Source: Calothrix sp. PCC 7103
GTDB taxonomy: Bacteria; Cyanobacteriota; Cyanobacteriia; Cyanobacteriales; Nostocaceae
NCBI RefSeq assembly: GCF_000331305.1
Contig: NZ_KB217483.1
Coordinates: 1,282,356 to 1,346,355 of the forward strand
DNA: 64,000 nucleotides
Direction: 5' to 3'
A program made the position numbers and the translations under genes. Below, piece after piece: positions 1-64,000 of this stretch; positions within the stretch are counted from its first letter, which is position 1, and every line of letters begins with the position of its first letter. The notes under the pieces are model-generated. The model was not told the DNA's origin. It saw only the letters and a list, made by a program, of their open reading frames with translations, and did no database searches.

Positions 1-1434
1 AATCTATCGACGAATAGCATAATTGCTGCATCTTCATTTAGTACAGCTTCTGGGGGTAATATTGCGATTGAGACTGAAAAGTTGAATATTAGCAGTGGAA
101 GTCAAATAAATAACAGTAGTCTTGACCCTAAAAATCCTAATTTCATCAGCGATGTTCAAGCTGGATTAGGTAATTTTGACCCAGGTTTACAGCAAGCATT
201 AATCACTCTTTTACAACAGTTGGTTAATACTGAACAGAACACAAGCAACTTCGGACAAGGCAATTCTGGAAATATTGATATCCGTGCGGAAAAATCAATC
301 GTGTTGAGCGGAACTTCACCCACTGGTATCCTCAATACTATATCAACAGAAACGCGCGGTACAGGAAAAGCGGGAAATCTGACTTTAACAACCAACTCAT
401 TAACGGTAAATGATGGTTCTGCAATTTCTACACAAACAACAGGCGCCGGAGATGGGGGTATTTTGCGGGTTACTGCTGGTAAAATTAACTTGGCAGGAAC
501 TCGTAACCGCAATGGTGAAGTTTTCCGAAGTGGTTTACTAACCTCGACAACTAGTAATGGCAGTGCAGGAAATGCCATCATTAATACGGGAGACTTGAGC
601 ATTAGTGACGGAGCGCAAATAACAGCTTCAACTACTGGGTCAGGAAAAGCGGGGGATATCAATATAAATGCATCGGGTGTCGAATTAAATCGTAATGGTC
701 AGATATTCGCAGAAAGTACAGGAAATGGTACAGCAGGTAATATAAATTTAACCACTGTAGGAAGAATTAGAGCAACAGACAGTAATATTCAAACATCCTC
801 CCTCAACTCTTCTGGAGGGAAAGTAAATGTAGCAGCAGAAAGAATTTTGCTTTTCGGAGACAGTAATATTCAAACTAATGTATTTACAGGTGCTGGAGGT
901 GGAGGAGATATTACTCTCACTGCTAATTATATTATTGCACTCAATGATAGTGATATTTTATCTTTCGCTCGCGACGGTAAAGGTGGAGATATTAGATTTA
1001 ACACCCTTGGTTTTTTCTCCTCTCCCTTATATCGTCCCAGTCAAACCACAAATTCGATACAGACTTTAAATAATAACAACCGCGTTGATGTAAATGCAAG
1101 CGGCGCCATTTCTGGGACAATTAGTGGAGTTCCCGACATCAGCTTTCTACAAAACAGTTTGAATGAGTTACCGCAAAATCTTGTCGATACAAATGCACTG
1201 TTAGCAAGGAGTTGCATTGCACGACGCAATAATCAGGAAAATGGTACTTTCTTCGTTACAGGTTCAGGAGGATTACCCGAACGTCCAGGTGATGCTGCAA
1301 TTTCTGATTTTAGTACTAGTAATAATACTACTACAGCAGGCGCCGTTTCAAGGTGGAAAATTGGTGACTCAATAGTAGAACCATCAGGTGTTTACAGACT
1401 TCCTAACGGAAAAAGGATTTTGAGCAGATGTTAG
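1..1434 (+). CDS. Two-partner-secretion exoprotein (TpsA, filamentous-haemagglutinin-like), 3' part
   Basis: The frame is open from the first base of the window, so this is the C-terminal part of a larger secreted protein; the real start lies outside. It is built of short glycine-, serine- and asparagine-rich repeats of the kind that form a beta-helix (recurring G(K/N)AG(N/D)I motifs), as in cyanobacterial haemagglutinin/S-layer-like TpsA proteins. The end carries the usual TpsA tail: a cysteine in LLARSC, then a TGSGGLPERP segment. The transporter gene follows 38 bp downstream, so the two form a two-partner secretion pair. The protein would cross the outer membrane through its partner and act at the cell surface or outside. 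The cargo activity (adhesin, contact-dependent toxin or other) cannot be read from this part. Confidence 0.88.
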   Translation, partial: NLSTNSIIAASSFSTASGGNIAIETEKLNISSGSQINNSSLDPKNPNFISDVQAGLGNFDPGLQQALITLLQQLVNTEQNTSNFGQGNSGNIDIRAEKSIVLSGTSPTGILNTISTETRGTGKAGNLTLTTNSLTVNDGSAISTQTTGAGDGGILRVTAGKINLAGTRNRNGEVFRSGLLTSTTSNGSAGNAIINTGDLSISDGAQITASTTGSGKAGDININASGVELNRNGQIFAESTGNGTAGNINLTTVGRIRATDSNIQTSSLNSSGGKVNVAAERILLFGDSNIQTNVFTGAGGGGDITLTANYIIALNDSDILSFARDGKGGDIRFNTLGFFSSPLYRPSQTTNSIQTLNNNNRVDVNASGAISGTISGVPDISFLQNSLNELPQNLVDTNALLARSCIARRNNQENGTFFVTGSGGLPERPGDAAISDFSTSNNTTTAGAVSRWKIGDSIVEPSGVYRLPNGKRILSRC

Positions 1435-1472
1435 ATGAAGTTGGAAGTTTTTAGTGTGGGGAAAATGTAAAA

Positions 1473-3197
1473 ATGTTTGATATTTGTGTAGTACAAAAAA
1501 TAGCTTTTGGGAGTTTGGTGGGACTGACTTTATTAAACAGTAAGATATTGGCTCAATCTACTCCACCTAGTGGGGTTACTATTCCGGAAAATACTCAAGA
1601 GCGAATAGAACAAACGATTCCCAAACCACCTGAGTTACCTTTTCCTCCTGCTACAACCGAAGAGTCTCCAACTCCACCACTTTCCACACCACCAACAAAC
1701 CAACCATCACCACCAACTCCTGTAACTGAGCGTTTTAGAGTTAAAGATATAGTAGCGATAGGTAATACTGTATTAAAAGACGAGATAAATAAATTAATTC
1801 AAGAGTATAAACAAAAGCAGGAAGTCTCTTTTGAAGAATTAATAACGCTGAGAACTCGCATTACTCAACTATATATTGATAATGGTTACACAACATCAGG
1901 CGCCTTTATATTAAATGACCAAATTATCGAAGATGGCATTATTCAAATTCAAATAGTCGAAGGTAGACTAGAAAGTATACAAATTAATGGACTCAGAAGG
2001 TTAGAAGACCCATATATACGCAATCGTCTTAAACGTGCGACTAGTGTACCATTAAATCAAAAACGTTTAGAAGAAGCTTTGCGGCTACTACAGATTGACC
2101 CAATTATACAACGAGTCAACGCCGAATTACTTGCTGGCAGCAGTCCCGGTTTAAATGTACTAATAGTTAAGGTAGAAGAGGCGCCTGCGTTTCATGCTGG
2201 AATAATATATGCTAATAATCAATCGCCTAGCATTGGTTCTAATCAAGCAAGTGTATTTGTTACACATGATAATTTTACAGGTTATGGCGACCAAATCAGC
2301 CTCGAATATGGTTTTACCGACGGTTTAGACATATATAATATTAGTTACAAAGTACCAATCAATGCTTTAGATGGGACTTTGAGAGTTAGTTATAGCAACA
2401 ATAATAGCAAAATCATCGAAAGTCCATTTGATGAGTTAGGTATTCGTAGCAACTCTGAAACATTATCTTTTAGTTATCGTCAACCATTAATTAAAAAAAC
2501 GCAAACAGAGTTCGCAGTTGGTGTTGGATTTGACATACGTCGTAGTCAAACATATTTACTAAATAATATACCATTTTCTTTCTCAGAAGGACCAAAAGAT
2601 GGAGAATCTAGAGTTTCAGCAATTCGCTTTTTCCAAGACTGGACAAAACGTAGCGCAACACAAGTATTATCTGCACGGTCACAATTTAGTTTTGGTATTA
2701 ATGCCTTTGATGCTACAGTTAACGATATTGGAACGGATGGACGCTTTTTTTCTTGGTTAGGACAATTTCAATGGGTACAGCAAGTATCCCCAAGAATTTT
2801 ATTGATTACGCGCGTTGATGGTCAGTTAACTCCAGACTCACTGCTTTCGCTAGAAAAGTTTAGCATTGGAGGCGCCGAAACTGTGAGGGGTTATCGCCAA
2901 AACCAACTTGTATCAGATAATGGAATATTAGGCGCCGTCGAATTACGCATACCCTTAACAAGAAATCCGAGAACATTACAGATTAGACCATTTTTTGAAA
3001 TTGGAACTGGGTGGAATAACCGTGAAGATAATCCCGACCCAGATTTACTTGCCAGTCTTGGTTTAGGTCTGGACTGGCAAGCTATACCCGGTTTGAATGT
3101 AAGTCTAGATTATGGCATTCCTCTGGTTGGTGTAAAAGATAGAGGCAATTCTTTACAAGATAATGGATTAAATTTTTACCTGCGGTATCAAATTTAG
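1473..3197 (+). CDS. TpsB outer-membrane transporter, ShlB/FhaC/HecB family
   Basis: This 574-residue protein fits the usual TpsB length. An N-terminal hydrophobic segment (about residues 8-28) is a signal peptide. A proline- and threonine-rich linker (about 30-80) follows, then POTRA-like domains (about 85-250, including VKDIVAIGNTVL and QIVEGRLESIQINGL). The rest is a beta-barrel with the family motif GGAETVRGYRQNQL (the VRGY lid-lock motif) and a terminal barrel strand ending in YLRYQI. It sits 38 bp after the exoprotein gene in the same direction, which is the normal tpsA-tpsB order in cyanobacteria. It should recognise and export the upstream exoprotein across the outer membrane. Family assignment is firm; substrate specificity is inferred from adjacency. 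Confidence 0.93.
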   Translation: MFDICVVQKIAFGSLVGLTLLNSKILAQSTPPSGVTIPENTQERIEQTIPKPPELPFPPATTEESPTPPLSTPPTNQPSPPTPVTERFRVKDIVAIGNTVLKDEINKLIQEYKQKQEVSFEELITLRTRITQLYIDNGYTTSGAFILNDQIIEDGIIQIQIVEGRLESIQINGLRRLEDPYIRNRLKRATSVPLNQKRLEEALRLLQIDPIIQRVNAELLAGSSPGLNVLIVKVEEAPAFHAGIIYANNQSPSIGSNQASVFVTHDNFTGYGDQISLEYGFTDGLDIYNISYKVPINALDGTLRVSYSNNNSKIIESPFDELGIRSNSETLSFSYRQPLIKKTQTEFAVGVGFDIRRSQTYLLNNIPFSFSEGPKDGESRVSAIRFFQDWTKRSATQVLSARSQFSFGINAFDATVNDIGTDGRFFSWLGQFQWVQQVSPRILLITRVDGQLTPDSLLSLEKFSIGGAETVRGYRQNQLVSDNGILGAVELRIPLTRNPRTLQIRPFFEIGTGWNNREDNPDPDLLASLGLGLDWQAIPGLNVSLDYGIPLVGVKDRGNSLQDNGLNFYLRYQI

Positions 3198-3242
3198 TAT
3201 ATATTCTATGTTTGACAACTGCACCTATTTCAAACCATAAAA

Positions 3243-3317
3243 TTATTTAACAGAAATCGGTGCCGCAGTTTGTGGCGCCGCTACCAGTTTAAAGTCCTTG
3301 GGGTGTAGTCTTCTCAT
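3243..3317 (-). CDS. Possible 24-residue peptide overlapping the TPR gene stop
   Basis: An ATG overlaps the stop of the TPR gene as ATGA and opens a 24-codon frame ending in TAA at 3243-3245. The peptide is basic at its start and then rich in alanine and proline. The only support is the overlap, typical of translational coupling, and a protein-like composition. It could equally be a former C-terminal extension of the TPR protein now out of frame. No homologue is recognised. Confidence 0.22.
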   Translation of the reverse strand: MRRLHPKDFKLVAAPQTAAPISVK

Positions 3318-5299
3318 AATCCCCACCCGCTCTTTGACAACTTTTTCAAGACATTCTCACCAGTTAATTTAAACTTCCATCGCAATAACTCTTGATTGCC
3401 AGGGTCTAACTTCTCCCACGTTTGTAACCACGCAATAGCCTTATCTTTTTCTTTTTTAGCAATTAATAATTCAATTTGAGCGTTGCAATAACTACCAAAC
3501 TCCATAATATGAAAGCGCTTTCGAGTAGTCAAAGGTTTGAGTAATTCTTCTCCTTCCTCAATTTTACCTTCATCAATTTTCAACCGAGCCAAAGATATAC
3601 GTGAAAATGCATAGTTAGGAAATTTTTCTGATGTTTCTAACAGAAGTTGATATACTTTCTCCATGCGACCTTGAATTTGATACACACCAGCTAAATTATT
3701 AAGTAGATTGGGTGAGTTTGGTTCTATTTCCAATGCTTTTTTGAGTATTTTTTCTGCTTGGTTTGCATCTTCTAATTTTTGTGTTTTCATCAAAGATACA
3801 GCAGTCGCAGACATTTGCTTGACTCTACGTGAATGATTGGTTGTAGGTTCTGAGTGGATTTCATAATTAATAAGGTTAACATCCTCGTGCCATTTACCTC
3901 GAAACCACATAGACATACCCTTTGGCAATATACCAGCTTCGGATGCTTGAGTAGCAGCTTCATAACGCATTGCATCGGGACCATTTTGACTAAGAGCAAA
4001 ATCTCGTAGTGCAGCCAACATTTCGGGAGTTTTAGCAAAACATGCGAGTCGAAAGGCAAACTCTCGTCCTTGGGGGTCTCCTAATTTCAGCAGCATTGGT
4101 ACAAGATTGCTTACTTGGGGATGTTCTTTAAGATAACGCTGCGTTGCTTTAGCTATTTGCTGTTCGTCCTTTAACTTGGAGTTAGAATTTACTAACGCCG
4201 CAAGTTCTTCAAGGGCATTTCTTGTTATCCAGCTAGCTAGAGGTAATGCCCAAGGTGCATGATGTTGACCAACTGGTTGCTTTAGGTCATCAAGATTTGC
4301 CTGTGCTATTTCTGATGCTTGGGTAGCTTTAGCAGCTTCTCTCCATAATTTACGAGCTTCGTCTATATGCCCCTTTCTTGCCAGTGCTGCTGCAACAAAG
4401 TGTGGAAAATAGCCAGTAACAGAAGCTTCTCGAAGTTCACCTTTAGCTTTTACCTGTTCAAATAGCTCTATAATTTCCTCATCCATACCGAGGTAAGAAA
4501 ATGTTTCGGCTTTCTTCGTCCACACATCCCAACCAGGCGCCTGCGAATTCTTTAATTTCTCACAGGTAATTTCTGATGAATGAATATCACCGCTCAGTAA
4601 ATAGTAGCGAGTCAAATTTGCAAGGCTATGAATATTATCAGGCTCAACTTTTAAACCCTTTTGAGAAATTGCAATCGCTCCCTCTAAATCTCCCTGTGCA
4701 AAGCTAATCAAACTTAAATTATTATACGAGGAAATAAAATCAGGTAGTAATTTAAGCAACTCTTTCTCTGCTTCCTCAGCTTTCTGATACTCCCCTTGTG
4801 CTAAATAAGATTGTGCGTGTTCAAACAAAATAGCAATATCCCAACCATCCGCGCGCGTTAAATTCTTACTAGCCAAAATTTCGTCTACCTTGGGTTCCAA
4901 CTCCGCAATGGCTTTGCGTGCGTCATTTGCTTTTTCATGGTTGGGGAAACGACGTACAGCATCTTGAAAAGCTTCGAGCGCTAGTACTGGACGTAGGTTA
5001 ATGTAACGACTACCAGCTAAGGCATAAGCAGCATGAGGATTGTTTGGCTCTAAGGAAACCAGCATCTCGCAAGCACGCTCATAACCTGGTAAATCTTGTA
5101 ACTCGCAACAAACATTAACTAAATAGGTGGCAACATCTGAATTCTCCGGGTAACTGCGGCTCATATTCTCCAAAACTATGCGCGCTTCAGCCCATTTCTT
5201 TTTTATTATCAAAGCCCTAGCTTTGTCGAGTTCAGGCGCCAGACTTTTAGCACCAAAACCTGCATTTGTACTCGATTTACTTTTATTTTTACTTGCCAT
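3314..5299 (-). CDS. Tetratricopeptide-repeat protein, 661 residues
   Basis: The protein is almost entirely helical TPR units; repeats with the A..Y..A and P.....L motifs are clear around residues 25-130, 150-240 and 520-640 (for example NNLSLISFAQGDLEGAIAI and NNLAGVYQIQGRMEKVY). There is no signal peptide or membrane segment, so a cytoplasmic scaffold is likely. The start is supported by GGGAGG about 10 bases upstream on the minus strand. Similar TPR proteins in cyanobacteria act as protein-protein adaptors, but no partner is evident here. Its neighbours are a secretion pair (convergent) and a secreted SH3-like protein (divergent), which do not define a pathway. Confidence 0.85.
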   Translation of the reverse strand: MASKNKSKSSTNAGFGAKSLAPELDKARALIIKKKWAEARIVLENMSRSYPENSDVATYLVNVCCELQDLPGYERACEMLVSLEPNNPHAAYALAGSRYINLRPVLALEAFQDAVRRFPNHEKANDARKAIAELEPKVDEILASKNLTRADGWDIAILFEHAQSYLAQGEYQKAEEAEKELLKLLPDFISSYNNLSLISFAQGDLEGAIAISQKGLKVEPDNIHSLANLTRYYLLSGDIHSSEITCEKLKNSQAPGWDVWTKKAETFSYLGMDEEIIELFEQVKAKGELREASVTGYFPHFVAAALARKGHIDEARKLWREAAKATQASEIAQANLDDLKQPVGQHHAPWALPLASWITRNALEELAALVNSNSKLKDEQQIAKATQRYLKEHPQVSNLVPMLLKLGDPQGREFAFRLACFAKTPEMLAALRDFALSQNGPDAMRYEAATQASEAGILPKGMSMWFRGKWHEDVNLINYEIHSEPTTNHSRRVKQMSATAVSLMKTQKLEDANQAEKILKKALEIEPNSPNLLNNLAGVYQIQGRMEKVYQLLLETSEKFPNYAFSRISLARLKIDEGKIEEGEELLKPLTTRKRFHIMEFGSYCNAQIELLIAKKEKDKAIAWLQTWEKLDPGNQELLRWKFKLTGENVLKKLSKSGWGL

Positions 5300-5396
5300 C
5301 GCTGCTAACCTCCCTGTTAATTAGGGGTAAGTTCGCTTTACATGTAATGTTACACACCCCTTTTTAAAGAGTTTATTGGTAACGGTTGTATTTGAG

Positions 5397-5431
5397 TTTG
5401 TTACTTAGCTTTTCTTTAAATTTGTAACAAA
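5397..5431. promoter_or_regulatory. Inverted repeat in a divergent promoter region
   Basis: TTTGTTAC (5397-5404) and GTAACAAA (5424-5431) are perfect 8-bp arms 19 bp apart in the 281-bp space between the divergent TPR gene and the secreted SH3-like gene. A dimeric regulator could bind here, but no regulator is identified. Confidence 0.3.
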
Positions 5432-5580
5432 GTATTATTTGTGAGCAATGGTATTGGATATTACATTAGATAACTAATGACATGTGGTATTCAGCTTAAT
5501 GTGTAACCAACGGCAATCATATATTTGATGGCAAACAGTTGGCTCATTTTTTGTGCTTGGCAATACGAATGAGGTAGTAA

Positions 5581-6567
5581 ATGCAACAGCTAAAATACCA
5601 ACATAATTTTTTCTTATCGATTACAGTAGCCATGTTTTTTACTACTATCTTGCCAGTTTTTGAAATCACTCCTGTTTTAGCCCGTCAGGAGTGCGACACA
5701 ATTAGGGAGGTTCCGCCATCCTCCAAACTGCGCGAAATTAAGATTGATAGGTTTGGTATTGTATTCAAAATTCCGGGAAACTATCGTACTACTAGCAAGC
5801 AGAGTAGGGGTCAATCTATTGAGATTTTTAGTCCTGTTGAATATGAATATCTAGAATGTATAAAGCGAAATCGCATTACCACAGAGGCTGATTCGACTGC
5901 TGAAGTCTCAATTGTTCCAACAGGCGGGAGGTATCAAACTGCTACTGAGTTTACAAAGTCAGGGTTGATTTCCGACAATTTTTATCGTCTGATAAAGACA
6001 ACAAAGATTGCTGGTCAACCTGCTCTGATTTACGAAGCTAGTAGAAAAGGCTTTATTACAGCAATATTTTTGTCGCCTGACAAACAACTAGGTATTACTA
6101 TCTATACCTTGAATGAGGAAAATAACCCGAACATTAGCCGTATCTTTGATGAGATATTGACTAGCTTCAAGTTTGGCACTAAAACTGCTGAACCTCGAAC
6201 TATACAAGCGAATGTACCAGTTAATCAAGTTGCGACTAAACTCTCTGCAAACAACCGTAAAGGCTGTGTTGATGATAGGGAGCTTAAAAAAGGGCCATTG
6301 GAATTTTACATACTATATGACCGAGAGAATGCTTCTAGCAATCCCCGTACTTTAATTAACATCCGAGAAAAACCAACTATCAAATCTCTTGCTGTTCATA
6401 CTGCATATTCTGGGAACCCAGTAATTATTCTTCAGCAAGTTGCTCAAAATGACTATTGCTGGCTCAAAGTCAATGTCACAACTTCAAGTAAGAACGATTC
6501 AACATCTTATATCACCGTCACAGGTTGGGTACGAGGTGATTTAGTGACAGAAGACAAGAGTCCATAA
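5581..6567 (+). CDS. Secreted protein with C-terminal SH3-like domain
   Basis: The 328-residue protein begins with a signal peptide (hydrophobic about residues 10-32, likely cleaved near VLARQ). The central part (about 40-195) is an uncharacterised globular region containing RFGIVFKIPGNYR. The last 100 residues resemble a bacterial SH3 (SH3b) domain: NIREKPTIKSLAV, then a V.IL..... .WLKV strand and GWVRGDL at the end. SH3b domains usually bind cell-wall peptides or other extracytoplasmic ligands, so a periplasmic or cell-wall role is inferred. No catalytic motif was seen. Two cysteines in the middle (about C222 and in the YCWLKV strand) are compatible with an exported protein. Confidence 0.7.
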   Translation: MQQLKYQHNFFLSITVAMFFTTILPVFEITPVLARQECDTIREVPPSSKLREIKIDRFGIVFKIPGNYRTTSKQSRGQSIEIFSPVEYEYLECIKRNRITTEADSTAEVSIVPTGGRYQTATEFTKSGLISDNFYRLIKTTKIAGQPALIYEASRKGFITAIFLSPDKQLGITIYTLNEENNPNISRIFDEILTSFKFGTKTAEPRTIQANVPVNQVATKLSANNRKGCVDDRELKKGPLEFYILYDRENASSNPRTLINIREKPTIKSLAVHTAYSGNPVIILQQVAQNDYCWLKVNVTTSSKNDSTSYITVTGWVRGDLVTEDKSP

Positions 6568-6674
6568 CGTGTTCATTTGAAGGCAGTAATAACCAAAACG
6601 TACCAACTTTTGGATTTCAAAATTATCCCAAATCTTTAATTTACTTGTTTTATTTAAAACAATATTGTAAATTA

Positions 6675-6694
6675 ATTAAGTAATATTACTTAAT
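6675..6694. promoter_or_regulatory. 20-bp perfect palindrome upstream of the disrupted secreted-protein gene
   Basis: ATTAAGTAATATTACTTAAT is a perfect palindrome ending 19 bases before the ATG at 6714. The position is typical of an operator that overlaps the promoter or leader. It is AT-only apart from one G/C pair per arm, so chance in AT-rich DNA cannot be excluded, although a perfect 20-mer is unusual. Confidence 0.35.
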
Positions 6695-6914
6695 CACAAT
6701 CAACAGAAATACTATGCTAAAAAAATCTTACAAGTTCGTTGCCCTGGCTGGTGCCTCTTCAATAGCTATGCTTGTCTGGGTTTTTAGTAATCCAGCAGTA
6801 GCACAACGAGCCTGTGTAAAAACGGATGCTGGAAAAGTCGTTTGTGGCAAATTAGTACAGGATAGTAGTAATAGAACTGCTCCAAAGCCAAATTCTTCAA
6901 TATCCCTTGAGGGA

Positions 6915-6922
6915 AAATATTC
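6915..6922. repeat. Target-site duplication, left copy (AAATATTC)
   Basis: This 8-bp AAATATTC is identical to 9102-9109. Eight base pairs is the usual duplication length of ISL3-family elements. Confidence 0.92.
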
Positions 6923-7102
6923 GGCTCTTCAGTACTTGTTATGCTAAACTAATTAGTCGTTTTTAGGGAACAGGGAACAGTGAATAAGGAATAGGGGCAA
7001 GAGGCACAAGGCGTGCGCTGCTACTGTTCTAGCTGTTTGATAAAAGCAATCATCATTGAAATTTTCTCGCTCAGTAAGAAAATAATGATTGTAACGGGCA
7101 AG

Positions 7103-7218
7103 TCTTAACAGGAAACCTTTGGGGCTTTAAACCACCAACGCGCTCTATTCCGGAGTGCAATTTAAGAGCGGGACATGAAAGTGGGGGACTTGGGAAAGAG
7201 TGATTTTGCCTGTTAAGA
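7103..7218 (+). ncRNA. Candidate structured RNA in the left end of the ISL3 element
   Basis: TCTTAACAGG (7103-7112) pairs perfectly with CCTGTTAAGA (7209-7218), closing about 96 bases. Inside, CGCTCT (7141-7146) pairs with AGAGCG (7165-7170) over an 18-base loop. Just upstream, 7047-7091 forms another long hairpin (arms around ATTTTCT and AGAAAAT, extended by CAATCAT and ATGATTG). No protein-coding frame covers the segment. This could be a transcript made by the element, a leader that controls the transposase, or DNA-level binding sites for transposase. It does not match an RNA family I can name. Confidence 0.3.
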
Positions 7219-7361
7219 GTTCCCTTATTTTTAAGTACTTACTATGCTAAATGTTTAAATTGTATCAAAATATAACAAAAACTCTTGTCATACTTGACAT
7301 GTAAGGCTATTTCCTGTTGGCTATAAATATAACAAACTTATTTTTAAGTGTATTGACGGTC

Positions 7362-8606
7362 ATGGTTAACAAGAGAGATATTAAAATTTTAACAGAAATT
7401 TTAGATTTATCAGAGATAAAAGTTATATCTCATAGTCTTCATAATGGGATTGGAATAATTTTACAAACTGAACCAATAACATCATATAGTATATGTCCTC
7501 ATTGTGGCACAAAAAGTTTTAAATTACACCAAAATCATCGCCATATTATTAAAGATTTATCTTTTGGAGAAAAACCAGTTTTTTTAGAAATAAACAGGCG
7601 CCAATTTAAATGTAAAACGTGTAAAAAACCGTTTAGCGAAGAATTCGATTTTGCAAAAAAGAAAAGAACTTACACAAAAAGACTTGCAGACAAAATAATA
7701 CAAGATGTTTTAGAAAATGATATTCATAGTGTCGCATCGAAAGGTATAGTGACAACAGAAGAAATAGAACGTATGTTAAAAGATGCATCGGAAAAATTAT
7801 TAAATTTCAAACCTGCCAACTTAAAGAGGCTTGGAATTGATGAGATAGCTTTAAGAAAAGGGAAAGGTAATTACTGTGCAGTATTAATAGATTTAGATAC
7901 ATCTAAATTGCTCGCAATTTTAAGTGGACGCACGAAAGACGTAATTAGAGAAACCCTTATGATATGGGGAACTGAGATTTTAGAACAAATAGAAGAAGTC
8001 AGTATAGATTTATGGCAAACTTATAAAAACTTAGTTACAGATTTAATCCCACAAGCTCAAGTTGTCGCCGATAGATTTCATATTATGGTTCAAATAAATA
8101 AAGAACTAGACGCGCAAAGAAAAAAAGAAAAACGTATGATAGAAGAGTCAATCAAAAAAGCAAAAACATTATCTGATAAAACCGAGTATGAAAAAGTTTT
8201 AGAGGGACTAAATAAAAGCAAATATGTTTTACTTAAGAATGAAGAAGAACTCAACTCTGAACAAATAAATAAACTCATTCAAGTTAAAGCTGTATCTCCT
8301 ACTCTAAAAGCGATGCATGAATTCAAAGAGAAAATTAGAAATATTTTTAATAAAACTGATAATTGGTATCCAGCAGTTTTTAAATTGGGCATGTGGTTAT
8401 CAAAAGCTAAAACATATTTTCCAAAAAGCAACAATACCTTTATACGCTGGTTTGATGAGATTATTGCTTACTTTGATAATGGAACGACTAGTGGTGCCGT
8501 TGAAGGTATCAATAACAAGCTCAAATTAATTAAGCGTTCGGCTTACGGGTTTAGAAATTTTAAAAATTTCCGAGTTAGATGCCTATTAAATTGGCATTTG
8601 AATTAA
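7362..8606 (+). CDS. tnpA: ISL3-family transposase
   Basis: This 414-residue transposase starts at the ATG at 7362; a longer frame exists from a TTG at 7317, but it adds an unsupported hydrophobic leader. The N-terminus has the ISL3 zinc-binding region (CPHCG, then FKCKTCKKPF). The catalytic DDE residues lie in LGIDEIALRKG, in VVADRFHIM and in GAVEGINNKLK near the end. The frame is intact and the element ends are perfect, so it is probably active or was until recently. It moves the element by DNA cut-and-paste transposition with 8-bp duplications. Confidence 0.93.
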   Translation: MVNKRDIKILTEILDLSEIKVISHSLHNGIGIILQTEPITSYSICPHCGTKSFKLHQNHRHIIKDLSFGEKPVFLEINRRQFKCKTCKKPFSEEFDFAKKKRTYTKRLADKIIQDVLENDIHSVASKGIVTTEEIERMLKDASEKLLNFKPANLKRLGIDEIALRKGKGNYCAVLIDLDTSKLLAILSGRTKDVIRETLMIWGTEILEQIEEVSIDLWQTYKNLVTDLIPQAQVVADRFHIMVQINKELDAQRKKEKRMIEESIKKAKTLSDKTEYEKVLEGLNKSKYVLLKNEEELNSEQINKLIQVKAVSPTLKAMHEFKEKIRNIFNKTDNWYPAVFKLGMWLSKAKTYFPKSNNTFIRWFDEIIAYFDNGTTSGAVEGINNKLKLIKRSAYGFRNFKNFRVRCLLNWHLN

Positions 8607-8629
8607 TCAATTATCAAATGAGGATTTTT

Positions 8630-8992
8630 ATGTCAGATATTCATGATTTCAAAGATTTAAAAATATGGCAAAAAGGTATAGACATAGCTGAGAAGTGTTA
8701 CTTTTTAACTAAGTCTTTTCCTAGAGATGAATTATATGGTATGGTACAACAAATCAGAAAATCTGCGGCATCTATCCCAGCTAATATTGCAGAGGGCTAC
8801 GGAAGAAGATCAACCGCTGAATATATTAGATTTCTTAATATTGCCCAAGGCTCAGTCAACGAATTAGAAACACATATTATTTTATCAGAAAGGGTAAAAC
8901 TATGTGAGCAAAAACATATAGAACAAATTATTTCTTTACTTCGCGAGGAAAGTCGAATGATTATTGCTCTGATTAAAAAACTAGAAAAATAG
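8630..8992 (+). CDS. Four-helix-bundle protein of the 23S rRNA intervening-sequence (S23/IVP) family, IS passenger
   Basis: From the ATG at 8630 (GAGG 8 bases upstream) this encodes about 120 residues; upstream in-frame ATGs at 8579 and 8618 overlap the transposase end and lack a better ribosome site. The family signature is clear: FKDLKIWQKGIDIA, then IRKSAASIPANIAEGYGRRS, then a final helix with E..RMI.ALI. These proteins are small helical bundles, often encoded inside 23S rRNA intervening sequences and elsewhere in bacterial genomes; their biochemical role is unsettled. Here the gene lies wholly inside an IS and so travels with it. It may be an accessory factor or simply cargo. Confidence 0.85.
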   Translation: MSDIHDFKDLKIWQKGIDIAEKCYFLTKSFPRDELYGMVQQIRKSAASIPANIAEGYGRRSTAEYIRFLNIAQGSVNELETHIILSERVKLCEQKHIEQIISLLREESRMIIALIKKLEK

Positions 8993-9101
8993 CGCAGACC
9001 TTACGCCTCTTGCCCCTATTCCTTATTCACTGTTCCCCGTTCCCTGTTCCCTGTTCCCTAAAAACGACTAATTAGTTTAGCATAACAAGTACTGAAGAAC
9101 C

Positions 9102-9109
9102 AAATATTC
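9102..9109. repeat. Target-site duplication, right copy (AAATATTC)
   Basis: This is the right-hand partner of 6915-6922, immediately outside the right inverted repeat of the ISL3 element. Confidence 0.92.
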
Positions 9110-9614
9110 TTTGTCATGGGTTGAGGAGGTAAATACCGCATGTTGGAAAACTGAAGCATTAAGAGAGTTAACGATTTCTCCAGATGGCTTAATGCAGGGT
9201 ACTATTAGCATTTATCAATTTAATGGAAAAGTTAATACTGATGGCACTTGGTCAGCTGAACTGAATACAGGAGGCTATCGATTTAATGGAACTATTAGTA
9301 ATGGTCAAATATTGGGAACATACACAGCACAGCCAGGTGCAGCATACGCAAATCAAAAACAATGTGCAGGAAAAGTTACAGGTTTTAAAAAGCCTAATTG
9401 ATGCCATTAATTAATTAGTAAATGTCAATTATTAGCACAATTTAGTGCCTCATTCTGGTGCATCTATTCTAACAAAATTAATACGAAAATAAGCTGAATT
9501 ACAGGCTAAATTATAGTGTTTTAATTAACCAATAAAGATAGGATAAAGGGTGATTTCGTCACAGAAAGCCAAGGTATATAAATCTGTACAAACTGCAAAA
9601 CTAGAGGACATTTA

Positions 9615-10313
9615 ATGCGAAGTTTTATTCCAGAAAACTTAAAGTTATTTAAAGCTTCTCTTCCGATATACGGAAAATGTGAAATAGAATTTGAAGCAAT
9701 TACAGGTATTGTTATGAGTAAAGAAGAACGAACTAAGACAAGGGTCTATGGAGATAGTAGCGGTGTTGTTAGTTCTGTGTCAGTCAACCAAACACTATGG
9801 ATGCAGTTTGAAGATGGTACTGAGAAATGTATTGATTTTCAAAATACTGAGGATAGAATAGCTAGACCTGGACATTATCTTACTCTTTTAATTGCGAGAA
9901 ATTTACGACTCCACACAAGCCTATATGTTGCCTTTTTAAACCACGCTACCAGAGATTTTGGACATTTTCAATATCAGTTTCACAGAGCAGTTTGGAAAAG
10001 TTTATTGTGGGATAAAAAAACCTGGTCTATATTAGGACATTCAATAATTTTAGGCTTGCTAGTATCCTTTATATGGTCTTTTCTACGTGTAATACATTTT
10101 TCAGATAGAGATAGCCAAGGACTTTCTGCACAATGGGGAGTGCCATTAACTATTGTAGTTCTTGGATTATGCATCTCCATTATGTGTATTCCCATTAGTT
10201 TTATTTCCCTTTCAATCAATACATCATCACAAGCCACCAAAGTAAATAAAAGTTTTGGCAATCACATCAATAAGATTATGGAAAACCTTCGAGAACAGCT
10301 AGTAGCAAGTTAG
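9615..10313 (+). CDS. Hypothetical membrane protein with two C-terminal transmembrane segments
   Basis: This 232-residue protein has a soluble N-terminal part (1-130) with beta-strand character and no recognised motif, then two hydrophobic segments (about 138-160 and 175-202) and a short polar tail. The start follows an AGAGGACATTT context, with GAGG about 9 bases upstream of ATG. It probably sits in the inner or thylakoid membrane with the N-terminal domain in the cytoplasm. It stands alone between the IS-disrupted gene and the partition locus. I do not recognise the family. Confidence 0.6.
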   Translation: MRSFIPENLKLFKASLPIYGKCEIEFEAITGIVMSKEERTKTRVYGDSSGVVSSVSVNQTLWMQFEDGTEKCIDFQNTEDRIARPGHYLTLLIARNLRLHTSLYVAFLNHATRDFGHFQYQFHRAVWKSLLWDKKTWSILGHSIILGLLVSFIWSFLRVIHFSDRDSQGLSAQWGVPLTIVVLGLCISIMCIPISFISLSINTSSQATKVNKSFGNHINKIMENLREQLVAS

Positions 10314-10405
10314 ACAATTTTTCGTATATTTAAATTGATTGCCCTTGAACAATAAAATGATTCAATAAAAGTAGCGATCTCTAAATGGTAGTAGAAGTAA
10401 AAAGT

Positions 10406-10489
10406 GGGAGCATCTCACTTTTGCAAATACAGGTTGTCGTGCTGAATGGAGCGAACGGCAATGAAGCATCTCGAAAGTGAGATGCTCCC
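10406..10489. repeat. MITE-like inverted-repeat element
   Basis: GGGAGCATCTCACTTT (10406-10421) and its exact complement (10474-10489) flank 52 bp of non-coding DNA. The GGGAGCATCTCA end resembles terminal repeats seen around cyanobacterial transposons. It is therefore probably a miniature non-autonomous element or a remnant. No clear target duplication was found. Confidence 0.55.
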
Positions 10490-10772
10490 TAAAAAGTTTT
10501 GCTTTGCACATTTTGTAACCCATCCAGAGGTGCGGGAGAGGTTGAGGGTGTGTCGGGCAAAGGGCTATGTGAGAGACTCTTAACTAATGCAAACTTTTCT
10601 ATCAAGTTTTTAAGTCATTGCTGTAAGTAGCTGTGCTGTCTCAAGTCAAATATTTAACTCAAGATATTAATGCTTTTAACGTCAAATCAAGAATTTGGTT
10701 GATGTTTTGCTGTTATTGAAGTAAACTTAGCTACTAAAAAATAGCAGTGTTTTGGTAAATTGTATGTCTCGG

Positions 10773-10782
10773 ATAACGTTAT
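10773..10782. promoter_or_regulatory. ATAACGTTAT palindrome upstream of parA
   Basis: This perfect 10-bp palindrome lies 34 bp before the parA ATG. Partition operons are commonly autoregulated by ParA or ParB binding just upstream. The site could be an operator or a minimal parS-like site, but a single copy is weak evidence. Confidence 0.25.
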
Positions 10783-10816
10783 ATGATAAGAAACTATCTA
10801 TATATGATGGAGAGCC

Positions 10817-11629
10817 ATGCAAATTCGATTAGCTGTTATTAGTAATGCTGGAGGAAGTGGCAAGACGACGCTTTCTGTCCATCTCGCCTACGAATTAGCA
10901 AAACGTAAGCACAGTGTAGCTTTGATGGATTTAGACCCACAAGGTTCGCTGACTTTGTTTTGTGGACTGGCGCCACCTGAACCGGAGCAGACGCTTGCAT
11001 CTGTCCTCAAAGATAAATTTGATGGTACGTGGCCTCTCGTCAATTGTTGGAGCGACTATACCGATAAAGTAGTTATCTGTCAGGGTGGGATGGTGTTGAC
11101 ACAAACTGCTGATGAATTGGTACTACACAAACGCGGCGCCTATTTGCTGGGGGATTGTTTAACTGATAGTCCACTCGAACAGGACTTAATTATTTTTGAC
11201 TGTCCTGCAACGCTTGGTCCTTTGCCTTTAATGGCACTAGCGGCTTGTACACATATAGTTATTCCCGTACAACTTGAGCCAAAATCAATTCAAGGCGCCG
11301 CTCATTTATTGGAATGGTACTATTACCATTGCAAGCATTTACGTTTAAAGCCAGTTCCAGAGATTCTGGGATTTGTGCCTAACCAGTATGACGCGCGCAG
11401 AGCTACTCACCGACAAATGCTTGCTAGTTTGCCCGGACAGTTAGAGCAAATGGGTATCCGCGCGTTTCCTGCTATTCGAGATAGTGCTGAATTTGTTAAT
11501 TCTAGCGGTCAAGGTTTACCAATACATCTTTATCGCCCAAGCCATCCTGCCAAAGATGATTTCAAAGAAATTGCTACTTTTCTTGTATCTTTAATTGGCA
11601 AGAAGTCGAAAGTTACTGCAAATAAATAA
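10817..11629 (+). CDS. parA: ParA-family partition ATPase with an atypical Walker A
   Basis: This 270-residue MinD/ParA-type ATPase starts at ATG 10817 (GGAG upstream). The P-loop is NAGGSGKTT (residues 10-18): the nucleotide lysine K16 is present, but the signature lysine of the deviant Walker A (normally KGG) is alanine (A11). The switch I region and Walker A' DLDPQG (about 41-46) and Walker B LIIFDCPA are standard. It lies 2 bp ahead of parB, so they form a partition operon. ParA proteins drive segregation of plasmids or chromosomes on the nucleoid. Loss of the signature lysine would affect dimer-dependent ATP hydrolysis in canonical ParAs; either the family varies here or the mechanism differs. 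Confidence 0.88.
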   Translation: MQIRLAVISNAGGSGKTTLSVHLAYELAKRKHSVALMDLDPQGSLTLFCGLAPPEPEQTLASVLKDKFDGTWPLVNCWSDYTDKVVICQGGMVLTQTADELVLHKRGAYLLGDCLTDSPLEQDLIIFDCPATLGPLPLMALAACTHIVIPVQLEPKSIQGAAHLLEWYYYHCKHLRLKPVPEILGFVPNQYDARRATHRQMLASLPGQLEQMGIRAFPAIRDSAEFVNSSGQGLPIHLYRPSHPAKDDFKEIATFLVSLIGKKSKVTANK

Positions 11630-11631
11630 TT

Positions 11632-12780
11632 ATGTCCTCTCGCAAACCAACCGCACGCAAAGCTCCTGACCTTAGTAATTATTTTTCTGGTGCCAAGCAG
11701 TCTCAGCAGTTATCTGAAGCTGAAGAAGAAATTCTCAAGCTAAAAGCTGAGATTGAAGAACTACGCTCAAGTGGGTCGAATGAGTTGGAAGCCCAACTTA
11801 AAGAATTGCGCGAGCAACTCCAATCACAAACAGGTATACTATCGATTCCTATCGAACAAATCGAACCCAATCCTGAGCAACCCAGACAGACATTTTTGCC
11901 TGAAAGTGTTGAATCGATGTCTCGCTCGTTAAACAGCGACGGACAATTGCAACCAATTATTTTGATTCAGCGTGAGAAATTGCTGCTATTTGATGGAGAA
12001 CGTCGTTGGCGTAGTGCTAAAGCTTTAGGTTGGCAAGCTTTACAAGCGGTGATTATTCCAGAGCCAGAAAGTTTGCATCGTAAGGCTTTATTAACTTCCT
12101 TACATCGTGAAGACCTCAATCCTCTTGATAAAGCTGAGGCAATTGTACGAGAAATTGCTAGTAATACTGAACTTGATCCTCCGGATATTCCCCGCATCCT
12201 TTCAACAGTCGTGCGGCGATTAAACATGCAAAAACGTATGAACGTGGTTGCCGAATTAATTGCAGAGGCACCAGAAAAACAACAGGAAGTGTTAGCAAGT
12301 CTTAGTTTGAGCGACTATGAACAAGCTGTGTTGTCAATATTATTAGATTTACAGCTTAATCCAGCCTCTATTGATGCGAATATTTTCCCCGTGTTGTCCT
12401 TAGCTGACGACCTGAAAGCATCTATTCGTAGCGGGTTAAAAGGTATGCACGCAATAGCACTACAAAAATTGTCCGCTAGAAACTTAGGAGTCAGTGAAGA
12501 TGAGGCACATGCAATTCGCACGGAAACAACTAAAAAGGTAATTGAGGAGAATTTATCGGTAATTGCCACACGTAAAGTAGTTAGCGAAGTAATAGCCAAT
12601 CAAGCTTCAGAGACAGAAATCAAGGACACACGTAAGCCAGTTTCTCAAGAAGTAAGGCGCCTGCAAAAGCTTTCCTTCGATTCTTTGAAGAAAGCTGAAC
12701 GCAGTCAGTTGCTCGAACTACAGGATACCTTGCGTCAAAAATTAACAGAAATTGATAAAATTTTGAAGGACGCTGAGTAG
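11632..12780 (+). CDS. parB: ParB/Spo0J-family centromere-binding protein
   Basis: This 382-residue protein starts 2 bp after parA. An N-terminal coiled coil (about residues 22-65) precedes the ParB/sulfiredoxin-like CTPase domain (about 75-180), with IPIEQIEPNPEQPR, SLNSDGQLQPIIL and the CTP-binding GERRWR box. A helical central domain (LHREDLNPLDKAEAI onward) should bind DNA, although the helix-turn-helix is less clear than in Spo0J. The C-terminal helix (about 350-380) probably dimerises. Together with ParA it should segregate the replicon. The N-terminal coiled coil before the CTPase domain is an unusual addition. Confidence 0.88.
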   Translation: MSSRKPTARKAPDLSNYFSGAKQSQQLSEAEEEILKLKAEIEELRSSGSNELEAQLKELREQLQSQTGILSIPIEQIEPNPEQPRQTFLPESVESMSRSLNSDGQLQPIILIQREKLLLFDGERRWRSAKALGWQALQAVIIPEPESLHRKALLTSLHREDLNPLDKAEAIVREIASNTELDPPDIPRILSTVVRRLNMQKRMNVVAELIAEAPEKQQEVLASLSLSDYEQAVLSILLDLQLNPASIDANIFPVLSLADDLKASIRSGLKGMHAIALQKLSARNLGVSEDEAHAIRTETTKKVIEENLSVIATRKVVSEVIANQASETEIKDTRKPVSQEVRRLQKLSFDSLKKAERSQLLELQDTLRQKLTEIDKILKDAE

Positions 12781-13281
12781 TGGAAAAATGCAATTGGTTT
12801 CTATATAATGTCTCCAATCACAAGCAGAGAAAGAGAAAGCAAGCAGTTACTATATTGAAATATTCCCCTTTGTCCCCTAATTCCTTATTTGCCCAGAACT
12901 CCTTCCTTAACTGATTACGAGTAGCTAAGTAATCTTTTAAATAGTTGCAACCCTGTGCAAATAAATCATCTAAATCCAAATTCCGCAACTCGATAGTGTA
13001 TGAGTCAGTGGCAGCAAAATGTATATAACGGACTGTATTCGTTTGTGGCAATGCACGAGTGGATTCAACGTGGGGATTTGTAGCAAGCAGCGCACCATGC
13101 AAGAATTGCGGATGCTTGTATGGGTGCGGTCTGGGAATACGTGGAAAGCTTGCGGTTGTGTGGGTGATGGGGCGATCGCTGTTTATACTCACTGGCTTCA
13201 AATACGAATTAAATACTATTTTTCGATTATTTTTGTATAAAAAATGATATAAAAACCTTGTATTTACACAGGGTATAACAA
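12781..13281. other. Intergenic region after parB with gene debris
   Basis: There is no intact gene here. It contains a minus-strand remnant of a WD40-type protein tail (12890-13033), one of the very few HIP1 octamers of the window (near 13171), and a promoter-like AT-rich stretch before 13282. A longer minus-strand frame (12818-13201) spans the remnant, but its first half shows no protein-like pattern. Confidence 0.5.
12890..13033 (-). pseudogene. Remnant of a WD40-repeat protein C-terminus
   Basis: The minus strand encodes TIELRNLDLDDLFAQGC, then NYLKDYLATRNQL. This matches the conserved tail found after the last blade of many cyanobacterial WD40/nSTAND proteins (W-NLDLDDLL-x-GCxWLRDYL). 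Nothing of the propeller survives upstream, so it is a fragment left by deletion. It shows that at least one more WD40 gene once lay here. Confidence 0.5.
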
Positions 13282-15480
13282 ATGGCAGAGGGAAATATTG
13301 TTTTATTTGATACTCTAAATAAGCAAGAAAATACTACTCTCAATCAGGAACTTCCCGTTCTATCTATTCAAGATACAAGCACTTTAGGGGATTTAGTACC
13401 AAAGGATGCATCTGATTTTGTCGGTATTTTATTTGACAGTATGGAGGAATATATAGACAACCTATTGAAGAAAGCTGACGCACCTAAAGCTTATCAAATC
13501 TTCTCAAAGTTTAAATTTGTTGGAATTAGTGGAATCGCATCGTACACATTTGAAATAGAAAAAGCCGAAGAACAAGGATACACAGGATATCGAGCAAAAT
13601 TTATTGCTGCTGGACAAGTTGTTGCAAGTACGTTTGCTACCACTATTGCTACTGCCGCTACTACTGCTGCCGCAGTTGGCATAGCAAGTGCGGTAGGTGT
13701 TTCATCCGTCCCGGTGGCCGCTTCTGTTGTTCTTTCTGTAGGGGGAGCATATGTTTATGGAAAGGCTTATGACAAGCTTGCAAGAAAGAAAGTGGGTGAG
13801 CTTTTAGCTGATATAGAAGTTGATAAAAATGAATTAATACCTGATAACCAATTTCAGCAACCATTTAATTTTGATACAGATACCACTTTAGTTGTTGATA
13901 CTGATGCTAGTAAAGAATTAGAACCATTTTCTCAGTATACAGTTATTCCTAAAACATCTGGTGGAATTTCTGTTCCTTTAAACGAAAAAGATAGAGCTAT
14001 TTTCTTGAATGATGAGCCTATTCAAGCAGTTATTTATTTGAATGTTCAAGGTAGTAGTGGTGTAAATGTAAACCTTGAAGATGGCGTAACCAAAATAATG
14101 GGTAGTGATGTCATCAAAGATTTTTTGGGGAATGCTATTCAAAATGTTACAGGAACTAATTTCGATGACAAAATTATAGGTAACGAAGTTGCTAATGAAT
14201 TGAACGGTGCTTCTGGAAGGGATTATATAGAAGGTGGTAAGGGTAATGACATAATTAATGTTGGGATGGAAATAGATTTATCCACTAATAGAAAATGGTG
14301 GGAAACTGATGATATTGCGATAGGTGGAGAAGACCAAGACAGCCTGATTGGAATTGTACAAAATAGTAATTGGTCTGATGATTTTGAATTTAATTATAGT
14401 AATTTATTTGGTCGAATTTTAGAAGATGGATTTGCAAGAAAATATGGATATAGATCACAGATTAATGCACAACCATATGTAGGTGATGCTTTGTATGGGA
14501 ATAGTGGTTCTGATCAGTTTTATCTTGGTATGGGCGATAAAGCAATGGATGCTAATCCTACAGAAGGAGATACCATTTTTATTTATAAAGATGGTACAAA
14601 TCCCGTTATCAAACAGACAGGTGGGGTGTTTAACAGAAGTCACTCACCTCTTATTGGTTCTAGCCTATCGCCTTCTTGGGGTTCGTTAAATTCTAGAGAT
14701 ATAACTAATCCAGAACGTTTTACAACTGAAAGTAAGTTAATTGTTTTTGAACCTACGGGAGAAAGAGGTGCAAAAGCGTCTCTTAATTTCCCAGGTATCT
14801 TACAAAATGAAGCTGGCGATGAAATGCTACTACGTTTTCCCGAAGGAATGGTAGTTATTAATGCTGATGGAACTTACTCTTTCATTACTAATGCTGAAAC
14901 AAAGCGCGTGAATAATGGTGACTTTGGTTATCAGTTTGCAACATTTGAAGGATATCAAGCTAATACTAATAGTTATGTAATTGGTGATGGTCAATGGACT
15001 CTTGATGTACAAAATGAGTTAACTAAAATATTTGATGAAGATAATACCAGTTCCGTGATTGGTAAAATTCAAAGTTGGCTTCGCAGCGAAGTTTTCCCTG
15101 CTGTTGACCCTTTTCGGAGGGCTTTAATTGGTGATAATAACGTTTATTATACATACGATTACTATGGTGAAGATGGTACTTTATATGGGTTACATTACGA
15201 TGAGCAAGGAAGAGAAAATTATGATAACTACCCTGGAAATGCTAAGGCAGCATCAACCTCCACTTACCCCTCATCAACAGATAATTTAGATAATAATCAA
15301 TTGATACACGCAAAATCATCAAACAAAAATGCTATTGAAGAATTGAATTCATCTTATACAAATAGTGGTTCTAGTAATTTTTTTACTTCTCTATTTAATG
15401 TGATTGAGCCTCCATTTATGTCTGTGCGTTCGCTCATTTTTAGAGTCGAAGAGCAATTACAGCAGATTGCAGGTAAATGA
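13282..15480 (+). CDS. Large RTX-like calcium-binding protein, 732 residues
   Basis: The N-terminal 100 residues are helical. A long alanine-, valine- and threonine-rich hydrophobic segment follows (about 110-160, with glycine-zipper character). The middle has haemolysin-type repeats: GNEVANELNGASGRDYIEG, then GKGNDIINVG (about 300-325), and a second cluster around GDALYGNSGSDQFYLG (about 395-412). Such GGxGxDxU nonapeptides bind calcium and are typical of type I-secreted proteins. The hydrophobic region could insert in membranes, as in RTX cytolysins, or act as a structural core. The C-terminal 200 residues are unrecognised. No ABC exporter gene lies next to it. Calcium binding is likely; a toxin role is only inferred. 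Confidence 0.6.
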   Translation: MAEGNIVLFDTLNKQENTTLNQELPVLSIQDTSTLGDLVPKDASDFVGILFDSMEEYIDNLLKKADAPKAYQIFSKFKFVGISGIASYTFEIEKAEEQGYTGYRAKFIAAGQVVASTFATTIATAATTAAAVGIASAVGVSSVPVAASVVLSVGGAYVYGKAYDKLARKKVGELLADIEVDKNELIPDNQFQQPFNFDTDTTLVVDTDASKELEPFSQYTVIPKTSGGISVPLNEKDRAIFLNDEPIQAVIYLNVQGSSGVNVNLEDGVTKIMGSDVIKDFLGNAIQNVTGTNFDDKIIGNEVANELNGASGRDYIEGGKGNDIINVGMEIDLSTNRKWWETDDIAIGGEDQDSLIGIVQNSNWSDDFEFNYSNLFGRILEDGFARKYGYRSQINAQPYVGDALYGNSGSDQFYLGMGDKAMDANPTEGDTIFIYKDGTNPVIKQTGGVFNRSHSPLIGSSLSPSWGSLNSRDITNPERFTTESKLIVFEPTGERGAKASLNFPGILQNEAGDEMLLRFPEGMVVINADGTYSFITNAETKRVNNGDFGYQFATFEGYQANTNSYVIGDGQWTLDVQNELTKIFDEDNTSSVIGKIQSWLRSEVFPAVDPFRRALIGDNNVYYTYDYYGEDGTLYGLHYDEQGRENYDNYPGNAKAASTSTYPSSTDNLDNNQLIHAKSSNKNAIEELNSSYTNSGSSNFFTSLFNVIEPPFMSVRSLIFRVEEQLQQIAGK

Positions 15481-15514
15481 GGTACAATAGCGGTAATGTG
15501 TGTCAACAAAGATA

Positions 15515-15568
15515 ATGAAGGCTTACTCAACCGAATTTCGAGAAAGAATAGTCAAAGCTTATACTTAA
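15515..15568 (+). pseudogene. Remnant of an IS630-family transposase N-terminus
   Basis: ATG at 15515 opens MKAYSTEFRERIVKAYT and then a stop. This closely matches the conserved first residues of cyanobacterial IS630/Tc1-type transposases (MKAYS-D-RxKIV). Only 17 codons remain before the frame runs into unrelated sequence, so it is a truncated end of an element. Confidence 0.6.
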
Positions 15569-15658
15569 TTGTCCTGCTTTAGCTGCTTCTTCCTTACACC
15601 GTTTGTCAGGACTGGTAAAATCTCCGGTTGACTTAGCTTCTATTAGCAGAGGTAAGTC
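15569..15658 (-). pseudogene. Remnant of a XamI-like restriction endonuclease
   Basis: Thirty codons on the minus strand read DLPLLIEAKSTGDFTSP, then DKRCKEEAAKAGQ. The hydrophobic strand followed by EAK fits the PD-(D/E)xK nuclease motif. The run LPLLIEAKS-GDFTN-x-KRRKEEA is what I recall from XamI-type enzymes in cyanobacteria. A TAG stop precedes the fragment and it ends at the IS630 remnant, so the gene is dead. Confidence 0.5.
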
Positions 15659-15794
15659 CTATTTTATATCTTATGATATAAGCGTATATCAATTTATGGT
15701 AACTAAAAATTATATCTATATTTACTAGCAAGAGTTAAATAATAGTTTCTAAAATCAGGCAGAGGAATTTATTATTCCTCTGCACAGTTATTAA

Positions 15795-16367
15795 TTAGAA
15801 GCTATGTTGATTTACATCGTAACCCTGCTGTTGGTAGTAATCGTCTACGTCTATATCAAGTGGAAGTGTCTCAATCGCTTCCCCGTTACGGATATCTTGA
15901 GGCATATTATTAAGCCTTTCTTTATAGGTTGTCACTGCGCTAATCCGGGAACGTATCTCCGACTCGCCAAAATTTATACCGCGCGCGACGTAATACTCAG
16001 ATAAGCGGTTAAAGTTATTAACTTCAATCTTTTTCTTGCGCTCCATTTCTACAAGTGCTTGTTTGCTTATGCCAGCGTGATGAGCATGTTCAATATACTC
16101 GGTTCTTAAGGCGCCATCTGGTTGAAACTGCTTCTTTTCATCTTCAGAGAAAAAGTCGTATGCCGTGTAAACAGACCATGACTCTGGTTCAGTTTCGTCT
16201 AATAGTTTGAGTTGGTCGTATTCTTCTTTCATTCTCAATGCAAAATCATCACAAGCTGCTTCGCTCAAGCCCTTTGCTAATTGTTTTTGTCTGTACTCAA
16301 TTTTAACAGTACCATCTTCGTTTAATTTTTCTCGGTACATATTTAAAAAACGTTTTGTTCTTGACAT
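15795..16367 (-). CDS. Hypothetical protein divergent from the polymerase-like gene
   Basis: This 190-residue, charged, mostly helical protein has no signal peptide or membrane segment. Two segments are vaguely alike: EYRQKQLAKGLSEAACDDF, and EYIEHAHHAGISKQALVEM. They suggest a repeated helix-turn unit. It starts 40 bp from the large polymerase-like gene in the opposite direction, so the two share a promoter region and may be co-regulated. I do not recognise the family. Confidence 0.6.
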   Translation of the reverse strand: MSRTKRFLNMYREKLNEDGTVKIEYRQKQLAKGLSEAACDDFALRMKEEYDQLKLLDETEPESWSVYTAYDFFSEDEKKQFQPDGALRTEYIEHAHHAGISKQALVEMERKKKIEVNNFNRLSEYYVARGINFGESEIRSRISAVTTYKERLNNMPQDIRNGEAIETLPLDIDVDDYYQQQGYDVNQHSF

Positions 16368-16407
16368 ATAACCTACTCAGTATTCCTAATTTATAATTTA
16401 CGGACTT

Positions 16408-19400
16408 ATGTCTCTCACTCTAAAACATTTCGATACTAGACTAAATAACTGGATTTATACAAATGATAATACTAGTAATTTTGATTCAATTCTAACAGAA
16501 GAACTGGAAAATACTCTGTTAGAATACTTTTTTGCTGATGAAGAGTTTTCTTTCGGGCAAATGGATGAAAAAAGTACTCCAGAGGATTTAAAAAATCACC
16601 CTAATAATCATGTACTGCTATTTTCATCTAAAACCAGGCTGCTGTATGGATCGGAAGAATGTTTGGAGGTAATAGAGAAACTTTGTCCAGACCGTAAAGA
16701 CCGTGGCGCCTATGGTTCTATCTTTTTAGGTTCATGCAAAAACGCCATCAACGAAAAACTAAGTATCTTAGTTGTAGATGATGCTACAGGGGAAAATGGA
16801 GGTATACTGGCGAATGAAGATGCTTGGAAACTTGTAGGTGACTGCTACGGACAGATTTCTACTGAGTTGTATGACCGACTAACTAAGCAAGTTGATAAAG
16901 AAGAAAAAAATTATCGTGTTATCCAACATCGTTTTGGGTGGCGGGAGACTGAAGGAGAGGACACTAAGTATCGGTTTGGGAAGGGTACATTTAGACCTTA
17001 TAAGATAGAGAAGCTCGAATACGCAAAATCTAATAATAAGCCTAAAATCGATATAATCATTCCGTTATCAAGCTTTAAAGGTACGGATAAGGATAATCCT
17101 AATAGTCCAGTTAAACCCCAAATCAAACCAGGACTTTACAATCAAACTATTTGGCTGGGCGAGAAGTCGCAGTCACAGCGTGGTAGAACAGCCATATCTC
17201 AGCTAATAGCTTCATTTCCCCAAGGTCTTAAGGATTTTGTTGAGGAGTTGGAAAAGCAGGCTGTAGAACTTGCCCGTATTCAAGATGACCCCAGGAAAGT
17301 AGCCCAAAAGTATTGTGAGAAATACGAAAAGCGCAAGCTACTTACCGCAGAATATAAGTCTTTGCTAGAACAAGAAATTACTGTCTTAGCTCAAGAATAT
17401 AAACTTACAGGACATTTAGATTTAGCTACGCCTGATTTTGAATTAGATGATGATTTGGAGGATAAAAATAAAACCGAGAAAGATGATTTGTTTATGTACA
17501 AACTTATCAAGGCGGACTTAATGGGTCATTGCCAACTGTTAGAGGTTGAAAAGGTTAAACAGGAATTAAGTCGATTTGTACAAAATGAATGGCGAGACAT
17601 TGCTATTGGCAGAACTTTAACTTTTGACCGGGGTATGATTATTCCTTCAAAAGCACTAAAAAATGGAGAAATTTGTGTACCTTGGTTTGATGATGGAGAG
17701 AAAGTGCTTAACTTCCGTTCTCCTTTCCTCAACTCGAATGGTTTATGCGTTTCTATTAATAAACAAGTTGAAGATTACTTTGGACCTAATGGTAAACCCT
17801 TAGAAGGTATTATTGTAGTTAACGATGAAGACCACAAGCGTATTCAAGCAAGAATAGAAGCGCTAAAAGCACAAGGGGAAGTTTTGGAGGTAGACCCTGC
17901 TGAAACAGAATCAGAACGTCAAGGACGCGATTTTGATGGTGACTGTATTGGTGTAGAATTAGCCAGTAAATATCCTAATTTAACCGCAGAAGCTGAGTAC
18001 AGGAACCTCCCTGAAAATGCCTACGCTCCTACAGTTAAGCTGAAAAAGCAATCATTTTATAGAGAAGATGGCGCCCAACCAGAATTTGAGGAAATCGCTA
18101 TTTTCATGTCTGACGGTATCAGCGTTGGTGTTATTAATAACCAAGTAACTACTCTCGAAGCTTTAGAATCTGAAATCGAAATTCTAAGAGCTTACGGTAG
18201 TTTACAGGAAAAATCCGATTATTTAGATAAAATAGCTAACCATTATCAAAAGTTATTTACCCAGGAAAATAACGAGAAAAACCCTCAACCTATCCGTGAA
18301 GAATATAGGGAGCGGATGAATGAAGTTATTAGTTTAGCTTCAGATAAAAACAGAACCCCTGCATTGGTAGACCAAACAATGGAAATTAATCGTAGCATCT
18401 ACCGCAGCATGATAGAAGAAGGTTGCTTTCAAAACCAGGTTGCAGTTGATATGTTTAAAAGCGCGCGCGCTCCTGATATGAAGTTGATCAAAGAGAATAA
18501 ACGTTACTTATACCGTGATGTTAATTATATCAAGGATAAAAAATTACCTCAAGCTTACTTAACTGAAGCTATCGTCCCCAAAGGTTATTCGCCAGTAGAA
18601 CTGCTAATAAATCAAACCAACAAATACTTTCAAGAATCTCAACTTGAATCTAGACCTATTGTTCAATTCGCCGATTTATTTAAAGGCGTTGACTTCACTC
18701 CACAACAAAAGTTTCAAGCTATCCTTGCTAAAGAAGAGTTTGATAACAAATTTAATGAAGCTACTCGCATGGAACGACGACGTAGCAGTGAACAAGGCGC
18801 CTATGCGGTAATCGCAACGCCATCAGGAAACAATATAGAAATTACCAATTTGATTCGATATGAACACCCTAAAATTTGGAAAGCCCAAACTCTTAATATT
18901 AAATTTCAGGAAATACCAGAAAAGTACCGCAGCCAAGACCGTCCACATACACTTTTGGCATTAGCACAAATTGATAGCGAAATGGAAAACGGAGAACCCA
19001 AATATCGTAAATTGGGTACAGTCAGCCAGCAATCAGTCATTGATTATAAACTGAAACCTGGAACAACAATACAAGGCGCCACTTTAGTTGAAATTAAGCC
19101 CGAACTTAGAAAAAGCCAGACTAAGCTGTTATTTCAACAAGCTTATGCAGTCGCAGAAAACTTTTGCGCTTCTATTCCCGAATCAGAACGTTTATCTACT
19201 GCTGCTGCGACCTGGAGTATATCAGCTACAAGACAAGACGAAGTGGAGCAAAACATTAGTACTTATTATGAAGATAAAAAAGTATCTAATTTTGTCTTCG
19301 CTGCTTTCCCAGAAGAAATTTTGGGAAGGGTTGACAAATTACAATTTACTAATCTTAAACTCACGGGGTTAGGTAAAGAAGGTGATAATTTTAAAGACCG

Positions 19401-22185
19401 AATATGGAACCCAGAAGAAAAATACGATATAGAAATTAGAGCTAGCCATTATTCAAAGGAACACGAGCGTCATGGTTATAGAGTAGTGTTTGTCAAGGAA
19501 AATAATGAGGATTATAAGGAATTTGCTGTTTTAGAACAAAGAACGGGAAGATTGCCCATCGGTACTCAAGCGCAAGCTTCAATTAAAGCAGGAGAAGCTT
19601 ATACAGCCAAAGCTACTCTCGTTGAACCTGATAAACCTGCTATTGAATTTACCATACGAGAAATTAGCAAATTTTCTCATGCAGGTAAAACTTTTAACGG
19701 TGAACAAGTAACATTATTGATTGGAAATGCTCCAGTTCCAAGCCAAGCAGCTAAAGTTAAATTAGAAGGTAAAATTTTAGGAGAACTGGATGTTGATTCA
19801 GTCAAACAACTTCAAGAAGCTAATTATTTTGAAAATGGCAATCATTTAAAGCTTAAGTTAAAAACAATAGAAACTACTAAGCATGAATCTGCCTTTGTTA
19901 TTGGGGAATCACCTAACGGTAATTTAATCAGAATTAATAAGCTTAATTACTATGACTACCAAGGTCAAAAATTTGATGATGCGAAATACCAAAATTTTAC
20001 TATAGAGATTCCTCCAACTAAAAATAGAGATGCAGTGCTTCTAGATGGAGAATTGCTGGGAGTACTACACTTTAAACAAGATAAGGAAGCTCTTAGAGAA
20101 CTCGGAATTTTAAAGCCAGGGCGCCAAGTTTCCGTACAATGCAACCTCCAAAGTAATTTTACGCACACGTTTGTTCAAGTTGAAGAAAGCACAGTACAGT
20201 ACCCAGAAGTCTGGACAAAGGAAAATCAAGCTTTCAAAGATACGACCCAGCAACTTGTGGTAACTCCACAAGAAGCAATGATTGAAAAAAGCGCGCCATT
20301 TCTTCAGAAATTAAAAGAACGTCCCACCATACTATTTAGCAGCCAAGAGGATAAAGTATTGGGGCTAATGGGAATGGCAGTTGATAACCACAAAGTTGAA
20401 ATTGTCCAGCAGTGGTTAAAATCTCGCTCGATTGAATTTAGCGCAATTGCTCCAGAAGACGTTCCTTTAGAAACAAAGAAAGGTCTTGCGGTACTCTACC
20501 TTGTTACTAGTACAATCAAACCTAGAGACGATGAATTACTTCAGGCGAAATTTGGCGAACTTTTAGATGCGAATGGCGCCAATAATGCTTACTATAATTA
20601 TCTCAACTCCCTGCCTAATCGACCCCAAAATATTAGAGAAAACCCAGAAAAAATAATCGAATCTAAGCAACCAACTCAAGTTGCGACCGTAATAAGCAAT
20701 AGTACACATGCTCAAGTAAAAACGGAGCTTATTACTACTGGCGCCACTTTCAATAATCCAACTATTAGCACCCCTATTAATATTGGTTCCTTGAGTTCTG
20801 ACCCTCTAGGCGCCGCTCTTACCAATCCTACAGTCAAAGCTAAAGAACTGGGTAACATTAAAGGGGACTATCCAGTATCCTTTCGAGACAATCCTTTTGT
20901 AGCGGCAGGGAGATGTGCGGCTGAGGTGTGGACTCAAGACAAACCAGACGGAGTTCCCTTTGTCTCAGCAGAACAAGCTTACCAACACTATAAAGATACA
21001 GTTCCTATCCCAGAAGCGAGAGTCCAATTGATAGCAGAAATTATCGAAGCCAAACTAACTCAGCATCCTAAGTTGTTTGAAGCGATAGCAGCAAGGGGTG
21101 GAGTGGAATGGTTAGAAAGTTGTACCCACTACGTCACCTCAAATAAAGACAACTACTGGGAAGGCAAGGGTAAAGATTCACCTTTCATCGGCGCCTTGAT
21201 AGACGCATACTCCAAAGTCTTAGAAACTTCTAAAACTGTAACCGTCATAGCTTCCCCAGCATCACAACCAGCAAACCCGCTTTCCAACCTAGAACCTCTT
21301 AACGATGCTGTGGCGCCTCACATGCAGAAAGATTTAGCGATGGCTCAGGAGGCAAACCAATTCATCGGTAAATCAGCGGCACCGCCCGATACACCCTCCA
21401 GTACTCGCAACTACGAGCAAGCTTGGGGAAAAGGCGCCAACACAGGGGTGTATTCAGCTTCGGACACAATTATGGTATCAGGGTCTGGTCCTTGGCGCGG
21501 TGTTACCCAGCAACAAATTCTTGAAACTTTCAAAAATCATTATGTGCCACTACTAGATAAAGCCATTGCATCTGGCAGTTCCTTTGTAGTGGGCAATGCA
21601 GCTGGCACTGACCAGCTAGTACAAAAATATTTGAAAGAGCATGGATATAAGTTGAGTAGCTCAAAGGGTGATGGATACACGCGCGCGTCACCGCCAGAAA
21701 AAGTTACTTGTGTTGATAGCAGTTATGAGCAAACCACTATTGACAGTTTAAGAAATTGGTATAGTACTGCTGACAAGCTCGGCAAATCAGAAGAGTACAA
21801 AAACCGGATTATAGAAGTTGCTACCGAGTTACAGTCTGGGCAGGGATTGTCCGAGAAAGCATTAATTGCCATGACCAAAGATATGGAAGAATTGCGTTCT
21901 ATAAATCGGCTGACTCAAATTGCTCAAAGAATTGGTGATGTTCTGGGACAACCTGGGGAAGGTAGTTCTATAGTAGTCAAGGGTACAACCTACGATATTT
22001 CTCTTAATCCCTCGCAAAAAGACTTAACAATTTCCCATAAAAATGGAAATGTAGTTCTTGATATTGAATCAAGTAAAATAAAAACTAACCAAATCTCTTC
22101 TGAGGTAATAAAAACTTTTGAAGATATTAATACTAAAATTGATACAGCTTTGCTTCAAGTAAAAGCTGAATATGTGGAAATGTAA
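16408..22185 (+). CDS. Giant two-barrel RNA-polymerase-like protein with C-terminal NADAR-like and SLOG-like domains
   Basis: A 1925-residue single polypeptide. Residues about 120-205 resemble the first double-psi barrel of QDE-1/YonO-type polymerases: DDATGENGGILA, then RFGKGTF with the barrel lysine candidate K192. Residues about 430-520 resemble the second: NFRSP (435-439), IIVVND, then DFDGD (508-512, bases 17929-17943), the metal-binding signature of all multisubunit-type and RdRP-type RNA polymerases. AVDMFKSA (679-686) matches the AVD..K motif downstream of the active site in QDE-1-like enzymes. Residues about 830-1330 hold three diverged beta-rich repeats. About 1485-1605 is NADAR-like (FVSAEQAYQHYKD, EAKLTQHPKLFEAI, DNYWEG). 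About 1685-1765 is SLOG-like (VSGSGPWRG, VVGNAAGTDQLVQKYL). The role is unknown; transcription or priming of this replicon combined with ADP-ribose/nucleotide processing is inferred. A small acidic gene follows 33 bp downstream. Confidence 0.72.
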   Translation: MSLTLKHFDTRLNNWIYTNDNTSNFDSILTEELENTLLEYFFADEEFSFGQMDEKSTPEDLKNHPNNHVLLFSSKTRLLYGSEECLEVIEKLCPDRKDRGAYGSIFLGSCKNAINEKLSILVVDDATGENGGILANEDAWKLVGDCYGQISTELYDRLTKQVDKEEKNYRVIQHRFGWRETEGEDTKYRFGKGTFRPYKIEKLEYAKSNNKPKIDIIIPLSSFKGTDKDNPNSPVKPQIKPGLYNQTIWLGEKSQSQRGRTAISQLIASFPQGLKDFVEELEKQAVELARIQDDPRKVAQKYCEKYEKRKLLTAEYKSLLEQEITVLAQEYKLTGHLDLATPDFELDDDLEDKNKTEKDDLFMYKLIKADLMGHCQLLEVEKVKQELSRFVQNEWRDIAIGRTLTFDRGMIIPSKALKNGEICVPWFDDGEKVLNFRSPFLNSNGLCVSINKQVEDYFGPNGKPLEGIIVVNDEDHKRIQARIEALKAQGEVLEVDPAETESERQGRDFDGDCIGVELASKYPNLTAEAEYRNLPENAYAPTVKLKKQSFYREDGAQPEFEEIAIFMSDGISVGVINNQVTTLEALESEIEILRAYGSLQEKSDYLDKIANHYQKLFTQENNEKNPQPIREEYRERMNEVISLASDKNRTPALVDQTMEINRSIYRSMIEEGCFQNQVAVDMFKSARAPDMKLIKENKRYLYRDVNYIKDKKLPQAYLTEAIVPKGYSPVELLINQTNKYFQESQLESRPIVQFADLFKGVDFTPQQKFQAILAKEEFDNKFNEATRMERRRSSEQGAYAVIATPSGNNIEITNLIRYEHPKIWKAQTLNIKFQEIPEKYRSQDRPHTLLALAQIDSEMENGEPKYRKLGTVSQQSVIDYKLKPGTTIQGATLVEIKPELRKSQTKLLFQQAYAVAENFCASIPESERLSTAAATWSISATRQDEVEQNISTYYEDKKVSNFVFAAFPEEILGRVDKLQFTNLKLTGLGKEGDNFKDRIWNPEEKYDIEIRASHYSKEHERHGYRVVFVKENNEDYKEFAVLEQRTGRLPIGTQAQASIKAGEAYTAKATLVEPDKPAIEFTIREISKFSHAGKTFNGEQVTLLIGNAPVPSQAAKVKLEGKILGELDVDSVKQLQEANYFENGNHLKLKLKTIETTKHESAFVIGESPNGNLIRINKLNYYDYQGQKFDDAKYQNFTIEIPPTKNRDAVLLDGELLGVLHFKQDKEALRELGILKPGRQVSVQCNLQSNFTHTFVQVEESTVQYPEVWTKENQAFKDTTQQLVVTPQEAMIEKSAPFLQKLKERPTILFSSQEDKVLGLMGMAVDNHKVEIVQQWLKSRSIEFSAIAPEDVPLETKKGLAVLYLVTSTIKPRDDELLQAKFGELLDANGANNAYYNYLNSLPNRPQNIRENPEKIIESKQPTQVATVISNSTHAQVKTELITTGATFNNPTISTPINIGSLSSDPLGAALTNPTVKAKELGNIKGDYPVSFRDNPFVAAGRCAAEVWTQDKPDGVPFVSAEQAYQHYKDTVPIPEARVQLIAEIIEAKLTQHPKLFEAIAARGGVEWLESCTHYVTSNKDNYWEGKGKDSPFIGALIDAYSKVLETSKTVTVIASPASQPANPLSNLEPLNDAVAPHMQKDLAMAQEANQFIGKSAAPPDTPSSTRNYEQAWGKGANTGVYSASDTIMVSGSGPWRGVTQQQILETFKNHYVPLLDKAIASGSSFVVGNAAGTDQLVQKYLKEHGYKLSSSKGDGYTRASPPEKVTCVDSSYEQTTIDSLRNWYSTADKLGKSEEYKNRIIEVATELQSGQGLSEKALIAMTKDMEELRSINRLTQIAQRIGDVLGQPGEGSSIVVKGTTYDISLNPSQKDLTISHKNGNVVLDIESSKIKTNQISSEVIKTFEDINTKIDTALLQVKAEYVEM

Positions 22186-22218
22186 TTTTATCATTATTAT
22201 ATCTATAAGTTAAAAAAT

Positions 22219-23034
22219 ATGTATACAAATCCTTTAGTAACACTTACAGAAACTACCTCCGCAATATCAAAAGATATTTCTCCTTCTAGAACAGTTTATA
22301 TACTTAGCCAGATTATAGAGACAATTGGGTACGATGAGCAATATTTGGCAGATAATGTAGAAGAAGTAAGTCTTTCCGAGCAAAACGATGCTATCAAAGC
22401 TTTATCAGAGATGATTGTTGGAATTAACTCAGGAAAATCGTATGAAGAATCTATAATAATAGCATTATCTTTGCCAGAGGAGCGCGCGGAAGAAATTGGT
22501 GATGAAGAGGCGCCTATAATATTAGTAGAGGACGAAAAAACATCGCCTTTAATGCAGCTCTCTTCTGTGGATGAACTAGATGATAGTTCAGCAATTGCTT
22601 CATATGTATTTGAAGAAGTATCAACTTTTACTGAACAAGAACAAACTTCGTTAAAGCTTTATCAGCAAGATACAGAGGATATACACCAATATGTAATTCC
22701 ACTAATTCTAACAAGATTAATTAAAGAAGGTTCAGCTATAAAAAACGAAGATACTAAAGATTTAATAACTAGGGTATATAAGTCAGAAAAGTTTACTGCA
22801 ATATTAAAAGCGACTTCAGAAGGTGAGCAATTATTAACGTTAGATAGAAATGCTCCTCTAAAAAATGAGGATGCCACAGCTTTGGAGGCAACTAGAGAAT
22901 CTTCTCAGTTGAGGTTTGAGATTATTATCAACAATATTACTCAGCAAGAACTAGAGCAAATAAAAATAATAGCTCTACGAGAGGCTAAGAAAATATCTCA
23001 AAACGAGAGAAAACAAAGCGAGCTAGGTGAGTGA
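22219..23034 (+). CDS. Acidic hypothetical protein downstream of the polymerase-like gene
   Basis: This 271-residue protein lies 33 bp after the giant gene in the same direction, so co-transcription is likely. It is strongly acidic (many E and D, especially about 95-165), predicted helical, without membrane or signal segments. No helix-turn-helix or enzyme motif is visible. The adjacency makes it a candidate accessory subunit or regulator of the polymerase-like protein, but that is inference only. Confidence 0.6.
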   Translation: MYTNPLVTLTETTSAISKDISPSRTVYILSQIIETIGYDEQYLADNVEEVSLSEQNDAIKALSEMIVGINSGKSYEESIIIALSLPEERAEEIGDEEAPIILVEDEKTSPLMQLSSVDELDDSSAIASYVFEEVSTFTEQEQTSLKLYQQDTEDIHQYVIPLILTRLIKEGSAIKNEDTKDLITRVYKSEKFTAILKATSEGEQLLTLDRNAPLKNEDATALEATRESSQLRFEIIINNITQQELEQIKIIALREAKKISQNERKQSELGE

Positions 23035-23047
23035 GTCACCAAAATTC

Positions 23048-23650
23048 TTAGTTTTTTAAAAAGATACGATTTTTTAACCACTGTGGCATACGCCATTCTT
23101 CTGTCCACAGAATATTATTTTCTTCGCTGTAGTTGTTGAAACCTAGTTTAGACCAATATTTCTTCATTAAATTTTTTCCTTGTTCATCCGGATATCTATC
23201 TTTCAAATCTTCTGACGGACAAGGATGAAATCCTACAACTTGCCCCTTAGCAAACAATTCTAGAAACATAGCTAGTGCTTGTAAAGCATATCCATGTCCT
23301 CGATAATTAGGCTTAATAAAAACTCTATCAATATAAAAAATATAATCAGGAAAGGCAAAAAAATTCTCTAAATAACATTCTGATAATATAAATTCTGCAA
23401 AGTTATAAATGTCGCCATCTTTACTATCCGCCAAATCTATTAAATAGTAATTTGCATAAGAATAGTCAAATCTAGCAGCTAAGATGTGACCTATAATTTT
23501 ATATGCACATTCTCCCTCGAATTCCAAATCCTCTGATTCTTCAAAAAAATTATAATCTAAACCAACTTTAATTGAAGTCTTAAAATGACTGATTATAAAA
23601 TCGTCTTTATCAGTAGTTACATTTATATGCGTTTCTATTTCTAAAGACAT
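23048..23650 (-). CDS. GNAT-family N-acetyltransferase
   Basis: This 200-residue protein has the GNAT acetyl-CoA site in YIDRVFIKPNYRGHGYALQAL (about residues 107-127; the R-x-x-G-x-A loop is RGHGYA). A C-terminal strand-helix ends with KKYWSKLGF. The substrate is not predictable; similar proteins acetylate small molecules, peptides or toxins. It is convergent with the polymerase operon (14 bp between stops). Confidence 0.78.
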   Translation of the reverse strand: MSLEIETHINVTTDKDDFIISHFKTSIKVGLDYNFFEESEDLEFEGECAYKIIGHILAARFDYSYANYYLIDLADSKDGDIYNFAEFILSECYLENFFAFPDYIFYIDRVFIKPNYRGHGYALQALAMFLELFAKGQVVGFHPCPSEDLKDRYPDEQGKNLMKKYWSKLGFNNYSEENNILWTEEWRMPQWLKNRIFLKN

Positions 23651-23895
23651 AAATTCTTACCTCAAAAACATTTGGTTAAGCCAAATTAAAACCTTTACTC
23701 CACCCATAATTATGTGTCAACTTCTATACTTCTATTTTAGCTTTAGCTATTGAGTTATTCTCATTGATGTCAAAAATCTGTCATTCGCTAAACTTCCTCC
23801 TGAAAAAATTCTTCTTTCTTCAAAATAGCAGGTACAACTAACTACGATGCATAGTCTTAACCAACCTCAACAGTTGTACTTGTGGCGCCACCGAT

Positions 23896-24018
23896 TTACT
23901 GAAACTGCAAGATTCGGATGATGTTCGCCATATCAGCCAAGTAAGGCAATATTCCTGACGCAGTAACTTCTCCAATTGGGTTATCCACGTTTTGAATAAA
24001 CCAATGGCACCTCAAAAT
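23896..24018 (-). pseudogene. Possible C-terminal gene fragment of unknown family
   Basis: A 40-codon minus-strand frame between stops ends in NPIGEVTASGILPYLADMAN and a short IIRILQFQ tail. It has no start codon with a ribosome site and looks like the amphipathic end of a truncated protein. It may be a fragment cut off by rearrangement. The family is not recognised. Confidence 0.25.
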
Positions 24019-24103
24019 TAATAGAAGTATTCTCAATTAACGAATCATTCAATATTGAATTATTTCAGATTTTTATTAGGATTATTGTCTATAATTGCCT
24101 ATT

Positions 24104-24110
24104 AAGGTAT
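24104..24110. repeat. Target-site duplication, left copy (AAGGTAT)
   Basis: This 7-bp AAGGTAT is identical to 25886-25892 on the other side of the IS4-type element. Confidence 0.8.
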
Positions 24111-25885
24111 TTGGACTTTGGACAAAAAGTGTTTGTTTGCGTACTAATATCGTCAAAACATTTAAATAATTGTTAATTATGCTTTCAGTTTATTGTATTA
24201 GTTAGGCTGAACATTGATATGAACTAAGGCGAACTTAAGTACTGATTTATTGAGTTATAAAATAGCTATCAGTATCTCAATACATAGTATTATCGGAACG
24301 TACTATATACTGAATCTACTGATAGACTATGCAAAAAATAAACCATAATCAATTAATAGCGCAATTCCGCTCTTTCCGACAACATTTACGTGGATTATTT
24401 AAATCATACAGTGATAGTGTTATTGATTTAATTGATGCTAAGAAAAGTAACTCAAATAACGCTTCTTCTCCTGCCGAGTTATCTTTAAGTTCTTTATTTG
24501 AAAGAACTTATAGCTCTCTTTACAAGGCAATTCAAAAATCATTTAATTTTAATGATAGTAATAAAAAGAAGAGAAAGAAGTTAAAAAATTTAACTCGGCT
24601 AATTGCTGAGGTTACACCCCAGCCTGAAAAACGTCCTTTTTATTTATTTGCAACAGATACCACTCCTCATCCTCGTCCTCACTCTCCAACTTTGTCAGAA
24701 AGAAGTTATGTTTATCAATCAAATACTGTTGCTGGTAATAAACATGTATCCGTTGGTCATTCTTTTTCATTTGTCTCACTTTTACCAGAGAAAGACGTTC
24801 ACTCTTCATCTCCCTGGTCAATTCCTCTATCAGCAGAAAGAATACCAACTAACAAAAAAGGCATAAGTATTGGCATTGATCAAATTAATGCATTAATGAC
24901 CGATGAATCACTTCCTTGGTATGGTAAATTATCAGTATTAACTGCCGATAGTGTTTATAGTCAACGCTCATTCCTATTTGATGCATCTAAGCAGAAAAAT
25001 TTGGTTGTAATTGCCAGAGTTCGCAGTAATCGAATTTTTTACTCTGCGCCACCTATGCAAGAAGAAAAGAAAAAACGTGGTTGTCCAAAAAAATTTGGTG
25101 AACGCTTTGATTTGGCTCTTAAAGAAACTTGGCGCCCACAGTCGCGAAACTGCACAAATCAAAAGTACTACTAAAAAAGGTCGTCAATTCACAGTAACGC
25201 TTAATGCTTGGCATCATATGTTAATGAGGGGAACTCAAGAAGAACAAATGTATAAATGCCCTTTCACTTTAGTTCGGGTTAATGTCACTGATGATACTGG
25301 TTGTGCTGTTTGGAAACCAATGTGGTTAATAGTTATAGGTGAGCAACGTGAGCGTATTTCCTTGACAGAAGTCTATCATTGCTATCGGCAAAGGTTTGAT
25401 ATCGAACATATGTTTAGATTTAAAAAGCAACGTTTACTGATGACTAATTACCAGACTCCAGAAGTTAAACATGAAGAAAATTGGATACGCCTGGTTATGC
25501 TCGCCTACGTACAATTATGGGCTGCAAAGGACTTATCTAATCATTTACCAAGGCCTTGGGAACGTCCCCACGAGCAAAACAATGCTAAAATTATTTCCCC
25601 CAGTACCGTACAACGCGATTTTCAACGAATTATTTCGGAGATTGGAAAACCAGGAAATTCACCAGAACCCAGAGGAAATGCAACTGGTCGGGTGAGGGGT
25701 CAGACCCAGACGAAAAGAGTTAAGCATCCTGTTATCAAAAAAGGTCAAAAATCAAACACTCCACAGCATCAAGCTGCGTAGTTTTTCTGTAAATATACTT
25801 GTTTTACTCAGTTAATCTCATAACTGGGATAAAAAGCTGTATCCGTCCTTTAGTTCACAAACGTACTATTTTGTCCAAAGTCCAA
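24111..25885 (+). mobile_element. IS4-family insertion sequence (1775 bp) with frameshifted transposase
   Basis: Terminal inverted repeats are TTGGACTTTGGACAAAA at the left and its complement at the right (25869-25885), flanked by 7-bp direct repeats AAGGTAT. The element holds one transposase gene broken by a frameshift. About 220 bp of non-coding DNA precedes the gene. The target without the element reads as an inverted repeat (TTGCCTATT...AACAGGCAA), so it landed in a hairpin-like site. Confidence 0.85.
24329..25781 (+). pseudogene. tnpA: IS4-family transposase, frameshifted
   Basis: The N-terminal frame (24329 to about 25130) carries the first two acidic regions, including LTADSVYSQRSFL. 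The C-terminal frame (about 25135-25781) carries the IS4 signature Y-x2-R-x3-E-x6-K as YRQRFDIEHMFRFKK, then LAYVQLWAAKDL. The frames switch at 25130-25136, within a GGCGCC site (ACTTGGCGCCCAC); a one-base change there would restore about 480 residues. No slippery heptamer is present at the junction, so an inactivating indel is more likely than programmed frameshifting. Confidence 0.82.
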
Positions 25886-25892
25886 AAGGTAT
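25886..25892. repeat. Target-site duplication, right copy (AAGGTAT)
   Basis: This is the right-hand partner of 24104-24110. Confidence 0.8.
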
Positions 25893-25962
25893 AACAGGCA
25901 ATATAAACAAGTAAAAATACTGAATAAATACTTAAGTTCTTGTTCTGCGGTCATTTATTTTG

Positions 25963-25994
25963 TGGTGAATGTGAACCGTGGTTCACATTCACCA
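25963..25994. repeat. Perfect 15-bp inverted repeat with 2-bp centre
   Basis: TGGTGAATGTGAACC (25963-25977) is followed by GT and the exact complement (25980-25994). It lies 42 bp past the stop of the patatin gene (minus strand). There is no T-run on either strand, so it is not a standard intrinsic terminator. It may be a strong operator, a cruciform or a transposon-related palindrome. Confidence 0.6.
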
Positions 25995-26036
25995 ACATTA
26001 TAGGTAAAGCCGAGATGACCAAAACAATAGCACTCA

Positions 26037-27773
26037 TCATTTTTGCGGAAGTATAGTTCTTTCCAACCAGAACTTAAAAGCCCACATCAAAGCACCCTTT
26101 ATCAAAGGTATTCCAACCTTTTTTATTGTTCCGAGCTTAACCTGACTCAAAATATTAGGCGCCGAAGAATCATCACCTGCCTGATGATGTCGCATTAAAT
26201 ACTCCGATGCTAAATCAATCAAAGATTCTAGCCGCAAATTTAACTGTTGTATAATTTTATTCTGTGTCTCTACGCTAACTTCTTTCATCAACTCACGTAA
26301 TTCTGCAAATTGATCTCTTTCGGCAGGCTGATAATTTTCTAAATCTAATGCTTTACCTTCTTTTGAACGCGGTTGTGCTAATTCGCCTAACTTTATGCGT
26401 GCTTCTTCCCAATTTTTTACATTTTTCCCGCCAATCTTACAACTCACTTCCCACTCAATAGGTGGCATATCATCAACTTCAACTTTAATTAAATCTTTAA
26501 GTTGGCTAGTAGCTGCAGGATCAGAAAGTTCATATCTCGCGCGCTCACGACCTATATTATAGTCATAAGCACGAAACTTCTCTTCAAGAAACCCACCAAA
26601 AGCAGAGAAAACATCCCCAATTAATTTAAAATCATCAGCCGTAATTGAGAACACCGGAGCATCCATATCTTCCATCACCCAATCTTGAAAGCGAGATTGT
26701 TGAAAAATTGAATTCAACAAAGCAGTTCCTATCACCAAGAAGTCAGCATCTTTCTTTTGGGTAAAAGGATTCTTAGATAATTCACGTAGACCTGGTGCAA
26801 TATAAAGGTAGTACCTATTACTAGATGAACCTGGTTGATCAATGTTCTCAACAAGGGTTTTAGCCATACCAATCGGCTCATTCTCAAAAACGCCACCATC
26901 CGTATAAATGTACTCACCAATCCGGTCTCCACGTTTACCAAGACCACCAAAACGCTTAATTTTCCTGGCTTTAAAAGCAAAGGGAAACGCACCCGACGAC
27001 AGACCCACCTCGCGTAGCTCTCTCCAAGTAGTATCTCTACTTTTATCTCCGAATGTATCCCACTGTATAATACTTTGATGTGTTTCTGGGTCTCTTTTAG
27101 TCTCTCTATCTATTTCAACAAGCGTCGCATCACCAGATTCATCACGAGAAGCAATACAGAAAAATTGATCCTTATAACGGGTATATGAAAACTTCTCTGT
27201 TCCCTTTGTTTCGCCTTCTGTTTGTTCTCCACTGGAACCAGCATAATCGGTTGAAATGGAGAAATTAAAGCCCGAAAGGTTGGACATCGCAATACCAACA
27301 TAAATTTGAGGCGCCGCAGCGGGATGTTTCTCATTCATTTTTGGCTTATCTTGCAGATATCTCTCCCCAATTTCTTCAACAACTTTTGTTTGTAAAAGTG
27401 AAAATTTCTGCTCGGACACTGCAACATCAAGTAACTTGGTAATATCAACTTCCTTTACCCATACGTTATATAGTGGATTGTTATAAGGTTCTCGTAGAGA
27501 TGTTTTATTTGGTAGTGCATTGTTATATGAATCCTGTAGAGATGGGCTATTTGGTAGAGACTGATCACCGCAAATTAAATGCTGCGCTAAAATACAAGCC
27601 GTCATTCCACCAGCCGAAGCACCTGTAATTACATCAATTTCGATACGCTCATCATCACTTGTCGCCTTCTCATTATGTCTGGCTATTGCTTCAAGCACTT
27701 CATACATAACGCCAGCTTCATAACTACCCAGCGATACGGCGCCGCTAATAACAACAGCAAGTTTCTTTGGCAT
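26037..27773 (-). CDS. Patatin-like phospholipase
   Basis: This 578-residue protein has the patatin fold signature. The N-terminal oxyanion strand reads VVISGAVSLGSYEAG (about residues 7-21). The nucleophile elbow is GASAG (51-55, Ser53). The catalytic Asp is in YTDGGVFENEPIG (about 290). The long form with SLG in the oxyanion loop matches bacterial patatin-like proteins rather than plant patatins. It has no signal peptide, so it acts in the cytoplasm or is exported by another route. It is the last gene of a minus-strand cluster with a peptidoglycan hydrolase 52 bp upstream. Lipid acyl hydrolysis is predicted; bacterial patatins serve in lipid turnover, in virulence and as antiphage or interbacterial effectors. 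Confidence 0.88.
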   Translation of the reverse strand: MPKKLAVVISGAVSLGSYEAGVMYEVLEAIARHNEKATSDDERIEIDVITGASAGGMTACILAQHLICGDQSLPNSPSLQDSYNNALPNKTSLREPYNNPLYNVWVKEVDITKLLDVAVSEQKFSLLQTKVVEEIGERYLQDKPKMNEKHPAAAPQIYVGIAMSNLSGFNFSISTDYAGSSGEQTEGETKGTEKFSYTRYKDQFFCIASRDESGDATLVEIDRETKRDPETHQSIIQWDTFGDKSRDTTWRELREVGLSSGAFPFAFKARKIKRFGGLGKRGDRIGEYIYTDGGVFENEPIGMAKTLVENIDQPGSSSNRYYLYIAPGLRELSKNPFTQKKDADFLVIGTALLNSIFQQSRFQDWVMEDMDAPVFSITADDFKLIGDVFSAFGGFLEEKFRAYDYNIGRERARYELSDPAATSQLKDLIKVEVDDMPPIEWEVSCKIGGKNVKNWEEARIKLGELAQPRSKEGKALDLENYQPAERDQFAELRELMKEVSVETQNKIIQQLNLRLESLIDLASEYLMRHHQAGDDSSAPNILSQVKLGTIKKVGIPLIKGALMWAFKFWLERTILPQK

Positions 27774-27825
27774 TATCTTAACCTCATTGAATATTTGTTA
27801 CTTATCCGAACTGCATCCATATCAT

Positions 27826-29430
27826 TTAACGGATTCTGATAATTCCCGATACAGTAGATAAATTCCGGTTAAAATTACCACTGACATTTCTAGCATTACC
27901 TTCAGAAGTCTTAATTACTGAACTTCCTTGAGAATGTGCCCTGATAATCCCAATATGATTAAAGACTCCGTTAGTCCCAGCCCAGTCAAAGGTAACAATA
28001 TCGCCACGCATGGGGATAATAGAACCTCTAGGATACCAATAGCCATTTTGCTTTGCCCAGAACTGCCAAGACTCAACCAAAGCCATCGTAGCCCAAAAAT
28101 TTTCAGGTCTATTTGGTATGGTAATTCCTACTTGACGACAACAGTAAGCAACGAAAGCAGCACACCAGTTATAAAAAACTGGCTCCGTTCCTATGTGAGC
28201 AAGGAGTTGCATCGGTTCACGGAAAGGGCTAAGATATTTTTCTGCTTCACTATCTGCATTACTCCACCTGAGTCCTTTAGCAGCCTCAATTTCTGCAAAA
28301 GTAGCCAATCGTAAATTAATGGAATCGGATGGGTCATCAGAAAAGCCAGGGTCATATTTACCGCCTAGTTTGCCCCATGTCATGGGACCAACTTCTCCAT
28401 CAACCATTAAACCTGCTTTCAATTGATACGCTTTAACAGCTTCTTCCGTATTATTTTCAAACTCTCCATCCACTTCTCCTGCATTAAATCCTTCATCATT
28501 GAGCGCTTTCTGTAGAGCTTTAACATCATCTCCTTTAGTACCCCAGCGCAGAATGCGAGTTAATGTAGGTAAAGTAGAGCTAGGCGTAACAGTAATATTT
28601 GGTATAGTCGCAGCAGGAATAGTTTTACTAGATGGAGCGACTAAAAAAGTTTTAGCAGTAGGATATTTACCTAAAAAGTCTACAAAATCATCAGTTAGCT
28701 TTGTTTTTAATTCTATTACTTCAATGGTTTCTGAACCTGCGTTAGCTGCAATAACTGGGTAAGATGTACCACCTTCTTCTTTGCGATAAAGTTCAAACCA
28801 TGTAACTTCTTTTTTTGGTATTGTTGTGTCAATAAGGTCTCCAATTATATTCTGTAGGGATAAAGAAATTAGTCGTTTTTCTTCCATCCTTTTCAGTAGT
28901 ATCATCGCTCCACATTGCTCACTAACTAATTCGCTATCAAAGTGACCATCAAAGCGATATTTTCCTTTAATATAATGATTAGAAAAACTCCATAAATAAG
29001 GAGATTTGACATCTTGATGATAATAACGATAACCCCAGCCATTATAACCTTCAAGTTTGTAACAAATTCCCGGAATACTCCAGTCAGCCCAATTACTCAA
29101 GTTATCAAATGTCAAAGCATCTTGTGCTGATTCTTCCCATGTAAAAGGCGGTTCTCCTAAAGGACGATTTCTTGGAACATCAACTGTTTTAGCGCTTAAA
29201 GGATTACCATTATGTAAATGTGTATTGAAATTTCCACTGGCTTCTAGGTTATGAATTACTGCAATAATAAACCAAGGAATATCAGTCACTCTCTCTACTT
29301 TTTTATAACGAGCGCGATTATCCATAATTCGGTTGATAATAGTATCAACTTGGGTTAGTTTAGTTGATTTAATTTCAGAATCTTTGTATAGCTTTTGATA
29401 TTGTTCTTGAAGTTCTAGAGTGAGTTGCAT
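27826..29430 (-). CDS. Multidomain peptidoglycan hydrolase (lysozyme-like, PG-binding, CHAP/NlpC-like)
   Basis: This 534-residue protein has three modules. Residues about 30-200 match a lysozyme-like family, with IPWFIIAVIHNLEASGNF (Glu is the probable catalytic acid), HLHNGNPLSAKT and PFTWEESA. Residues about 290-350 are a peptidoglycan-binding domain (LRWGTKGDDVKALQ, then VDGEVGPMTWGKL). Residues about 415-534 are a CHAP/NlpC-P60-like amidase, with Cys in YNWCAAFVAYCCRQVG and His in FNHIGIIRAH. No signal peptide is evident, so export would need another route. It lies between the patatin gene and a small possible crystallin-like gene in one direction. Confidence 0.82.
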   Translation of the reverse strand: MQLTLELQEQYQKLYKDSEIKSTKLTQVDTIINRIMDNRARYKKVERVTDIPWFIIAVIHNLEASGNFNTHLHNGNPLSAKTVDVPRNRPLGEPPFTWEESAQDALTFDNLSNWADWSIPGICYKLEGYNGWGYRYYHQDVKSPYLWSFSNHYIKGKYRFDGHFDSELVSEQCGAMILLKRMEEKRLISLSLQNIIGDLIDTTIPKKEVTWFELYRKEEGGTSYPVIAANAGSETIEVIELKTKLTDDFVDFLGKYPTAKTFLVAPSSKTIPAATIPNITVTPSSTLPTLTRILRWGTKGDDVKALQKALNDEGFNAGEVDGEFENNTEEAVKAYQLKAGLMVDGEVGPMTWGKLGGKYDPGFSDDPSDSINLRLATFAEIEAAKGLRWSNADSEAEKYLSPFREPMQLLAHIGTEPVFYNWCAAFVAYCCRQVGITIPNRPENFWATMALVESWQFWAKQNGYWYPRGSIIPMRGDIVTFDWAGTNGVFNHIGIIRAHSQGSSVIKTSEGNARNVSGNFNRNLSTVSGIIRIR

Positions 29431-29569
29431 TTTATTTGCTCCTATAAATTGTTAAACACTGACCATAAATTAGCCCTTTGGGAGGACTGTTTAACTGCCT
29501 TGCTCCACCTCACGCCTTATATCTTTTAATAGGTAAAAACTTTGAAAACTACAGCTTATGCATACTTAA

Positions 29570-30106
29570 TTAAGCTGCAGGAGGTTCTCCAAATTTAACG
29601 CTAGAACAGTTATCAACACGATAATTATTTGATTTCGGCTCATTCTCATCATTAAGAATTTTTCCTACCACTCCGCCAATAGATACTAGACGGCCCGCTA
29701 GACCCTGTGTGGCGCCTAAAATAACATTCAAAACTGCTTCCCAGTCCAGTCTAGACTTGGGATGTTTGTACAATATCCACTTATATTTACCTGGTTCTTC
29801 ACCAAAGAAAATCCCACTTCCTATTTTCTCATCAGTAGGAACAAAGTTTTTACTGATGAAAACTTCTATTGGGTCATCTGTAAGTTTTTCAATATAAACG
29901 CGATTTTCTTCTGTCCTAAACTCTTTATCATCATAAAATGTTACTCCTGAACCTGTTGAACCAATAATTTTTACAGATGTAGCTTCACCGTTATACTTAC
30001 CATTTGCTCCCTTTCTACCATTGAGAGAACCTGCATCTGAATCAAGAAGTTCTAGTTTGAGAATTCCTTTTTCATAAAGTTCGACTTTATCTGGCTTTGT
30101 ACTCAT
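29570..30106 (-). CDS. Hypothetical protein, possibly beta/gamma-crystallin-like
   Basis: This 178-residue protein starts with GAGG about 9 bases before the ATG. The central SVKIIGSTGSGVTFYDDKEFR resembles the Y/F-x-D-x-x-F strand motif of beta/gamma-crystallin domains, which bind calcium in bacterial proteins. A short hydrophobic glycine-rich segment occurs near the C-terminus (about 130-150). It is the first gene of the minus-strand cluster with the peptidoglycan hydrolase and the patatin. The domain call is tentative. Confidence 0.5.
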   Translation of the reverse strand: MSTKPDKVELYEKGILKLELLDSDAGSLNGRKGANGKYNGEATSVKIIGSTGSGVTFYDDKEFRTEENRVYIEKLTDDPIEVFISKNFVPTDEKIGSGIFFGEEPGKYKWILYKHPKSRLDWEAVLNVILGATQGLAGRLVSIGGVVGKILNDENEPKSNNYRVDNCSSVKFGEPPAA

Positions 30107-30781
30107 CGTTTCATCCTCAAAAATATAGTAACTTTGATATTGGTGTATATCAAATTAAATACTGGATTATTTAAGCTCCAAGAGCTTTCAACATCTCATG
30201 CATATATTATAAATTCGAGCATAATTGTACGATTAAGTTTAATTAATTATGAACGTAATGCTCTACGAATATATGATGAAATTATAAAATTGGTAATTCC
30301 CTGCCGAAAAAAAACGGGATTTGTAATGATATTACTGACAAACGCTTTTTCCAGTTTAGTTAATGTTGCTTTGATAAAGCATTTACTTCATAATTGTTTT
30401 AGAAATGCCAAAACAAACATTAAATTTTTATTTTTAATCGCACCAAAATCTTACGCTTCGGCAGCACCCATTGACCACAGATAACAGCTTGTCAACACTT
30501 GTGTAGCTTCTAACACCTTGTTTTGATACTTTATGGCAAAAGTATAAAACTTGTCAACAATGATTTTCATAATTACTATGAAGGAATTATGAAAATCTCG
30601 CTCAGATGTTTGTAAAGTCTAGAAACCGGGAATATTCCTGATAACAGGAATGCATATTTCCAAGATAATACCGAACATAAACCCAGTTTTTCGACTTTAC
30701 CTTACTTAACCTTAAAATTTGCTGTAGATTGCTTTTATCTCTGCTGTAGCTTCCAATTCAGTACTCAACTAAGTCCGCCAT
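30107..30781. other. Long non-coding region upstream of the effector-like cluster
   Basis: No supported gene is seen in 675 bp. Plus-strand open frames here lack protein-like composition. It contains the promoter of the minus-strand cluster and one strong hairpin (30562-30597). Confidence 0.4.
30562..30597. repeat. 13-bp perfect inverted repeat
   Basis: GATTTTCATAATT (30562-30574) and its exact complement (30585-30597) are separated by 10 bp. There is no T-run beside it. It could be a regulatory hairpin or a mobile-element remnant. Confidence 0.4.
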
Positions 30782-31297
30782 CTATCCCTCGGACTTGTCG
30801 TTGAGATTTTTATTAAGACCAGCAGCTTTCCTAATTTTTGAAGCCTTTGGTGGGTTTTTGGGTGCGCCAGTACTTTCTCCCTCAAATCTGGCTGGGTACG
30901 CTAGGATTGTTGGCGCCATAGGTATAGAAAATGAATTTTTGGAAGTATGGGGACAGATTATTGGTTTATATGAACTGCTATTGTACTTAGGAGGATATTC
31001 AATTTTTGGGCAAGATGGTGCAAAGCTAGGTTTGGAAAGCTTGTTCGGTGCGGTTGTAGGAATATATGGGTCATTGGAGTATGGTTCCCAAGCGCAGGAA
31101 CAGACCTTTGGTGGCTTTCGGTCAATAGTTCTACCGTTACCTACTCTAGACTCAGCAAGTTTGTTATTATTAACTTTGACGATGGTAGCAGATGCGTTAC
31201 CAATTCTGGTTATTGCTTCTGCTGGTCTATCAGGCACGATTACTGGCATCAATGTCAGAGCTAATAAAATATGTGTTCCTAAACGAGATAAAATCAT
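30782..31297 (-). CDS. Secreted proline- and serine-rich hypothetical protein
   Basis: This 171-residue protein has an N-terminal signal peptide (hydrophobic about residues 4-28, AEA-type cleavage). The mature part is rich in P, S, K and N with two close cysteines (CSC) and a third downstream. A plus-strand frame covers the same bases, but the minus frame has the signal peptide and a GAAGG ribosome site 5-9 bases before ATG. It is the third of three minus-strand genes (32534 to 30782). Function unknown. Confidence 0.5.
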   Translation of the reverse strand: MILSRLGTHILLALTLMPVIVPDRPAEAITRIGNASATIVKVNNNKLAESRVGNGRTIDRKPPKVCSCAWEPYSNDPYIPTTAPNKLSKPSFAPSCPKIEYPPKYNSSSYKPIICPHTSKNSFSIPMAPTILAYPARFEGESTGAPKNPPKASKIRKAAGLNKNLNDKSEG

Positions 31298-31376
31298 AAT
31301 TGCCTTCTTTTATTACATCAATTCAACAGTAAAACAGAAATTTTTCGGGATTGGAAATTTAGAAAATGCTCAAGCA

Positions 31377-32129
31377 TCAACTGAATAAAATGTTAGTAAT
31401 TTTGTTTAACCATCGGCGATACTTAGCTGCTTTATGAGTAGCCACGCAGTACTGTGTTGCCATGTCATCAAAAGCAACGACATTCCACTTATGAGACTCG
31501 AACCACGGAACAAATTCAACATTAGGTGCTTGACAGATTGCTTTGAAAAGGTCATAAGTCGTAACACCTAAATTAGATGAATCAAATACTACAAGTGAGT
31601 TTGTAACTTTTAAGTTACTAATTTGAAAGTGGTCATTAGTTTTCAAAAACTTCAACCTATCAGCATAAGTCTGAAAAATGGCTGTTTCTGTCAATGATTT
31701 TTCAGCCCAGTATTCTGCATAGCGAGATTCCGAGGCGATTCGCAACAGTCCAAAAGCATTGATTTTTAACTCTTCTGACCAATCTTTACTATCAATTATT
31801 AAATGTGGAGCAGTATTTAGGGGAAATTTTTGTCTGAGTTGTAAGACTGCATTTGAGTATAAACAAGCCCATTTATAAATAATTTCACCTAACAAATTTT
31901 TATCAACAGCTTCTAGACTACGTACAGTTGTTCCCATAATTTGTTTGGTTAGGTGATGATGATAGTCAATAAATTGGTTGATCGCTCTTGTAGAATAGGA
32001 AGTCGTCAGTGTCAAAGCATATTTAATAGATTTCAAATCAGCTAAAAAAATCTCTTTTTGATTAGTACTTGGCGATAAAAAATCTCTTTCATAGATGTAG
32101 GTCGTCATATCATCGATTATTTCCCACAA
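31377..32129 (-). CDS. Hypothetical protein, 243-250 residues
   Basis: This is a soluble, aromatic- and helix-rich protein with no signal peptide. The start is TTG at 32129 or ATG at 32108, with no strong ribosome site for either. Conserved-looking segments are YHHHLTKQIMG and the C-terminal VATHKAAKYRRWLNK. It sits between two secreted small proteins in one minus-strand set (gaps of about 75 and 79 bp). I do not recognise the family. Confidence 0.5.
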   Translation of the reverse strand: MWEIIDDMTTYIYERDFLSPSTNQKEIFLADLKSIKYALTLTTSYSTRAINQFIDYHHHLTKQIMGTTVRSLEAVDKNLLGEIIYKWACLYSNAVLQLRQKFPLNTAPHLIIDSKDWSEELKINAFGLLRIASESRYAEYWAEKSLTETAIFQTYADRLKFLKTNDHFQISNLKVTNSLVVFDSSNLGVTTYDLFKAICQAPNVEFVPWFESHKWNVVAFDDMATQYCVATHKAAKYRRWLNKITNILFS

Positions 32130-32204
32130 AAATCATGAAAATTAAGCTTTTGCTGTAATTTCTAGAACCTCTAAAAGATTGAGGTTCCAGAAACTGTTTA
32201 ATAT

Positions 32205-32534
32205 TTAACGTGTTCGAGGTTTAGGCTCTCTTGATGGTCTTTCCCAACCAAACCAATCACGGGCAATGAGCAACGGCGTTTGGCTATTATCCTGTGCCTG
32301 AATCTTGTTGGTGTCATTAGAAGGAACTGCCGCATCTGGACAATGAATTAGGGGACATAATCTTGCTGGAATTGGCTTGCCATTACACGTGCAACCAGTT
32401 GCAACGGCGCCAGTTGAATTAGAAGTTGCTGCCAACCCAGTTGAGTTAATTAATACTGAAGGAAGAGCAGTAGCAAATAATACGATGGAATAGAGGGAAC
32501 GGCGAAGTAGTTGTGCGTGCATTGCAGTCTCCAA
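32205..32534 (-). CDS. Small secreted cysteine-containing protein
   Basis: This 109-residue protein has an N-terminal hydrophobic segment (about residues 12-35, LAATS). The mature part holds four cysteines (CTCNG, LCPLIHC), which may form disulphides outside the cell, and ends in a basic, arginine-rich tail. It is divergent from the nSTAND/WD40 gene. Its upstream region carries sequence elements also found ahead of the small secreted gene at 38807-39139. Function unknown; a secreted signal or surface peptide is only inferred. Confidence 0.55.
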   Translation of the reverse strand: METAMHAQLLRRSLYSIVLFATALPSVLINSTGLAATSNSTGAVATGCTCNGKPIPARLCPLIHCPDAAVPSNDTNKIQAQDNSQTPLLIARDWFGWERPSREPKPRTR

Positions 32535-32591
32535 AAAATTTATCTATCCGTGAATCTATGTATATACGTTCGCTGATTTTTTGATTGCGGT

Positions 32592-32687
32592 CGATACCAA
32601 AAAACTCAGGACTTTAATAGCAATAAAGTTCAGGCTTTATGTAAAAGAATAAAGAAGTTCAGTAAAATTCAGGAAAGCTCAGGAGTA
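32592..32687 (+). promoter_or_regulatory. Conserved upstream block plus 10-bp tandem TTCAG repeats, copy A
   Basis: A 20-bp block (32592-32611, CGATACCA..AAA.TCAGGA) is followed 66 bp after its start by three direct repeats with a 10-bp period: TTCAGTAAAA, TTCAGGAAAG, CTCAGGAGTA (32658-32687). Further TCAGG copies occur at 32605 and 32629. The same arrangement recurs at 39226-39323. Tandem repeats at one helical turn suggest binding of an OmpR-type or other oligomeric regulator to the divergent promoters. Confidence 0.55.
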
Positions 32688-32742
32688 AACATGTATACTA
32701 AGAACACAACTGTAGTTATTGTTGTTACCGCTTTCTCCATAT

Positions 32743-35700
32743 ATGGACTCTGTGAATCTCGAAGAAGTATTACGATTTGTAGATGCAGTAACTTTCAGTA
32801 AGACCTCGAAACACCTCAAGGATATTGAAGTCTCTATTTTGCGGGGTGCTTGGCAAGGTCAAAGTTATGAGGACATAGCTCTTGAACTTGGTTACACAGA
32901 TAAATATCTCAAGCAAGATGTAGGCCCAAAGCTATGGAAACTGCTGTCAATGGTGTTTGCTGAAAAGGTTAGTAAAACTAGCTTTCGGTCTGCGCTAGAA
33001 CGCAAGTACTCAGATCAAAATGAAGAGAAAAATCAAGGCGCCTCAACCAAAGTGCTACCAACTCATAGGGAGGCGCCAGTATTAATAGAAGCTTGCTGTG
33101 ATTGGAGCGACGCACCAAATATATCAGCGTTTTATGGAAGGACAGAAGAAATAGCAACGCTCAAACAGTTAATTTTGAAGGATGGTTGCCAACTTGTGGC
33201 AATTTTAGGAATGGGAGGAATGGGTAAGACAACTCTAGCTTTGAAGTTAGCACAGGAACTACAGAGTCACTACGAGTTTATTATTTGGCGCTCAATTCGC
33301 AATGCTCCTGAACTTAATGAGCTTTTATCCGATATGATTCAGCTTTTTTCGGGTGGACAAGAAAAGCTTCCCGAAAAGCTTGATAATCAATTATCTACTT
33401 TATTTAAATATCTTCGTAATCATCGCTGCTTAGTCATACTCGATAACATGGAGTCTATATTGCAGGACGGAGAGCATGTTGGTCAGTATATTTCAGGCTA
33501 TGAAGAGTATGGTAACTTACTTCAACGTTTCGCTGAGTCTAACAATCAAAGTTGTTTAATTGTAACTAGTAGAGAAAAAACTAGAGAAATTACCTTACTC
33601 GAAGGAAATACATCCAAAGTTTACTCGTTACCGTTACGAGGGTTACTTAGTAAAGCTGGGTATCAAATTTTTCAAGCAAGAGGCAACTTTTTTGGTATCA
33701 GCAATGAAGAGTGGCAAGAGGTATTTCAACATTATGCGGGTAATCCTTTAGCATTAAAAATAGTTGCTTCAGCCATCCAAGAATCATCGGATGGTAATAT
33801 GAGTGAACTAATACCTTTATTGCGTCGAGGGGAATTACGATTTGAAAACATTAACGACTTACTCGAACGACAATTTAAACGATTAGGCACCGTTGAAAAG
33901 GAGATAATTTACTGGTTAGCTATTAATCGTGAACCAGTTTCAATTTCTCAACTTAGTGCGGATATCGAAACTGAAGACACAAAAAACCAATTAGTAGATG
34001 GGTTAGCATCTTTAATCAAACGAAGTTTAGTTGAGCGCAGTCAAAATAAACGACTATTACAACCTGTTGTAATGGAGTACGTTACCGAAAAGTTAGTACA
34101 AAAAATAAGCGGTGGAATAGCTACTAAAGATTATAGCTTTTTAAAGAACTATGCATTGCTCAAAGCTTCGAGCGAAGACTATGTAAGGCAAGCTCAAGTC
34201 CGCTTTATACTTAAACCAATAATAAATAAATTAACATCTAAATTAAATGGTTATATTGGAGTTGAACATCAACTAGTAAATATTTTAAATGAAGTCAGAC
34301 AAGAAGCCGCATTTCGACACAGTTATATAGGTGGAAACTTACTTAATCTATTCATTCATTTAAAAACAGACTTAACTAGCTATGATTTTTCTCATTTTCA
34401 AATTCGACAAGCTTATCTGCAAGGCATAAATTTACATCATGTAAATTTTTCTGGGTGCAATTTTCAAAATTCGGTCTTTACTAAAGCCTTTGGCGCCGTT
34501 AAAGGTGTAAAATTTAGTCCTGACGGTCAGATATTGGCAACTACTAACACTGACTGTTCAATCAGCTTATGGCATGTTGACACTGGACAACATATATTAA
34601 CCTGTAATGGACATACTAGCTGGGTATCAAACGTAGACTTTAATATAAAAAATCAAACTTTTCTGAGTGCAAGTGAAGATAATAAAATAAAAATATGGAA
34701 TTTATATGGCACTTGTCTTAATACAATTGATGCCCATACAAAAACATTACGCACAGCAACTTTTAGTCCAAATGGAGAATTAATAGCCAGTTGTGGAGAT
34801 GACCAACTTGTTAAACTTTGGGATGTTGACACTGGAAAATGCCTAAAAGTTTTAGATGGACATGATGGTTGGGTTTTTAGCATCAGTTTTAGCCCTGATG
34901 GTAAATTGCTTGCAAGTAGCAGCAATGATAAAAGCATTAGAATTTGGGAAGTAGAAACAGGGAAATGCATCCAAATTATAGAAGGACATCGAGATTGGAT
35001 TTTAAACGTAAACTTTAGTCCTGACGGTCAAACTTTTACTAGCGCTAGTTTTGACCATACAATCAGAGTTTGGAAACTTAATAGTGGCGAATGCTTACAT
35101 ATTTTAAAAGGTCATACATCTTGGGTGTGGAAGGCAGTCTTTAGCCCTGATGGTGTCCAAATTGCTAGTACTGGTTCCGATAAAACTATCAAAATGTGGG
35201 ATGTCTCAAGCGGCAAATGCACAAAAACAATTACAGGACATACAGACCAAATATGGTCACTAGCTTACCATCCAGATGGTAACAAAATAGCCACAGGCAG
35301 TGATGACCAAACAGTAAGAATATGGAACATAACCGACGGTAAATGTCTCAAAGTTATTCAAGGATATACAAACTGGGTTAAATCAGTCAAATTTACACCC
35401 AACAGTCAACAGTTAGTTAGCGCTCATCAAGACCATGCCATCAGAGTTTGGCATATCTCTGGGCGCCAAGAAAGCACACTTAAAGGACATGAAGGTTCTG
35501 TATTATCATTAGCAGTACATCCAAATGGTGAAATCATTGCCAGCGGAAGTGAAGACCACACTATCAAAATATGGGACATAACTGATACTAAATGTTTATA
35601 TACAATAAATGAACACACTGGTGATGTATGGGGTGTTAGCTTTAGCCCAGACGGAAAATTACTAGCAAGTGCTAGCTACGACCGAACCATCAAAATTTGG

Positions 35701-36336
35701 CAACTTGAAAACAAAGTATGTATTTATACCTTAAAAGGATATCATGATAAAATTGGAGCAGTAACTTTTAATGCTTCTGGTTCGCTACTAGCGACTGCTG
35801 GAGAGGGTGCAATAGATGTTTGGGATGTAGAAAAAGGTATATGTCTATATACTCTAGAGGAGGAAGGGCACAAAGGTAGAGTAAAATCAGTAGCTTTTAG
35901 TCCAGATAGTCAATATTTAGTAAGCGGCAGTACTGATAGAACAATAAAAATCTGGGACTTACACAAACGTTGGTGTATTCGTAACTTTACAGGACATGGC
36001 GCCAGTGTAGTATCCGTATCTCTTAGCTCAGACGGAGAAAAAATTATTTCAAGTGCCTGCGAGCGTACTATCCGCATTTGGGACATCAATGAAAACAACC
36101 ATTCTCAAGAGCTAACTGGACACAAAAATTGGGTTTGGTCAGCAACATTTAGTCTAGACAATCAGCTAATAGCAAGCGCTAGCCAAGATGAAAGTATTAT
36201 CATTTGGGATGCGAATACAAATAAAAAGTTAGTAGTCTTGCGAGCAAAAAGACCTTACGAAGGAATGCAAATTTCATCTTCAACAGGTTTAACAGTGGCA
36301 GAAACATCTGACTTAATAACCTTGGGAGCAATTTAA
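32743..36336 (+). CDS. nSTAND (NB-ARC-type) NTPase with 14 WD40 repeats
   Basis: From ATG at 32743 this is about 1197 residues (a TTG at 32719 would add eight). The N-terminal 85 residues form a helical HTH-like domain (ILRGAWQGQSYEDIALELGY, then VGPKLWKLLS) common in front of cyanobacterial NB-ARC proteins. The P-loop is ILGMGGMGKTTLA, and the NB-ARC sensor regions follow (LVILDNM, IVTSREK, GNPLALK). A helical linker leads to 14 WD40 blades (SPDG...IW pattern), enough for two seven-bladed propellers. These STAND proteins switch on ATP hydrolysis after the WD40 part binds a ligand, and some are immune sensors. A carotenoid-oxygenase-like gene follows 34 bp downstream. No separate toxic effector domain is recognised. 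Confidence 0.9.
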   Translation: MDSVNLEEVLRFVDAVTFSKTSKHLKDIEVSILRGAWQGQSYEDIALELGYTDKYLKQDVGPKLWKLLSMVFAEKVSKTSFRSALERKYSDQNEEKNQGASTKVLPTHREAPVLIEACCDWSDAPNISAFYGRTEEIATLKQLILKDGCQLVAILGMGGMGKTTLALKLAQELQSHYEFIIWRSIRNAPELNELLSDMIQLFSGGQEKLPEKLDNQLSTLFKYLRNHRCLVILDNMESILQDGEHVGQYISGYEEYGNLLQRFAESNNQSCLIVTSREKTREITLLEGNTSKVYSLPLRGLLSKAGYQIFQARGNFFGISNEEWQEVFQHYAGNPLALKIVASAIQESSDGNMSELIPLLRRGELRFENINDLLERQFKRLGTVEKEIIYWLAINREPVSISQLSADIETEDTKNQLVDGLASLIKRSLVERSQNKRLLQPVVMEYVTEKLVQKISGGIATKDYSFLKNYALLKASSEDYVRQAQVRFILKPIINKLTSKLNGYIGVEHQLVNILNEVRQEAAFRHSYIGGNLLNLFIHLKTDLTSYDFSHFQIRQAYLQGINLHHVNFSGCNFQNSVFTKAFGAVKGVKFSPDGQILATTNTDCSISLWHVDTGQHILTCNGHTSWVSNVDFNIKNQTFLSASEDNKIKIWNLYGTCLNTIDAHTKTLRTATFSPNGELIASCGDDQLVKLWDVDTGKCLKVLDGHDGWVFSISFSPDGKLLASSSNDKSIRIWEVETGKCIQIIEGHRDWILNVNFSPDGQTFTSASFDHTIRVWKLNSGECLHILKGHTSWVWKAVFSPDGVQIASTGSDKTIKMWDVSSGKCTKTITGHTDQIWSLAYHPDGNKIATGSDDQTVRIWNITDGKCLKVIQGYTNWVKSVKFTPNSQQLVSAHQDHAIRVWHISGRQESTLKGHEGSVLSLAVHPNGEIIASGSEDHTIKIWDITDTKCLYTINEHTGDVWGVSFSPDGKLLASASYDRTIKIWQLENKVCIYTLKGYHDKIGAVTFNASGSLLATAGEGAIDVWDVEKGICLYTLEEEGHKGRVKSVAFSPDSQYLVSGSTDRTIKIWDLHKRWCIRNFTGHGASVVSVSLSSDGEKIISSACERTIRIWDINENNHSQELTGHKNWVWSATFSLDNQLIASASQDESIIIWDANTNKKLVVLRAKRPYEGMQISSSTGLTVAETSDLITLGAI

Positions 36337-36370
36337 AAATCACATTATATATAACAGGAATAAATTTTTA

Positions 36371-38689
36371 ATGAGTAAATATCAAATACCAACATCAGTA
36401 GTAAAAGCTAGTCGTGATGAAATTGATGAACTTGAACTACTCATACTAAAACAAGAAAATAAAGGTGAAGAACCCACACAAGTAGAAAAGTTGCCCGACG
36501 ATTTATCAGGTTATTATTTCGTTGTTGCTCCTTTACCGTATTTAGATGGTACTTTTGTTCTGAACGGCGACGGTATGATTTATCGTCTTGAGTTAACAGG
36601 GGGTAAACCAAAATTAAAAACGAGAATTGCCAAGACTCCTTGTTATTATGCAGACCTCGCAATTCAGTTGCAACCCAACAAATATCCAGGTAACTTCAAG
36701 TTCTACAATGGTGGTCCCAGTCGTAGAAGTCAAGCTTTAGGTACACGTAACCAACTCAACACTGCTTTCTTAAAAACAAACAAACAACTTTTTGTAACAT
36801 TTGATGCTGGACGACCATATGAAATTGACCCAGACAGCTTAGAAATATTGGCGCCTATTGGAAACACTCAAAACTGGCAAGAAATATTCCCATTATGTAG
36901 TATATTTGCCACCAACTCAAACCCAGCGCATCCAGTTTACAATATAAATCGAAACGAAATATTTACAATCAACTACTCAACAGGGTACAAAGGCAAATAC
37001 AAAATCTTTGTCCAACAAGCTTTACGATGGATTAAGCATAAATTAAGCCAAACTGAAAACCCCCTTGTTAAAAATCCGCTTGTAATTAGAGCATTTACCA
37101 ATATATTTCGCTACGGTTACGCACACTTAGTTCGCTACAATACAGAAACACAAGAATTTTCCTCATGGGAAATGATGCTTCCAGATGGACAACCAGTTGC
37201 TCCAGAGCAAACACTCCATCAAATGGCTATAACAGAAGACTATATAATATTTATGGATATAGCATTCAAAATAGAATTCTCTCAGATATTTTCTGCCATT
37301 TTTCTAGAAGGAATTGATAAATGGGATACTAACATCAACAAAATCCAAAGATTTCTTCAGAAATTTCAAAATAATCAAAAAATAATTGTCAATAATTTAA
37401 CTACCCTTTTAAATTCAGCTTCATCTGAAGAAAAACAAGATAAAAATCAAACAATTGAGAAAGCAAAAATAAATTTGTTTAGATTTGGAGCATGGATTTA
37501 CTCAATATTTATACGCCTTATACCTCCACAACCCTATACAAACTTATACATCATACCTCGTAAATCAGTACCAAAAAAGAATCAAAATGTAAAGGCTTTT
37601 AAATATATTTCTGAAATTAATTCAGAAAGCGAATCAGAAAATAATTCAGAAAATAACCCAAAAAAACGAAAAATAAGAGTCCAAAAAGTTACTATTCCTC
37701 GCGAAGTCTCACACTTTACTGTAGATTATAGCAACCCAGACAACAAAATTACCATTCATATCGGACACAACAATGGTTCAGATGTAACCGAGTGGGTAGG
37801 CAAGTACGACTTACCAGCGCGGCGAAATAAGTTACGTAAAGAATTAGCAGGTATGATAGTAGGCACAACAGATTTAGGCTGTTTAAGTCGTTACATCATC
37901 GATGCAAAAGCAGGAATAATCAGCGATGTAAGAGTAATGAGCGACCCAAGATATACTTGGTCGCTATCCGTTTATACTCATCAAGAATCATCCAACGAAT
38001 CAACAAATGAAACCAACGATAAAACTGTAAATCAAGTTAAAAATATCTATTGGATGTCATGGGGTTTTTCTTGGGAAATAATACCCGAACGAATATATCA
38101 AGCTTACAAAAACAGTGACTATCGTCATATGCATTATACTAAATTGCCTAAAGACTACAAACCTACACAATTAATTAGGCTAAACACAGAGACAATGCAA
38201 ATTGAGGATAGTTTTGAATTTCCATATGGTCATTTTGCCTGTACACCACAGTTTATTCCTAAAACTTCAACTTGTCCTCAAGACAGAGACCCATCTACGC
38301 ATGGTTACATAGTTTGTGTCGTTCTTGCTGATAATCCAGAAAATCCAAATCAACCTCAAGATGAATTTTGGATTCTCGATGCAGACGATTTTAATAATAA
38401 TCCAGTATACCGATTACAGGCGCCTTTGGTCAAACCTAGCCTAAATATAGGATTAACAATCCACTCAACGTGGTTAGAATCAAACTGGTTAGAAAAAAAT
38501 AATATCAACAATTCACAAGACGATCGTCGCAAAAAGCGACAAAAATCCGTATACGAAGATTATAGTACACTAATAATTGAAAAATCAAACTCTAACATTA
38601 AAGAATTATTTGAACAAGTAATATACCCGCATTTCATAGAACAAACCTCTGAAAAAGCAATGGAGGACTTATTAAGCAAAAATAACTAA
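36371..38689 (+). CDS. Carotenoid-oxygenase-like protein (RPE65/CCD family), enlarged
   Basis: This 772-residue protein is much longer than typical carotenoid cleavage dioxygenases (about 480-500). Family features include YFVVAPLPYLDGTFVLNGDGMIYRLEL near the start and GRPYEIDPDSLEIL (about 157-170). Candidate iron-binding histidines lie in LHQMAITEDYIIFMD, in IHIGHNNG and in IHSTWLESN near the C-terminus; I cannot check that all four are in register. An extra lysine- and asparagine-rich insertion lies around 395-440. Canonical members split carotenoids to apocarotenals at membranes. It lies 34 bp after the nSTAND/WD40 gene, suggesting one transcript. Confidence 0.72.
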   Translation: MSKYQIPTSVVKASRDEIDELELLILKQENKGEEPTQVEKLPDDLSGYYFVVAPLPYLDGTFVLNGDGMIYRLELTGGKPKLKTRIAKTPCYYADLAIQLQPNKYPGNFKFYNGGPSRRSQALGTRNQLNTAFLKTNKQLFVTFDAGRPYEIDPDSLEILAPIGNTQNWQEIFPLCSIFATNSNPAHPVYNINRNEIFTINYSTGYKGKYKIFVQQALRWIKHKLSQTENPLVKNPLVIRAFTNIFRYGYAHLVRYNTETQEFSSWEMMLPDGQPVAPEQTLHQMAITEDYIIFMDIAFKIEFSQIFSAIFLEGIDKWDTNINKIQRFLQKFQNNQKIIVNNLTTLLNSASSEEKQDKNQTIEKAKINLFRFGAWIYSIFIRLIPPQPYTNLYIIPRKSVPKKNQNVKAFKYISEINSESESENNSENNPKKRKIRVQKVTIPREVSHFTVDYSNPDNKITIHIGHNNGSDVTEWVGKYDLPARRNKLRKELAGMIVGTTDLGCLSRYIIDAKAGIISDVRVMSDPRYTWSLSVYTHQESSNESTNETNDKTVNQVKNIYWMSWGFSWEIIPERIYQAYKNSDYRHMHYTKLPKDYKPTQLIRLNTETMQIEDSFEFPYGHFACTPQFIPKTSTCPQDRDPSTHGYIVCVVLADNPENPNQPQDEFWILDADDFNNNPVYRLQAPLVKPSLNIGLTIHSTWLESNWLEKNNINNSQDDRRKKRQKSVYEDYSTLIIEKSNSNIKELFEQVIYPHFIEQTSEKAMEDLLSKNN

Positions 38690-38806
38690 TAGTATAGAGA
38701 TCGACCAAATATATTCGGTCTCCAAATAAATTTTATAACTAATTTTCGTACATACGCATGGGCAGGTTTAACAAAAGTAAACAGTAACCTGCCCAATACA
38801 TAAGCA

Positions 38807-39139
38807 CTAATCTCGTGAACTACGGTCTACAAGACTATCTGCTCGGTCAAAGTTACCATTAGCGACTTCTCTCGATATATCAGAAGCTTCCGCATCACTA
38901 ATATTTCTTGTATTCACTCGGTCAGCCATATTATCGAGACGGTTAGCTTCAGCATCATTGCCTCGATTACGTTCTGTCTGTGCTTCAGCACGCAGTCCTC
39001 CTTTAAGAGTTTCGCCTGGGGAGCTAGAACCAGAACTAGAACGGCTATCACCATCATCTGCTCGCGGTCCCGCAAAAGCTGATTGTGGTACAGATATAAC
39101 AAGTAACAAGACTAAAACTTTAGTAAGCAGAGTTTTCAT
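38807..39139 (-). CDS. Small secreted serine/aspartate-rich protein
   Basis: This 110-residue protein has a clear signal peptide (residues 1-23, SAFAG). The mature part is acidic, rich in S, D, R and N and without cysteines, and probably disordered to helical. It is divergent from the remains of a WD40 gene, and its upstream region mirrors that of the intact secreted-protein/nSTAND pair at 32.2-36.3 kb. The two small proteins do not align, so the promoter block, not the coding part, is what is shared. Function unknown. Confidence 0.6.
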   Translation of the reverse strand: MKTLLTKVLVLLLVISVPQSAFAGPRADDGDSRSSSGSSSPGETLKGGLRAEAQTERNRGNDAEANRLDNMADRVNTRNISDAEASDISREVANGNFDRADSLVDRSSRD

Positions 39140-39225
39140 AATTCTTCTAATTCAAATGAATGTATTTGTGTAAGCAGCATTAACTGCGCTCATATTAATA
39201 GTTTCTCTAATTGATATAAAAATAG

Positions 39226-39323
39226 CGATACCAATAAATTCAGGAGTTTACTTGTAGAAAAACTAAGCCATCTTGCTTCAAAAACTAATAAACCTCAGTA
39301 AAGTTAAGTAAAACTCAGGCAAG
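39226..39323 (+). promoter_or_regulatory. Conserved upstream block plus 10-bp tandem CTCAG repeats, copy B
   Basis: CGATACCAATAAATTCAGGA (39226-39245) matches copy A at 18 of 20 positions. After 68 bp from its start come three direct repeats with a 10-bp period: CTCAGTAAAG, TTAAGTAAAA, CTCAGGCAAG (39294-39323). Order and spacing match copy A within 2 bp. It lies between a small secreted-protein gene (minus) and a decayed WD40 gene (plus). Confidence 0.55.
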
Positions 39324-39381
39324 TCCTGCACGGATTGCTATACTAACCGCGCTAATGAGCGGAAACCCCTTCGCATTAAAA

Positions 39382-39590
39382 TGGAAAGTAGTAACAGGGC
39401 AATGTAGAAAAACCTTAAAAGGATACACAAAGGCATTTCGGCTAATCGACTTCAGCCCAACGGTAAAAATCTAGTAAATGGTAGCGGAGACTGCCAAGTA
39501 AGACAGATACAGGCGCCTGTATAAAAACCCTAGCCGGACACACCAGTTTAGTATTATTAGTAGCCATCAGTTCCAACAACAAATTAATTT
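39382..39590 (+). pseudogene. Decayed WD40-repeat gene (about two blades left)
   Basis: Three reading frames each carry part of a WD40 pattern. KWKVVTGQCRKTLKGYTKAF then IDFS comes first; a frameshift leads to PNGKNLVNGSGDCQVRQ; and a second shift leads to GACIKTLAGHTSLVLLVAIS. Together they read as consecutive blades with the usual TGxCxKTLxGHT and SPNGKxLVxGSGD motifs. No NTPase part remains, so the gene is dead and mostly deleted. Its position relative to the copy B promoter block equals that of the intact nSTAND gene. Confidence 0.7.
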
Positions 39591-39763
39591 TGCGGAAGTG
39601 TTTGCTTTGTTCGTTTGGGTTGGGCTGCAATCTGTGCGTCTAGATGTGCTAATAATTTATCAAGTGATTTTCCTATCTCCTTCATCTCTTCCTCTGTTTT
39701 TTTGAGATTTGCACTTAATCTTTCTCGAATCTCTGGTGCTGGTACATATGGTTTATTATTCAT
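39584..39763 (-). CDS. Small coiled-coil protein downstream of TcA
   Basis: From ATG at 39763 (GGAG 9 bases upstream) this encodes 59 residues; an upstream ATG at 39781 lacks a ribosome site. After MNNKPYVPAPEI comes a charged heptad-like helix (about residues 12-45) and a basic tail. It lies 129 bp after the TcA gene on the same strand, so it may be the last gene of the toxin transcript. Its 3' end overlaps the decayed WD40 fragment by a few bases. Function unknown; binding to a toxin subunit is a guess. Confidence 0.45.
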   Translation of the reverse strand: MNNKPYVPAPEIRERLSANLKKTEEEMKEIGKSLDKLLAHLDAQIAAQPKRTKQTLPQN

Positions 39764-39892
39764 CTGTAAGTCTCCATTCAATATTGATATTGGTGCTGTA
39801 AGAACTACCTTTAGTTTTTACAGAACTAACGTTGGCTTGAAAGGCTTCCTTGGGAAATTAGGAAGCTCTAACGAAGGCAGGCATCTGACAAA

Positions 39893-42800
39893 CTACTTTA
39901 TTAATACATACCTGACAATTAACCAAAGTTTATCGACCTCAGTTTTTACATCTTGAATTTTCACTTGCCAATTGTCTATTGGAATAGCGTTGTCTGCGGC
40001 ATGTATTGCAAATGAAACCATTGTTCCTACGTTTTGTGGCGAACCAAAATCAGTCTCGTTGTCAGACTGTATTAGCTTGATTGGTACAGATTTAAGAGCT
40101 TGGGGCTTAAATAAATACACATCGGTAGCTTGAATATTTTTTGGATTTCGCCCTTTGGTAAAAATTGGTAATCGCTCATTCAAGTTGTTAAGTATTAGTA
40201 CTCGCTCGGTACTGCCAGAGGGCGGTTGCATTGCTTTATACCATTCGCTGGCAAAGTCGTGCTTTAAGTCGAAGGCAGCAAATAGTCCCTCTTGGCGACT
40301 AAGTTCTTCAACACTCTTAATATACTCTTGCACGGACTCAGCAGCAGGTGCTTTGAGTTTGTCTCCACCTTCCAATGCTGTATAACGTATATGTAATACT
40401 GCATCTGTAATTGTGTCATAATCAAATTGCCTAAATTCGGGTAGTTCTAGGCGCCATCTACTAATAACGCCGGCGCCTTCAAATGGGATGTAGCGTTCGT
40501 CTTTGAAGTTTAGCTCAAATACACCACTATCATTTTGACCTGTACTAACGGCAATTGAAGTTATGGGTACATTAACCGTGCTAAAGCGCTCGTCGGTTTT
40601 ATCGGTTTTTTCTGGATAATCAGTTTTGTTTTTGGCGAGGGCATTTATTCGGAACTTATGTTCTAATAGTCGCAGTGTGCAATTAAGGCTAGTATAAGGA
40701 CCAACGACACAAGGAACTGTTAGAGCTACAGATTTGATACGAAGCATGTAGTGACCAGGATGATCCATGTCGAATAGTACTTCTGGTAGGGCAAATTCGC
40801 ACTTTCCAGTTTCTTTGAGTTCAATTAATGCTAAAGGATTAATTTGCCGTAGCGAAACGTGTTTTGTTACTTCGTAGTCATAGCCACGTTTTTCTTGATA
40901 GGCGCCTTCGAGTTGTTTTAAACCAATATATAACCGCTCACCAGATAGTAAACCGTTGTGGGCAGTATCCCAATAGCCAAACTGAATAAAGTTAGATGTC
41001 GTCAGTCCACGCTCGAAACGGAAGACTTTCTCTGCTTTTTTAGCTAGTTCGTAGGCTAGCGTGTAAGCTTGATAATACAACGTTTGGATTTGTCCTTCCA
41101 TCCATGTGTAGAGTTCTTCGTTGGTATATTTATTACGTAAGAATTCCTCTACTTCTTGGGCATTGTCAATATTTTTCTGCTGGTTGGTAATTTCTTGGTT
41201 GGCAATATTAATCCGAATTTGTTGGGTTAACATTTGTTTGTCAATGTTTTTGATTTCATAACCAGCAACGTTTGCTTGTTGTACACGGTCTTGTAACTGG
41301 CGCAGAAAACCACCTTTACGCCCTGCATTGGTACTCTCAAATGAGAGTTTGTTAGCGTCCGTCTGCATCCAACGTGCAATGCCTTGCATAGCACTTCCAA
41401 AATTTGAACCACCAATTGTGAAATTTGCACCAACTCCAATAGGTGTAGCAAAAGCACCAATTGTTGGTATTGCGTGTAAAATACTTGCAATACTTTCAAC
41501 CCGTCCAACATCGACTTGTTTATCAGCAACCTGCACTGATTTATCCATCTCCTCTTTTTCATAAGCAATCAATTTCAGACCGCTTTCGTCAACAGGTTGT
41601 TCGATTTGGTTGGGGAGTTCACCAAAATCAGTACTACCATTTGGTACTTTACCCAAGTCCTCACCAATCAGCTTTAAGTAATGTTGCAAACGGTAAACTG
41701 GACTTTTCCGGTTTTGTTCTAAAGCTTCTAAAGATTTTCCTGCTTCTTCTAGCTGCTGCTTTTTCACTTCCATTAAAAGGTTGTGCATTGTGCTTTCGTG
41801 CTTGGCACGCAGTTGAGATAATGCTTCCCCATCTTTTTTCTCTTTGGCTGAAAGAAAAGCATTACCCATTGATTTTAGTTCCGCACATACTTCTAAGGCT
41901 TTTTGCAATAAGTAATAGAAGCGGTAGTTAGGCATCGGGCTATTTAAGTCATTAAGCACACTTGCCAAACTAAGTCCCTGAGCAGCAGCTTGGACTAATA
42001 ATGCTGGATCAATTGGTGGTTCAAACAGTGGTAATTTACGGAATACGCCTTCAATATTCTGACAGTGGCGAATCTTAAACAAGCGGTCGTCAATAGTATC
42101 ACGGAGACCTCTTAATTTTGGGTTATCAGGTATACAGAAGTATAAAGTTGTTGCAAAACCAAAGATATTAGCTAGTCCCACAACACCATTACTTACACCG
42201 ATTGGAAATGAGGTTTGGTTGCTAAAGGGAAATGCTAATTCTAACTCAACCATTGCATTACTGAACGCATCCCATTTGTCCAATAGTGACATATAGGTTT
42301 GAGGTTGAACTTTGCCGCGTTTAGGAATTTTTTGTCCCCTTGGCCCATATATATGGCCAGCTAGTACATAAAGTTGTGTAGCTTGGTTCAGGGTTTCGAT
42401 GGTATCTTGACGAAATAAATAGTCACCCCAAGCTATTAAAATTTCGATGTATTTCATCACTACCCACTTCATGTAGGCAACAGGACGAGAGCGCGCGATA
42501 ACATGCGGTTGAAAGGGTTTATCTCGCCATTCGTTGATTTGTTGATTTGGGGTAGTATCAGGTGTGTTGGGTTGTAATCCTATAAACAGTTTTTCCAGTA
42601 CATTCTTGGCATCAACTTCTTTAAACGGTGTAAACTTCCAGAAGCGCTTATTGTCGAAACCTTGTGCAAAGGGGTCAAAGACATAGTGACACATTTTTAG
42701 TGCTTGCTCAAATTGTTGTGATTTTAACAAGCGGTCTACTAGCAGCATCGGAGCATGGAAAGGCGCCTCCCAATTATATAGAGAGTAAGGGCGTTTTAAT

Positions 42801-45800
42801 TCATGATACAGTTTTTCGCCACTGGAGTTTGTGTCAAAATATGCTCCATACGTTTCGTCTTGATCCGTAACATCCTTAAGGTAGTAACTAAATAAGGCAT
42901 CAAGGTTGCCAGTCATTAGTTTACCTAACAGTTTGTGGACAAAAGGATGGTAAAAATATAAATCTGTACCGATTTCAGGAAAAACTTTTACAATCGTTTG
43001 TTGATCGGTTGTTTTCTGTTCATCAAAATACGGCTTGTTGGTAAACCACCGTGGAGAATTAGCATCTGTTGTTTGTAACGAGTAAATCTTAGACCCTACG
43101 TAATGGAAATCTGTTGATGCGCCAGGGAAAGCTGGAATACCAGTTCCAGTATTATCTACCTGAATAATTTGACTTCCTTGGAAATGGAAAGCTGCTTTCG
43201 CTTGATGATTTCGATAAACATTGATAACTACTTCTTGTGAGGGAGAAGTTATCTCTCTTGGTACAAATTGGTAAGTGGTAACAGATGGTAGAACACGACG
43301 ACGCTGAACTAATCTCAAGTTGCTATCGCCATTGAACGGTAAAGTGTCAACAAAATCATTAAAATCGAAGTCTGGAAAAACTTCCTTAGAAACCTGCTTT
43401 TGTGTCCACTTGCTGTTGCGGTATTCACTCCAAGCAATTTTAATTTCCCAGAATTCGGCTGCTTGGGAACTGCGGGGAGGTAAATCACCAATCTCGCGGG
43501 TTGTCAAGTCTCTTTCAGTATTATCTGTTATATTTTTAACCTTCAATTCCGAGGTTGTAGTTTTCTTCATGAACTGTGGGAAAAAAACCAATAGGCGCCG
43601 ATTCCAGACTATAGGGATTAAGTATGTACCATTATTGATAGTAGTTCCATTTATGTCCTCAACGTCGTAACTTGGAATATCTACTTGGACTTTTTCCCAA
43701 GGATACCAATTTTTTTCTTTAGTATCAAAATAGCGGTAGTAGAAAAAGTATGGTGCATTGCGTGTTCGAGAAAAGATATGTAATTTGCTTCCTTCTATAT
43801 CGAGGAATAATCCAACTACCTTTAAGTTTGCTACCTCGTCTACTTTAAAAAGGTAGTTCTTTAGTGCATCTTGGACGGTTTGTGTGTTGATATCTTTTTG
43901 TAACAATTCTGATTCTAGTTCTTTGTAGAACGGACTTTTGTCGTCGCGAAGTGGAGGTTCTATCCAATTTTCTGGGTATAAAAAGACTTTGCGGTTAGCT
44001 TCCCAAACACGATACCGTTGCATCCACTCCCAACGCGCGCGACCAAGTGCCTCATTATGTACACCAATTTGATTCCCGCTTGCGTCTTTTTTATCTTCTA
44101 GCCCCAGAAAACATCGTTGAATAAACAACTGTACGCTGGAAATTGCCTGCTTGATGCGGGATGTTTCCATACAAGCGTCCATTTGTACATCTATTAAGAA
44201 AAATTCAAACAAGCTATCAGCGTCTACTACACCCCACTCTCTCAAATCTGGTTGCACTAGTAAATACGCAATTAGAGCTAGTTTTTGATTTTCTCGTAGT
44301 TGGTCGTTGAGAGGTTTGACGACTTGTTCCCAATCTTCTTGGTCATAACGCGCGCGGATAGCTTTACGAATATCTTCGGCAATTTGGTGACATACCCAGA
44401 ATTTCGATGTTGGTTTTGCCCACTCAAACAATAGGTTAATATCAACGGCGATTTTATCGGCTACTATTAATGCATGTTGTAGCTTGGCTAAATTTTCCTC
44501 ATTGCGAAATTCTTTTGGATGATTTAAGTCAAAGTGTTCGGGTTTGAGAAGCTTTTCAATATTTTCTTGCTTCCATGTGGTGACATCGGCTATTTTCTTG
44601 CTTAGTTCTTTTGCATCAGTCGCTTTAGTTGCCCACTCGAATAAATCTAGTAAATTAGTTTCGGTTTTGGGCAAGCTGTTACGGAGGGTAGTATATGCTT
44701 GTAGTCGCAAGAAATGTTTTAGTGTAATGGCGTTGATGTTAAACTGGTCAAAATCTGAGGGGTGAGTTTGCCAATAGGTTAATTCATCAACACTCAAGTT
44801 GAAATTGTTGACTAATAAGGCGCCTTTAGATAATTTAGTAAACACCTCCTCAACATCTGACCCTTGCGAGTAGTCGGGTAATAGTGCAGAAGTTGGAATA
44901 GTAGCTTTAGATAAAGTAGCTGTTTTCCACTGGAGTTGATTAATAGGCAGACCACTTACTTCTAGCCAGTATAATTTGCCACTGTTTAATTTTTTCTGTG
45001 TTGGGTCGGTTGACCAAACATTAGAAGGGTCTTCTTGTTGGTATTTAAACGAAATTAGCTCACCATCTAATTTTAAATCAGGTGGTTGAGTCTCACTGAT
45101 AGCAACAAAAGCATATGCTTCGTTTGTCGGTGGTATTAAATAACCTTTCCAGTTGCTTGTGGTTCCTGCTGGCTGTGCTTTAATGTTTTCTAATATACTT
45201 ATTGCAGTTTGATTGGATGTGCCAATCTTGAGTAAATTAGATAACATTGCGTCTGTAACATCAGTCGGTAAACTCATTGCCCCTGCTAGAGTATCGACGA
45301 TTAACCGATGTGCCAAACGTTGCCGTAGGAATGGAAGAAAATGCTGGAGAAAGTAAAACCGTTTGTCAAGGGGTGTATTTCCATCAGGTGGAAGAACATC
45401 ACCAGTTAGGAGCTGATTTTTCGTTTTGTTCTTGTCTGGTTCGATATCACATTGTGTACCAGCTTGGTCACTCGCTTTATCTTTATTTGATGGGAAAATT
45501 CCTAACAGCGCATCATTAAAGATATTTTGAGGCTGTTTGCTAACGCGGTCAATTGCCTCTACCCATTTTGTATCTGTGGAAAGTGCTTTAGCCTGAGTTT
45601 TTTCTGACTCGGTGAGAATACCCGTTACTTGAAGTCCTGCGCTAGGTGGGGTTGCATCTTTCTGGAAGTTGTATTTGAGCTTTTTGGCGAGTGTTGTTTG
45701 AGATGGAATATTAATTGTGAGATTTAAAGGAGCATTAGTTGCGTAAACTGTGGTTCCTTCTAGTAAACCAATAATTTGCTCTACTACTGATGCTTCAAAA

Positions 45801-48800
45801 AATAACCCAGCTTTGGCACGGACTAATTCAGTTGTTGCTTCATCTTTCTTATCATCAGGTATATTTTTATGGTCTTGGTTAATGGTATTTAATCCGTCGT
45901 AGAGCGTCTTGGTAGTTTGCAGGATAGTTCTTTGAGATGGGGCGATTGGGCGTAGTTTGTCGTCACGATTTTGGATAATATAATTGAGTTGACGGAAAGT
46001 AAAACCTGCATCTTCCATTTTACCCCAAGTTTCGAGAAGTGATAATGTATTCCAGGCGCCTTGGAAAGGGTTGCCAAACAATGTAATCACTTCTGGCAAG
46101 TCAGCTATTTTAATACGTAGGGTTTTAGCCAGTAAGCTATGGCGATAAAGTACTGATAAATTTGGTATTGTTAAGGCATCGGGAAGTTTAGCAAAAGCCA
46201 TGAGTGCTATTATATCATCGGCTTTTAAGTTAAGTGCTACCATTAACACTGGTAAATGGTCGGTAATTTTTGCTGATTGTGTTAGATAATTACCATCTGC
46301 ATCTGCCTTAAATACCTTGTCAATTCCCAACAGGTTATGAGTTAAAAACAAGCGTGAATATAAAGATTTTTCACCAACAGTGCTAATATTAGCCCAAAAA
46401 GTCAACAGTTTTGGTAGTACTAAGCTTGTTTGGTCGAGCAATTTACGGACAGCTACTAACTGATGTAGTAAATGAGGCGTAATCTCATAACTTACTTGAG
46501 GTATATCAGGACAATTCCAATTATCTGTAGGTTCATCGTTGCAACCGTTATCATCTCCATTACGAGTTATGGTGCCACAATCAACATCTATAAAATCATC
46601 GAAACCAACATAATCACAATTATCAGGAATTTGTGGTGTTCCTCCATTATTTCCTGTTGGTTGGGTAGAAAGTCCAACTAATGCTTTGTCGGTTTCATCA
46701 ATAGTCCACCCTAGTTTACGCCAAAGCCGAATCAAACGATGAATGCGGTCGTACTCATTAAGCGTAAGTACACTACCATCAAGATGCATTAATCTAACTT
46801 TGTCTAAATTACACGTATCTGGAGTTGGCGCCCAATACAAACGCACTTCATTTTCATATTGCCAAAGTCCTTCTGTGTTGAGATAAGCAATTGCTTCTTG
46901 ATCACTTGCTTGATTTTTAATCCTTAGCCACTCAGCACCAAACTGCTCAACAAAAGACTTACCATTCGTCAAATTAACTGGCCCTGCAATTAAAACAGGT
47001 ACTTTTTTGTCTTCCAAACTAAAAGTAGCCGCAATTTTACCAATGATATCTCCCTTTTCATCTAGAATAGTTCCGTCTTTGCGTAAAGTACCAACGAGTG
47101 ATTCATTCTCCGAAACCTGGTGGAGTATTGGACCATCTGGTCTATCAGGTATTGGTTCAGGTATTGGTTCTTGTAGTCGTAGCTTATATATGTTACCTTC
47201 AACTGGCAGATGTGGTCCCTCACCTGATTCTAAAACAATTAACTTACCGATTTTTTCAAAATAACAGTATACCCACCGTCGCAAATCTTTAGTATCCAAA
47301 CACCAATTAAGTTTTTGTTGCTGACAAGGGTCAGGATGCAGCATTGCATGAAGCAGAGGGACAAATGGTTGGAATGTCTCTAAAAATTGAATTAGTTTGG
47401 CAAATTTAACTTTTGGATTAGTAGTGCTTGTATCTACCAGTGTCTGAAGGAAACGATAGCTGAAGCGAATGCTTTCTAATATCGTTAAGGCTTTACCTTG
47501 GGGATAATTAGGGTTGATAAACTGTGTTTTTAATAATTCAACCAAATCAACATACTGAATACCTGTACGTGGTAAAAATTGCTTTTTGACGAATGTTAGA
47601 CCCAGTTTCTGAGTTTCATCCATACTCAGCATATCATGCTGTGTTTTGTATCCATAGTAATCATGTACAGGCTTAACACCGATGTTATGCTGATACTCGT
47701 GTTCGCTATGAGTTTTTTTAAGCGTAATGTCAAAATAGCGTTTTGTCCAAAATGCTTCTTTGGTAAGGATAATGTATTCTTCCTGGGTCATTCCCAAAAA
47801 TTCGGCATCAACCGCGCGGTCTAATGTTATGGTGTGCAGTTTTTTTAGTTCCTCTTGCTCGGCAGGTGTGAGTTCAACGTTGTTACAAACATCATTTTTC
47901 TTGCGGAAGGTATCCAAAAGTTCGTAACGACTTGTACCCAAATATTTCAGAAAAATTCGAGTTGCATCAATGGGTTGGTGGTATGGTAGCGTGAACGGGT
48001 AAACTGCATTTTTAAGAATACAGTACGCTTCGTAATTAGTATGTTGTGGCTGTGCTAATAATTCGCTAGTAGTTTCATCTTCAACGTTGAATGTATCTAA
48101 TTTGGCTTGCTTTGGTTCATTTGTATCTACTTCGTACTCTTTTAAATGTACAACGAAGCTTTCCATTACTTCGTTTACTAAGTCGATATAAGGCAGGACT
48201 GTAAAAGTATTTTCGCACGTTAATTCTAAACATCCTAAATCGGGACGGCGCCCGAATAGCTTTTCTAGTGGTGTATCTTTAATATCTTTTGGGTCGGTTT
48301 TCGTTTTTCCCGGTTCGAGGTTATTATTCCGCAGAAATTGAAGAATATCAACAAAGTACGAAGCTGGACTATATACAGATGTACATTCTTCGCACTCGCA
48401 GTAGTCCATACCACCAAATAATTCTTCCAAGTTTAATGGAACTGGCACCTCTTGCTGGTCGGCAACTACCTGCAAAGTCTTAACGCGCGTCTCAAGAGAT
48501 TGCTCACCATCAATTATCGCCAAACCCGTTCCCCGCACAGCTTCTCGCATTGTTATCAGTGCTTGCTCGTTACGAATGCGATTATTAATGGCATTCGTAT
48601 AAATTTGTTGCGCTGTTTCCTCACCAAGCACCTGCCCGTATGCATTGATAAATGTAGATTCTGGCATTTCGGCAACTTGAAATGCTGAGGTTAAATTAGC
48701 ATTCATTAATACTGGGATAGCTTCCGGAATGGGGGTAAGCGCTTGCACTCTTTGGAGGGTTTTTAATTGCTCTACAACACCCGTGCGTTTGTCCTCAGCA

Positions 48801-49372
48801 ATACCCGTAAGCGCTTCTGGTTGCAGTACTTTATAAACCGAAGTTGTACGAATATTAAAATTGGGTTGGTTGTTTAAGAAATTTGCTACACCCACGCGCA
48901 CTGTTGGGTCAGAAATGGGAACTTCCGCATCCTGCACCATTCGTTGCAATACAGCAGTTGGTTCAATTGCAAATAGTTTGTGTTGTAAGGCTACAGCAAA
49001 GTTTTGCTTTTTCTCTTCGTTGTTAGTGGCGCTAATAGTAAAAGATTGGGGCACAAAATGCGGGTTTACCAGTGTAGTTAGCCTTTCAACGTTGAAATGT
49101 AACGCCACATCACGTAAGTTATTTACATCTGGATGCTCAGTAAGGGCTGTAACTAAGGGAATATTATCATCCGACCAATCTGCTAACATATTTGCTAATG
49201 CAACTTTTTGTAGTGATTCTTCTGGTAAGTTTTGTTGCAAATTTTCAAAGACTACTGAGATATCACCGTTAGCTGCACGAAATGCGGCGCCTACTGCTTG
49301 TTGCTGTTGTTCATTGGTGAGAACTGCGTTAAGGGCATCGATTCTGGTTTCGAGGTTGAATTGTGATGTCAT
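39893..49372 (-). CDS. Tc (ABC) toxin subunit A, TcA/TcdA-like, 3159 residues
   Basis: The length and layout fit the TcA subunit that forms the pentameric translocation channel. Residues about 325-350 carry the CEECTSVYSPASYFVDILQFL motif of the N-terminal alpha-helical shell. FTLPYHQPIDATRIFLKYLG and SRYELLDTFRKKN (about 450-490) are also hallmarks. The middle (about 1650-2200) has the neuraminidase-like/ABC-toxin-N region (WMQRYRVWEANRKVFLYPENWI, then PPLRDDKSPFYKELESELLQ). The C-terminal 600 residues have the channel coiled coils and the TcB-binding part (LSGERLYIGLKQLEGAYQEK, then FALPEVLFDMDHPGHYMLRI). There is no signal peptide, as in other Tc toxins. The fused TcB-TcC gene lies 224 bp upstream. 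The target cell is unknown; insects, other eukaryotes or bacteria are possible. Confidence 0.92.
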   Translation of the reverse strand: MTSQFNLETRIDALNAVLTNEQQQQAVGAAFRAANGDISVVFENLQQNLPEESLQKVALANMLADWSDDNIPLVTALTEHPDVNNLRDVALHFNVERLTTLVNPHFVPQSFTISATNNEEKKQNFAVALQHKLFAIEPTAVLQRMVQDAEVPISDPTVRVGVANFLNNQPNFNIRTTSVYKVLQPEALTGIAEDKRTGVVEQLKTLQRVQALTPIPEAIPVLMNANLTSAFQVAEMPESTFINAYGQVLGEETAQQIYTNAINNRIRNEQALITMREAVRGTGLAIIDGEQSLETRVKTLQVVADQQEVPVPLNLEELFGGMDYCECEECTSVYSPASYFVDILQFLRNNNLEPGKTKTDPKDIKDTPLEKLFGRRPDLGCLELTCENTFTVLPYIDLVNEVMESFVVHLKEYEVDTNEPKQAKLDTFNVEDETTSELLAQPQHTNYEAYCILKNAVYPFTLPYHQPIDATRIFLKYLGTSRYELLDTFRKKNDVCNNVELTPAEQEELKKLHTITLDRAVDAEFLGMTQEEYIILTKEAFWTKRYFDITLKKTHSEHEYQHNIGVKPVHDYYGYKTQHDMLSMDETQKLGLTFVKKQFLPRTGIQYVDLVELLKTQFINPNYPQGKALTILESIRFSYRFLQTLVDTSTTNPKVKFAKLIQFLETFQPFVPLLHAMLHPDPCQQQKLNWCLDTKDLRRWVYCYFEKIGKLIVLESGEGPHLPVEGNIYKLRLQEPIPEPIPDRPDGPILHQVSENESLVGTLRKDGTILDEKGDIIGKIAATFSLEDKKVPVLIAGPVNLTNGKSFVEQFGAEWLRIKNQASDQEAIAYLNTEGLWQYENEVRLYWAPTPDTCNLDKVRLMHLDGSVLTLNEYDRIHRLIRLWRKLGWTIDETDKALVGLSTQPTGNNGGTPQIPDNCDYVGFDDFIDVDCGTITRNGDDNGCNDEPTDNWNCPDIPQVSYEITPHLLHQLVAVRKLLDQTSLVLPKLLTFWANISTVGEKSLYSRLFLTHNLLGIDKVFKADADGNYLTQSAKITDHLPVLMVALNLKADDIIALMAFAKLPDALTIPNLSVLYRHSLLAKTLRIKIADLPEVITLFGNPFQGAWNTLSLLETWGKMEDAGFTFRQLNYIIQNRDDKLRPIAPSQRTILQTTKTLYDGLNTINQDHKNIPDDKKDEATTELVRAKAGLFFEASVVEQIIGLLEGTTVYATNAPLNLTINIPSQTTLAKKLKYNFQKDATPPSAGLQVTGILTESEKTQAKALSTDTKWVEAIDRVSKQPQNIFNDALLGIFPSNKDKASDQAGTQCDIEPDKNKTKNQLLTGDVLPPDGNTPLDKRFYFLQHFLPFLRQRLAHRLIVDTLAGAMSLPTDVTDAMLSNLLKIGTSNQTAISILENIKAQPAGTTSNWKGYLIPPTNEAYAFVAISETQPPDLKLDGELISFKYQQEDPSNVWSTDPTQKKLNSGKLYWLEVSGLPINQLQWKTATLSKATIPTSALLPDYSQGSDVEEVFTKLSKGALLVNNFNLSVDELTYWQTHPSDFDQFNINAITLKHFLRLQAYTTLRNSLPKTETNLLDLFEWATKATDAKELSKKIADVTTWKQENIEKLLKPEHFDLNHPKEFRNEENLAKLQHALIVADKIAVDINLLFEWAKPTSKFWVCHQIAEDIRKAIRARYDQEDWEQVVKPLNDQLRENQKLALIAYLLVQPDLREWGVVDADSLFEFFLIDVQMDACMETSRIKQAISSVQLFIQRCFLGLEDKKDASGNQIGVHNEALGRARWEWMQRYRVWEANRKVFLYPENWIEPPLRDDKSPFYKELESELLQKDINTQTVQDALKNYLFKVDEVANLKVVGLFLDIEGSKLHIFSRTRNAPYFFYYRYFDTKEKNWYPWEKVQVDIPSYDVEDINGTTINNGTYLIPIVWNRRLLVFFPQFMKKTTTSELKVKNITDNTERDLTTREIGDLPPRSSQAAEFWEIKIAWSEYRNSKWTQKQVSKEVFPDFDFNDFVDTLPFNGDSNLRLVQRRRVLPSVTTYQFVPREITSPSQEVVINVYRNHQAKAAFHFQGSQIIQVDNTGTGIPAFPGASTDFHYVGSKIYSLQTTDANSPRWFTNKPYFDEQKTTDQQTIVKVFPEIGTDLYFYHPFVHKLLGKLMTGNLDALFSYYLKDVTDQDETYGAYFDTNSSGEKLYHELKRPYSLYNWEAPFHAPMLLVDRLLKSQQFEQALKMCHYVFDPFAQGFDNKRFWKFTPFKEVDAKNVLEKLFIGLQPNTPDTTPNQQINEWRDKPFQPHVIARSRPVAYMKWVVMKYIEILIAWGDYLFRQDTIETLNQATQLYVLAGHIYGPRGQKIPKRGKVQPQTYMSLLDKWDAFSNAMVELELAFPFSNQTSFPIGVSNGVVGLANIFGFATTLYFCIPDNPKLRGLRDTIDDRLFKIRHCQNIEGVFRKLPLFEPPIDPALLVQAAAQGLSLASVLNDLNSPMPNYRFYYLLQKALEVCAELKSMGNAFLSAKEKKDGEALSQLRAKHESTMHNLLMEVKKQQLEEAGKSLEALEQNRKSPVYRLQHYLKLIGEDLGKVPNGSTDFGELPNQIEQPVDESGLKLIAYEKEEMDKSVQVADKQVDVGRVESIASILHAIPTIGAFATPIGVGANFTIGGSNFGSAMQGIARWMQTDANKLSFESTNAGRKGGFLRQLQDRVQQANVAGYEIKNIDKQMLTQQIRINIANQEITNQQKNIDNAQEVEEFLRNKYTNEELYTWMEGQIQTLYYQAYTLAYELAKKAEKVFRFERGLTTSNFIQFGYWDTAHNGLLSGERLYIGLKQLEGAYQEKRGYDYEVTKHVSLRQINPLALIELKETGKCEFALPEVLFDMDHPGHYMLRIKSVALTVPCVVGPYTSLNCTLRLLEHKFRINALAKNKTDYPEKTDKTDERFSTVNVPITSIAVSTGQNDSGVFELNFKDERYIPFEGAGVISRWRLELPEFRQFDYDTITDAVLHIRYTALEGGDKLKAPAAESVQEYIKSVEELSRQEGLFAAFDLKHDFASEWYKAMQPPSGSTERVLILNNLNERLPIFTKGRNPKNIQATDVYLFKPQALKSVPIKLIQSDNETDFGSPQNVGTMVSFAIHAADNAIPIDNWQVKIQDVKTEVDKLWLIVRYVLIK

Positions 49373-49596
49373 GGTTTTTACCTATGTAATCTTTAAACGC
49401 AAGATGGATATGAATTTTTTAAACAAATAAATTTCTGTGTGTTACAAGAATTTCCAGTTTTAGGAGTTTTGCAACTTTGATTCTTCCCTCTGTGAACTCT
49501 GTGCCTTCGTGGTGGAGATAATCACCTTAAAGATGCAGAGGACACAGAGAAGTAGCTTTATTGAGGTTTGGGCGATCGCACTTCATTAATGGTCAT

Positions 49597-52500
49597 TTAA
49601 TCTGATGAAACCCAACCATGAACTTCTGCCCATTGTTGCATGAGAAATTCAGTGTTATAAGGACCGGAAACTGATGCTGCAAATTCATCAAAAGAATGGT
49701 AATTTCCAGGGTTGGGAATTCCAGTCGCAGAGCTAGTAGATGCCCCAGTTGCAGATGCACGAGCTGTTGAAACCCCAGCATCTGTTAAACGTAAAACCGC
49801 GCCTGCTGCTGCGACAGGTTGCACAACTCCTGGAGATCGAAGAGCCGCTGCACCAAGATTTAATAGAGGAGTTGTGACAGGTGGAGTGGACACCCCTGCT
49901 GACCTCATTACACTTGCCGCGTATGTTGCACAATTATTAGTACACAAGCCATAGGCAGCGGGTGTGCCAGCCGCTTCTGCCGCTGCACTAGCCCTTACAG
50001 CCGAGGTAGATGTAGCGAGAGCGGTCTCAGCTTGGGCTGCGGTAACAGGCACCCTGACTGTCGCATAAGCCGCCGAAGGACCTGATTCAGAAGCAACAAC
50101 AACTGCTTCACCTCCTGTTACAATTCCAGATGTGGTTTGGGGTGCATCTGTAACCAAATGCGTCCATGTGGTTGTTCCCGCTTCAGTGGTGACACCCACC
50201 ATGTTGTGCCCAGTCCCAAGTCCTGGTCTAAATGCTAAACTCACTGATGGTCCTGCCTCTGCGCCTCCTTCAGCTACGACTGCTGCTGCTACTGGAGCCC
50301 GAGTAACCAAACCAGCACCCAGCGTTCCTACTACACTTATTCCTGCGTCTGCGAGATTGGCGCTTGTCCGGCTCATTCCTGCTTGTTGAAGTCTTGTGGA
50401 AGTCCAAGTATCTGTTGGACTTCCCGAAACCAGTTGTTGAGCACCTGCATAAGTAGTATCTAACCCATGAGATGCTACAACAGCACCAGCACCAATCAAG
50501 AGGAAGCCAACACCAAACTCGCTTGTTGCAACACCTGCCGCAATAAGACTTCCACCAGCAAAGGTTTCAAAAGCACCGCCGACCATTCTTAACCCTCCTA
50601 ATGCTTGATCCCATCCATCTAAGCCGGAAGGGTCAATCATTTTTATTGGATTGCCCGAAACATACTGATATAGGTTTATAGTATCTTTTATCCCAATAGG
50701 ATCAGGTTTCAACCATCTTCCCAACCACGTCACATAGTACCTCGCACTATGGTATTCCAATCCAGTTTCCCCATCCCGTTCCTTCCCTGTGTAACGGTAA
50801 CGTTTTACTGCCGCTTTAATATTCTTATCCACTGCCTGATAAGCAGTGTTGCCGTAGGAATAATATTCTTCATAAGAAATAACGTTGGCTCTATCATCTA
50901 GTTCAAGACTAGCCGAGCCAAGGTGGTTACTAAACTGAAAGCGAATAAGTTGCGTAGGAGATTCATCATCGGGGTTAGTAACAATTTTTGTTTCCACTAG
51001 TGCAATACGCTGCCTATCATCCATAATGTGCAAAGTCTCGTGCGCTAGCTTGATGTTATTCCCATTTAAATCAAACTCCCGGTAAATCTCAAACCCATCC
51101 AGATAAATTCGTTCATTTTTACGCGCGCCATTTTGCCCTTCAGTAACTTTACGCATGCGCTGACCGCTAGCATCATACGTATAAAAAGTTGTTTCTGGCA
51201 CTTTATCAGGCGCCGGAGTTTCATTTACAGCTTGACGAGAAGTTGCACTCAACTCATCCTTGTAATTCCAGCCCATCAAACTCAGGTGCGGCATACTTGT
51301 CATATTACCGTGAGCATCGTAGGTGTAGGAGTCAGTCTTTGCACCTACAGTTGTGCTGCTCAAACGGTTACTTTTCTTTGCTGGTTCGAGAAGACTTGGT
51401 TCGTTATATGTATAAGAACGATTCCAATTACCATTTGCAGCTTGATGGATTAGCTTTTCAAAGTTGCCAACAGCGTCATAAAAATACTGTTCGGTATAAT
51501 TTCGCATTGCCTGACCATCGTTAGGATGGGGCAAGTGAACACGAAATTCATCGTTCCAGATGGTTTCTGGTTGCCCAATTTGCCCAATATGCTCGCGTCC
51601 TGTTGCTTCAATTAGTCGATAGATAGCATCGTATATATAGTCACAGTGTGGTTGTACAACCTGTCCTTTGAAAAAGATTGTTTGCTGGGCATCGTCGCGA
51701 ATGCGGGTAATGTTACCAACGGGGTCATAGGTATAAAACAAGTTTTGTAATGTACCACTACCTATTGTTCTTAAATGAGTTAAACGGAAGGTTTTTTTAT
51801 CATAGGTATATTCAGTTTGGGCGCCATTCCCATATTCAATCTTGGTACGCTGTCCCTTGGCGTTATAGTCAATATTTATAACAGGATGGAAATTTGCTAA
51901 CTGCGGATTGAGTAATGTTGTCGGGGCCACATCTCCTAACCAAACATCTATTTTTTCTAATAAATTCGCCTCGTTGTAACTAGGACGAATTATATTAATT
52001 TTTGTATTTGGTTGATTACTATGGGGTACAACTAACTGAATTGGTCGATTTAGGGCATCGTATCGGGTACTGCTGCTAAAAATTTCGGCTTCTAAATTAG
52101 GATTGCTCGACCAATCAGGAATAGTTTTATAATTCTGTACCAGTTGGCGAGTCCTTTGTTCTAGATTACCCTTAAAGTCAAATTCTACACTCGTTGCTAC
52201 ACCAGCACTATCAAAATGCTGATAAATTTTACCACGATGGTTTTTTGCGGCACCTTGTTCTTCACCATATATTGTTTTTTCAACGAGTATCTCAGATTCG
52301 GCAACAGCTTTAACAAATAATTGAGTTGGACGTATTAACGCATCATAAGTAGTACGTAAAGTATGGTTACGACTATCCCACATGCGTATGGGTTTACCTG
52401 CCACATTGTTAAGCATCCAGCGCTCACCTGCTTCCATGCTGGACTGATGAATGCTATTACCCAACAAGTCATAGTCATATTTCATCACAACACGGTCAAG

Positions 52501-55500
52501 GGCATCTTTTACCCCGCGCTGATTTCCTTCAATATCTAACTCAACATGAGTATGATATTTTTGGTCATTGCCATTATCAGCAATTGTCAAAAATGTCCGA
52601 CCTAACGTATCTAAATACGCAATAGTTGGAGTATCAGCGTGTTTTGCTGCCTTTGAAGCGGCGCCTTTTTCTTCTGTACCTAATGCTCCATTAATACGCT
52701 GTTGATACCAAGTAGGTAAGTAATCTACATCTGGTAGTTTGGTAAAAAATGCCTGTACATCTAAATCAGTTTTGGGGTCAAAAGTTACTGTGTCGTTAAC
52801 GTCATAAGTTTTTTGCTCCCACGAGTTAAAGACTACTTTCTCGTAAGTATTATTTGGATGTAGTGTGGCAACAACGCGCTCAACTGGGTCATAAAATAGT
52901 GTGCTGCTAACCCCATGTTTCTCAATACTGAATTTATGTGTGGAACTGAAAAACGGCTCGTATTGTTTAACTGGTTTACCTTTATTGTTATAAATTGTTG
53001 CTCCAGTACCTACCCAACGCGCGTTAAGTATGGGTGAATTAGAGTCATCTGGGTCAAGCACTCCAGGTTCTGCTTGGACTTTAGTTTGCGCTTCACGTCC
53101 AAAACCATCAGAATATACGAAACTTAGTTGAACCTTAGATTGCTGTCCTGCTTCCAAGTCGTTAATATGGGTTTCACGAACTATGGATGCTGCACAAACA
53201 GGGGTACTATTAAGGTCATAAATAATTCGGGTTGTGGCAGTTCCTAAATGTTGTGCTGCGAGTGAATGGGGGTCGCTGCTGTTAAAGAACGCTTTGATTT
53301 CATCATCGGTAAGGTCTGCGTTAAAGTTTGTAAGCGTATCACCTTTGTTTTCACTCTCTTTACCCATGATAGCTGTACCAACTACCATTCCCAGTGCATC
53401 AAAACTTGCCTGAGAACGATTACCATTAGGGTCAGTTACCTGTTCTGGTTGCATAGTGCGGTAATTGTTGCGAATCTGCACTGTATTATTTAGCGGGTCA
53501 ACCGTTTGAATAGGTACTAAGTGGTAGATATCGTAGGTGCTGATATAAAGATTACCAAATGGGTCTTTGATTTGCACGGGTAGATAAAATTGATTCGGGT
53601 CAAATGCTTGCCGACCGGAGGGAATCCACCAGGCGCCATCTTGCTGTACGTATTTACCTTCGTTACTTAGTAATGTATTTAGCTCATTGGGATTTATTTT
53701 ATTGCCATAAACCTGAGTTAGCAATCCAGGTGTAAATGCTAATTTAAAGCTTTCGCAAGGCAATGCTAGAGAATCAATTTGTCCTAATGGTAATGAAGTT
53801 GCATCAATGTTATTAGCTTCGCTGTCTTTACGGTAAAGTGTTCTAATACGTTCAATTAAGCGTTTTTGTAAGGCGCCGGATGTAGCAGGTATTTCATAAG
53901 CTATTTCGCTTGCAGTTGGTAACTGGGTACGAATCAAATCTTGTGTAAACGGAATTTTTGAACTTAATCCAGTAATTTCGTAAGTGCGTGTCTCAATTGG
54001 CACTCCAATACGATACCAGTTAGGTTCATCCGGTTTGTTCGTAACCTGATTTTCGGTATAGGTTATTAATGTTTTTGCTTGTTCGGGATGAGCAGGGTTA
54101 CGACGAGGATAAACAATTGCTACTGACTTTAATGTATTGCCAAACTGATCCACTTCTAATGTTATTGCATGGGTAACGCGCGGGTCATTTGGATTACGTT
54201 CGTAGTGATAATTGATTGTTTCGCTGTCGTGGGCAAAGAATACTGCATTACGGTTAGTTTGCAATGCTTGCTCTAATCGAATTTGATAATTTCGTTCTGA
54301 AACACTATAAGGATGGGGTTGTTTGTCTGAACCATCTAGCGCGTAGATTTCTTGCCTTAAAATTCTACCTTTAAGCGCACGGCAAGCTTCGCGTTCTTCT
54401 TGTGCTGTTAACTTGCCAGGTAAAATTGTATCTGGTAATAATGTTTTATGCTGCGATTCTCGATAATATTCTTTTTGAGCAAAGTAATTAGAAATATGTT
54501 CTCTATCGATATATACTCCTGTGTGAAACCAAGTTTTGGTATACACAGGGGGTACAAGCGAAGCTGCATCAAGATTTGTGCTATTTGATGTTGTATCTCC
54601 AGGTTGAATTGTACCAATTTCTTCTGTATCCCACTGCTCCACCATGCCAAAACCGCGAAATTCCCGCTCGACACCATCAAAATATCCATGATGGTAAGCA
54701 TAGCGCGTAACAAAGCGGTTCTTACTAATGCGGTCGTAGGTTTCTACCCGTTCGACTACATGCACTGGGAATGGTAATTTTGTAATCCAGGGTTTACCTG
54801 CTAATTTATCTTGTAAGTAAAATTTGGTGGAAGTAGCATACTGAACAACTGTTTCGGCGCCTAAATTATTAACTGTTTTAATTAATAAATGTGGCTTTTG
54901 CCCACCCATCAAGTCGATATAACGCATTACACGAGGAATACTTCCTGGTAATGGCGAAGACCAGACTAAACAAGCTGTTCCGTTTCCCAACAAATCAACT
55001 GTTGTCACTGAAACCACATTATCAATCGCTGGAAAACTCTTCAACGCGCGCTTTGTTGCCCAACCATTACCCGACTGATTAAAGTAAACTTGCACTCCTT
55101 CACTACTCAGGTACAAAATATCTGTCGTTCCAGACCCATCAATATCTGCCAACACAATTCGTCGCTGGTTAAAAATATCACAAGCATTAAAGTAAGGTGA
55201 ATTATCCATCGTTACCTTGGCGCCAAACCGTCCATATCCCAAATTTGCCCAGTAGCACACCTCTCCATTACGAATTCGTACTATATCTGTCAGTCCATCC
55301 CCCGACATATCCGCTAGGTAAATAGACTGAGTACTGTCAGAAAATATAATACGCGGTGCTTTTTCCTCATCCCAAGATTGATGTACCCGTTTTGCCTTAC
55401 CAAACCCATCTTCTGCTAGTGATGGATGCCAAACAAAACAATCATCTTCTGTAATCAGAATATCGCTGTGTCCATCTCCATCCAAATCAATAAACTTCAA

Positions 55501-57081
55501 ATTCGGATTATCCCAATCTAAATTAGGTAAAGATTTAAAAGCAACAAACGGTTCCCAATTTTCTTCATGGGTACGTTCGTAAAAACCAGGAGTTGGACTG
55601 CGTAATGTTACCAAGTCAAGTTGCCCATCTCCCGCTAAGTCGAGAAACTGGGCGCCGTTACTTAAAGCCATTACGGGTTTATTAACTACCAACTCAACTT
55701 GTGCAAACTTTGCCTCAACATGCTTAGAACCATTAGTTTGAACGGTATTAACTGGGCTAAGATTACGTTTATAAAACCATCCATTACCTTGCTCAGTCAA
55801 AATTCCCGATAATCCTTCTCCATCTAAATCAACCCATTGGTAACGTGTACCATCCATCCCATAAGGTAGATTTTCTAAACTAGCTGGCTCGACTTCATGT
55901 ACCGTTTCGTCAATGTTGGCTTCGCTGTAGGTAAATTCTAGAGCAGGCAGAGATTTTTGTTTATAGGCGCCTGTTTCTAAACGTCTATAACCAGTTTGTG
56001 TTACCGAAAGTAAAAAAGAATAAATAGGATTACGAACATCACTAGGATTTTGTTCGTATGAATAAGTAAAATCGCTAGACCGTACTAAACAATCTTTTCC
56101 TACACCTACTTCTTCAGGAAAGTGATGAAACATCAACACCCGTTGGCAAAGTCGATAAGTACGAACTTCAAAACCAGCTCGGTATGATGAAAATGGGTCA
56201 TTACGAACCGACCACTGTCCAGAGTCATCTGGTTTGGGGTTAGTAAGATGATGTTCTCCGTAGTCAAATACGACTTTAAACAACCAATCTATATTTGTTG
56301 AGTCATCTACTATTCGAGAACGATTACCATATTTAATTTGTTTGATATAACGATTGGCAGAACGACTTTTTAATGTACGGTTATACTCGTGTGCTTGCGC
56401 TGTATTCACACCAAGGGAATTTTCTGCCTTATATTCATAACGAATGGCATTACCTTTATCATCGTAGCTTTCACAAATCAGCCAACTAAAAACATGTGTT
56501 GAGTGACTTGGGTTTTCAATGCGGCTTTCGGCGGTTTTGCCGTATAACGTTGTAATATTATCTTTTGATATAGAACGCCAATGTGTTTCTCCCGAATCTA
56601 ATTTTGTCCAACGTTCAATTCGAGCAAACAATCCCTCAATTCTGGGACGGTACTTACGAATACGATACCCATCCCGTAATGTTTCATCCACCGTACCATC
56701 AGCTTTTAATACAGGCGCCAAATCTTCTGCACCTGAGAGAATAAAAACATCAGATTCTTCTGAGTCTTGATAACGAGGTAAACCTTTATCCGTCTTGCGT
56801 GTAATAGAAGGAAGCGATAAATTCCAACCTAAACCAAATATGCCATTACCGGCGCCCGAATCATAAGAAATAGAAAGCTGCGGAGCAAACCCAGAACGAC
56901 CAGGACTAGTAGCAATGGGTACACTCATAGAACCAGTACCGGTTACTGGGTTAGCAGCAAATTTCTCACCCATCCCTTTAATGGCGCCTCCTCCTTTCGG
57001 TAAAGACACAGCTTGAGGAGGTGCAAAATAGCTTTTATTTTCTGCTGTTTTATTATCATTTTGGCTTGGGCGATCGAGCAT
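49597..57081 (-). CDS. Fused TcB-TcC (SpvB/Rhs) toxin cocoon with C-terminal effector domain
   Basis: This 2494-residue protein begins with the SpvB domain (LPKGGGAIKGMGEKF, SISYDSGAGNGIFGLGW) and FG-GAP/VCBS-like strands (LDLDGDGHSDILIT, ADMSGDGLTDIVRIRNG) of the TcB propeller. TcdB middle regions and YD/Rhs repeats follow (for example YTYDAHGNMTSM, RYDALNRPIQLV). The Rhs core ends with DPIG, 18 residues and DPSGL (about 2150), the aspartyl autocleavage motif that frees the C-terminal cargo. The cargo (about 2153-2494) is alanine-rich. It has GTGHNMVGV (His about 2291) before NNCATYAASVM (Cys about 2382), the order of circularly permuted NlpC/P60 (LRAT-like) papain-fold enzymes. TcB and TcC are fused, as in many single-chain BC components. 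A GGA-type ribosome site precedes the ATG. Confidence 0.92.
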   Translation of the reverse strand: MLDRPSQNDNKTAENKSYFAPPQAVSLPKGGGAIKGMGEKFAANPVTGTGSMSVPIATSPGRSGFAPQLSISYDSGAGNGIFGLGWNLSLPSITRKTDKGLPRYQDSEESDVFILSGAEDLAPVLKADGTVDETLRDGYRIRKYRPRIEGLFARIERWTKLDSGETHWRSISKDNITTLYGKTAESRIENPSHSTHVFSWLICESYDDKGNAIRYEYKAENSLGVNTAQAHEYNRTLKSRSANRYIKQIKYGNRSRIVDDSTNIDWLFKVVFDYGEHHLTNPKPDDSGQWSVRNDPFSSYRAGFEVRTYRLCQRVLMFHHFPEEVGVGKDCLVRSSDFTYSYEQNPSDVRNPIYSFLLSVTQTGYRRLETGAYKQKSLPALEFTYSEANIDETVHEVEPASLENLPYGMDGTRYQWVDLDGEGLSGILTEQGNGWFYKRNLSPVNTVQTNGSKHVEAKFAQVELVVNKPVMALSNGAQFLDLAGDGQLDLVTLRSPTPGFYERTHEENWEPFVAFKSLPNLDWDNPNLKFIDLDGDGHSDILITEDDCFVWHPSLAEDGFGKAKRVHQSWDEEKAPRIIFSDSTQSIYLADMSGDGLTDIVRIRNGEVCYWANLGYGRFGAKVTMDNSPYFNACDIFNQRRIVLADIDGSGTTDILYLSSEGVQVYFNQSGNGWATKRALKSFPAIDNVVSVTTVDLLGNGTACLVWSSPLPGSIPRVMRYIDLMGGQKPHLLIKTVNNLGAETVVQYATSTKFYLQDKLAGKPWITKLPFPVHVVERVETYDRISKNRFVTRYAYHHGYFDGVEREFRGFGMVEQWDTEEIGTIQPGDTTSNSTNLDAASLVPPVYTKTWFHTGVYIDREHISNYFAQKEYYRESQHKTLLPDTILPGKLTAQEEREACRALKGRILRQEIYALDGSDKQPHPYSVSERNYQIRLEQALQTNRNAVFFAHDSETINYHYERNPNDPRVTHAITLEVDQFGNTLKSVAIVYPRRNPAHPEQAKTLITYTENQVTNKPDEPNWYRIGVPIETRTYEITGLSSKIPFTQDLIRTQLPTASEIAYEIPATSGALQKRLIERIRTLYRKDSEANNIDATSLPLGQIDSLALPCESFKLAFTPGLLTQVYGNKINPNELNTLLSNEGKYVQQDGAWWIPSGRQAFDPNQFYLPVQIKDPFGNLYISTYDIYHLVPIQTVDPLNNTVQIRNNYRTMQPEQVTDPNGNRSQASFDALGMVVGTAIMGKESENKGDTLTNFNADLTDDEIKAFFNSSDPHSLAAQHLGTATTRIIYDLNSTPVCAASIVRETHINDLEAGQQSKVQLSFVYSDGFGREAQTKVQAEPGVLDPDDSNSPILNARWVGTGATIYNNKGKPVKQYEPFFSSTHKFSIEKHGVSSTLFYDPVERVVATLHPNNTYEKVVFNSWEQKTYDVNDTVTFDPKTDLDVQAFFTKLPDVDYLPTWYQQRINGALGTEEKGAASKAAKHADTPTIAYLDTLGRTFLTIADNGNDQKYHTHVELDIEGNQRGVKDALDRVVMKYDYDLLGNSIHQSSMEAGERWMLNNVAGKPIRMWDSRNHTLRTTYDALIRPTQLFVKAVAESEILVEKTIYGEEQGAAKNHRGKIYQHFDSAGVATSVEFDFKGNLEQRTRQLVQNYKTIPDWSSNPNLEAEIFSSSTRYDALNRPIQLVVPHSNQPNTKINIIRPSYNEANLLEKIDVWLGDVAPTTLLNPQLANFHPVINIDYNAKGQRTKIEYGNGAQTEYTYDKKTFRLTHLRTIGSGTLQNLFYTYDPVGNITRIRDDAQQTIFFKGQVVQPHCDYIYDAIYRLIEATGREHIGQIGQPETIWNDEFRVHLPHPNDGQAMRNYTEQYFYDAVGNFEKLIHQAANGNWNRSYTYNEPSLLEPAKKSNRLSSTTVGAKTDSYTYDAHGNMTSMPHLSLMGWNYKDELSATSRQAVNETPAPDKVPETTFYTYDASGQRMRKVTEGQNGARKNERIYLDGFEIYREFDLNGNNIKLAHETLHIMDDRQRIALVETKIVTNPDDESPTQLIRFQFSNHLGSASLELDDRANVISYEEYYSYGNTAYQAVDKNIKAAVKRYRYTGKERDGETGLEYHSARYYVTWLGRWLKPDPIGIKDTINLYQYVSGNPIKMIDPSGLDGWDQALGGLRMVGGAFETFAGGSLIAAGVATSEFGVGFLLIGAGAVVASHGLDTTYAGAQQLVSGSPTDTWTSTRLQQAGMSRTSANLADAGISVVGTLGAGLVTRAPVAAAVVAEGGAEAGPSVSLAFRPGLGTGHNMVGVTTEAGTTTWTHLVTDAPQTTSGIVTGGEAVVVASESGPSAAYATVRVPVTAAQAETALATSTSAVRASAAAEAAGTPAAYGLCTNNCATYAASVMRSAGVSTPPVTTPLLNLGAAALRSPGVVQPVAAAGAVLRLTDAGVSTARASATGASTSSATGIPNPGNYHSFDEFAASVSGPYNTEFLMQQWAEVHGWVSSD

Positions 57082-57850
57082 AAATCTTTTCCTTTAAACT
57101 TACTGGAAGTGGATTTAATCAATGGCCAATTGCTATATTCAATATTTCTCTAACAAATGAGCGTTCATTTCGGCGAAGGTAAGCACTAATGAGTATAAAT
57201 ACTTTTAATTTTAACTGTGAACACACCCTAAGTACGCGCAGCTTATAGATAAAAATTATTTTCTCAACTAGAATCATTAAATTAAAAATTTGCCCAGAAA
57301 CTCTTTTGTCATGTAATATTTGCACTTCAAAGTTGTCTCAACAGCGATAAGAGTTGAGAAAATGTTTAATAAAGGCAAAAGGTAGATATTTAATAGATAC
57401 TGTTGACTAAAATATACCTTGAATAATCAAAATACTTTACGTCAGGTATACATTGTAAGTAGCAAGTTCAGTCCTTATAGTATCGGAACTCTGAACCTAA
57501 ACGCAGAACAAGCAGTTCTTGAAGCTTCCATACTATGGATGAAAGCAGGTAAACCTTAAGGTAATTACTCTATAAGCACTCGTGTATATTTTTACAGTTA
57601 CTTGATAGAAATAACCTTAGTTTTTTATAAATGTTTACAATCTTTACGATATTGCTCTTGTTTGTCTGATGCATTACTTGATACCAATATATACATAGAT
57701 AGTATAGGAAGCTAGGTAGGCGATTAAATCAATGTTTGTAACAATATTGCTACCCGGTATTAAGTTTTTGTAATTTAGGGTGCGTTTGTTAGTCTTGAAC
57801 GCGCGCTTAAAGCTAGAATTTCAGCTTGGCATTTCAAAGGCAAACCCCGT
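57082..57850. other. Non-coding region upstream of the toxin locus
   Basis: This 769-bp stretch should hold the promoter of the TcB-TcC gene. No convincing gene is present. A 46-codon plus-strand frame (TTG 57419 to TAA 57559) has protein-like composition, ending ASILWMKAGKP, but lacks a ribosome site and may be a remnant. A 68-codon minus-strand frame (57119-57325) looks like chance. Confidence 0.45.
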
Positions 57851-58288
57851 TTATGCTTGTTTATGCAAAGCTTTGTAACATTCTGGAGGTGGCATTTCCG
57901 GCTGTTGCATTGCCATAGACATGGCGCCATCGCGATTTACATAAACCATAATTACATCAACAGGGGGTTCGTAAATTTCCGCCATACTTTCTATTGTTTC
58001 AACACTTCCAGCTTCCACGCCAAGTTTGCATAATTCTTTTGAGATATGTTGACGTGGAATGTAAGTAATACTAGCAGAGGCATTCGCAACATCTATAACT
58101 AAAACAATACCAGGAAACTGTGCTTCTTGGAAACCTTCCCAAGCAATACTACCTATTAAAATACTATTTTCTTCAAAAAAATCATTTGCATCAAAACAAG
58201 CTTGGAATTTATCTCCTTTTGATGTAGAAGCGTGAGACTTCTTTTTCTGTTTGACTAAATCTCCAAAACCCTTAGATTTCTTAACCAT
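57851..58288 (-). CDS. Hypothetical protein, 145 residues
   Basis: The ATG at 58288 is preceded by GAGGTG at a 9-base spacing, so it is preferred over an upstream start at 58321. The N-terminal 30 residues are lysine-rich and disordered. The rest is an alpha/beta domain with SILIGSIAWEGFQE and VDVIMVYVNRDG. It follows the 295-residue gene by about 115 bp on the same strand and may be co-expressed. I do not recognise the family. Confidence 0.55.
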   Translation of the reverse strand: MVKKSKGFGDLVKQKKKSHASTSKGDKFQACFDANDFFEENSILIGSIAWEGFQEAQFPGIVLVIDVANASASITYIPRQHISKELCKLGVEAGSVETIESMAEIYEPPVDVIMVYVNRDGAMSMAMQQPEMPPPECYKALHKQA

Positions 58289-58403
58289 AATTACTTGCAC
58301 CTCATATAAAGTATATTGCAATTAAATGAATTATACTCCTCTTCGTGTACGAAAAGGGCGCCTTTATGCGGAGTGGGGTTCTTTATAGATACTTCCCTAC
58401 CTA

Positions 58404-59291
58404 CTATTTTCCTTTAAGATGAAAATAATATACAAATTGTTGTTTTGTATTTGGAAGAATCTGCTTTACTGTTTGCTCAACATCAGCTTTTGTTCTACCA
58501 CTAGCAATAGGAGTGAATTCAAATAAAGCAAACCAGACATCATTTAAACCTATGTCTCGCCATTGCTTGCTAAACTTCTTTGCATAAACCTTAGCAATAT
58601 CTTGATAATAAATTTGTTTTAATTCTAAGCTTTTATCTCTAAGGTCTTGAATTTCATGCCAATGTTCTTCCAGACTTTTCTGACTTTTCAAATAAGTCTT
58701 TAATTTAGCTACATCTACCGTTTCAATCTCCGATACAGTAGTTGTTAATGAAGTAATAATACCAAATCTTGCTTTCGCTTCTTCATAAGTTTCTTTAAGC
58801 CCACTCCGAAAACCACCGCCAAAAAACATATTCGAGGACTGAAAAATTCCATCTGAGACAATCTTATCCTTGAAAGGTAGCAAGACTGTCTCAACGAACT
58901 TGGGCAGATACTCCCCAACTATTTCCTCAAAAGGACTGTAAAGAGACAATACCCCATAAACTTTATGAGGCTGATCAGCGGTCAAAAAAATTGTGTACTT
59001 TTTCAGATACCGAAAAATAAAAAATTTACCTTGAATAAAGCCTTTCCAACTTTGAACAACAGAAATATCTTCAGTTGATATTGTTGCTAAATTATCTTGA
59101 ATAAAATTATCGAAAAGCTCAATATTCTGGTAAAGTGTACTTCGGATTTTTACAGTATCTTCAAAGGGACACTTTTCTATGTCCTCCGGCTTTTTGATGC
59201 CAGAGCTTATCTGAAATTTTTGATTTGTGTAAACCAGTAGGGGTTTAAACAAACTAAAAAAATAGTCGGCTTCTGATTGTGATAGCTGCAT
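58404..59291 (-). CDS. Hypothetical protein, 295 residues
   Basis: This soluble protein has an N-terminal helical part, then a mixed domain with VVQSWKGFIQGKFFIFRYLKKYTIFL and YGVLSLYSPFEEIVGEYLP. A glycine loop FFGGGFRSGLKETYEEAKARFG (about residues 160-182) resembles a conserved motif of a widespread uncharacterised family. The last third is helical with many lysines. It precedes the 145-residue hypothetical gene on the same strand. No enzyme motif was identified. Confidence 0.6.
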   Translation of the reverse strand: MQLSQSEADYFFSLFKPLLVYTNQKFQISSGIKKPEDIEKCPFEDTVKIRSTLYQNIELFDNFIQDNLATISTEDISVVQSWKGFIQGKFFIFRYLKKYTIFLTADQPHKVYGVLSLYSPFEEIVGEYLPKFVETVLLPFKDKIVSDGIFQSSNMFFGGGFRSGLKETYEEAKARFGIITSLTTTVSEIETVDVAKLKTYLKSQKSLEEHWHEIQDLRDKSLELKQIYYQDIAKVYAKKFSKQWRDIGLNDVWFALFEFTPIASGRTKADVEQTVKQILPNTKQQFVYYFHLKGK

Positions 59292-59400
59292 TTCTAAAAT
59301 TGAGTTAGAGTCTCCTTAATGTTAGACTACCTTGTTAAGGGAACAAGTTATACAGTGCTTAATAATTTTTTTCTCTTGACTCTCTCAAGTTAAACAATAT

Positions 59401-59868
59401 TTACCGAAAAATTGCATCATCGATTGTTCGTCCGGCAACAGGAACAGAAAGTACAATCGAAGTGGTAACTGTTGCATAGGGAATAAAGCGGTCAACAAGT
59501 TGCTCTAAGTGGCTGACAGAAGTAACAGCGACCTTGAGTAAATAATGGTCGTTACCTGCCACTCGGTAACTGGCTAAAACCTCCGGACACTCGTCCATAA
59601 GCGCGCGAACTTCATCACATCTATAGCCAAATGATTTGATAGTGATGAAAGCTGCAATCGGTAATCCTAGTTTTTCAAGGTTAAGCGAAGCACGGTAGCC
59701 AGTGATAATTTCCGCTTCTTCTAAACGGCGAACGCGGTCTGCAACTGCTGGTGATGATAATCCCACTCGTTGACCCAGTTCCTTGAAGGGAATACGACCA
59801 TCTTCTTGTAAAATTTTCAGAATCTGCCAGCTAGTATCATCAAGTAACTTTTGTTGATTATTTAGCAT
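59401..59868 (-). CDS. Lrp/AsnC-family transcriptional regulator
   Basis: This 155-residue protein has the family layout. The N-terminal helix-turn-helix spans about 12-58 (LLDDTSWQILKILQEDGRI, then LGQRVGLSSPAVADRVRRLE). The RAM/AsnC ligand domain spans about 65-150, with VAGNDHYLLKVAVTS. It is divergent from an Old Yellow Enzyme gene 141 bp away, the usual arrangement for local control. Members form octameric rings and sense amino acids or related small molecules. The ligand here is unknown. Confidence 0.92.
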   Translation of the reverse strand: MLNNQQKLLDDTSWQILKILQEDGRIPFKELGQRVGLSSPAVADRVRRLEEAEIITGYRASLNLEKLGLPIAAFITIKSFGYRCDEVRALMDECPEVLASYRVAGNDHYLLKVAVTSVSHLEQLVDRFIPYATVTTSIVLSVPVAGRTIDDAIFR

Positions 59869-59922
59869 ATTTTAAATTAATAAACTAAAAAACACGAATA
59901 GCATTACTATTTTAAGTTATTT

Positions 59923-59968
59923 AGTCAAAATAGCTTACTTTTGTTATTCTTTTTGACAAATTAGCTTT
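59923..59968. promoter_or_regulatory. Direct repeats between the Lrp and OYE genes
   Basis: GTCAAAATAGCTTA (starting 59923) recurs as TGACAAATTAGCTTT (starting about 59954), about three helical turns apart, in the divergent promoter region. Repeated sites on one DNA face would suit an Lrp-type multimer. The match is imperfect. Confidence 0.3.
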
Positions 59969-60009
59969 GTAATATTAATTATGTTAGTCGATGTATAAGG
60001 TATTTGTAA

Positions 60010-61113
60010 GTGCATAACCTGACACTCAAACTGCTGTCTCCAGCAACTCTTGGTACATTAAAACTTCCTAACCGCATGATTTTGGCGCCACTAACTCGAT
60101 GCCGTGCTGGTGCTGGGTATGTGCCGCAACCAATCAACGCTACATATTATGCACAGCGAGCTTCTGCAGGATTAATTATTAGCGAAGCAACCCAAGTCTC
60201 AATAAATGGTATTGGCTATCCAAATACACCCGGAATTTATAACCAAACTCAAGTTGAAGGATGGAAACAAGTAATTGACGCGGTACACAAAGAAGGAGGA
60301 AGAATTTTTTTACAACTTTGGCACGCAGGAAGAGTTGCTCACCCTTCCTTATTACCATCTGGTGAAATGCCAGTGGCGCCAAGTGCCATTGCTGCAAATT
60401 GTATGGCAGATACTACAGATGGACAGCAACCACACGTAACTCCCAAAGCTTTAACACTGGCAGAAATATCGGGTATTGTCGAAGCGTTTCAAAAAGGAGC
60501 AAAAAATGCTTTGGATGCTGGATTTGATGGAGTTGAGATTCACGGCGCCAACGGATATTTGCTTGACCAATTTTTGCAAGATAACTCCAATCACCGAACG
60601 GATGAGTATGGAGGAGAAATTGCGAATCGCGCGCGTTCATTATTGGAAGTAACCCAAGCAGTGATTGAGGTGTGGGGCAAAGAAAAAGTCGGTGTGCGTT
60701 TATCTCCAAGTAGTACGTTTAACGACATGCATGATTCAAACAAAACCGCAACTTTTAGCTATGTTGGTGATGCGTTGAATAAGTTTAACCTTGCTTATCT
60801 CCACATTGTTGAGCCACGCATTCAAGGCAATGTCACTATTACTGATGATGGTACAGGTTTAGGCGCCCGTTTCTTTCGTTCAATTTTTCAAGGTTCAATT
60901 ATTACAGCAGGTGGCTATGACCGTGAAAGCGGAGAAGCTGTTTTGCAAAACAATGATGCCGATTTTGTTGCCTATGGTCGTCTTTTTCTCGCTAATCCAG
61001 ATTTACCATTACGCTTTGCACTCTCTAAGCCGCTAAATCGGTATGACCGTAATACATTTTATAGCAGTGGCGCACAAGGATACATCGACTACCCAACGCT
61101 TGAAAAAATTTAA
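60010..61113 (+). CDS. Old Yellow Enzyme (FMN-dependent alkene reductase)
   Basis: This 367-residue flavoprotein starts with GTG at 60010. Motifs include MILAPLTRCRA (about 22-32), LQLWHAGRVAHP with the FMN/substrate His region, GFDGVEIHGANGYLLDQFL (about 173-191), and the diagnostic HRTDEYGGEIANRAR (about 198-212). Members of this family reduce activated C=C bonds of enones, maleimides or nitroesters with NAD(P)H. The divergent Lrp/AsnC gene probably regulates it. The physiological substrate is unknown; a stress-detoxification role is common in cyanobacteria. Confidence 0.94.
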   Translation: MHNLTLKLLSPATLGTLKLPNRMILAPLTRCRAGAGYVPQPINATYYAQRASAGLIISEATQVSINGIGYPNTPGIYNQTQVEGWKQVIDAVHKEGGRIFLQLWHAGRVAHPSLLPSGEMPVAPSAIAANCMADTTDGQQPHVTPKALTLAEISGIVEAFQKGAKNALDAGFDGVEIHGANGYLLDQFLQDNSNHRTDEYGGEIANRARSLLEVTQAVIEVWGKEKVGVRLSPSSTFNDMHDSNKTATFSYVGDALNKFNLAYLHIVEPRIQGNVTITDDGTGLGARFFRSIFQGSIITAGGYDRESGEAVLQNNDADFVAYGRLFLANPDLPLRFALSKPLNRYDRNTFYSSGAQGYIDYPTLEKI

Positions 61114-61758
61114 AAGTGAGAGCTATAAATTTAGATTAGTTCTATTTTACTATACTATATGATTTGCATCAGGTCGTGTTGAAGTGCGGCGCCTCCCAAG
61201 CTTCTCACGACTTTCGTTGGACTATGAATATGCCATTTGAATTTTATAATACAATTGAACCAAAAGTAATAACCTTTAAAATAGTAAAAATGTCTTCATA
61301 CGATAAGAAACTTTTTTATCCGAGATTGAGATTATTTAATACAAAACTTTATTCAGTAATTAAACTGTTATAAAAAATATACTGTGCTTTAAATGCCAAT
61401 AATACAGGCAAATTAGGCGTTATAAACTTAATTCATTAAAATCCTGAGATTATTTTTATTGCTTTTTATACAGTTCAGATATTGATTATACCAATTTTTC
61501 AAAATCAAGGAACATATCAGTTATTAAATAAATCAAAAGCTTACAAATGGATTTTGCTAAGGCTTCTAAGTATTTAATGCTGTGGCTAAATTGCGGTAGT
61601 AAATTAATGGCTGCTAACAAGGATAAAATCCTAAAAGCGCAGAAGTTTAGTTGAGTGAAAAGTTAGCTCAAAACTAATCAAGTATACTATTTTTTTAAAG
61701 TTCTCTATTAGTAAATCAGTATCAAATTATATTTTATTGATTATTTAGGTATTTACAA
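61114..61758. other. Non-coding region between the OYE and response-regulator genes
   Basis: This is 645 bp of AT-rich DNA. A short GC-richer patch at about 61165-61225 (with one GGCGCC) could be the end of a lost gene. Its plus-strand 69-codon frame is not convincing. The promoter of the response regulator should be within the last 150 bp. Confidence 0.4.
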
Positions 61759-62448
61759 ATGATTAAGGTGCTTATTGTAGATGAGCAAGAGCTTATCCGC
61801 TTTGCGATTCGAGTTGTTCTTGAGAGAAATGAAAACATTCAGGTATGTGGGGAAGTCGCAACCGAAGCTGAAGTAATAAAGCTAATAAAATATTCTGATC
61901 CAGATATTGTATTGGTTGATATTGGCTTTCCTAATTATAGTGGTATTGAAATCACAAGAAAAATCAAGAAGCTATCACCACATATAAAAATTATTGTTTT
62001 CAACGCTCAAGCTGATGAAACATTAGTAAAAGATGCTTTTGCAGCTGGCGCCGACTCTTGCTGTACTAATAGATTAACTAAAGAGAAATTAATAGAAGTG
62101 GTTGATACAACTTTTAAAGGAGAAACATGGATAGACCCAGCTATTGGTAAAATAGTTATTCAAAATATGCAGCCTCAGCCAGTGCAGTTTAAAATTAAAA
62201 AAGTTTGTAGTTTGACAAAAGCTTTACTTACTTCTAGGGAAATGGAAGTTCTGCAAATGATTGCTTCAGGTTACAAAAACCGTCAAATTGCACAAAATCT
62301 ACATTTAAGCGTTGGTACAGTAAGGTCTCATGTTCATCGTATCTTAGGAAAACTAGATTGTGAAAGTCGCGGTCAGGCTGCTGTTAAAGCAATTACTGAA
62401 GGACTTGTTGATAATTATCAACTAGAGGAAATTAGATTACCAGCATAA
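61759..62448 (+). CDS. NarL/FixJ-type response regulator, atypical receiver
   Basis: This 229-residue protein has a receiver domain (1-120) and a LuxR-type helix-turn-helix (about 150-215, LTSREMEVLQMIASGYKNRQIAQNL). The phosphorylation Asp (D54 in LVDIGFPNYSG) and one acidic partner (D8) are present. The switch Ser/Thr is replaced by Asn (N82), and the conserved Lys of the GADGYLLK motif is missing (GADSCCTN). It may therefore be only weakly phosphorylated or signal differently. No histidine kinase gene lies beside it. Its targets are unknown. Confidence 0.85.
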   Translation: MIKVLIVDEQELIRFAIRVVLERNENIQVCGEVATEAEVIKLIKYSDPDIVLVDIGFPNYSGIEITRKIKKLSPHIKIIVFNAQADETLVKDAFAAGADSCCTNRLTKEKLIEVVDTTFKGETWIDPAIGKIVIQNMQPQPVQFKIKKVCSLTKALLTSREMEVLQMIASGYKNRQIAQNLHLSVGTVRSHVHRILGKLDCESRGQAAVKAITEGLVDNYQLEEIRLPA

Positions 62449-62459
62449 GTAATGCATGG

Positions 62460-62555
62460 TTAAACCTGTAAGATTGGAGCGTTGTTAGCATTATAAGCTA
62501 ACAATTCTTCAATTCTCATACTTATATCTTGTATAATTATTGTTTCGCCATACAT
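62460..62555 (-). CDS. Possible 31-residue peptide after the XRE gene
   Basis: A short minus-strand frame with protein-like content (MYGETIIIQDISMRIEEL, then LAYNANNAPILQV) ends at 62460. The same frame continues upstream as NNWEEIE until a TGA that overlaps the end of the XRE gene. It may be a separate small gene or an ancestral C-terminal extension now out of frame. No clear ribosome site is visible. Confidence 0.3.
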   Translation of the reverse strand: MYGETIIIQDISMRIEELLAYNANNAPILQV

Positions 62556-62584
62556 TTCTATTTCTTCCCAGTTGTTATAAACAT

Positions 62585-62824
62585 TTAATCATCAAAGCTC
62601 ACTCCTAAATCAACACCCAAAGCTTTCTCAATACCTCGTAATGTAGCAATTGGTAATTCTCGAATTTTTTCATTCTCAACCCTGTTCCAGTGGGGAACGC
62701 TAATCCCTGCGGCAGCTGCTAGTTCTGCAAGAGGCTTATTTGAGGCTTGCCGATAGTTTCTTATACGCTTGCCCAAACCCGGAAACTCTTTACTAAAGGT
62801 AACTCGCATTAATGTTGATTCCAT
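62585..62824 (-). CDS. Small XRE-family helix-turn-helix regulator
   Basis: The ATG at 62824 follows a GGAG about 10 bases upstream, giving 79 residues. An upstream in-frame start at 62845 adds seven. The helix-turn-helix is in LGKRIRNYRQASNKPLAELA and AAAGISVPHWNRVE. The tail (IATLRGIEKALGVDLGVSF) completes the usual five-helix domain. Single-domain XRE proteins commonly repress neighbouring mobile or toxin-antitoxin genes. It is divergent from the 102-residue gene. Confidence 0.82.
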   Translation of the reverse strand: MESTLMRVTFSKEFPGLGKRIRNYRQASNKPLAELAAAAGISVPHWNRVENEKIRELPIATLRGIEKALGVDLGVSFDD

Positions 62825-62920
62825 AAGTATCTCGCTCCATATCATTTCATATATATATTAGTATAACTTATCAAGAATTACATTGCTAGTATTACTTGTC
62901 ATGTAATATAATGATAACAA

Positions 62921-62957
62921 GAAAGGCGCCCCCGTCTCGCAAACCAAAGCGCCTTTC
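62921..62957 (+). promoter_or_regulatory. GAAAGGCGC/GCGCCTTTC hairpin in the leader of the 102-residue gene
   Basis: GAAAGGCGC (62921-62929) pairs exactly with GCGCCTTTC (62949-62957) over a 19-base loop, 14 bases before the ATG. There is no T-run, so it is not a normal terminator. It could influence translation of the leader. A second GGCGCC-centred sequence ending in GGCGCCTTTCC occurs ahead of the next gene (63289-63320). Confidence 0.35.
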
Positions 62958-62971
62958 CCTCCAAAATAAAC

Positions 62972-63280
62972 ATGGATATTACGATTATGACATTTTCAAC
63001 GATTGAACCTCAAGCAATCGCTCCATTTGTGCTGGAGCAAGATTCTGATTCTTGTTTTCCACGGGAATTAGAGATTGATGGAGTTTTGGATAAAGTCTTT
63101 GGGACATTATACCGAGTTTGGCTTGGTCATCATTACATTGGTAGCCTTTACCAAGATTTAGATGATAAGTGGATTGCTCAACCTGTATATGGTGTAGTTA
63201 ACGGTAGGTTTAATACTGATACTCAAGCAATCTTGATAATCCTGTTTTTAACTGGAAACTTGGCTGCAACCGTAGTTTAA
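62972..63280 (+). CDS. Hypothetical protein, 102 residues
   Basis: This short mixed alpha/beta protein has an FGTLYRVWLGHHYIGSLYQDLDDKWIAQPVYG core that resembles small proteins common in cyanobacterial plasmids and genomes; I do not recognise a named family. The C-terminal end is hydrophobic. It precedes a BRO-N-like gene in the same direction with an 86-bp gap. Confidence 0.5.
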   Translation: MDITIMTFSTIEPQAIAPFVLEQDSDSCFPRELEIDGVLDKVFGTLYRVWLGHHYIGSLYQDLDDKWIAQPVYGVVNGRFNTDTQAILIILFLTGNLAATVV

Positions 63281-63288
63281 CAACTGGA

Positions 63289-63320
63289 GGGCGCCTGATA
63301 TTATTCTGCGGGCGCCTTTC
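63289..63320. repeat. Pair of GGCGCC sites before the BRO-N-like gene
   Basis: Two GGGCGCC(T) sites about 20 bp apart can pair with each other. The second continues as GGCGCCTTTCC, nearly the same as the right arm of the 62921-62957 hairpin. They lie in the 86-bp gap ahead of the BRO-N-like gene and may act as an RNA stem. Confidence 0.3.
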
Positions 63321-63366
63321 CTACCGCTTCAGCAGTACAAGTGCAGATAAACAGGGGCATATTGCT

Positions 63367-64000
63367 ATGAGTAGTTTAAAAGTTCTAAATTACGGTTACA
63401 TTCGTGAAACAGAAGACGGACGATACAGCGTGTACGATACTATCGAAGTTCTAGGAGGCAAGAAAAATCCCCGTGATGCTTGGAAATCTATCTGCGAGCA
63501 ATATTCAGAGGTTGTCGGGAAAACAGACAACTTCCAATTTGATGGGAGAGGTCAACGCCCGACTCCAGTAGCTACCAAGGAAAACATCCTTTATTTAATC
63601 GGTTTGTTACCTGGCGCTGTTGGTAGAGCATACCGTGAAGATGCAGCCAAAGTGATGTTAGAGAAGCTGGAGGGTTCCGCAGAATCATCACAATATCAAT
63701 CATCACAACCTGAACAACCACAACCCGAACCACCAGTAAATAATGCTCCTAGCATCAATCAAATTACAGAAGCTGTGCGAGCAGTGCTTAGTATAGCTGG
63801 CATTCATCCGAACTTAATTGCAGGAGTTGCAGCCAATGCCATATGTCGAGAATATCCGATGCTAAATCCAGTGATGGAAGAAGCTAAAAAAGCACTACTA
63901 TTACCTGTTGAGGATAAGCTCCTCGCACCAAGTGAACTTGCAGAAATTTATTATGAGCGCACTGGCACCAAGTTAAGCAAGTTGGGTACACCGATTGCGG
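63367..64000 (+). CDS. BRO-N/antirepressor-like protein, 3' end outside the window
   Basis: ATG at 63367 opens a frame that runs off the window. The first 100 residues match the BRO-N/KilA-N-type antirepressor fold (RYSVYDTIEVLGGKKNPRDA, then TDNFQFDGRGQRPTPVATK and IGLLPGAVGRAYREDAAKVM). A Q/P/E-rich linker follows (about 115-135), then a helical region (INQITEAVRAVLSIAGIHPN). Such proteins are typical of phages, plasmids and other mobile DNA and bind DNA to relieve repression. The nearby XRE gene could be its counterpart. Confidence 0.75.
   Translation, partial: MSSLKVLNYGYIRETEDGRYSVYDTIEVLGGKKNPRDAWKSICEQYSEVVGKTDNFQFDGRGQRPTPVATKENILYLIGLLPGAVGRAYREDAAKVMLEKLEGSAESSQYQSSQPEQPQPEPPVNNAPSINQITEAVRAVLSIAGIHPNLIAGVAANAICREYPMLNPVMEEAKKALLLPVEDKLLAPSELAEIYYERTGTKLSKLGTPIA

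Follow-up and report, generated by a model that had tools for sequence, protein, structure and literature searches.

The gene at positions 16408..22185 (+ strand) of the 64,000-nucleotide stretch of Calothrix DNA analysed here (the window) encodes a single chain of 1925 amino acids with the motifs of two-barrel polymerases, NADAR-like and SLOG-like segments and a conserved C-terminal tail. It belongs to a widespread and modular family of cyanobacterial plasmids, a spread beyond what a sequence-only reading of this DNA had seen, and in many relatives a relaxase gene lies upstream, the strongest contextual evidence and likewise missed by that reading. The best reading, to which we give a probability just short of one half (about 0.47), is that of a polymerase linked to conjugation, carrying swappable counter-defence domains and perhaps transferred into recipient cells.

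The polymerase-like core

The frame starts at an ATG, and its GC content by codon position (0.51/0.35/0.30) is typical of coding frames; an origin by chance or frameshift was set aside, the frame being single and intact and its relatives colinear. The presumed first barrel (residues ~99-300; 16702..17307, +), located by motif and by a weak profile match, contains K192 (K-G-T) and K224 (F-K-G). The presumed second barrel (residues ~400-575; 17605..18132, +), located by a profile match to a phage family and in relatives, contains the R-x-P motif R437-S438-P439 (17716..17724, +) and the presumed metal-binding loop DFDGD, D508-D512 (17929..17943, +). A V-D-x-x-K motif at residues 680-684 (18445..18459, +) follows on the 3' side. 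This order of paired lysines, R-x-P, DxDGD and VD..K is that of QDE-1 and YonO. Further on, the family alignment defines a conserved region without assigned fold (residues 930-1400; 19195..20607, +) and the tail (residues 1780-1925; 21745..22182, +). The tail was found in 66 of the 80 loci of the best 80 of 227 relatives, or 66 of 71 if only frames closed by a stop are counted, and it occurs both with and without NADAR/SLOG segments.

All the motifs named by the sequence-only reading sit at the residues it gave: G191-K192-G193, N435-F-R437-S-P439, D508-F-D510-G-D512 and A679-V-D681-x-x-K684. In an alignment of 106 rows, which includes the best 80 of 227 relatives, K192 and K224 are each lysine in 105 rows and a gap in one, R437 and P439 are each kept in 106, and the loop aspartates in 105 (D508), 105 (D510) and 106 (D512). 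Conservation of D681 (105/106) and K684 (106/106) is partly a product of selection, since 80 of the 106 rows were fetched by patterns over residues ~143-152 and 675-684, and only the other motifs are unselected. All departures at D508, D510, Q677 and D681 come from a single row, the C10 paralog of the same genome, where a DTDGD stands some 30 residues off. In a comparison of 11 sequences the loop aspartates, both lysines and R-x-P were kept at identities down to 22%. Judged from this alignment, the motifs of the window protein are not due to chance, because they are near-invariant across its 106 rows.

Homology to two-barrel RNA polymerases was detected at the level of families. A profile of the window family, built from 21 chosen sequences, matched a cyanobacterial intermediate group over 844 columns (hhalign E 1.8e-58) and a phage family annotated as 'RNA-dependent RNA polymerase' over R-x-P and DxDGD (E 2.8e-7); the intermediate group in turn matched that phage family (E 1.5e-6), and reversed controls of the family-level matches gave 0.53 and 0.78. 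Members of the intermediate group pass the Pfam RdRP model PF05183, of the QDE-1 type, L018 with 27.5 bits against a cut-off of 23.8; the cut-off was exceeded in 5 of 292 genomes and in none of 14 controls. The first-barrel region of the window family matched the phage family weakly (E 0.006; for the intermediate group the value was 0.44), and the region C-terminal to the second barrel gave no significant alignment to the phage family (E 0.31). The match to the RpoC1 of the same genome was weak (E 0.013, probability 3%; reversed 0.14). The window protein by itself had no significant sequence match in Pfam, NCBIfam, PHROG or PDB, the best PHROG standing at E 0.06. Against PDB, the phage-family profile retrieved mainly helix-turn-helix chains, with a jumbo-phage beta' at E ~1, and the intermediate-group profile retrieved no match.

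Structure prediction was less informative. The AlphaFold2 model of residues 1-1140 (41 sequences) had a mean pLDDT of 56, with both presumed barrels mostly below 50, and that of residues 1400-1925 (20 sequences) was of low confidence at the decisive places, probably because the alignments were restricted to sequences 47-79% identical to the window protein. Within the latter, the SLOG-like segment showed a strand-helix pattern at moderate pLDDT and the tail a locally confident helix and strand arrangement. Foldseek searches with the models, a comparison that the sequence-only reading had proposed, returned no match at E<=0.001, and with pLDDT so low at the barrels the models speak neither for nor against two barrels facing each other. 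Hence, of the earlier proposal of a two-barrel polymerase, the homology is supported, both through intermediates and directly to the phage family, but the predicted fold lends it no support and the fold of the core is unproven, because prediction failed at the barrels.

The accessory segments

The segment at residues 1480-1606 (20845..21225, +) aligned with a profile of 17 NADARs at E 5e-7, with a probability of 92% and a reversed control of 0.38; an earlier, narrower comparison had given E 0.012 and 3.5%. Relative L156, whose locus ended at a contig end, was omitted from the comparison. Pfam NADAR gave only E 0.05-0.08 in relatives, with one of 20 family members at E 0.076, below the cut-off, and no match in the window protein itself. 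A GR...RxDW stretch in the middle of the domain, invariant in 13 of 13 aligned typical NADARs, is absent from the window-family alignment, and it is because of this missing stretch that the segment is called NADAR-like. The NADAR domain proposed earlier is thus supported by profiles but incomplete. The SLOG domain proposed for residues 1685-1765 (21460..21702, +) was not confirmed: the segment is motif-like with alternating strands and helices, its hhalign comparison with cpYpsA gave E 0.21, and neither a Pfam SLOG model nor a SLOG-named PHROG matched it. The YspA/YAcAr type of SLOG yielded members for comparison in none of 31 genomes.

The relatives make the modularity of the family clearer, their chains combining the polymerase-like core with NADAR-like, cpYpsA, helicase and macro-like segments. 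Among 20 full-length relatives that were chosen, 7 have domains of the cpYpsA SLOG type, two relatives (L116 and L120) carry an SF1-type helicase together with cpYpsA, and the C10 paralog has a macro-like segment. The name 'Ribonuclease H' of a Gloeothece homolog was set aside, since neither Pfam nor NCBIfam showed an RNase H family in this protein.

Plasmids and relaxases around the gene

The gene had been described as replicon-borne, and indeed the window lies on a contig of 1.56 Mb, separate from one of 8.79 Mb, and its relatives are found on plasmids. Matches at 1e-5 were obtained in 77 of 72,556 plasmid records; at 1e-2 there were 79, of which 37 are typed conjugative, 15 mobilizable and 27 non-mobilizable. 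Among the matches listed, 'hypothetical protein' is the sole name in 53 of 60 plasmid rows. Genomes with a match numbered 11 of 146 (14 with three weak matches, G052, G132 and G119, whose E values of 1e-4 to 4e-4 and frames of only 277-291 aa look like chance). Phage records gave no match at E 0.1 and none of the pattern-matched viral-contig stretches (2 and 275) encodes a relative, so that these sources revealed no direct phage origin of the family.

Loci of the best 80 of 227 relatives were scorable when at least 8 kb of upstream sequence was available (54 of 80), and the locus counts that follow refer to these 54. A relaxase lies upstream in 48 of them (MOBP in 19, MOBV in 20 and MOBF in 9) and was not found in the other six. 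No locus has two classes and none has a relaxase in the downstream flank examined, a result weaker than the upstream one since these flanks are shorter (at least 3 kb in 39 of 54). The classes derive from five queries, three from records that MOB-suite types as MOBP, a fourth annotated MobF and a fifth annotated 'plasmid recombination enzyme', which was called MOBV from a record with such a gene typed MOBV and from our assumption that this name denotes the MOBV class. The source record of this fifth query is itself typed non-mobilizable. MOBP, MOBV and MOBF are distinct classes of one broad superfamily, and parsimony on a quick tree of the core counts eight changes of relaxase class, related loci not being independent. 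NADAR/SLOG segments follow the relaxase class: they are present in 19 of 19 MOBP loci, in none of 29 MOBV/MOBF loci and in 5 of the 6 others. Six of 12 named plasmid regions fetched have an annotated relaxase or mobilization gene within the stretch and six have none.

The immediate neighbours are partly conserved. A divergent gene of 190 aa (15795..16367, -), separated by 40 bp from the large gene's start, has a homolog at the same place in 37 of the 54 loci, and the co-oriented downstream gene of 271 aa (22219..23034, +) has one in 24. Partition genes of the ParA and ParB_N types (10817..12780, +) lie further upstream, and the nearest relaxase found is ~48 kb from the window copy, with none nearer. 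Two paralogs of the same genome (contig C7 at 8.77 Mb and contig C12 at 0.38 Mb) each lie within ~16 kb of a MOBP-like relaxase as well as of a coupling-protein match, with the relaxase in both clusters on the opposite side of the gene.

A polymerase for the establishment of plasmids?

In the reading we favour, the plasmid-encoded two-barrel (double-psi beta-barrel) polymerase would sit in the DNA-transfer or establishment module of conjugative and mobilizable elements in cyanobacteria. Its ~900 N-terminal residues would form two barrels, the first bearing the paired lysines and the second the DxDGD metal loop, and the enzyme would most likely make RNA on the plasmid's own DNA as the single strand reaches, or leaves for, a new cell, its product serving either as the earliest transcripts or to prime synthesis of the second strand. 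In MOBP elements, domains of the kind that handle ADP-ribose or NAD derivatives (NADAR-like, cpYpsA SLOG and, in one paralog, macro-like) or a helicase are placed between the core and the conserved tail, and these insertions would probably undo or sense host defences based on ADP-ribose or NAD during establishment. Counter-defence directed specifically at DarT, as suggested earlier, is possible. A more tentative extension is that the polymerase is sent with the incoming strand, or is the first protein made from it, and starts RNA without the host enzyme; its ADP-ribose/NAD domains would match the relaxase module, and it might then be to conjugation what a virion RNA polymerase is to a phage.

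Several observations could also be accommodated by a resident RNA polymerase of the YonO kind, serving plasmid genes in the carrier cell, with relaxases as its targets or mere neighbours. The window copy adjoins ParA/ParB and not a relaxase, half of the named plasmid regions lack a mobilization gene, the typing of plasmid records gives 27 of 79 as non-mobilizable, and YonO itself is described, in an excerpt of PMC5467207, as a phage-encoded RNA polymerase for which a start site lies upstream of yonK. Nevertheless, an upstream relaxase of one of three classes in 48 of 54 loci is more specific than plasmid residence would require, and insertions of NADAR, SLOG or helicase fit better with conflict during entry; a purely resident role appears less likely. 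A core that synthesizes DNA, or short primers only, in the manner of PolD or a primase, for the second strand or for replication, appears less probable still. The two-barrel core of archaeal PolD makes DNA (PMC8131849, PMC6355029, as excerpted), the Toprim primases TraC1 of RP4 and SogL of R64 move and prime in conjugation (excerpt of PMC5512222), and a helicase is fused in L116 and L120; however, the nearest profile neighbours are of the RdRP and RNAP type, and plasmid pANACY.02 carries the gene together with an annotated PrimPol, Pol III parts and SSB of its own, so that the gene is not needed there as the sole primase. Finally, a large polyvalent protein with a structural or scaffolding role and an inactive core kept as a DNA-binding platform is very improbable, for although the core is so divergent that direct library searches missed it and the C10 paralog departs at four catalytic-region positions, the catalytic residues are kept in nearly all 106 rows and C10 has its DTDGD close by.

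The conjugation-linked reading can be set against known systems. It had been claimed that no described protein has this combination, and none was recognised in the literature searched, but the presence of YonO-like proteins in cyanobacterial genomes has been stated before (excerpt of PMC5467207). With YonO-like and PF05183 polymerases the window family shares the motif order and profile links through intermediates; for YonO of the Bacillus phage SPbeta the likeness is one of motif order. The window family adds the region up to residue ~1400, the tail, the swappable domains and a plasmid setting, often near a relaxase. The family of actinobacteriophages and Lactococcus phages (phrog_4291; 876-1031 aa in the nine used) aligns in the second-barrel segment; it is phage-borne, three scanned members have helix-turn-helix matches near both ends, and the first barrel and C-terminal half of the window family have no significant alignment to it. 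Polyvalent proteins, as far as an excerpt of Iyer et al. 2017 (PMC5512222) describes them, are likewise very large and multidomain, join a nucleic-acid enzyme to conflict domains, and lie beside relaxases, as many members here do; theirs contain Toprim or PrimPol primases, with an N4-type RNA polymerase only in N4-like phages, whereas the family described here has a two-barrel-like core and cyanobacterial hosts. Its members combine several unrelated activities in a single chain, and a position beside a relaxase is seen in most scorable loci, in half of the named regions and not in the window copy. The virion RNA polymerase of P23-45 (PMC10770324, as excerpted) also forms the N-terminal portion of a giant protein and is a homolog of cellular RNA polymerases; that one is fused to the tail tape and is a phage tail protein, and the excerpt mentions neither a relaxase nor NADAR/SLOG. 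The anti-defence islands of leading regions (PMC11541004) would share counter-defence tied to the transfer origin and to early entry, but their genes are expressed early by the host RNA polymerase from Frpo promoters, with no mention of a two-barrel polymerase in the excerpt.

This reading supplies a hypothesis of function for a family present in at least 77 plasmid records, and a two-barrel polymerase so divergent would be material for studying how this class of enzymes evolved. Injection of an RNA polymerase is known from phages; if the reading is true, a transfer-linked polymerase would show that plasmids follow the same strategy. The family also bears on the paucity of polyvalent proteins reported for cyanobacteria in the excerpt of PMC5512222. 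Moreover, it makes testable whether a conjugating plasmid brings its own RNA polymerase.

Motifs and homology of the polymerase-like core

The gene at 16408-22185 (+) of the window starts with ATG and encodes 1925 amino acids, with GC contents of 0.51/0.35/0.30 at the three codon positions. Each motif claimed in the sequence-only reading is present at its given residue, and K192, K224, R437, P439, D508, D510, D512, K547, D681 and K684 are conserved in 105 or 106 of 106 aligned rows. The gaps at K192 and K224 come from a single truncated row, and all departures at D508, D510, Q677 and D681 from the paralog on contig C10 of the same genome. This copy has a DTDGD about 30 residues off the aligned DxDGD position, so that either the alignment is wrong there or the C10 copy differs. 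Since 80 of the rows were retrieved by patterns covering residues ~143-152 and 675-684, conservation at those residues is partly selected; the retrieval made no use of DxDGD, R-x-P or the lysines.

Direct library searches with the protein gave no significant match, and its family profile found none among PDB chains (best E 0.25). L018, a distant cyanobacterial relative detected by tblastn with the window core (E 9e-10), scores 27.5 bits against Pfam RdRP PF05183, above the curated cut-off of 23.8, which is reached by 5 of 292 cyanobacterial genomes versus 0 of 14 control genomes. In profile comparisons, whose E-values are those of single comparisons, the window family matched the intermediate, L018-like group over 844 columns (E 1.8e-58) and, over the R-x-P and DxDGD segment, a phage family with several members named RNA-dependent RNA polymerase (E 2.8e-7, probability 93%). 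The intermediate group matched the phage family in that segment with E 1.5e-6, and a third, smaller related group reached only E 0.008 against it; reversed-profile controls gave E 0.53 and 0.78. The match to RpoC1 of the same genome was weak (E 0.013, probability 3%; reversed 0.14). For the presumed N-terminal barrel, whose chief support is two lysines in similar settings, comparison with the phage family gave E 0.006 for the window family and 0.44 for the intermediate group, and the part downstream of the second barrel gave E 0.31.

In the AlphaFold2 model, pLDDT is below 50 at residues 174-278 and over most of 399-574, and Foldseek returned no match at E<=0.001. The proposal of a single-chain two-barrel polymerase is favoured by profile homology, through PF05183 and the phage family, while the model, of low confidence over most of the barrels, speaks neither way. 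Judged from sequence, the protein likely belongs to the two-barrel class, the active-site barrel with R-x-P and DxDGD being well supported and the N-terminal partner barrel probable.

Variable C-terminal domains

Most relatives share the core, a middle region and a tail of 145 aa, and in some only do NADAR and SLOG segments lie between these parts. Among the 80 homologous loci both are found in 21, NADAR only in six, SLOG only in two, and the tail in 66. Against 17 NADARs the NADAR-like segment scored E 5e-7, with 0.38 for the reversed control, a first attempt against a narrower set having given E 0.012 and a probability of 3.5%. It is devoid of the middle GR and RxDW stretch kept in 13/13 typical NADARs. 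The protein's SLOG-like segment reached only E 0.21 against cpYpsA. The domain fusion read from the sequence is backed by a profile match for its NADAR part, with that stretch missing, and unconfirmed for SLOG in this protein.

In 20 chosen full-length relatives, cpYpsA domains were found in seven and helicase-type AAA domains in two, L116 (3308 aa) and L120 (3331 aa), whose core is fused with the AAA domain, a cpYpsA SLOG and a NADAR-like segment. The C10 paralog (L131:3905-11806, minus strand; 2634 aa, in an open frame of 2647 aa) carries two cpYpsA SLOG domains in the same chain as the core, a NADAR-like segment (Pfam E 0.05) and a macro-like segment, under the cut-off for Pfam Macro (E 0.005) and matching phrog_335, named 'phosphatase', at E 5.9e-24. 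Macro domains include ADP-ribose phosphatases, and this paralog is the densest ADP-ribose toolbox among the proteins met here. The name 'ribonuclease H' of a further homolog (L043:9878-15841) is probably wrong, as no RNase H match was found in Pfam or NCBIfam.

The combination had been held to be undescribed, and a literature search over listed records and excerpts recognised no paper in which a two-barrel polymerase is linked with relaxases or forms a fusion with NADAR. The core family itself may have been noticed before, since YonO-like proteins are mentioned for cyanobacterial genomes in PMC5467207. Polyvalent proteins, as excerpted from PMC5512222, carry polymerases of the Toprim, PrimPol or N4 type, whereas the window protein is two-barrel-like; the same excerpt notes their paucity in cyanobacteria.

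Distribution, genomic setting and relaxases

Plasmid records match at 1e-5 in 77 of 72,556 cases, in 57 of which a single place covers 80% or more of the query, and at 1e-2 in 79, typed as conjugative (37), mobilizable (15) and non-mobilizable (27); the organisms named, among those printed, are cyanobacterial. Matches occur in 14 of 146 sampled genomes of the phylum, three of them doubtful. Phage records gave no match at E 0.1, and none of the viral contigs found in the search encodes a relative. A genome scan yielded 227 relatives, the best 80 of which were taken as loci, every title being cyanobacterial.

The window belongs to a 1.56 Mb contig (C12) of a genome of 11.58 Mb in 12 contigs. The big gene is preceded by ParA and ParB_N genes, a 732-aa gene with no counterpart in the other fetched loci, and a divergent 190-aa gene (15795-16367, minus strand) starting 40 bp away; a 271-aa gene follows. 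The divergent gene, conserved in 37/54 loci with its start 31-61 bp from the big gene, apparently encodes, by eye, two copies of one motif, and is a possible partner or regulator. Elsewhere the window holds a ShlB/FhaC-type two-partner secretion transporter (1473-3197, +), a 1205-aa protein (32719-36336, +) matching phrog_19311 (E 3.9e-26) and, weakly at residues ~137-250, several ATPase families, and two very large minus-strand frames of 3159 and 2494 aa (39893-49372 and 49597-57081).

Relaxases were scored where the upstream flank reached 8 kb or more, as it did in 54 of the 80 loci. An upstream match lay within the flank in 48, in three distinct classes (MOBP 19, MOBV 20, MOBF 9), and none was found in six; no locus had two classes, and no match was found downstream, where flanks are shorter. 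Relaxase class changes eight times by parsimony on a quick core tree, which suggests that the gene usually remains close to whichever relaxase is present. NADAR and/or SLOG segments occur at 19/19 MOBP loci, 0/29 MOBV/MOBF loci and 5/6 loci without a found relaxase; as the MOBP loci fall into two clades, relatedness confounds this association. Of 12 named plasmid regions that were fetched, six have a relaxase or mobilization gene in their annotation (in records typed MOBP, as MobF, or as 'plasmid recombination enzyme' and MobD-like genes); the six without one are mostly from distant family members.

More distant paralogs of the same genome lie on C12 (0.11 and 0.38 Mb), C7 (0.05 Mb, broken into two open frames, and 8.77 Mb) and C10. 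Two of them sit in clusters spanning ~16 kb that also encode a coupling protein and a relaxase, the latter flanking the polymerase-like gene on the side opposite to that seen in the scored loci. These clusters, C7:8755279-8771773 and C12:366655-382223, are mutually similar with a MOBP-like relaxase, which suggests integrated conjugative elements. The nearest relaxases to the big gene of the window were found ~48 kb off, on either side, and the sole TrwC match is on a different contig.

A possible role in plasmid transfer

The best explanation, at slightly under even odds, is that the big gene encodes the polymerase of a plasmid DNA-transfer or establishment module. That the protein is instead a resident plasmid RNA polymerase is a less likely rival; the six plasmid regions without an annotated mobilization gene shift the balance slightly from the first reading towards this one. 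A two-barrel-type polymerase located in a transfer module suggests that RNA is made on plasmid DNA at about the time of transfer, the products of which would be early transcripts or primers; transfer of the protein, its template and its timing we infer. PMC5512222 describes the TraC1 and SogL primases as moved into recipients, and the N4 virion RNA polymerase as entering along with phage DNA. Besides the big gene, annotated genes for SSB, PrimPol and parts of Pol III are present on the conjugative plasmid pANACY.02 (L040, L218-L220), which argues against the big-gene protein as the only primase; the plasmid also bears a ThiF/E2-like cluster and a type III CRISPR module.

NADAR enzymes take ADP-ribose off guanosine in DNA (PMC11125620), and PMC9503650 proposes that phage NADAR, SLOG and macro domains act against immune signals derived from NAD. 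The occurrence of domains of this kind on an establishment protein would be consistent with a role in counter-defence.
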